A stretch of 24,249 bases of DNA from Syntrophaceae bacterium UBA5619 (lineage in GTDB: Bacteria; Desulfobacterota; Syntrophia; Syntrophales; UBA5619): assembly GCA_002424545.1 (NCBI GenBank), contig DIKL01000093.1, forward strand, positions 1-24,249, in the 5' to 3' direction. This document shows positions 1-24,249 of the stretch, one piece after another (position 1 is the first letter of the stretch; each line of letters opens with the position of its first letter). Both the position numbers and the translations under genes were made by a program. The notes beneath the pieces are model-generated. The model ran no database searches. It was not told where the DNA came from and saw only the letters and a list, made by a program, of their open reading frames with translations.

Positions 1-1192
1 GCCGGGCGGCCTCGCGCGCCCGCGCGGCATCCAGGCACTTTCCCAGGAGTTGTTTGGCAATAGACGGATTTTCCTCAAGATATGAACTAATTTTATCGTA
101 GACGATCCCCTCGACGAGCCCCTTGACCTCGCTGTTGCCGAGCTTTGTCTTGGTCTGCCCTTCGAACTGCGGGTTGCGGATTTTGATGCTGATCACGCAG
201 GCCAGCCCTTCACGAAGATCCTCGCCCTTCAGGGACTCTTTCCCGTTTTTCAACAGGTTGCTGCTGGTCGCGTAGTTGTTGAACGCCCGGGTGAGGGCCG
301 AACGGAAGCCGATCAGGTGCGTTCCCCCCTCCGTCGTGTTGATGCTGTTGGCAAAGGCAAAGATGTTTTCCGCATAGGTGTCGTTGTATTGGAGAGCCAC
401 CTCGACCATGCAGTCTTCTTTGGCGCCGCTGATGAAGATCGGATTCTTGTGAAGGACCTTTTTGCTTCGGTTGATATATTCCACAAAGGAGACGATTCCC
501 CCTTTGTAGAAAAATTCGCTTTGCCGGTCGATCCGCTCGTCGATCAGCGTGATCTTCACCCCGGAATTGAGAAAGGCCAATTCGCGCAGCCGGTTGGAGA
601 GGATGTCGTAACTGAACTCCGTATCCTCAAAGATCTTGTCGTCCGGCTTGAAGGTAACCTTGGTTCCGCGACTCTTTGTTTTGCCGATCTGTTCCAGCGG
701 CGCGTTGGGTATCCCGCGGGCGTAGGACTGGTTGTAGACGCCGCCGTCGCGCCTCACTTCCAGCTCAAGATACACCGAAAGGGCATTCACGACCGAGACG
801 CCGACGCCGTGAAGACCGCCGGAGATTTTGTAACTTTCGTTGGAAAACTTCGCTCCGGCATGAAGTTTGGTCAGGGCGACCTCGGCGGCCGAAACCCCTT
901 CCGTCTTGTGAATGTCCACCGGGATTCCGCGACCATTATCGTCCACCACGATACTATTGTCGACCCTGATTTTGACGACAATCGTATCGCAGAAACCCGC
1001 GGATGCCTCATCGATGCTGTTGTCGACGACCTCATAGACCAGGTGGTGCAACCCATCCTTCCCGGTGCTCCCGATGTACATGGCCGGTCGTTTCCGGACC
1101 GCCTCCAGCCCTTCCAACACCCGGATGCTGTCGGCATCGTAATCTTCCTGAATCTTGGTTTTCTCTTCCCGGTCCTGCTTAATTTCTTCCAT
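1..1192 (-). CDS. gyrB: DNA gyrase subunit B, N-terminal part (runs off the left edge)
   Basis: This is the ATPase subunit of DNA gyrase, which introduces negative supercoils together with GyrA. About 397 codons are present and the C-terminal half lies outside the window. Translation of the minus strand from the ATG at 1192 gives the GHKL ATPase hallmarks in order: RKRPAMYIGST near the start, then EVVDNSIDEA with the catalytic Glu and Mg-binding Asn, DNGRGIPVD, and the ATP-lid motif KISGGLHGVGVSVVNALS. The transducer domain follows, including QTKTKLGNSEV with the ATP-contacting Lys. The start is supported by a GGAAGAGG Shine-Dalgarno just upstream. It lies 68 bases downstream of dnaN in the same direction, so co-transcription is likely. 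recF, which often sits between these two genes, is absent. Identity is secure from the motifs. GyrB is preferred over ParE because of the dnaA-dnaN context. Confidence 0.97.
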   Translation of the reverse strand, partial: MEEIKQDREEKTKIQEDYDADSIRVLEGLEAVRKRPAMYIGSTGKDGLHHLVYEVVDNSIDEASAGFCDTIVVKIRVDNSIVVDDNGRGIPVDIHKTEGVSAAEVALTKLHAGAKFSNESYKISGGLHGVGVSVVNALSVYLELEVRRDGGVYNQSYARGIPNAPLEQIGKTKSRGTKVTFKPDDKIFEDTEFSYDILSNRLRELAFLNSGVKITLIDERIDRQSEFFYKGGIVSFVEYINRSKKVLHKNPIFISGAKEDCMVEVALQYNDTYAENIFAFANSINTTEGGTHLIGFRSALTRAFNNYATSSNLLKNGKESLKGEDLREGLACVISIKIRNPQFEGQTKTKLGNSEVKGLVEGIVYDKISSYLEENPSIAKQLLGKCLDAARAREAAR

Positions 1193-1260
1193 CAAACCTC
1201 TTCCTATCCGTCTTCATTTGGATCGATTTTCAGACGAAAAACGTGAATGATCACTAAACC

Positions 1261-2379
1261 CTACAATTTCAGCGGCATGACGATACAAAAATAATTATCG
1301 TTCCCGACCGCCCTGACGATCCCGGGTTTCATCCCTTCACCGATTTCAAAATCCACCTGCTCTTCATCAATCACTTCCAACGCATCCGTCAGATACGTCA
1401 CGTTGTATCCGACATTTTTCGTTTCATCCGCATAAATGACGTCGATTTCATCATTGGCCTCGCCGACATCCGGGTTGTTCGAATTCAAAACCATCTTATC
1501 CGCCGAAAGGGTCAGGATTACGCCATTGTATTGATCGGAGGCGATGACGCTCATTCTGCGCAGCGCATGGAGAAACTTGTCCTTCGCCAATCTGAAAACA
1601 ACCCCCTTTTCCGCCGGGATCACACGCCGGTATTCCGGGTAATCCCCATCGATCAGACTGACTTTCAACAAGGTATGATCGGTCTTGACAATGCATGTTC
1701 CCTGCTGAACCCCAATGAATACATCCCCGGCCTCATCCTCGACCAGTCGCCGAATTTCGCCCAGACCCTTGCGGGGAAGGATCATCCCTTTTTCCAGCAT
1801 CAGAAAATCCTTCTCCCCCGTATCCATTTTCATCATGGCCAAACGATGTCCGTCCGTTGCAACCATTTGGATGATAAAACGCTCTCCGTTTTTTTCCGTT
1901 TCCAGAAAAACCCCGCACAGCGTCTTTCGCATCTCATCGGCCGACATGGCAAAGGCGGTTTTTCGAATCATCTCTTTCAAGATGGCCGCCTTGAGCTTGT
2001 ACATGGCCAGATCGCCTTGATCCACAACCAACGGATAGTCATCCGCGGGAATGCCGGGAATCCGATAAACCGCTTTGCCGCAAGTCAGAATCACCACATC
2101 CCGTTCATTCTTGACGACATGAATCACATCTCCCTGAATTTCACGAACCATTTCATGGAGTTTTCTTGCGGATAGCGTAATTTCCCCTTCCCGGACAACA
2201 TCGGCATCATAATCCGCCACCAAACCGATCTCCCGATCGGTCGCCATGATGGTGACCCGATTCGGACCTGCCCTGAGAAGCAGGTTGCTCAGAATCGGCA
2301 TCGTGGTCTTTTTCTCCACAATTCCCAATGTTTTTTGAATGCCCGCAGAAAACAGATCCCTTTTGATATTGAATTCCAT
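1261..2379 (-). CDS. dnaN: DNA polymerase III beta subunit (sliding clamp)
   Basis: This is the ring-shaped processivity clamp that tethers DNA polymerase III and recruits other repair and replication factors. The product is 372 residues, close to the usual 366-380, and begins MEFNIKRDLF. Characteristic segments include GIVEKKTTMPILSNLL near residues 20-35, GIPADDYP in the first third, and the C-terminal NDNYFCIVMPLKL. This last segment matches the conserved clamp terminus that ends in MP(M/L)(R/K)L and helps form the partner-binding pocket. The start at 2379 is preceded by a purine-rich GGAAAGGATGGG. It lies downstream of dnaA, separated by 174 bases that hold the likely unwinding region of oriC, so its promoter probably lies within or beside the origin. 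Confidence 0.96.
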   Translation of the reverse strand: MEFNIKRDLFSAGIQKTLGIVEKKTTMPILSNLLLRAGPNRVTIMATDREIGLVADYDADVVREGEITLSARKLHEMVREIQGDVIHVVKNERDVVILTCGKAVYRIPGIPADDYPLVVDQGDLAMYKLKAAILKEMIRKTAFAMSADEMRKTLCGVFLETEKNGERFIIQMVATDGHRLAMMKMDTGEKDFLMLEKGMILPRKGLGEIRRLVEDEAGDVFIGVQQGTCIVKTDHTLLKVSLIDGDYPEYRRVIPAEKGVVFRLAKDKFLHALRRMSVIASDQYNGVILTLSADKMVLNSNNPDVGEANDEIDVIYADETKNVGYNVTYLTDALEVIDEEQVDFEIGEGMKPGIVRAVGNDNYFCIVMPLKL

Positions 2380-2553
2380 GGCTTTCCCATCCTTTCCACT
2401 CGGCCAACAGGTTATATGATAGAAAGAAAAATCCCCTTTATAAAAAAATAGTAGTAGTATTAGTCCCTGTCTAAGGTGTTCATAACCCCGTTTCTATCCC
2501 GTTTTACGTTCTATTTTTCCCCAGCGCCTGTGGAGAAAGGGTTGTTCAAAAAA
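2380..2553. other. Candidate oriC unwinding region between dnaA and dnaN
   Basis: This 174-base intergenic stretch contains no gene. Read on the minus strand from dnaA towards dnaN it has a near-consensus DnaA box (TTCTCCACA, 2529-2537), a weaker box (TTATGAACA, 2477-2485), a short G-rich spacer, a run of CTA/ATA triplets and then an AT-rich tract (TTTTTTTATAAA). That order of boxes, spacer, DnaA-trios and AT-rich element is the basal unwinding layout described for Bacillus subtilis and proposed to be widespread. The function as origin is inferred. The alternative is only a dnaN promoter region. Confidence 0.7.
2449..2463 (-). repeat. DnaA-trio repeat (origin unwinding element)
   Basis: The plus strand reads TAGTAGTAGTATTAG, that is CTA ATA CTA CTA CTA on the minus strand. 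This equals the complement of the 3'-(G/A)AT-5' triplets bound as single strand by DnaA. It directly abuts a poly-T/TATAAA tract on the dnaN side, as expected for a DNA unwinding element. Confidence 0.65.
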
Positions 2554-3906
2554 TTACCCCTTGTGCAGAAGATCTTGTATTTTTTTTACGGATTCCCGCA
2601 GGGACGCGTCCGTCTCCAGCATCTTTTTGATTTTGTTGTGAGCATAGATGACCGTCGAGTGATCCCGACTGCCGATCTTTTCCCCGATGTCCGGAAAGGA
2701 AGCGCTGGTCATTTCCCGTGCCAGAAACATGGAAACCTGTCTGGCGACAACGAGGTTCTTGTTTTTTTTCTGCGATTTAATCTCTAAAATCCTGATATTG
2801 AAGAAAGAGCCGACCGCTTTCACGATTTCCTCGATGGTCAAGTCCTTTTTTTCTTCTTTGCGGAAGAGCTGTTTCAAAACATCCTTGACCAGATCCAGGT
2901 CGATCTGCCTCCCGGTCAGCGAGGAGTAGGCGGCGATCCGGACAAGATAACCTTCTAATTCCCGTATATTGGAATCGGCTTGGGAGGAGAGGTAGAGGGA
3001 GACATTGCTGGGAAGGTCAATATGGTTCTCCTGTGCCTTTTTTTCCAAGATGGCGATTTTCGTTTCAATCTCCGGCGGTTGAATATCGGCGATCAATCCC
3101 CACTCGAATCGGGAACGCAATCTTTCCTCTAAATTTGGGATATCCTTGGGAAACTTATCACTGGTGACGACGATCTGCTTCCCGGCATCATGAAGGGTGT
3201 TAAAGGTATGAAAAAATTCCTCCTGGGTCCGTTCCTTGTTGCCGATAAACTGGATGTCGTCGATGAGCAGGCAGTCGATGTTTCTGAACTTTTCCCGAAA
3301 TTTCGGCATTTTGTCATAGCGGATCGAATTGATCAGCTCGTTTACGAAGATCTCCGCGGAAACGTATACGACATTCAATTCCGGAAAAAGAGTCAACGTT
3401 TTCAATCCGATGGCGTTCAAGAGGTGCGTTTTGCCCAGTCCAACGCCACCGTAGATGAACAGCGGATTGTAATTCTTTGCCGGCTGCTCGGCGACGGCAA
3501 CGGAGGCGGCATGGGCGAACTGGTTGCAGGAGCCCACGACAAAACGATCAAAGCTGTAGTTTGCGTTCAGCGAGGAGTGCGCGCGCCCGCGAGACGGTCT
3601 TTTGGGTGTGGTCTTCTCGGATATAGGCGTGCCGCTCGATTTCACGATCTCCTGGGTTGGACCGGCTTCCTGTTCGATGACAAAATTCACCTGAAACGGG
3701 ATGCCGGTCTCCGACTTCAACGACTCCCGGATCAGCGGCAGATAATTTTCGACCAGCCAATCGCGGAAGAAACGGTTGGGAACACGAAGTTGAACAGAGT
3801 CCCCCTCCATAGCGGTGATCCGGAGCGGACGTATCCAGGTATCAAAGTTATGTTGGCTTACTTTTTCCTTAAGGATTTTAACCGTTTTATCCCAAAGAAT
3901 GTCCAA
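2554..3906 (-). CDS. dnaA: Chromosomal replication initiator protein DnaA
   Basis: This AAA+ initiator binds DnaA boxes at oriC, oligomerises on ATP and melts the origin. At 450 residues it has all four domains. Domain I (about 1-80, with the W-containing helices that meet DnaB) is followed by a variable linker (about 80-110). The AAA+ core has Walker A GGVGLGKT at 153-160 and Walker B LLIDDIQ near 213-219. The C-terminal helix-turn-helix carries the DnaA signature ending in GSRDHSTV at about 412-419. The start is a TTG at 3906: an in-frame TGA lies two codons upstream, and no ATG follows until about residue 33, inside conserved domain I. A TTG start would keep expression low. DnaA boxes overlap its probable promoter, so autoregulation is likely. 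It is separated from parB by a hairpin terminator. Confidence 0.97.
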   Translation of the reverse strand: MDILWDKTVKILKEKVSQHNFDTWIRPLRITAMEGDSVQLRVPNRFFRDWLVENYLPLIRESLKSETGIPFQVNFVIEQEAGPTQEIVKSSGTPISEKTTPKRPSRGRAHSSLNANYSFDRFVVGSCNQFAHAASVAVAEQPAKNYNPLFIYGGVGLGKTHLLNAIGLKTLTLFPELNVVYVSAEIFVNELINSIRYDKMPKFREKFRNIDCLLIDDIQFIGNKERTQEEFFHTFNTLHDAGKQIVVTSDKFPKDIPNLEERLRSRFEWGLIADIQPPEIETKIAILEKKAQENHIDLPSNVSLYLSSQADSNIRELEGYLVRIAAYSSLTGRQIDLDLVKDVLKQLFRKEEKKDLTIEEIVKAVGSFFNIRILEIKSQKKNKNLVVARQVSMFLAREMTSASFPDIGEKIGSRDHSTVIYAHNKIKKMLETDASLRESVKKIQDLLHKG

Positions 3907-3917
3907 TTTTCACAACC

Positions 3918-3949
3918 TTATTCACAGTTTTATCCACACCTGTGGACAA
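3918..3949. promoter_or_regulatory. Cluster of three DnaA boxes upstream of dnaA
   Basis: Three 9-mers lie within 32 bases. They are TTATTCACA (3918-3926, plus strand), TTATCCACA (3930-3938, plus strand, the strict consensus) and TTGTCCACA (3941-3949, read on the minus strand). The last two face each other across two bases. They sit 12 bases upstream of the dnaA start and overlap a plausible promoter, so they may both autoregulate dnaA and form the second half of a bipartite oriC. Confidence 0.85.
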
Positions 3950-3957
3950 TGTTTCCA
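3929..3957 (-). promoter_or_regulatory. Candidate dnaA promoter overlapped by DnaA boxes
   Basis: On the minus strand TGGAAA (3952-3957) and GATAAA (3929-3934) are separated by 17 bases. Each matches four of six sigma70 consensus positions. The -10 and spacer coincide with DnaA boxes. The match is moderate only and no transcript start is known. Confidence 0.45.
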
Positions 3958-3995
3958 TAAAACGGGGAAAGGATTGAAATCCGTTCCCTGTTTTA
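3958..3995 (-). terminator. Intrinsic terminator at the end of parB
   Basis: The arms 3958-3975 and 3978-3995 are complementary at 16 of 18 positions around a tight loop. Each outer end carries an A- or T-run (AAAAC and GTTTTA). Read on the minus strand, the stem is followed by GTTTTATGG. The parB stop codon lies within the upstream arm. It should separate the parAB transcript from dnaA and could work in both directions. Confidence 0.7.
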
Positions 3996-4841
3996 CCCAA
4001 GAAGAAGCCGGACCAGACGATTCAGTTCCTCCCCGTTTGTGTAACGGATTTCAATGGTTCCGGCTTTTTTACCGGCGTGAATCCGAACCGCCGCCAGCAG
4101 TTGCGAGGAGAGTTCTCTCTCAAGATCCGTCAGGTACGGATCCTTGCGTCCGGGTTTCTTTTTGTCCGGCGCCTTTTTCAGCTTTCGAATCAGCCGTTCC
4201 GTGTCGCGGACGTTCAAATCCCTCTGCTGGATGATCTTCAACGCGCTGATCTGTTCACCCGGCTGTTCCAGCGCCAAAAGCGCGCGGGCATGTCCGGCGC
4301 TGATCTTCTTCCCGGTCAGCGCTTTCCGGGCGGCTTCGGGAAGCTTCAGCAGCCTGACCGTGTTGGCGATCGTCGAGCGATCCTTTCCGACGCGGGCGGA
4401 GATCTCTTCCTGCGAGAGCGAAAAACGGGTCAGCAGGGTCTGATAGGCTTCCGCCTCTTCAATCGGATTCAGGGCCTCGCGCTGGATGTTCTCAATCAAC
4501 GAGAGTTCCGCCAGTTCCCGATCCTCCGCCTTGCGGATGATAATGGGGACCTCTTTGAGGCCGGCCGTCTGCGCCGCCCGCCAGCGTCGTTCGCCGGCGA
4601 TGATCTCGTATCCGTTGTCCGCCTTCCGCACGAGGATCGGTTGAATGATGCCGCTTTTCTTCACGGAGGCGACCAGTTCCTTCTGGTCCTCGTCGTTGAA
4701 GTTCCGCCGGGGCTGGAATCGGTTTGGGATCAGTTCCTCGATCCCGCACTGAACGAACGACGGGCGATCGCCGATATGATTCAGAAGATCGGGGAACATC
4801 GCCCCCAGACCCTTGCCGAGGGAATTCTTTGGCGGCATCAT
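3993..4841 (-). CDS. parB: Chromosome-partitioning protein ParB
   Basis: This is a CTP-dependent DNA clamp that loads at parS sites near the origin and works with ParA and SMC in chromosome segregation. The product is 282 residues, a usual length. Visible features are the N-terminal GLGKGL-type motif (here LGKGLGAMF, 8-16), the CTP-binding boxes GERRWRAA (83-90) and ENIQRE (117-122), and the helix-turn-helix SLSQEEISARVGKDRSTI (about 141-158). A basic linker and a short C-terminal dimerisation segment follow. Its start overlaps the end of parA by 4 bases (ATGA), so the two are translationally coupled. The second ATG, three bases in, is better spaced from the GGGAGG Shine-Dalgarno. No parS palindrome was found in the window. 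Confidence 0.95.
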   Translation of the reverse strand: MMPPKNSLGKGLGAMFPDLLNHIGDRPSFVQCGIEELIPNRFQPRRNFNDEDQKELVASVKKSGIIQPILVRKADNGYEIIAGERRWRAAQTAGLKEVPIIIRKAEDRELAELSLIENIQREALNPIEEAEAYQTLLTRFSLSQEEISARVGKDRSTIANTVRLLKLPEAARKALTGKKISAGHARALLALEQPGEQISALKIIQQRDLNVRDTERLIRKLKKAPDKKKPGRKDPYLTDLERELSSQLLAAVRIHAGKKAGTIEIRYTNGEELNRLVRLLLG

Positions 4842-5611
4842 ATCCTCCCGTTGCTCAGGATTTCCTTGGCCAGCTCCATGTAGGAGACCGCGCCGCGGGA
4901 TCGGATGTCATATAGAATGATCGGAAGTCCATGGCTGGGGCTCTCCGAGAGGCGGACATTCCGCGGGATGACCGTCCGGAAGACCAGATTTCCGAAATGG
5001 CCGCGCACCTCCTCGCTGACCCGGCGGGAAAGCAAATTTCGCGTGTCGTACATGGTCAACAGAATTCCTCCCAGGGTCAGGGTGGGGTTGAGTCGGTTCT
5101 TGATCAAGCCCATCGTCGTGAGCAGGTGGCCCAGACCCTCCATCGCGAAGTACTCGCATTGCAGGGGAACGATCAGGCAATCGGAAGCCACCAGCGCGTT
5201 TACCGTGAGAAAACCGAGCGACGGCGGGCAGTCGATCAGGATATACTCATAGACCGTCTTGAGGTCCCGCAACAGGTTTCTGAGCCTTTTTTCCCGGTCC
5301 TCCAGCGAGATGAACTCCAGTTCGATGCCGACCAGATCCTGGTTCGCGGGGACCAGATCCAGATGGGGGACCTGCGTTTCGACAATCACTTCCCGCAGGG
5401 GCCGATTCTCAATCAGGCAGTGGTAGAGGTTCTTTTCCCGGATCGCTTCGCCGTTGATTCCCATGCCGCTCGTTGCGTTTCCCTGGGGATCGCAGTCGAT
5501 CAGCAGGGTTCGCTTTTCCGCCGCGGCCAGCGAGGCCGATAGATTGATGGCCGTCGTGGTTTTGCCCACCCCCCCCTTTTGATTGGCCATACTCATGATT
5601 TTACAGATCAT
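4838..5611 (-). CDS. parA: Chromosome-partitioning ATPase ParA (Soj)
   Basis: This is a Walker-type dimerising ATPase that binds nucleoid DNA and drives segregation of ParB-parS complexes. The 257-residue product shows the deviant Walker A KGGVGKTT (12-19), the A' motif IDCDPQG (about 38-44) and the Walker B-like LIDCPPSLGFL near the middle. The small size without an N-terminal DNA-binding domain matches chromosomal Soj rather than plasmid type Ia ParA. The first ATG (5611) gives five residues more than a second ATG at 5596, and neither has a strong Shine-Dalgarno, so the exact start is open. It follows rsmG by 94 bases in the same direction and overlaps parB by 4 bases. Confidence 0.95.
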   Translation of the reverse strand: MICKIMSMANQKGGVGKTTTAINLSASLAAAEKRTLLIDCDPQGNATSGMGINGEAIREKNLYHCLIENRPLREVIVETQVPHLDLVPANQDLVGIELEFISLEDREKRLRNLLRDLKTVYEYILIDCPPSLGFLTVNALVASDCLIVPLQCEYFAMEGLGHLLTTMGLIKNRLNPTLTLGGILLTMYDTRNLLSRRVSEEVRGHFGNLVFRTVIPRNVRLSESPSHGLPIILYDIRSRGAVSYMELAKEILSNGRI

Positions 5612-5705
5612 TTAACGGAACAAGCCCCGCGCTTTTTTTTATGGTGGAATCGGCGTCAAGGGTAACACAAAAACCGATTTTAATAAAGATTTTTTCAAGA
5701 AAAGA

Positions 5706-6374
5706 TCAGCCAAAAACGCGATTGTAAATGATGATTATTCTTGGACTATTTTTGCCGGACCGGGAGACGCGCCGCTGGGTCGTGAAGGCCATCCCCGCCG
5801 CGGTTGAAATCCGCTCGGTTTCCGCCATCTCGATCCGCGGAACGGGCCCCTTCATTGCGATCAATTGGCCGCCCGGTTTGAGGAAAAAAGCGGCCATCCG
5901 GAGCAGTTCGGGAAGTTTGAATGCCGCCCGCGAGATGACCGCATCGAAGCGGCCGGAAAGGGTCTTCCCGGCGGTCAGCGTTTCAACGCGCTCCTGGATC
6001 ACCTGAACCCCATCGAGGGCAAGGGTCCGGACGATATGAGAGAGAAAAGAGGATTTTTTCCGGGAGGTTTCGACGAGCGACAGTTGCAGATCGGGCAGCG
6101 CGATCCGCAACGGAATGCCGGGAAATCCGCCTCCGCTTCCGAGATCGATCAGGGAACCTTGCGGGCGCTCCAGAAACGGCGCCGGCGTCAACGAATCGAG
6201 AAAGTGGCGGACGACGATTTCCCGGGAAGAACGTTCCGAGACGAGGTTCATCCGCCGGTTCCAGAGGAGGATCTCCCGGTGGTAGGCGACAAAGTATTCC
6301 AGCTCCGCCGTTCCCAGACGGACACCGATCTCCGCCGCCTCTTCGGCCAGGGTCTTGATCAGGTTGTCGTCCAT
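5706..6374 (-). CDS. rsmG: 16S rRNA (guanine-N7) methyltransferase RsmG
   Basis: RsmG (GidB) methylates G527 of 16S rRNA with SAM, and loss of the activity classically gives low-level streptomycin resistance. The 222-residue product carries the SAM-binding loop DLGSGGGFPGIPL (77-89), the ETSRKKSSFL segment (102-111) and ISRA followed by the aromatic/Leu-rich stretch typical of the family. It normally follows mnmG (gidA). Here its start lies 6 bases after the stop of a restriction-modification gene instead, with only a weak Shine-Dalgarno, which implies translation from a shared message. parA lies downstream on the same strand. Confidence 0.94.
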   Translation of the reverse strand: MDDNLIKTLAEEAAEIGVRLGTAELEYFVAYHREILLWNRRMNLVSERSSREIVVRHFLDSLTPAPFLERPQGSLIDLGSGGGFPGIPLRIALPDLQLSLVETSRKKSSFLSHIVRTLALDGVQVIQERVETLTAGKTLSGRFDAVISRAAFKLPELLRMAAFFLKPGGQLIAMKGPVPRIEMAETERISTAAGMAFTTQRRVSRSGKNSPRIIIIYNRVFG

Positions 6375-6380
6375 GTTCGT

Positions 6381-9300
6381 CTATTTTTTCACAATCATCG
6401 CATGGATGATGTTCATCGTCTCCACGCTGACCGTGCAGACCCTCCGGAGCAGGTCAATGACTTGTTCTTTATAGTCGGCAAATCGGTAGGCGTCGAACTT
6501 CTCGCGGACGGTCGGGTCTTTGGGCTTGCGCTCCTTGTGATATTCGAGGACCCACTCGATTGCGGAACGGTTGCCGAGTCGGTACTCCCAGGCGGCGGGC
6601 GGAACGCCTTTCAAGGTCGTCGCGCTGTCCACGTGAATGACGCCGGCAGCTTTATCGGCCTTGAGTATTGCTTTGACGGTGAGAGTCGGCTTGTCAGGTT
6701 CCGGTTTTATGTCTATGCGCGTCAGATGATAAGGATCGGCCTGTTCATACCCAAGGTGCAGTTCCAGCAACCGCCTGCCCCAGGTCGCCCATTTCCGGAA
6801 GTCGTCGTAAAAGGGGATGCGGGGGAATTCCCGTTTGAGGTTGAGCCGGTACTTTTCCCGATAGACAGGATCGTGGAGAACGGCGTAGACGTAATGGAAG
6901 ATATCGAGGCGGGTGATCGCCTTGTCTTTGTAATGGCTTTGAAACTGCTTCAATGCCCAATCGGTGATGTTATCGCCCCGTTCGCCCTCTCGATCGTAAC
7001 GGTAGAGGGGGAGGCACTGAGAGTCGCCGTTGAAGTGCAGATCAACCAGATGATTTGAGGCCAAGACATTGAAGGGTTTGTCGCTGACATTGACAGCAAT
7101 AACTATATTTTCGGCAGTCTTATCCGGAAAAATCAAGGGATTTTGATACTGCATCTCGTTGAGTTCGTGGCTGAAATAGAGTCTCCTTTTGATGAAGGGA
7201 CGATACAGACAGTTCGACATGCATTCCTTCTGAAAAGCGTACGGCTTTCCTTTCGCCAAGTCATTCTTGACGGCGCGAGTCCATTTGATGGCATAATCTA
7301 CGTTATCCCCGACCTCGCCTCGCGTTATTTTTCCGGAAAGCCTTTCAACCTCATGGTTATAAACCCCGATCAGAAATCTTATCTTCCGCTCAAGATTCTC
7401 TTCTCTCTGGTCATAAACCCAGTCATCCCGATTGGTGACCACCCCCAACGAAAAAAGCTTGAAGATTGCTTTCTCATTGATCTTCCCCTTCAACAATTTG
7501 ACGTCCTTTGATGCTACCGGCAACAGATCGTCCCAGTTATTTTCTGTCAGATTGATCCAGTTGTGATGTGCATCCGGCTGAATGTGGTCGAAGGGCAGGT
7601 CCTGTATTCGGTTATCCCGGAGGTAGGCCTTCTTGGTTTCTGACGGGAGATAATCATCGATACAATGGTAGAAGATTTTACATCCTTTGGCTCTGTCTTT
7701 TCGTATCAGGAAATAAACGGCCACACCGACCCGAATCTGGTCACTGAAAACATTGCCGCCTTCGCGCCTGCGCCTTTCGCCGCTTGTCCGGGCATCTCCC
7801 TTCATATCAATGATGTAAATCTCATTAAACTCTTTGGCCACGACTTTTCTAAAACCGTCGTATGTCCTTGCATTAATAAAAGAATTGTTGGAAACAAAGG
7901 CAATAACCCCGTTCTTGTCCAGCCGGTCGCTCGCCCAGCGGATGAAGCGGGCATACATATCGTAGAGCTTGGTCTTCTGCGCGGTGCTTTCCGCGATGTA
8001 GGTGTCCTTGATGCGTTTATCGATGCCCGGGTATTCCCGATTCTTGTTGTTCTCGTTTTCGTTGAGCTGATTGGCGTTGTATGGCGGATTTCCGATGATG
8101 ACGGAGATTTTACGCCTGTTCTGGCGCTTGATCCGTTCCAGATTTTCCGGGGAGAAGCCGCCGAAATCAAAACTGCCGGCCTCGGTGTATTTCTTCGCGG
8201 AGGAGAAGCCGAGGTTGTCCAGCGTATCTACGAAGCAGATATTCTTGAACTCAACGTACCGTCCCATCTTCTGGTAATAAGTGTACTCGATGTTCAAGTT
8301 GGCGATATAGTAGGGTAGGATAGCCACTTCATTGCAGTGGATTTCGTTTTCGTACTTAAAGGGAAGACGGTTCTTGGGAAGATGCTCGATGATCTCGGTG
8401 ATGAAGGTACCGGTTCCTGTGACCGGATCGAGGATTTCGACATCTTCATCTCCGAGGAGCCGCCCGAAATTCTCATTGACCAGGTACTCGGCGGATTCGA
8501 CCATGAAGCGTACGATCTCATTGGGGGTATAAATGATCCCCAAACGGTCCGCCGCAGCCGGATTGTAGGCCCGATAGAAGTTCTCGTAAAAGACTTTGAG
8601 AAAACGTTGTTTTTCGTGATGATTGGCGATCCCGGCCGCGGCGGCCTTGATGATCCGGATGTACGGATCGATCTTGCCCAGAATACCCCTGCGGACGGCG
8701 CCGGTGAAGAAGGTCTCGATCACCCCCATGAGGGAGCGGGCGATGTTGTTCTCTCTGTGAAACTGGGATTCGTTGAAAACGGTGATGAAGATGTCTTCCG
8801 TCAGGATGTGCTGGATGATCATCTCCCGGATGTCGGCCATGACGATGTGGGGGTTGATGGAATCCCGGCAGAGTTCCAGAAAATCCGCGCGCGCCCGGGC
8901 AAAAGCGGCGTTGAGAGCCGCCTGGTCTTCGATCAGTTTCCGTAGCTTGACAACCAGATTGGGGAGATCCTCTTTGAACCTGTCGATCGCCTCCCGGAAG
9001 GTTCGGACCTCCTGGGGTTCATAGTTGACAAAGGTTGTGATCAGGCTGTCTAGGGCGGCGTGGTCTTCGAAGGATGCCCGCTGCAACTCCCGGCCGTTCC
9101 GGATGAGAACGGCGGTCCGGCCGTCTTCGAAGAGGATATTGGTCGTGGGGTAACCTTTGGCAAGTTTCTTCCGGATCTCGTCGTCAAGGGTATCCTTCTG
9201 GTCTTTGCTCTCCCAGTATCCCCAGTCCTGACGATAGGCGTCTTTCAGCGTGCCGTCCGGATTGACGGCTGTGCCGAGTGCGGTCCTGTATTCCAGCTCC

Positions 9301-9446
9301 AGGATCAGCTCGATTTTCTTGTCGGCGCAGTACTGTTCGAGAAGTTTCTGAAAGGCGGGGCGGATGGCGGTTTCATTCCGTGAGCCCCCGTACTGGAGGA
9401 TTTCCTGCACCCTGTTGTGGTATTCTTCGATTAGTTGAAGAGACAT
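6381..9446 (-). CDS. Single-polypeptide restriction-modification enzyme, type ISP/IIG-like (adenine-N6 methylase with nuclease and specificity parts)
   Basis: The 1021-residue protein looks like a combined endonuclease, N6-adenine methyltransferase and specificity subunit. A PD-(D/E)xK nuclease signature is visible as P63-D64 then E79-S80-K81 in GYWESKD. A helical connector (about 150-300) leads to the methyltransferase, with YTPNEIVRFM (306-315), SAM motif I DPVTGTGTF (340-348) and catalytic motif IV NPPY (453-456). The C-terminal part contains YRPF at 748-751, a segment seen in specificity domains of type ISP enzymes such as LlaBIII. No Walker A/helicase block is present and the protein is much shorter than LlaBIII, so it resembles a helicase-less, type IIG-like relative. 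It lies 18 bases after yoeB and 6 bases before rsmG. Cleavage activity and target are unknown; it could be methylase-only. Confidence 0.85.
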   Translation of the reverse strand: MSLQLIEEYHNRVQEILQYGGSRNETAIRPAFQKLLEQYCADKKIELILELEYRTALGTAVNPDGTLKDAYRQDWGYWESKDQKDTLDDEIRKKLAKGYPTTNILFEDGRTAVLIRNGRELQRASFEDHAALDSLITTFVNYEPQEVRTFREAIDRFKEDLPNLVVKLRKLIEDQAALNAAFARARADFLELCRDSINPHIVMADIREMIIQHILTEDIFITVFNESQFHRENNIARSLMGVIETFFTGAVRRGILGKIDPYIRIIKAAAAGIANHHEKQRFLKVFYENFYRAYNPAAADRLGIIYTPNEIVRFMVESAEYLVNENFGRLLGDEDVEILDPVTGTGTFITEIIEHLPKNRLPFKYENEIHCNEVAILPYYIANLNIEYTYYQKMGRYVEFKNICFVDTLDNLGFSSAKKYTEAGSFDFGGFSPENLERIKRQNRRKISVIIGNPPYNANQLNENENNKNREYPGIDKRIKDTYIAESTAQKTKLYDMYARFIRWASDRLDKNGVIAFVSNNSFINARTYDGFRKVVAKEFNEIYIIDMKGDARTSGERRRREGGNVFSDQIRVGVAVYFLIRKDRAKGCKIFYHCIDDYLPSETKKAYLRDNRIQDLPFDHIQPDAHHNWINLTENNWDDLLPVASKDVKLLKGKINEKAIFKLFSLGVVTNRDDWVYDQREENLERKIRFLIGVYNHEVERLSGKITRGEVGDNVDYAIKWTRAVKNDLAKGKPYAFQKECMSNCLYRPFIKRRLYFSHELNEMQYQNPLIFPDKTAENIVIAVNVSDKPFNVLASNHLVDLHFNGDSQCLPLYRYDREGERGDNITDWALKQFQSHYKDKAITRLDIFHYVYAVLHDPVYREKYRLNLKREFPRIPFYDDFRKWATWGRRLLELHLGYEQADPYHLTRIDIKPEPDKPTLTVKAILKADKAAGVIHVDSATTLKGVPPAAWEYRLGNRSAIEWVLEYHKERKPKDPTVREKFDAYRFADYKEQVIDLLRRVCTVSVETMNIIHAMIVKK

Positions 9447-9464
9447 CTCCCGAGGATCCCTCCG

Positions 9465-9761
9465 TCAGTAATGGTACCTCGCCTGCAGGAAATCGATTCG
9501 GTCATTGCCGACCAGATAGACGATGCGATGCTCCTGGGTCAAACGGCGGGACCAGACATCGGGGGCAAGGTATTTCAGGGGTTCCGGCTTGCCGATCCCG
9601 GTGAAGGGTTCGCGCAGAACCGCTTCCACGATGACCAGGGCGCGCAAGGCAACTCTTCGTTCCGTGGCCACCCAATGGCGCAAGTCCTCGATAAATTCGG
9701 GTTGGAAAACCGCTTCCCGCCGAGCCTGCTTTCCCGATCCGTCTTTATCTTTTTTCTCCAA
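9465..9761 (-). CDS. yoeB: YoeB/Txe-type mRNA interferase toxin
   Basis: This is a RelE-fold, ribosome-dependent endoribonuclease toxin. The 98-residue product carries the whole YoeB signature: GKPEPLK, WSRRLTQEHRIVY and the terminal RYHY. The catalytic Glu, Arg, His and Tyr known from E. coli YoeB (E46, R65, H83, Y84) correspond to E60, R79, H97 and Y98, so the toxin looks intact. It has a charged N-terminal extension of about 14 residues compared with E. coli. The start lies inside the antitoxin gene (17-base overlap), so synthesis is coupled. It is followed after 18 bases by the restriction-modification gene. Confidence 0.95.
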   Translation of the reverse strand: MEKKDKDGSGKQARREAVFQPEFIEDLRHWVATERRVALRALVIVEAVLREPFTGIGKPEPLKYLAPDVWSRRLTQEHRIVYLVGNDRIDFLQARYHY

Positions 9762-10032
9762 GACCGATCCCTTTTTTCAGCGCGTCCAGGGTCTGCGGTT
9801 TTTTCGTCAGCGACTGGGCGCGGGCCAGGGCCAGCATCAGGCGCTTGGCATTTTTCGGTGAGCGGAGCAGATGGGCCGTCTCCGAGAGGCTTGCCAGCTC
9901 GTCGGCAGCCACGACCGCTACGTCTTCGCCGCTTCGCCGTCGGATGATGACGATCTCCCGGTTCTCCGTCACCTCTTTAAATAAACTGGACAGGTTGGCC
10001 CGGGCTTGCGTGTACGTGGTCTGAATGGGCAT
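9745..10032 (-). CDS. yefM: YefM/Phd-family antitoxin
   Basis: This antitoxin and autorepressor neutralises the adjacent YoeB. The 95-residue product has the YefM fold signature: an N-terminal TTYTQARANLSSLFKEV, then IVIIRRRSGEDVAVV and the ADELASLSETAHLLRSPKNA segment, followed by a flexible C-terminal tail that would bind toxin. The ATG at 10032 has a strong GGGAGGG Shine-Dalgarno. It is the first gene of the module, with a sigma70-like promoter and a palindromic operator immediately upstream. Confidence 0.94.
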   Translation of the reverse strand: MPIQTTYTQARANLSSLFKEVTENREIVIIRRRSGEDVAVVAADELASLSETAHLLRSPKNAKRLMLALARAQSLTKKPQTLDALKKGIGLGEKR

Positions 10033-10052
10033 GCCTTTTCCCTCCCTCTTTT

Positions 10053-10073
10053 CTGTACCGGAACACAGTACAG
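10053..10073. promoter_or_regulatory. Palindromic operator of yefM-yoeB
   Basis: This is a perfect inverted repeat of CTGTAC and GTACAG separated by nine bases. It covers the -10 region and lies 20 bases before the antitoxin start. E. coli YefM-YoeB is known to repress from palindromes with a TGTACA core, and both half-sites here contain TGTAC/GTACA. The role as operator is inferred. Confidence 0.65.
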
Positions 10074-10093
10074 GTTATGCCCACGGTCGTCAA
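10065..10093 (-). promoter_or_regulatory. Candidate yefM-yoeB promoter
   Basis: On the minus strand TTGACG (10088-10093) and TACTGT (10065-10070) are 17 bases apart. The -35 matches five of six positions and the -10 three of six. The -10 lies in one arm of the palindrome at 10053-10073, consistent with autorepression. Confidence 0.55.
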
Positions 10094-10094
10094 G

Positions 10095-10120
10095 ACTTAT
10101 TGCGTGGACTTATTGCGTGG
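10095..10120. repeat. 13-bp perfect tandem repeat at the end of the transporter gene
   Basis: ACTTATTGCGTGG occurs twice head to tail (10095-10107 and 10108-10120). The transporter stop codon lies in the copy nearer the gene and a second in-register copy of the stop follows outside. It marks the boundary between the transporter and the toxin-antitoxin module. Confidence 0.9.
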
Positions 10121-11222
10121 TCTTTCCCCACCATTTTTCCATTCCGTAATGGACGGCGAGGCCGGCCGCGAAACCGACGGCCATGTTGGCAAGCAGGGAA
10201 ACGGCGACGGTGAAAACCAGCGGGATCAGGTCTCTGCCGGGCCGGACATCCCGAGCGAACTTCGTCAGCTCGATTCCGACCAGGAGCATCATCGCCCCGA
10301 TGATCGCGAGCGGGAAGGCGGAAAAGAGACCGGCGATGGCCGCCGCGAAGAAGAGTCCGAGCGTGATCTCGATCGCCCCTTCGATCAGGTTGGTCCCGCC
10401 GGTGCGCGCGCCGAAATAGTACTGCCCGGCGAGGCCGCCGGAGCCGTGGCACATCGGCATCCCCCCGAAGAACGGAAGAACGAGGTTCATGATCCCCTGA
10501 TTCCAGGAGAGCTTTCCCACCGTGACCGGCCGGTCGGGGAAATAGCTCCCGATCAGCGCGGCGGTCGCGATCGTTGCGTTCGTGATCGTCAGCGGAATCT
10601 GCGCAAAACCGGCCAGAACCAGCGAATCCCAGACCTCCTGGGGGTGAAAACCGGTCAGTGGCGGCGGCGTGAAGCGAATGAGATCCGCTGCCGGAAGGCG
10701 GCCCTGAAATGCGACGATGGCGATTCCGAGGAGCATCAGCACAACGGCGGCCGGGGCGTAGCGGCTCTCCCGCAGAACCAGCACAATCGCGATCGCCGCG
10801 ACGCCCAGGAGCCAGCCGGTTGAAATCATTTTTACGGCCTCGACGGCGAGCAGGATCCCGAGGGTCGCCTGGATCCCCCGGACGACGCTTTTCGGCGTAA
10901 TCTTCGCGAGGCGGCCGATGATTCCCGTTGCCGCGAAGAGGACCCAGACGATCCCCATCGCGAAACCGGAGGCGTAGATCAGCGAAGGCGTCCAGTGCTG
11001 GGCGATCGCGACGACGGCCAAAACCTTCATCGGCTCGATCGGCATCGGGATTTTGTAGATCAGGCCGGTCGCGACGTTGGCCAGGCCCATCATCACAAGG
11101 AATCCGGCCGGATCGAGGCCGCAAACGGCGATGTAGCCGATGGCGAGCGGGAAGAGGGTCCCGAAATCCCCCATCGATCCGGCCAGTTCCCGCAGGTTGA
11201 ACTCGAACGAGCGGATCTTCAT
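10110..11222 (-). CDS. MOT1-family molybdate/sulfate transporter
   Basis: This integral membrane protein of the SulP-related MOT1 family is probably an importer of molybdate, or of tungstate or sulfate. The 370 residues include about ten hydrophobic spans. Two family motifs are clear: GSMGDFGTLFPL (15-26) with PMPIEPMK (59-66), and GGMPMCHGSGGLAGQYYFGA (253-272). The start at 11222 is preferred to the ATG two codons earlier because the GGAG Shine-Dalgarno directly abuts the earlier codon but lies six bases before this one. It follows the CDGSH gene on the same strand with a gap of about 95 bases. That gap holds a GC-rich CCCGGG inverted pair (11276-11295) but no clear promoter or T-run. Substrate is inferred from family only. 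Confidence 0.85.
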   Translation of the reverse strand: MKIRSFEFNLRELAGSMGDFGTLFPLAIGYIAVCGLDPAGFLVMMGLANVATGLIYKIPMPIEPMKVLAVVAIAQHWTPSLIYASGFAMGIVWVLFAATGIIGRLAKITPKSVVRGIQATLGILLAVEAVKMISTGWLLGVAAIAIVLVLRESRYAPAAVVLMLLGIAIVAFQGRLPAADLIRFTPPPLTGFHPQEVWDSLVLAGFAQIPLTITNATIATAALIGSYFPDRPVTVGKLSWNQGIMNLVLPFFGGMPMCHGSGGLAGQYYFGARTGGTNLIEGAIEITLGLFFAAAIAGLFSAFPLAIIGAMMLLVGIELTKFARDVRPGRDLIPLVFTVAVSLLANMAVGFAAGLAVHYGMEKWWGKTTQ

Positions 11223-11316
11223 TCCCATCTCCGTGGATAGACCGGTCGGCTTGTCCCTGAAGGTTTCTCCAGCCTCCCGGGAACGTCAACCCGGGTCATT
11301 CTCCGACCCGCAGGGG

Positions 11317-11556
11317 TTACAGCTTGTTGTGTTCGCCGTCGCAGTAGGGCGGCTTCTTGCTGTATTTGCAGCCGCACCAGGCGACCGTCTTGGGATAGGG
11401 CACGTCCACTTCCATCGGCGTCATGCCGGTGTTCTCCCGTTCATGGGCGCCGTCGCAGAACGGCTGTTTGGCGGAACGGCCGCAGCGGCACCAGAGATAC
11501 TTCCCCGGCTGCATCTCCATCACGTACGGGCCCTTCTTTGCAATCTTCGGTTCCAT
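11317..11556 (-). CDS. Double-CDGSH iron-sulfur protein
   Basis: This small protein of about 79 residues binds two 2Fe-2S clusters. It contains two CDGSH motifs, CRCGRSAKQPFCDGAH and CGCKYSKKPPYCDGEH, each with the 3-Cys/1-His ligand set of the mitoNEET-like family. It begins MEPKIAKKGPYVMEMQPGKY, typical of bacterial tandem-CDGSH proteins. The start at 11556 is preferred over 11562 because GAGGAG lies eight bases before it and only two before the other. A strong promoter-like sequence (11644-11672) precedes it. The likely role is electron transfer or Fe-S/redox handling; no specific partner is evident. Confidence 0.92.
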   Translation of the reverse strand: MEPKIAKKGPYVMEMQPGKYLWCRCGRSAKQPFCDGAHERENTGMTPMEVDVPYPKTVAWCGCKYSKKPPYCDGEHNKL

Positions 11557-11643
11557 GGTCATCTCTCCTCACTATTTGAATGTTTCGTTCGATCCCAAAC
11601 ATCCTCACCCCGTTCAGACGCGATTGGCGGTGGAATATCGGAT

Positions 11644-11672
11644 ATCGTAGTTGGCGGTCTTCGGTCTGTCAA
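11644..11672 (-). promoter_or_regulatory. Sigma70-like promoter of the CDGSH gene
   Basis: On the minus strand a perfect -35 TTGACA (11667-11672) is followed after 17 bases by TACGAT (11644-11649), which matches four of six -10 positions. It lies between the methyltransferase stop and the CDGSH start and gives a leader of about 80 bases. Confidence 0.65.
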
Positions 11673-11682
11673 GAGATCCGGT

Positions 11683-12267
11683 TCAGGCGGATTCCCTCTT
11701 CTCTATCCGGACGGCGCGGCTCAGGGCAATCGCGGGTTCGTCCAGCAACTGGAAACCGGCCGCCCTGCACATCTCCACGGTTCCTCCAAAGCTGTTCCGG
11801 GTCACATGGAGCTTCGGTTCGACAAGCAGAAGCCGCCCGCCCGTTTTCAGGAGAGAGAAAATCTCGCCAAAGAAGCGGGGCTTGTTCCTCACCTCGTGGG
11901 CCATCCAGAAGACGAGGACGAAGTCGGCCGGTTTTGTGACTCCCAGTTTGTCCGGCCGGCAGCGGTGCGGAATGATCCGGTCGGAGAGACCCGCCTTGAG
12001 TGCCCGGAGGCCGAGTACCGCAAGCATTTTCTCCTGAAGGTCGACCGCGACGACCTCTCCATACGGTCCGACCAGCTTCGCCATCCCCAGCGTGAAATGC
12101 CCCATCCCACAACCGATATCGACCGCAGTCATGCCGCTCTTTACATGGGGCTTGAGGAGGCGCTCCGGATCATGAATCAGACGGCGCAGGGGATTGTCGA
12201 AGCTGTAACAAAGCCACCAGGGGCAGACCATGTTGTTCATCCGTCGCATTTTTTCAAACCATCCCAT
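11683..12267 (-). CDS. Class I SAM-dependent methyltransferase
   Basis: This is a SAM-dependent methyltransferase of about 194 residues, substrate unknown. Motif I is VDIGCGMGH (49-57), followed by the acidic residue closing strand 2 (VVAVD, Asp76). A later DFVLVFWMAHEV and GGRLLLVEPK give the remaining Rossmann strands. The N-terminal MNNMVCPWWLCYSFDNPLR segment resembles small-molecule or arsenite/ubiquinone-type methyltransferases seen in anaerobes. The reading frame is open up to 12480, but the ATG at 12267 is chosen because GAGG is well spaced and a strong promoter lies just upstream at 12304-12332, overlapping the longer frame. Confidence 0.85.
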   Translation of the reverse strand: MGWFEKMRRMNNMVCPWWLCYSFDNPLRRLIHDPERLLKPHVKSGMTAVDIGCGMGHFTLGMAKLVGPYGEVVAVDLQEKMLAVLGLRALKAGLSDRIIPHRCRPDKLGVTKPADFVLVFWMAHEVRNKPRFFGEIFSLLKTGGRLLLVEPKLHVTRNSFGGTVEMCRAAGFQLLDEPAIALSRAVRIEKRESA

Positions 12268-12303
12268 CTTGATCCTCGTGAATACTTTAATCGCCCCGGC
12301 AAC

Positions 12304-12332
12304 ATTATCAGCAGGAAGAGGAGGATAGTCAA
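12304..12332 (-). promoter_or_regulatory. Strong sigma70-like promoter of the methyltransferase gene
   Basis: The minus strand carries TTGACT (12327-12332), a 17-base spacer and GATAAT (12304-12309). Each hexamer matches five of six positions. It begins six bases after the stop of the upstream mipA-like gene and leaves a leader of roughly 30 bases. Confidence 0.7.
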
Positions 12333-12337
12333 GACCA

Positions 12338-13180
12338 TCAATCTCCCATTTTGACCCGTTCGGCGGATGTCCGGAAAATCCAGGAGACGGAGGCGCCGCA
12401 CATCCAGGAGGATTTCGTTTTGACCAAGGGGCTCTCCTCGAATGCGGCGCCCCGGAGGTCGTCGAGGCTGACAAAGGCATTCAGGATGAAAGGACGGATC
12501 GTTTTGTTGAGGCCGACGGTGAGGGTCGAGCCGCTGTAGCCGCCGCCGGCGTCGTAGGGGGCGCGCGCCGCGGTCGCGAAGGCCGGATCCACGGTGTAAT
12601 AATAACGGTGATAACCCCGGTCGGCGAACATCGGACCGGCCGAAAGTCCCAGATTCAGCCCGAGGCCGGGGAGAATATCGGCTTTTTCGAAACTCAGTCG
12701 CGGATGGAACATCCACCCTTCATGACGGACCGATGAAAAGTCGGTCGAGAAGGCGGCCCGAACCGGAAGGTTGAGTTTCAGTTTGTAACGGTCCTGCCGG
12801 TCTTCCAGCAGGGTGACGTTCAAGGCCGGGCCCGCTTCAAATGTCGGATCCAGATCGGGCATCCCGCGGCGGTCCGGATTGTCCGAACTCTTCACCGGGA
12901 CGCTCCCGTTGAAACTCAGGTCCAGCAAAAGCCGGTCGGTTTCGAAGATGCGTCCGGAGATGCGTTCCCGTTCGACCCTCAGGATATCGCCCCGATAGAT
13001 GAAATAGGGATAGGGGAGCAGATAGAGCCGGTATTCGTCGGAGCCCCGGTAATCGGGCATCCGCAGCGCGGCCAGGCCCACGCCGAGTTCCCAGAGGGGC
13101 TTTCCCTCGCACCATGCGCTTCCCGGAGAGAAAAATCCCACAAGGACGAACAGAATCGCCAAAAGGCGTCGAATAGGCAT
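12338..13180 (-). CDS. MipA/OmpV family outer-membrane protein
   Basis: This is a predicted outer-membrane beta-barrel of 280 residues, exported by a signal peptide (MPIRRLLAILFVLVGFFSPG then SAWC, cleavage probably after about residue 23-25). Family features are WELGVGLAALRMPDYRGSDE, LLPYPYFIYRGD, FEAGPALNVTL and the C-terminal strand ending in an aromatic (CGASVSWIFRTS). Some members are scaffold proteins for murein synthesis or salt-inducible porins; the function here is unknown. The start at 13180 follows GAGG by five bases, and the upstream open frame encodes nothing signal-like. It lies 56 bases downstream of the Fe-S protein gene in the same direction. Confidence 0.85.
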   Translation of the reverse strand: MPIRRLLAILFVLVGFFSPGSAWCEGKPLWELGVGLAALRMPDYRGSDEYRLYLLPYPYFIYRGDILRVERERISGRIFETDRLLLDLSFNGSVPVKSSDNPDRRGMPDLDPTFEAGPALNVTLLEDRQDRYKLKLNLPVRAAFSTDFSSVRHEGWMFHPRLSFEKADILPGLGLNLGLSAGPMFADRGYHRYYYTVDPAFATAARAPYDAGGGYSGSTLTVGLNKTIRPFILNAFVSLDDLRGAAFEESPLVKTKSSWMCGASVSWIFRTSAERVKMGD

Positions 13181-13236
13181 CCCGACCTCACAGAGGGAAA
13201 GTGTCTGTTTACAGCGTCTTGCGAAGAACGACCCGC

Positions 13237-14121
13237 TCAGCCGGAGCGCCCCGGGACCGGAATTCGAGATTCGCAGGGAACGCCGGTCTGGCAAAGGCCG
13301 CAGGCGTCGGTTTCAAAACCGAACCGGGCCTGGACGGACTTTGACGCTGCCCCGTGGACGTAGTGTTCACATTTCTCCTTGTCATGCCCGCCCTCGCGGG
13401 TGATCGCGTCCGCCGGGCACCGCTGGATGCATTTGCCGCAACTGCCGTTGTAATAAAAGAGACAGTAGGCGTGATGATCATCATAAGGCCTCTCGGTCGC
13501 GGGAAGGGCGATCCGGGCCACTATGGAGCCGCAGCGCATTGCCTTGCCGCGGGGTGTGATCAGACCGTCGCAGAGCCCGAACGTTCCCAGGCCGGCGGCA
13601 TACGCCGCGTGCCTCTCCGACCAGGAGGAGGCGAAACCATAACGGGCGGAGTTTTCCCGCCGCCAGAGGGGCGATCTCATGGGCGCCACCGCTTCGTGTC
13701 CGGCCTCCCGGAGAACGCCCGCAACGTGATCGCGCAGCCGCATATTGAAATTTTCCCCGAAATTGCGGGATCGCGCCCATCGCTCGGCGGGTAGGGTCTT
13801 TTCCCGGCTGTTGTCGTTCCGGGTCCGTTCCGTCTGCGGCAGGATCCAACTGATCACCGTCAATTCGGCGGGCGTGACCTTCACATCGGGAAACGTCACA
13901 CCGAAGATCTCCGCCGGCGTCCAGAAAAAGGGTCCGATATTGTCCTTGAAATGTTGATAGAGCGGATCATCGCCGCGGGAGAAGCCGACGAGAGGCTCAT
14001 CCCATGCAGGCTCGTCGGCGTCACCCGGTTCAATGCGGTTTTCGTCGGACGCGACGAACCGGCCGATGCTTTCCCGGATCCACGCGGCCGCCTTGTCTGC
14101 TTCATTGCTTGCTTGGGTCAT
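13237..14121 (-). CDS. QueG-like double [4Fe-4S] cluster protein
   Basis: This 294-residue iron-sulfur protein resembles epoxyqueuosine reductase (QueG) and reductive-dehalogenase-like proteins. The middle contains AYAAGLGTFGLCDGLITPRG, typical of this branch. The C-terminal third has CGKCIQRCPADAI, a further Cys in DKEKCEHY, and CGLCQTGVPCE. These are cluster motifs with slightly non-standard spacing: the first position of the usual CxxCxxC run is Asn (NGSCGKC). No Tat or secretion signal is seen, so it is likely cytoplasmic. The start at 14121 has an excellent GGGGAGGTGG Shine-Dalgarno. It is transcribed divergently from the TetR gene. True queuosine function is uncertain; electron transfer or another reductase role is possible. 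Confidence 0.8.
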   Translation of the reverse strand: MTQASNEADKAAAWIRESIGRFVASDENRIEPGDADEPAWDEPLVGFSRGDDPLYQHFKDNIGPFFWTPAEIFGVTFPDVKVTPAELTVISWILPQTERTRNDNSREKTLPAERWARSRNFGENFNMRLRDHVAGVLREAGHEAVAPMRSPLWRRENSARYGFASSWSERHAAYAAGLGTFGLCDGLITPRGKAMRCGSIVARIALPATERPYDDHHAYCLFYYNGSCGKCIQRCPADAITREGGHDKEKCEHYVHGAASKSVQARFGFETDACGLCQTGVPCESRIPVPGRSG

Positions 14122-14215
14122 GAGCCACCTCCCCGGATTTTCCAAAAAAGTCAATCGTCCCCGGACAAAACGGAGATCGAATTTCAGGTCCTTCGAACTT
14201 TGTGTGTTTCGGCGG

Positions 14216-14244
14216 AGTGTAAGGGGACGACATTTGCCTGTCAA
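14216..14244 (-). promoter_or_regulatory. Sigma70-like promoter of the QueG-like gene
   Basis: On the minus strand TTGACA (14239-14244) and TACACT (14216-14221) are separated by 17 bases. The -35 is perfect and the -10 matches four of six positions. It fires away from the tetR gene. Confidence 0.65.
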
Positions 14245-14262
14245 CATAAATCGCCCGACCGT

Positions 14263-14289
14263 AATTTGCCGGCGGCACGCCGGGAAATT
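14263..14289. promoter_or_regulatory. 27-bp palindrome between divergent promoters, candidate TetR operator
   Basis: Arms AATTTGCCGGCG (14263-14274) and CGCCGGGAAATT (14278-14289) pair at 11 of 12 positions around a 3-base centre. It lies 18 bases upstream of the leftward -35 and 5 bases before the rightward TTGACA. This is the expected place and size for an autoregulatory operator of the adjacent TetR protein. The assignment is inferred. Confidence 0.55.
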
Positions 14290-14294
14290 TTCTC

Positions 14295-14321
14295 TTGACA
14301 GAACGCCGCTTTTTTTATTAC
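14295..14321 (+). promoter_or_regulatory. Candidate promoter of the tetR/beta-oxidation operon
   Basis: A perfect TTGACA (14295-14300) is followed after 15 bases by TATTAC (14316-14321), four of six matches. The spacing is shorter than ideal, which is common in regulated promoters. It adjoins the palindrome at 14263-14289. Confidence 0.4.
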
Positions 14322-14361
14322 CTATCCATCAAATGATTGAATCGCAGGCTGGAAGGCGCCG

Positions 14362-14994
14362 ATGACCACCCCCCTCGAGAAGGCCCGCAAGGATCCCGAA
14401 TCGATGAAGGCCCGCATCCTGGCCGTCGCGCGCCGGATCTTCGGCGAGTATGGCTTCCACGGCACGACGACCCGGATGATCGCCCAGCAGGTAGGAATCG
14501 ACATCTCCACTCTCCATTACCACTGGGGCGGCAAGAAGGACCTCTATGAGGCCGTCGTCGTCGATATCAACAAGGATCTCGGGCAGAAACTGATCGAGAC
14601 GGAAAAGGCCATCCATGGTCTTCCGCTGACCGAACGGCTGGATATCGCAATCGACCGGATGACCGACTACCTCTTCGCAAACCCCGACATCTCCAACATG
14701 ATTCTCTTCCGCTACTTCGGAAAGACCCGCTACGAGGGGAACACGGATTTCAGCGTTCCCGAGTTCACCGCCGATATTGCCCGCTCCATGGGATTGGCCC
14801 GGGACAAAAAAAACGTCCCGCCCGAGACCATGATGAAGGTGCTGGCGGTGATGAACTCGATCCATGCCTTTATTGCGGGCGAGAACTTTTTTTGTCCCAT
14901 GGTGAAGGTGGACAGGGAGCGGTATATCGCCCTGGTGAAAGAGACCCTGAAGTTCGTCCACATTCCCGCCTTCACGCTGAACGAAACGCGTTGA
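14362..14994 (+). CDS. TetR-family transcriptional regulator
   Basis: This is a 210-residue one-component repressor. The N-terminal helix-turn-helix is plain: KARILAVARRIFGEYGFHG, then TTRMIAQQVGIDISTLHYHW and GGKKDLYEAV (about residues 16-67). The C-terminal helical domain would bind the inducer, plausibly an acyl-CoA given the operon that follows in the same direction after 99 bases. The ATG at 14362 follows GGAAGG. It is divergent to the QueG-like gene with a palindrome between them. The ligand is inferred from context only. Confidence 0.93.
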   Translation: MTTPLEKARKDPESMKARILAVARRIFGEYGFHGTTTRMIAQQVGIDISTLHYHWGGKKDLYEAVVVDINKDLGQKLIETEKAIHGLPLTERLDIAIDRMTDYLFANPDISNMILFRYFGKTRYEGNTDFSVPEFTADIARSMGLARDKKNVPPETMMKVLAVMNSIHAFIAGENFFCPMVKVDRERYIALVKETLKFVHIPAFTLNETR

Positions 14995-15020
14995 AGGCAG
15001 TGTAACGAAAACAGAGAGGT

Positions 15021-15060
15021 CATTCCGGGAACGACGGGACCCGCGTTCCCCCGGAAAATG
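15021..15060 (+). other. Hairpin between tetR and the first beta-oxidation gene
   Basis: GGGAACG (15027-15033) pairs with CGTTCCC (15044-15050), and the stem extends outward with bulges (CATT/AATG, CC/GG). A short TTTT tract follows a few bases later. It could be a weak terminator or attenuator, or a 5' leader structure for the downstream gene. No separate promoter for that gene was recognised. Confidence 0.4.
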
Positions 15061-15093
15061 TTTTCATCATCCGCATGGTCAAGGAGGGAACCA

Positions 15094-17223
15094 ATGGCAC
15101 TCAACATGGATGCAATCGGCAAAAAGATCGGCCCCCTGAAGAAAGAGTACGACTGGCGGGACGTGGTACTCTATGCGCTCGGCGTCGGGGCCGGGGCCGA
15201 CGAGCTGGACTACACCTACGAGAAGAATCTCAAGGTGATCCCCAGTTTTTCCATCGCGGCGATCTTCAATTTTCTGGGTGAAGTCGGCGTCGCGTCCAAC
15301 ATGAACCTGGCGGGAATTCTCCACGGCGAGCAGGAACTGATTTTCCACAACCCGATCCCCACCTCGGGGACGCTGACGACCGAGGGGAAGATTACCCACT
15401 ACTATGACAAGGGGCCCAAGGGAGCTCTCGTCGTGGCGGAAAGCGACACCTTCCACTCGAACGGAAAGAAGCTCTTCACGAACATCATCACCGTCTTCGC
15501 CCGCCTCGACGGCGGTTTCGGCGGCGAGAACGCCCCCCCGAACGTCGTCGAGTTCCCCGGGCGGGAGCCGGACTTTGCCGTGGACGCCGCCCCATCCCCG
15601 AACCAGCCGCTGATCTACCGCCTTTCCGGAGACGTCTTTCAGCTTCATGTGGATCCGGAGTTCGCGCGGATGGTGGGTTTCGAAAAGCCGATCATGCACG
15701 GCCTGTGCACCCACGGCTTTGCCTGCCGCGCGCTGATGGCAAGCCTCACGCCGGGAAGGCCGGAGCAGGTCCGGCGCCTGGCCTGCCGCTTCTCGAAGAC
15801 CCTCTACCCCGGCGACCCGATCCGGACGCTGATCTGGAAGGTCGCGGAGGGAAAGGCCCTCTGGCGGACGATCAACACCCGGACCAATGATACGGTCATC
15901 GACAACGGCGTGTTCGAATACGGCGATGTTCCGAAGGATGAAATCCGCTTTGACGGGCGCGTCGCGGTGATCACCGGCGCCGGCGGAGGCCTGGGCAGGG
16001 TCTACGCGCTGGAGCTGGCCAAACGGGGCGCAAAGGTGGTCGTCAATGACTTCGGCGGCGGGAGAGACGGCGTCGGCGAGGGATCGCGGACCCCGGCCCG
16101 GAAAGTCGTCGACGAGATCCAGACCCACGGAGGCGAGGCGATCGCGAACTATGACAACGTGGCCACACCCGAGGGGGGAGAAAAGATCGTGAAGGCCGCG
16201 ATCGACGCCTTCGGGACGATCGATATCCTGATCAACAACGCGGGGATCCTCCGCGACAAGAGCCTTGCCAAGATGGAGCCGGAAACCTGGCAGGCGGTCC
16301 TGGATGTTCACCTGAACGGCGCGTACCACGTGACGAAGCCCGCCTTCGCCGTCATGAAAGAAAAGGGGTACGGCCGGATCGTGATGACGACCTCCGCCGC
16401 GGGCCTCTACGGGAACTTCGGCCAGACCAACTACAGCGCGGCGAAGATGGCCCTCGTCGGCTTCATGAATACGCTGAAGCTGGAAGGGGCCAAATATGAC
16501 GTCAAGGTGAACACGGTCGCGCCGATCGCCGCCTCGCGGCTGATGGCCGACGTCATCCCCGCCGACATCCTCGACGGGATGAAACCGGAATTCGTGGCGC
16601 CGCTGGTTCTCTTCCTCGCCTCGGAAAAGTGTCCGGTCACCGGGCGGATCTACAACGCGGGCGTGGGATTCTACAACCGCGCGGCCGTCATGACCAGCCC
16701 CGGGACGGTGGTGGGCGACGGGAAGAAGGTCCCGACGGTCGAGGAGGTGGGGGCGGCCTGGGAGCGGATCCTGAGCCTGAAGGGCGCCAAGGAGATCGGC
16801 CAGTTGAACGACCTCATGGGCGATATGCTCACCGCCTTCGACCGAAAACCGGAGGCGGCGGGTTCCGCCGTCCCGGAAGCGTCCTCCGCCGGAAACGGCG
16901 GGATCGCCTCGGTCGCAGCCGTTTTCGAAAAGATGCCCGGGGCGTTCCGCGCGGAGAAGGCCGCCGGCGTGAACGTCGTCTTCCAGTACACGATTTCCGG
17001 CGAGGGGGGCGGGGAGTGGTTTGCCGAAGTCAGGGAAGGAGCCTGCAAAGTGGATGCGGGAAAACACGCGGGCCCAACCTGCACCCTCACGATGGCTTCC
17101 GCCGATTTCCTCGACCTGATCAACGGAAAGCTTCCGGCGATGCAGGCCTACACTTCGGGGAAACTGAAGATCGGGGGCGACATCATGAAGTCGCAACTGA
17201 TCGGAAAACTCTTTAAATTCTGA
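15094..17223 (+). CDS. Trifunctional hydratase2 (MaoC)-SDR-SCP2 beta-oxidation protein
   Basis: This 709-residue fusion resembles peroxisomal multifunctional enzyme type 2 with the order of its catalytic parts exchanged. Residues about 15-280 are a double-hotdog (R)-specific enoyl-CoA hydratase 2: RDVVLYALGVGAG near 22, then YRLSGDVFQLHVDPEFA with Asp180 and His185 at the catalytic positions. The family's Asn-Pro between them is Phe-Gln. Residues about 284-560 are a short-chain dehydrogenase with TGAGGGLG (294-301), NNAG (381-384) and Ser434, Tyr447, Lys451. Residues about 606-709 are an SCP2 lipid-carrier domain ending MQAYTSGKLK...GDIMKSQLIG. It would hydrate trans-2-enoyl-CoA and oxidise the (3R)-hydroxyacyl-CoA with NAD. 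The ATG at 15094 is set by AAGGAGGG; the frame is open further upstream. It is 28 bases before the next gene. Confidence 0.9.
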   Translation: MALNMDAIGKKIGPLKKEYDWRDVVLYALGVGAGADELDYTYEKNLKVIPSFSIAAIFNFLGEVGVASNMNLAGILHGEQELIFHNPIPTSGTLTTEGKITHYYDKGPKGALVVAESDTFHSNGKKLFTNIITVFARLDGGFGGENAPPNVVEFPGREPDFAVDAAPSPNQPLIYRLSGDVFQLHVDPEFARMVGFEKPIMHGLCTHGFACRALMASLTPGRPEQVRRLACRFSKTLYPGDPIRTLIWKVAEGKALWRTINTRTNDTVIDNGVFEYGDVPKDEIRFDGRVAVITGAGGGLGRVYALELAKRGAKVVVNDFGGGRDGVGEGSRTPARKVVDEIQTHGGEAIANYDNVATPEGGEKIVKAAIDAFGTIDILINNAGILRDKSLAKMEPETWQAVLDVHLNGAYHVTKPAFAVMKEKGYGRIVMTTSAAGLYGNFGQTNYSAAKMALVGFMNTLKLEGAKYDVKVNTVAPIAASRLMADVIPADILDGMKPEFVAPLVLFLASEKCPVTGRIYNAGVGFYNRAAVMTSPGTVVGDGKKVPTVEEVGAAWERILSLKGAKEIGQLNDLMGDMLTAFDRKPEAAGSAVPEASSAGNGGIASVAAVFEKMPGAFRAEKAAGVNVVFQYTISGEGGGEWFAEVREGACKVDAGKHAGPTCTLTMASADFLDLINGKLPAMQAYTSGKLKIGGDIMKSQLIGKLFKF

Positions 17224-17251
17224 TTCCCAAGACCAAGAGGAGGGACAAGAG

Positions 17252-19996
17252 ATGATCGGAATCACATCCTACGGCGCCTACATTCCCCGCCTGCGGCTGG
17301 ACCGGATGGCGATCTATCAGGCCATGGGCTGGTTCGCCCCGGCCATCGTGATGGTTGCCCAGGGGGAACGCTCGATGTGCAACCATGACGAGGACAGCCT
17401 GACGATGGCGGTTGCGGCCGCCCGGGACTGCCTGACCGGACAGGACAAAAAAACGATCGAAGGGGCCTATCTCTGCTCGACGACGCTTCCGTTCGCCGAC
17501 CGGCAGAACGCGGGGATTCTCAAGACCGCGCTCAACCTCCGGGACGACATGATCACCGCGGACATCACCTCTTCGCTCCGCGCCGGCACGACTGGACTCC
17601 TGACCGCCCTCGAGACGGCGCAGGGGGGAAGCCGGAAGAATATCCTGGTTGCCGCCGCGGACAAGCGGGAGACGAAACCCGCCTACTTCTACGAGATGTG
17701 GTTCGGCGACGGCGCGGCCGCTTTTCTCGTCGGGGATCGCGATGTGATCGCGGAGTTCAAGGGGGCCTATACCGTCTCCTACGATTTCGTCGACCACTAC
17801 CGCGGCGCCGGGAAGCGCTACGATTACATGTGGGAGGAGAGGTGGGCCCGCGAAGAGGGGTACTCGAAGTTTATCCCCGAGGCGGTGGACGGCCTGTTCA
17901 GGAAGCTCGGCATTACGATGGACGACGTCCAGAAGGTGGCCTTTCCCTGCCTGTTTAGGGCGGAACACAAGGCGATCGCCAAGAAGCTGGGCGCCTCGCC
18001 GGAGAAGGTGATCGACACGATGCACGAGCAGTGCGGGGAGACGGGCGCGGCCCATCCGCTCCTGATGTTCTGCGCCGCCCTCGAACGGGCCCGGCCCGGC
18101 GACGGGATCCTGCTGGCCGGTTTCGGACAGGGGTGCGACGCCCTCTATTTCAAGGTCACCGAGGCGATCACGAAACTCGCCCCGCGCGCGGGCGTGCAGG
18201 GGTCGCTGGAAAACAGGAAGCCTATCGACAATTACATGAAATTCCTGAAATTCCGCGGGCTGATCGATCCCGAGATGGGGATCCGGGCGGAGGCCCCTAC
18301 ACAGACGGCGATGACCGTCCTCTGGCGCAAGCGCCGGATGATCACCGGCCTCGTCGGCGGAAAATGCCGGGACTGCGGAACCGCCCAGTACCCGAAGATG
18401 GATGTCTGCGTGAACCCGAAATGCAACCACGTCCACACGCAGGAGGATTATGAATTTGCCGACGTCCCGGCCCGGATCAAGACCTTCACGGGCGATCTGC
18501 TGGCCGTGTCGGTGGACCCGCCGGCGATTTACGGGATGGTCCAGTTCGAAGGGGGCGGCCGCTTCATGGCCGACTTCACCGACTGCGAACTTTCGGACTG
18601 CAAGGTGGGGCGTCCGGTCAAAATGGTCTTTCGGCGGCGGTTCACCGACAACGAGCGGGGATTCTCCGGCTATTTCTGGAAGGCCGTTCCCCAACACAAG
18701 GCGGCCGAGCCCGATCCCCTCCCGGAGATCCGGTTCGACGGCCGCGTTGCGATCGTCACCGGCGCCGGCGCCGGCTTGGGAAGGGCCTACGCAATGGAGC
18801 TCGCCAAACGGGGCGCAAAGGTGGTCGTCAACGACTTCGGCGGCGCGCGCGACGGCGCGGGAACGGGTTCCAGCAGTCCGGCCGATAGAGTCGTGGCGGA
18901 GATCCGCGCCGCGGGCGGCGAGGCGGTCGCAAATTACGACAACGTGGCCACCCCCGAGGGGGGCGAGAAAATCGTCAGGACCGCGGTCCATTTCTTCGGC
19001 AAGGTGGACATCCTGATCAACAACGCGGGCATCCTCCGCGACAAGAGCTTTCTAAAGATGGATCCGGAGAACTGGAGGGCGGTTCTCGCCGTCCATCTGA
19101 ACGGCGCCTATCACGTAACGCGTCCCGCCTTCGCCGTGATGCGGGAAAACGGGTACGGCCGGATCGTTCTGACGACCTCGGCCGCGGGCCTCTACGGGAA
19201 CTTCGGCCAGACCAACTACGGTTCGGCGAAGATGGGGCTGGTCGGCTTCATGAACACGCTCAAGCTCGAAGGCGCGAAGTACAACATCCTGGTCAACACG
19301 ATCGCCCCGGTCGCCGCCTCGCGGCTCACCGAGGACGTGATGCCGCCCGACATGTTCCAGCGGATGCAGCCCGACTTCGTCGCCGGGATCGTCCTCTATC
19401 TCTGCTCCGAGAAATGCGCCGGGAGCGGCGACATCTTCAACGCGGCGGCCGGCTTCTACAGCCGGGCGGCGATCCTGACCGGTCCGGGCGCGGTCCTCAG
19501 CGACGGGAAGATCATCCCGACGCCCGAGAAGATCCGCGACCATTGGGAGAGGATCAACAGCCTCGAAGGGGCGGAAGCGCTTGGCGATGCCAACAGCGCG
19601 ATCCTGTCCTTCATGACGCCCCCGACCCCGAAGGCGGAGGAGGCCGGGGCCGCGGGTTCGGCGGAAGGCGCGCCCGACGTGAAGGGGGTCTTTGCGAAGA
19701 TGCCGGAGGCCTTCCGGCCGGAGAAGGCGGCGGGGGTGAATGTCCTCTTCCAGTTTTCGATCTCCGGTCCCGGCGGCGGCGACTGGGCCGTTGCCGTGAA
19801 GGATGCAACCTGCAAGGTGGAGGCGGGCAAGGCGGAGAAACCGACGACGACGATCAGGATGGCCGACGGGGACTTCCTGGCGCTGATTGCCGGGAAACTG
19901 GACGGGATGCAGGCCTACACCTCGGGCAAGCTCAAGGTGGAAGGCGACATCATGAAATCCCAACTCATCGGCAGGCTCTTTACATTCGGGAAATGA
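17252..19996 (+). CDS. Four-domain fusion: HMG-CoA-synthase-like, DUF35 (Zn ribbon/OB), SDR, SCP2
   Basis: The 914-residue protein has four recognisable parts. Residues 1 to about 310 have the HMG-CoA synthase/KAS III fold (ITSYGAYIPRLRL at the start, GFGQGCDALYF near 291-300). By alignment from memory with archaeal HMG-CoA synthase, the catalytic Glu, Cys and His are Thr77, Leu109 and Pro232, so the domain is probably inactive. Residues about 345-475 are a DUF35 domain with a zinc ribbon (Cys372, 375, 386, 391) and an OB fold. Residues about 493-770 are an SDR with TGAGAGLG (503-510), Ser643, Tyr656 and Lys660. Residues about 808-914 are SCP2. DUF35 proteins bind thiolases and HMG-CoA synthase in archaea, and the SCP2-type thiolase gene lies next but for a structured spacer. 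It is likely a scaffold plus 3-hydroxyacyl-CoA dehydrogenase. GAGGAGGG fixes the start. Confidence 0.88.
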   Translation: MIGITSYGAYIPRLRLDRMAIYQAMGWFAPAIVMVAQGERSMCNHDEDSLTMAVAAARDCLTGQDKKTIEGAYLCSTTLPFADRQNAGILKTALNLRDDMITADITSSLRAGTTGLLTALETAQGGSRKNILVAAADKRETKPAYFYEMWFGDGAAAFLVGDRDVIAEFKGAYTVSYDFVDHYRGAGKRYDYMWEERWAREEGYSKFIPEAVDGLFRKLGITMDDVQKVAFPCLFRAEHKAIAKKLGASPEKVIDTMHEQCGETGAAHPLLMFCAALERARPGDGILLAGFGQGCDALYFKVTEAITKLAPRAGVQGSLENRKPIDNYMKFLKFRGLIDPEMGIRAEAPTQTAMTVLWRKRRMITGLVGGKCRDCGTAQYPKMDVCVNPKCNHVHTQEDYEFADVPARIKTFTGDLLAVSVDPPAIYGMVQFEGGGRFMADFTDCELSDCKVGRPVKMVFRRRFTDNERGFSGYFWKAVPQHKAAEPDPLPEIRFDGRVAIVTGAGAGLGRAYAMELAKRGAKVVVNDFGGARDGAGTGSSSPADRVVAEIRAAGGEAVANYDNVATPEGGEKIVRTAVHFFGKVDILINNAGILRDKSFLKMDPENWRAVLAVHLNGAYHVTRPAFAVMRENGYGRIVLTTSAAGLYGNFGQTNYGSAKMGLVGFMNTLKLEGAKYNILVNTIAPVAASRLTEDVMPPDMFQRMQPDFVAGIVLYLCSEKCAGSGDIFNAAAGFYSRAAILTGPGAVLSDGKIIPTPEKIRDHWERINSLEGAEALGDANSAILSFMTPPTPKAEEAGAAGSAEGAPDVKGVFAKMPEAFRPEKAAGVNVLFQFSISGPGGGDWAVAVKDATCKVEAGKAEKPTTTIRMADGDFLALIAGKLDGMQAYTSGKLKVEGDIMKSQLIGRLFTFGK

Positions 19997-20003
19997 GGCC
20001 TTT

Positions 20004-20178
20004 GGAAATCATGATCCCTTTGCGCGCTGGATATTGTTTCGACCCTGCACCTCCTCGCTTCGCTGCAAAGACGAAACTCGCGCTTCGCGTTCAGAAAATC
20101 GTCTTTGCGGGCGCTCCGCTCGCGGGGGCAGGGTATCCCGAAAAATCTCCAATGCGCGCTTCCGGGATCAAAATTTCC
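20004..20178. repeat. About 175-bp nested palindromic element (MITE/REP-like) between operon genes
   Basis: This gene-free stretch begins 8 bases after a stop codon and folds on itself at several levels. The outer arms 20004-20036 and 20150-20178 share GGAAAT, TGATCCC, GCGCGC and ATTG in inverted order. Inside them are CCCTGC/GCAGGG (20043-20048, 20128-20133) and a perfect 10-bp pair GCAAAGACGA/TCGTCTTTGC (20065-20074, 20099-20108). A short CGCG hairpin lies at the centre. ATCCCG/CGGGAT (20135-20140, 20163-20168) forms an alternative pair. It looks like an inserted palindromic repeat; no target-site duplication was identified. Confidence 0.6.
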
Positions 20179-20225
20179 ATGCGGCGCGGGTCGATAAAAA
20201 CAGGAGACGATTTTCCCGTCCCGCA

Positions 20226-20262
20226 CCGGTCCTGTCCCGGTAAGGAGGGGGGACAGGACCGG
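20226..20262 (+). other. 13-bp perfect hairpin with a Shine-Dalgarno-like loop
   Basis: CCGGTCCTGTCCC (20226-20238) pairs perfectly with GGGACAGGACCGG (20250-20262). The 11-base loop contains AAGGAGGG. No T-run follows, so it is not a standard terminator. It sits between the four-domain gene and the thiolase gene, 52 bases before the latter's start. It could stabilise or process the message or affect ribosome entry. Confidence 0.6.
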
Positions 20263-20314
20263 GACGAGACGAGATGAAAAACCGTTCAGCATGATCCATA
20301 AGGAGGGACGAACG

Positions 20315-21523
20315 ATGGCATCTGGAATCAGGGACAAGGTCGCGATTCTCGGAATGGGCTGCACCCGCTTCGGGGAGCGCTGGGATATGGGGGCCGAGGA
20401 GCTGCTGGTCGAGGCGTTCCAGGAGTGTCTCGCCGACGCCGGAATCGAGAAGGAACGGATCGAGGCGGCCTGGTACGGCCACTGCATCGAGGAGATCGGC
20501 CTGGGCAAGTCCGCGACGCCGCTCGGCGTGGCCCTGCGACTCCAGAACATTCCGATCACCCGGACGGAAAACTACTGCGCCACGGGGACCGAGGCCTTCC
20601 GGGGGGCCGTATACGGGGTGGCGTCCGGGGCCTGTGACATCGCGCTGGCGATCGGCGTGGAAAAACTGAAGGACACCGGTTACGGCGGCCTTCCCAATTC
20701 CGGATCCGGCTTCGGGACGCTCGTCTGGCAGTGGTTCCCCAACGGCTCGGCGCCGGGCCTCTTCGCCCAGCTCGCCTCGGCCTACGCCGCCAAGTTCGGC
20801 GTCTCCGATCCGGACCTGAAGCGGGCGATCGGCCATGTCTCGGTGAAGAGCCACGCCAACGGCACGCTCAACCCCAAGGCCCACCTGAGAAAACCCGTTT
20901 CCATCGATCAGGTCCTGGCGGCGCCGATCATTGCCTACCCGCTGGGGCTTTTCGACTGCTGCGGCGTGAGCGACGGCGCCGCCTGCGCGATCGTGACGAC
21001 GCCCGAGATCGCCAAATCCCTCGGAAAAACCGAGCTCGTTTCCGTAAAGGCGATCCAGCTTGCCGTCTCCAGCGGCTACGAAGGGGGTTTCAACGAGTGG
21101 GGCGGGGAACATTTCGTGACGACCAGCCATTGCAGCGCGAAGGCCTATCAAGAGGCGGGGATTACCGATCCCCGCGAGGAGATCAGCATGATGGAACTCC
21201 ACGACTGCTTTTCGATCACGGAGCTGGTCACCTACGAAGATCTCCACATCTCGGAGCGCGGCCACGCCTGGAAGGATTCCCTCGACGGTTTCTACGACCG
21301 CGACGGCAAGCTCCCCGCCCAGGTGGACGGCGGCCTCAAGTGTTTCGGCCATCCGATCGGCGCGTCGGGTCTCCGGATGCTCTACGAGATGTACCTTCAG
21401 CTTTTGGGGCGGGCCGGTGAGCGGCAGATCAAGAACCCCCGCTACGGACTCACCCACAACCTGGGCGGGTTCCCGCACCAGAACGTCTGCGCGATCTCGA
21501 TCGTCGGCCGGTACGAGAATTAA
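20315..21523 (+). CDS. SCP2-type (DUF35-dependent) thiolase
   Basis: This 402-residue thiolase family protein would carry out CoA-dependent cleavage of 3-oxoacyl-CoA. The nucleophile is in NYCATGTEAF (Cys88). The HDCF motif (296-299) replaces the NEAF/HEAF of classical thiolases and supplies the second catalytic Cys in SCP2-type enzymes. GHPIGASG gives His346. The C-terminal segment is LTHNLGGFPHQNVCAISIVG. Relatives of this branch commonly have a DUF35 partner, and the preceding gene carries exactly such a domain. The start at 20315 is chosen from AAGGAGGG just upstream; an in-frame ATG at 20291 is less likely. It is 15 bases before the acyl-CoA dehydrogenase gene. A retro-aldolase role, as in steroid Ltp2 proteins, is less likely because Cys88 is intact. 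Confidence 0.88.
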   Translation: MASGIRDKVAILGMGCTRFGERWDMGAEELLVEAFQECLADAGIEKERIEAAWYGHCIEEIGLGKSATPLGVALRLQNIPITRTENYCATGTEAFRGAVYGVASGACDIALAIGVEKLKDTGYGGLPNSGSGFGTLVWQWFPNGSAPGLFAQLASAYAAKFGVSDPDLKRAIGHVSVKSHANGTLNPKAHLRKPVSIDQVLAAPIIAYPLGLFDCCGVSDGAACAIVTTPEIAKSLGKTELVSVKAIQLAVSSGYEGGFNEWGGEHFVTTSHCSAKAYQEAGITDPREEISMMELHDCFSITELVTYEDLHISERGHAWKDSLDGFYDRDGKLPAQVDGGLKCFGHPIGASGLRMLYEMYLQLLGRAGERQIKNPRYGLTHNLGGFPHQNVCAISIVGRYEN

Positions 21524-21538
21524 GAAGGGGAAATCATC

Positions 21539-22681
21539 ATGGATATTCTCAAATACACGGATGAACACCGGATGTTCCGCGATGCGCTGAAGCGGTTCCT
21601 CGCGCGCGAGATCATCCCCCATGTCGAGGAATGGGAGGAGGCGGGGCTTGTCCCGCGCGAGGCCTGGAAGAAGATGGGGGAGCAGGGGTTCCTCGCGATG
21701 GGCGTTCCCGAGGAGTACGGCGGACTGGGGGCCGATTTCCTCTATTCCGTCATCGTCACCGAGGAGATGACCCGGACGAACCATTCGGGCCTGGCCGCCT
21801 CGCTCCACAGCGACATCATCGTTCCGTACATCGTGTCGTTTGCCACCGAGGAGCAGAAGCGCAAATACCTGCCCGGCTGCATCTCCGGCGACATCATCAC
21901 GGCGATCGCGATGACGGAGCCGAACACCGGGAGCGACCTGGCGGCCATCAAAACCACGGCCGTGGAGTCCGGCGATGAGATCATCCTGAACGGTCAGAAG
22001 ACCTTCATCAGCAACGGGATCAACTGCGATCTCCTGGTGATTGCCGCCCGCGACCCCTCCACGGAGAACCCGCACGCCGCCGTCGACCTCTTCCTCGTCG
22101 AGGCGGGAACGCCCGGCTTTGAAAAGGGGAAACAGATCAAGAAGATCGGTTGGCACAGCCAGGACACGGCGGAACTCTACTTCACCGACTGCCGGATCCC
22201 GAAGGCGAACCGGCTCGGCGACAAGGGGTCGGGCTTTCTGAAACTCATGCTGAAGCTCCAGCAGGAGCGGCTCGTCTGCGCGATCGGCGCGGTGGCGGCC
22301 GCCGAATACATGCTGGAGATCACGATCCAGTACTGCAAGGAGCGCACGGCCTTCGGCCGGCCGCTGACCAAATTCCAGAACACGCAATTCGAGATCGTCG
22401 AGATGGCGACCGAGGCCAAACTGGGCCGGACCTTCATCGACAAGCTGATCGCCGACCACATGGAGGGGAAGAACATCGTCGTCGAGGTCTCGATGGCGAA
22501 ATACTGGACGACGGATATGGCCTCCCGCACGGCCGACCGCTGCATGCAGCTTTTCGGCGGCTACGGCTACTGCGAGGAGTACCCGATCGCCCGCGCGTGG
22601 CGGGACATCCGGGTGACCCGGATCTTTGCTGGCACCAACGAGATCATGAAAACGATCGCCGCGCGCTTTATGGGGTTGTAG
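21539..22681 (+). CDS. Acyl-CoA dehydrogenase, LCAD/IVD-like
   Basis: This FAD-dependent enzyme introduces the first double bond into acyl-CoA and would pass electrons to ETF. The 380 residues match the family in length. Signatures are AMTEPNTGSDLAAIKTTA (124-141), NGQKTFISNG (151-160), a GWHSQDTAELYFTDCRIP segment (204-221) and LFGGYGYCEEYPIARAWRD (338-356). At the position where medium-chain enzymes carry the catalytic Glu (YEGT) this protein has FAGT (Ala364). The base is probably Glu243 in QQERL, as in long-chain and isovaleryl-CoA dehydrogenases. That suggests long or branched substrates. It follows the thiolase gene by 15 bases and precedes the lipoprotein gene by 15 bases. Confidence 0.93.
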   Translation: MDILKYTDEHRMFRDALKRFLAREIIPHVEEWEEAGLVPREAWKKMGEQGFLAMGVPEEYGGLGADFLYSVIVTEEMTRTNHSGLAASLHSDIIVPYIVSFATEEQKRKYLPGCISGDIITAIAMTEPNTGSDLAAIKTTAVESGDEIILNGQKTFISNGINCDLLVIAARDPSTENPHAAVDLFLVEAGTPGFEKGKQIKKIGWHSQDTAELYFTDCRIPKANRLGDKGSGFLKLMLKLQQERLVCAIGAVAAAEYMLEITIQYCKERTAFGRPLTKFQNTQFEIVEMATEAKLGRTFIDKLIADHMEGKNIVVEVSMAKYWTTDMASRTADRCMQLFGGYGYCEEYPIARAWRDIRVTRIFAGTNEIMKTIAARFMGL

Positions 22682-22696
22682 AGGAGGGCAGAATCC

Positions 22697-23269
22697 ATGA
22701 AATTCCGTGGCCTGATTATACTGGCAGGGCTGTTGATTCTGGCCGGCTGCGCTACGCTGAACAAGGAGGAATGCCTCAGTGGGGACTGGCACGGCCTGGG
22801 CATGAGGGACGGCGTCAACGGAGAGCCTGCCGTTCGGATCGAAAAGCATCGCAAGGCTTGTGCCGAGTATGGTGTCCAGCCGGATGAACGCCGTTATTTG
22901 GATGGCCGGATCGAAGGATTGCGCGAATATTGCCGGATCGACAATGCCTTCCGGACGGGCCTGGACGGCAAACGATACCAGGGCGTCTGTCCCCCCGCCA
23001 TGGATTCACTCTTCTGGCGCTACAATGAAGCGGCCTATGCGGTCTACCAGACCAAAGAAGAGATCAAACAACTGAACAGCGAATTGTCCAGCAGGGAAGT
23101 CCGGCTGCGCAGCAAGAAAACCACGGATAAGGAAAGAAGTTATTTGCGCGAAGAGATCCGCGATCGGGACAGAAAACTCGACGATCTGCGATACAATTTG
23201 CGTAACCAGGAGAGAAAACTGGACGACCTGATGGAGGAGGCGCGGCAAGGGAGGGGTGTGCGACGGTGA
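22697..23269 (+). CDS. DUF2799-type lipoprotein
   Basis: This is a 190-residue predicted lipoprotein of unknown function. The signal peptide MKFRGLIILAGLLIL ends in the lipobox LAGC, with lipidation at Cys18. The mature part carries the DUF2799 pattern: GDWHGLGMRDGVNG, HRKACAEYGVQPDERRYLDG, GLREYC and YQGVCP. A long charged segment (about 115-185, heptad-like KERSYLREEIRDRDRKLDDL) is likely coiled coil. Its place inside a beta-oxidation operon is unexpected. The gene lies exactly between the acyl-CoA dehydrogenase and a second copy of that enzyme's C-terminal end. GAGGAGGG precedes the ATG. Assignment to DUF2799 is by pattern from memory. Confidence 0.82.
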   Translation: MKFRGLIILAGLLILAGCATLNKEECLSGDWHGLGMRDGVNGEPAVRIEKHRKACAEYGVQPDERRYLDGRIEGLREYCRIDNAFRTGLDGKRYQGVCPPAMDSLFWRYNEAAYAVYQTKEEIKQLNSELSSREVRLRSKKTTDKERSYLREEIRDRDRKLDDLRYNLRNQERKLDDLMEEARQGRGVRR

Positions 23270-23409
23270 CGGAAGGTTGGACGGAAGAAGAAATCGGGAA
23301 CGAGGAGTATTCGATCGCCCGCGCGTGGCGGGACATCCGGGTCACCCGGATCTTCGCCGCCGCCAACGAGATCATGAAGACGATCGCCGCACGGTTCATG
23401 GGGCTGTAG
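23266..23409 (+). pseudogene. Remnant of a second acyl-CoA dehydrogenase (C-terminal 35 residues)
   Basis: From 23301 the sequence repeats the end of the acyl-CoA dehydrogenase at 22574-22681. The encoded residues EEYSIARAWRDIRVTRIF, then NEIMKTIAARFMGL and stop, differ by only three residues from the intact gene. The changes are Ser for Pro, and Ala-Ala for Gly-Thr in the AGT triplet, alongside several synonymous changes. The rest of the gene is missing. The frame is open from a GTG at 23266 that overlaps the lipoprotein stop (GTGA) and has a GGGAGGGG upstream, so a 47-residue fusion peptide could be made. Most likely it is a remnant of a tandem paralogue largely lost when the lipoprotein gene arrived. 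Confidence 0.75.
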
Positions 23410-23423
23410 GGGGAGGGAATGGG

Positions 23424-24110
23424 ATGTCGATAACCGTGGCTGTGGTCGGAGCCGGAAGGATGGGTTCCGTGATCGCCCGGCGATTGCCTCCGGATACGAA
23501 GAAGATCATCATCGACACCGTTCCGGCAAAGGCGTCGGAATTGGCGGAAGCGGTGGGCGGGTTCTGGTCGGTCTTGCCGGAGCAGGCCCGGGATGCCGAT
23601 CTGATCGCGCTCGTTGTGCCCGCAGCGGCAGTACGAGAAATATTGGAAAAACTTCAGGTTTTTGTAAAAAAAGGGGCCGTGATTCTGAACATGGCCACCA
23701 CGGTCCTCATCGATCCCGCCACCGCGGCGAAACGTCCGGAAATTTTCATGGTCGATGCGAAGATCGTCGGCCACGCGGCCTCCATGTCCCGGGGCGAACC
23801 GGGAATCGTCGTCGTGAAATCGGAAAATGCCGAAGTTTTATCGTTGATCAAAAATCAACTGCAGGGGTTTGCCGATGTGGTGCAGGGCGATGCGGACCGG
23901 GTCCAGGCCGTCAATACGATCGGCTCCTCCGAGGGAATCAAGGCGGCGGTGGCCGTTCGCAAACAGCTCAGGACAATGGATATCCCCGACGCCTGGATCG
24001 ATGTGGTGATTCGATCGGTCTGCGCCGGCACCATGAAGGCGTTCACGGAAAACGACCTGGGCGGTTTTGCCCTCGAACTGGCGAAAAAGCTGGAGTCGGA
24101 GGGCCAGTGA
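23424..24110 (+). CDS. NAD(P)-binding Rossmann oxidoreductase, ProC/prephenate-dehydrogenase-like
   Basis: This 228-residue protein begins with a textbook dinucleotide-binding motif, VAVVGAGRMGSVIA (G9-A-G11-R-M-G14). ALVVPAAAVREIL and GAVILNMATTV follow in the Rossmann half. The C-terminal half is helical (NTIGSSEGIKAAVAVRKQL, CAGTMKAF), as in pyrroline-5-carboxylate reductase-like and F420-dependent NADP reductase-like proteins. The substrate cannot be told from sequence. An ATG at 23419 is out of frame; the start at 23424 follows GGGAGGGAA. It lies 14 bases after the dehydrogenase remnant and is the last recognisable gene of the operon. Confidence 0.78.
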   Translation: MSITVAVVGAGRMGSVIARRLPPDTKKIIIDTVPAKASELAEAVGGFWSVLPEQARDADLIALVVPAAAVREILEKLQVFVKKGAVILNMATTVLIDPATAAKRPEIFMVDAKIVGHAASMSRGEPGIVVVKSENAEVLSLIKNQLQGFADVVQGDADRVQAVNTIGSSEGIKAAVAVRKQLRTMDIPDAWIDVVIRSVCAGTMKAFTENDLGGFALELAKKLESEGQ

Positions 24111-24249
24111 GTCTCATTGGACGGTAGCGGGAATGGTGCGCGTCGGTCATTGAAAGTTGGGCGAACGAACTGCAACGCGCTGCCGGGCATGCGATATGGA
24201 AGCCGCCAAAGCTCTGGATGGAAGACCTTGAGATTCTCACGAACGACAT
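24111..24249. other. Right-edge stretch with no assignable gene
   Basis: These 139 bases after the last stop codon show no convincing gene, terminator or promoter. Both strands have short open frames running to the edge, but none has recognisable motifs or a Shine-Dalgarno. The start of a further element outside the window cannot be excluded. Confidence 0.5.

Follow-up and report, generated by a model that had tools for sequence, protein, structure and literature searches.

An HMGS-like–DUF35 protein without the HMGS catalytic triad and with a fused SDR–SCP2 tail in Syntrophaceae bacterium UBA5619, a putative thiolase scaffold

Gene content and domain organization of the locus

The window, that is, the whole stretch of 24,249 nucleotides analysed here (contig DIKL01000093.1), contains an apparent beta-oxidation operon in which an ORF of 914 amino acids lies between a MaoC–SDR–SCP2 gene and a thiolase gene (Table 1). 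Searches against Pfam, NCBIfam, and PDB sequences confirmed the domain order proposed in the first-pass annotation, namely an HMG-CoA synthase (HMGS)-like domain and DUF35 followed by a 3-hydroxyacyl-CoA dehydrogenase of the SDR type and an SCP2 lipid carrier; the interval 17252–18700 given there corresponds to the HMGS-like and DUF35 portions of the ORF. Within residues 1–338, matches were obtained to ACP_syn_III_C and to profiles for HMG-CoA synthase; zf-ChsH2 and OB_ChsH2_C matched inside residues 367–461, adh_short at 498–687, and SCP2 at 823–910. The top four PDB sequence matches for the whole protein were 2et6, 1gz6, 1zbq, and 3oml. The SDR domain carried the motifs of MFE-2 dehydrogenases (TGxxxGxG, NNAG, and Ser-Tyr-Lys) intact, as TGAGAGLG at 503, NNAG at 590, and Ser643/Tyr656/Lys660. 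A match to MaoC or hydratase-2 was not found in the 914-aa chain by profile search; it was present in the upstream gene.

The relationship of residues 1–340 to HMG-CoA synthase and KAS III, also put forward in the first-pass annotation, was upheld by the profile matches and by the predicted fold, which is that of a thiolase-superfamily HMGS; the profile scores were, however, under the curated NCBIfam cut-offs (203 vs 244 bits for NF003274 and 142 vs 353 bits for TIGR00748). Among the structure matches listed, all of which concern the N-terminal part of the protein and not SDR or SCP2, the nearest solved structures to the N-terminal domain were archaeal 6esq, specifically chain 6esq_I, and bacterial PhlA. 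The best PDB sequence match of the DUF35 domain was 6esq_E.

The presence of a DUF35-type thiolase downstream of the four-domain gene was likewise corroborated. Its ORF starts at 20291, and the start at 20315 used earlier is an internal Met. Some 300 bases separate this ORF from the stop at 19996, a wider spacing than the median elsewhere. The protein scored 168 bits against the 6esq_A thiolase, its motifs Cys96, HDCF at 304, and GHPIG at 353 were intact, and Cys96 aligned with a Cys of 6esq_A. In the window genome, PF01796 and PF22691 gave one match each, both within this operon. A search of the same genome (88.5% complete, 7.6% contamination) returned no HMGS match over the cut-off.

Further genes of the window were noted on the minus strand. 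Homologues of dnaN, dnaA, parB, parA, and gidB were clustered at 1261–6374, which we take as a sign that the window may border the chromosome origin. This cluster was followed by genes for a Type ISP restriction-modification enzyme of 1021 aa with Type_ISP_C and coupler domains (6381–9446), a MFS_MOT1 molybdate transporter family protein (10110–11228), and a MipA family protein (12338–13294).

Table 1. Coordinates of the genes, domains, and key residues of the four-domain locus in the window
Feature	Position	Strand	Basis or state
TetR-family regulator, upstream of the apparent operon	14362..14994	+	PF00440
MaoC hydratase-2 + SDR + SCP2 protein (MFE-2-like)	15058..17223	+	Profile search
HMGS-like–DUF35–SDR–SCP2 protein	17252..19996	+	ORF, 914 aa
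HMGS-like (thiolase-superfamily) domain, without catalytic triad	17252..18271	+	Residues 1–340
Thr77, HMGS Glu position	17480..17482	+	Thr in 316/316 readable rows of 318
Leu109, HMGS nucleophilic Cys position	17576..17578	+	Leu 160, Gln 146, few others, never Cys
Pro232 (HMGS His position) and Cys233	17945..17950	+	Pro 316/317, Cys 317/317 readable rows
His268, family-specific conserved residue	18053..18055	+	Invariant in alignment A1; 41/52 wider rows
DUF35 domain (zinc ribbon + OB fold), ~residues 345–480	18284..18691	+	PF12172, PF01796 above cut-off
Zinc-ribbon cysteines 372, 375, 386, 391	18365..18424	+	Invariant columns of alignment A1
SDR, MFE-2-type (3R)-hydroxyacyl-CoA dehydrogenase, ~residues 492–745	18725..19486	+	1gz6 310 bits; motifs
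SCP2 lipid-carrier domain, ~residues 806–914	19667..19993	+	PF02036 64 bits, best stretch 823–910
DUF35-type thiolase, predicted docking partner	20291..21523	+	NF004810 684.5 bits, cut-off 403
Acyl-CoA dehydrogenase, same apparent operon	21539..22681	+	Profile search
DUF2799 protein, 3' of acyl-CoA dehydrogenase	22697..23269	+	Profile search

Catalytic positions and conserved residues of the HMGS-like domain

Alignment with 6esq_I, which had no gaps within the three motifs, placed the Glu, Cys, and His of archaeal HMGS at Thr77, Leu109, and Pro232, and MAFFT put the same three columns at these residues. Thus, the reading of the triad that had first been made by eye was borne out. The state of these positions in the family was assessed on 318 aligned rows, comprising the window, 237 proteins (best 120 per search), and 80 of 137 confirmed loci, with some proteins counted twice. 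A wider set of 52 rows was made up of 12 opened plasmid relatives, 35 sequence stretches taken from genomes within the phylum (a few of them present twice and the window itself among them), and five close family rows. Both Glu77 and Cys109 were absent from all 52 wider rows, one of which was gapped at 109, and His232 was kept in two, Sphingopyxis and Halostagnicola. Across everything sampled, the loss of the triad thus tracks the HMGS–DUF35 clade and not the four-domain fusion.

Several other residues were strongly conserved. Cys233, His268, Trp150, and W194-E-E-R197 were invariant in alignment A1 and, with the exception of Arg197, differed from both 6esq and PhlA; the position of His268, for instance, is occupied by Ala in 6esq and by Ser in PhlA. 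Judged from these columns, the constraint exceeds what an inert spacer would need, and the family-specific invariants may serve to shape a path for CoA, an interaction surface, or a newly formed site.

Two readings in which the domain would itself handle substrate were weighed against this background. An active HMG-CoA synthase or KAS III would agree with the fold and with the profile matches, under the curated cut-offs as these are; however, the Glu, Cys, and His positions were replaced in every readable row of the 318, and this reading was rejected as having practically no chance of being correct. A different possibility is that the HMGS-like pocket was rebuilt from Thr77, Cys233, Glu263, His268, and possibly His239 and His258, and that it binds or processes acyl-CoA. 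Consistent with it are the full conservation of Cys233 in the readable family rows, the invariance of His268 and Trp150 in A1, the conservation of His258 and His239 at 98% in the close-family alignment, and the occurrence of Glu or Asp at 263 in 43 of the 52 wider rows, where 6esq has Asn. In addition, the old catalytic positions 77 and 232 are tightly constrained in the close family and show no drift. Nevertheless, the wider rows kept Cys233 in only 37 and Trp150 in only 20 of 52 cases, and this argues against a general role in catalysis. The former nucleophile position is occupied by varying residues (Leu, Gln, Ile, Met, and others), and the conserved set could just as well line a path for CoA or form part of an interface. 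We consider a rebuilt, substrate-handling pocket unlikely.

Distribution, gene linkage, and history of the fusion

Of the 137 confirmed loci, 80 were kept as named loci (L066 was dropped with a broken frame), and 69 of them had a complete ORF. All four domains were encoded by 60 of these ORFs, whereas six were without SCP2, among them the short L049 (607 aa), and three were without both SDR and SCP2. The 60 include ORFs from two complete chromosomes, those of Desulfosarcina alkanivorans (L045) and D. widdelii (L076), and the closest named locus among those kept was from a Syntrophales MAG (L002, 99%). An assembly artefact as the source of the architecture was thus ruled out by independent genomes.

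The thiolase gene started no more than 400 bases downstream in 62 of the 65 named loci with enough flank; no thiolase was found in the readable downstream flank of L036, L049, and L050. Upstream, MaoC and SDR were present in 65 of 68 named loci, with SCP2 visible in 54 of these 65 genes; L012 and L013 had SDR only, and L036 had neither. A survey of 198 genomes of the phylum gave some match at E 0.001 in 87 genomes, the weak ones being other condensing enzymes, and linkage was scored for the 126 hits of at least about 150 bits, including the window's own and some partial ones. A same-strand downstream thiolase lay within 2.5 kb of at least 112 of the 126 hits and within 200 bases of at least 94, both counts being lower bounds because at most nine thiolase candidates were scored per genome and weak rows were omitted. 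Fourteen hits, some of them near contig ends, had no same-strand thiolase within 2.5 kb.

Among the best 30 survey loci, seven were four-domain, one was without SCP2, and 22 were two-domain. In the other rows of the 126 hits, an open frame long enough for a tail was seen only once (G088), and that frame extended upstream. These counts and short frames indicate that the two-domain form is the common one. Plasmid records matched in 46 cases, of which 12 were opened, chosen for variety. A thiolase gene was adjacent in all 12, upstream in the two haloarchaea, and HMGS–DUF35 was fused in 11, two of which (Sphingomonas and Sphingopyxis) had lost zinc-ribbon cysteines. In the remaining record, a Priestia megaterium plasmid (L096, 3992–6770), the HMGS-like protein, the thiolase, and the zinc-ribbon protein were each encoded by a gene of their own, a Phl-like arrangement that adjoins non-ribosomal peptide synthetase genes. 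A natural fusion of the thiolase with HMGS–DUF35 was not seen in those long open frames of the survey genomes that were inspected, which covered six loci with ORFs listed for five of them: the thiolase frame of L130 was an ordinary ORF of 398 aa, and the long frame of L131 ran upstream of the HMGS match. As to the spread of the fusion, which the first-pass annotation had left to a survey, the SDR–SCP2 tail was seen only in Desulfobacterota relatives, whereas the two-domain HMGS–DUF35 form is common and widespread.

The SDR–SCP2 half of the upstream protein shared 66% identity over 430 columns with the tail of the 914-aa protein, of which it is the paralogue. In related loci, signs of gene conversion between the two SDR–SCP2 copies of one operon were observed. 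Across 63 loci, the mean identity of the SDR copies within one operon was 0.786 vs 0.735 between operons, while fused copies compared with one another averaged 0.743 and upstream copies 0.759. The operon's own upstream copy ranked first among the upstream copies in 19 of the 63 loci; the fused copy was closer to the other copy of its own operon than to any fused copy in nine, and the converse held in seven. The idea that the SDR half was cleanly duplicated long ago was rejected: the two copies were not separated on the tree, many nodes of which were weakly supported, and the best split misplaced 29 of 144 copies. These data are most simply read as a single ancestral fusion with later gene conversion in part of the lineages; repeated duplication is a possible alternative. 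Parsimony on a tree of 119 rows placed the two-domain form at the root and required nine changes in SDR presence and ten in SCP2 presence. The method counts changes and not directions, the node uniting the tailed forms had a low support of 0.26, and hand-picked proteins labelled as two-domain may be truncated. The two-domain loci L014–L016, which have complete ORFs, nested among the tailed forms. This position fits tail loss, and the SDR–SCP2 tail appears to have been lost repeatedly.

Comparison with known systems and proposed role

With the archaeal and Phl complexes the protein shares a four-Cys zinc-ribbon DUF35. In the archaeal thiolase/DUF35/HMGS complex (6esq, 6et9), however, the three components are separate chains and, according to PMC6392133, the HMGS is active, with Cys114 and Glu82, whereas here the triad is gone and HMGS and DUF35 form one chain with an SDR–SCP2 tail. 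Pseudomonas PhlABC (5m3k, 5mg5), CsATase (9skh), and MucABC (9vbo) likewise combine a DUF35 protein with a thiolase-fold catalyst; a further Phl-type complex is treated in PMC12955522. As in the 914-aa protein, the catalytic Cys and Glu of HMGS are missing from MucA, by the family alignment, and from PhlA, a dead HMGS-like subunit described in PMC6392133 and recorded as an inactive family member already in 2010 (PMC2954200). The replacement residues are different (Cys83/Gly115 in PhlA vs Thr77/Leu109 here), and Phl-type systems are three-chain acyl-transfer complexes, in contrast to the fused chain in a beta-oxidation operon. As reported in PMC6392133, the residues of PhlABC that act in acyl transfer all belong to PhlC, but the complex requires PhlA and PhlB to function.

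The SDR and SCP2 tail is shared with peroxisomal MFE-2 (HSD17B4), whose hydratase-2, SDR, and SCP2 are all present in the upstream gene; in the four-domain protein, the HMGS–DUF35 block occupies the place of hydratase-2. In SCPx, the thiolase is joined by fusion, whereas the thiolase of the four-domain protein would be joined, if at all, by docking. The steroid complexes Shy-Sal and ChsH1-ChsH2-Ltp2 likewise use a DUF35 fused to a pathway enzyme to tie a thiolase-fold enzyme, and in Shy-Sal it is the DUF35 domain that binds this enzyme (as described in PMC11321319); they differ in having no HMGS-like domain, MaoC instead of SDR, and an aldolase instead of a thiolase. Further counterparts are the two-domain HMGS–DUF35 proteins, found in Pseudomonadota, Actinomycetota, and haloarchaea and making up most of the survey hits in this phylum; they have the same dead domain, DUF35, and an adjacent thiolase gene. 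They are without the SDR–SCP2 tail, and separate SDR and MaoC neighbours were present in three opened plasmid records.

In our opinion, the non-catalytic HMGS-like domain and DUF35 probably serve as a scaffold for the neighbouring thiolase, with SDR–SCP2 joined to it. The two domains would make up the scaffold half of a three-part thiolase in bacteria, the part that HMGS or PhlA plays together with DUF35 in the archaeal and Phl complexes, with the HMGS-like domain most likely acting as a clamp, and the chemistry would be performed by the Cys and His of the adjoining thiolase. Through the fused SDR and SCP2, this enzyme would be supplied with both a dehydrogenase for 3-hydroxyacyl-CoA and a carrier for acyl groups, so that the last two steps of the beta-oxidation spiral would be joined, the earlier ones being supplied by the upstream MaoC–SDR–SCP2 protein and the acyl-CoA dehydrogenase. 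The domain content, the loss of the triad, the gene linkage, and the intact dehydrogenase and thiolase motifs were observed, and the fold is a predicted one; from these we infer that the partners dock physically, that they act by proximity or by channelling, that the reaction is thiolysis, and that the substrate is a bulky acyl-CoA. Docking is predicted from homology and gene linkage; it is supported by the thiolase linkage in the named loci and survey hits, and by the location of the single DUF35 and the single DUF35-type thiolase of the window genome in one operon. A scaffold also agrees with the nearest solved structures, both of which are of subunits from thiolase/DUF35/HMGS-like complexes. 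By analogy with PhlABC and Shy-Sal, the HMGS–DUF35 block should hold the thiolase, and SDR and SCP2 would be carried along. The case for channelling is weaker than that for docking: in PMC12329534, long flexible linkers are held to disfavour direct channelling in Shy-Sal, a comparable complex. In addition, the Shy hydratase is reported in PMC11321319 to be equally active without its DUF35. The dehydrogenase link appears to be non-essential, since L014–L016 and the 22 two-domain loci of the best 30 in the survey kept the thiolase and had no SDR tail. The three informative loci and the 14 survey hits without a thiolase and the loss of zinc-ribbon cysteines in two plasmid relatives are points against the scaffold, as are the constraint on the family-specific invariants, the wide gap before the thiolase in this window, and the completeness and contamination of the window genome.

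The three-part assembly might instead be a C-acyltransferase or an aldolase similar to PhlABC or Shy-Sal. The solved bacterial complexes that come closest and include a dead HMGS-like subunit, PhlABC and CsATase, are both acyltransferases (PMC6392133, PMC12955522), and aldolases are mentioned among DUF35 partners in PMC12329534. On the other hand, the apparent operon encodes an acyl-CoA dehydrogenase, a hydratase, and a dehydrogenase, and the thiolase keeps its three motifs and scores far over the cut-off of the acetyl-CoA acetyltransferase model (Table 1). The motifs and the operon content argue for thiolysis, and an acyltransferase or aldolase is quite improbable.

The first-pass annotation had suggested that a dead synthase became a docking platform at this locus. 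The absence of the triad, the nearest structures, and the thiolase that follows in most loci agree with such a platform, but not with an event specific to this protein: the dead state is common to the two-domain relatives inspected in Pseudomonadota, Actinomycetota, and haloarchaea, and PhlA is already a published case (PMC6392133). A dead synthase and its use for docking are thus not peculiar to the 914-aa protein. Fusions of DUF35 to SDR, SCP2, thiolase-superfamily, and hot-dog dehydratase domains were also recorded in 2010 (PMC2954200). Thus, both a dead HMGS-like scaffold and DUF35 fusions are already known, and the distinctive feature of the protein is its fused SDR–SCP2 tail. A description of the exact four-domain chain was not found in the open-licence literature with narrow search terms.

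A broader proposal can be made tentatively, at somewhat less than even confidence. Dead-HMGS three-part thiolases may be a widespread, mostly unrecognised class of beta-oxidation machinery in bacteria and haloarchaea, and the Desulfobacterota fusion with a copy of the dehydrogenase–carrier half of MFE-2 may be a prokaryotic counterpart of the peroxisomal MFE-2/SCPx pair, in which a rebuilt pocket would hold CoA or the acyl chain as it passes to the thiolase. Gene conversion would maintain the similarity of the two dehydrogenase copies in part of the lineages. If the scaffold reading is right, many annotations of “3-hydroxy-3-methylglutaryl-CoA synthase,” OB-fold, and SDR proteins in environmental bacteria would refer to scaffolding subunits of thiolases and not to synthases. 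The four-domain protein would then offer a concrete, testable design for tying a bacterial 3-hydroxyacyl-CoA dehydrogenase to a thiolase, and a system for asking what an enzyme fold retains after its chemistry has been lost.
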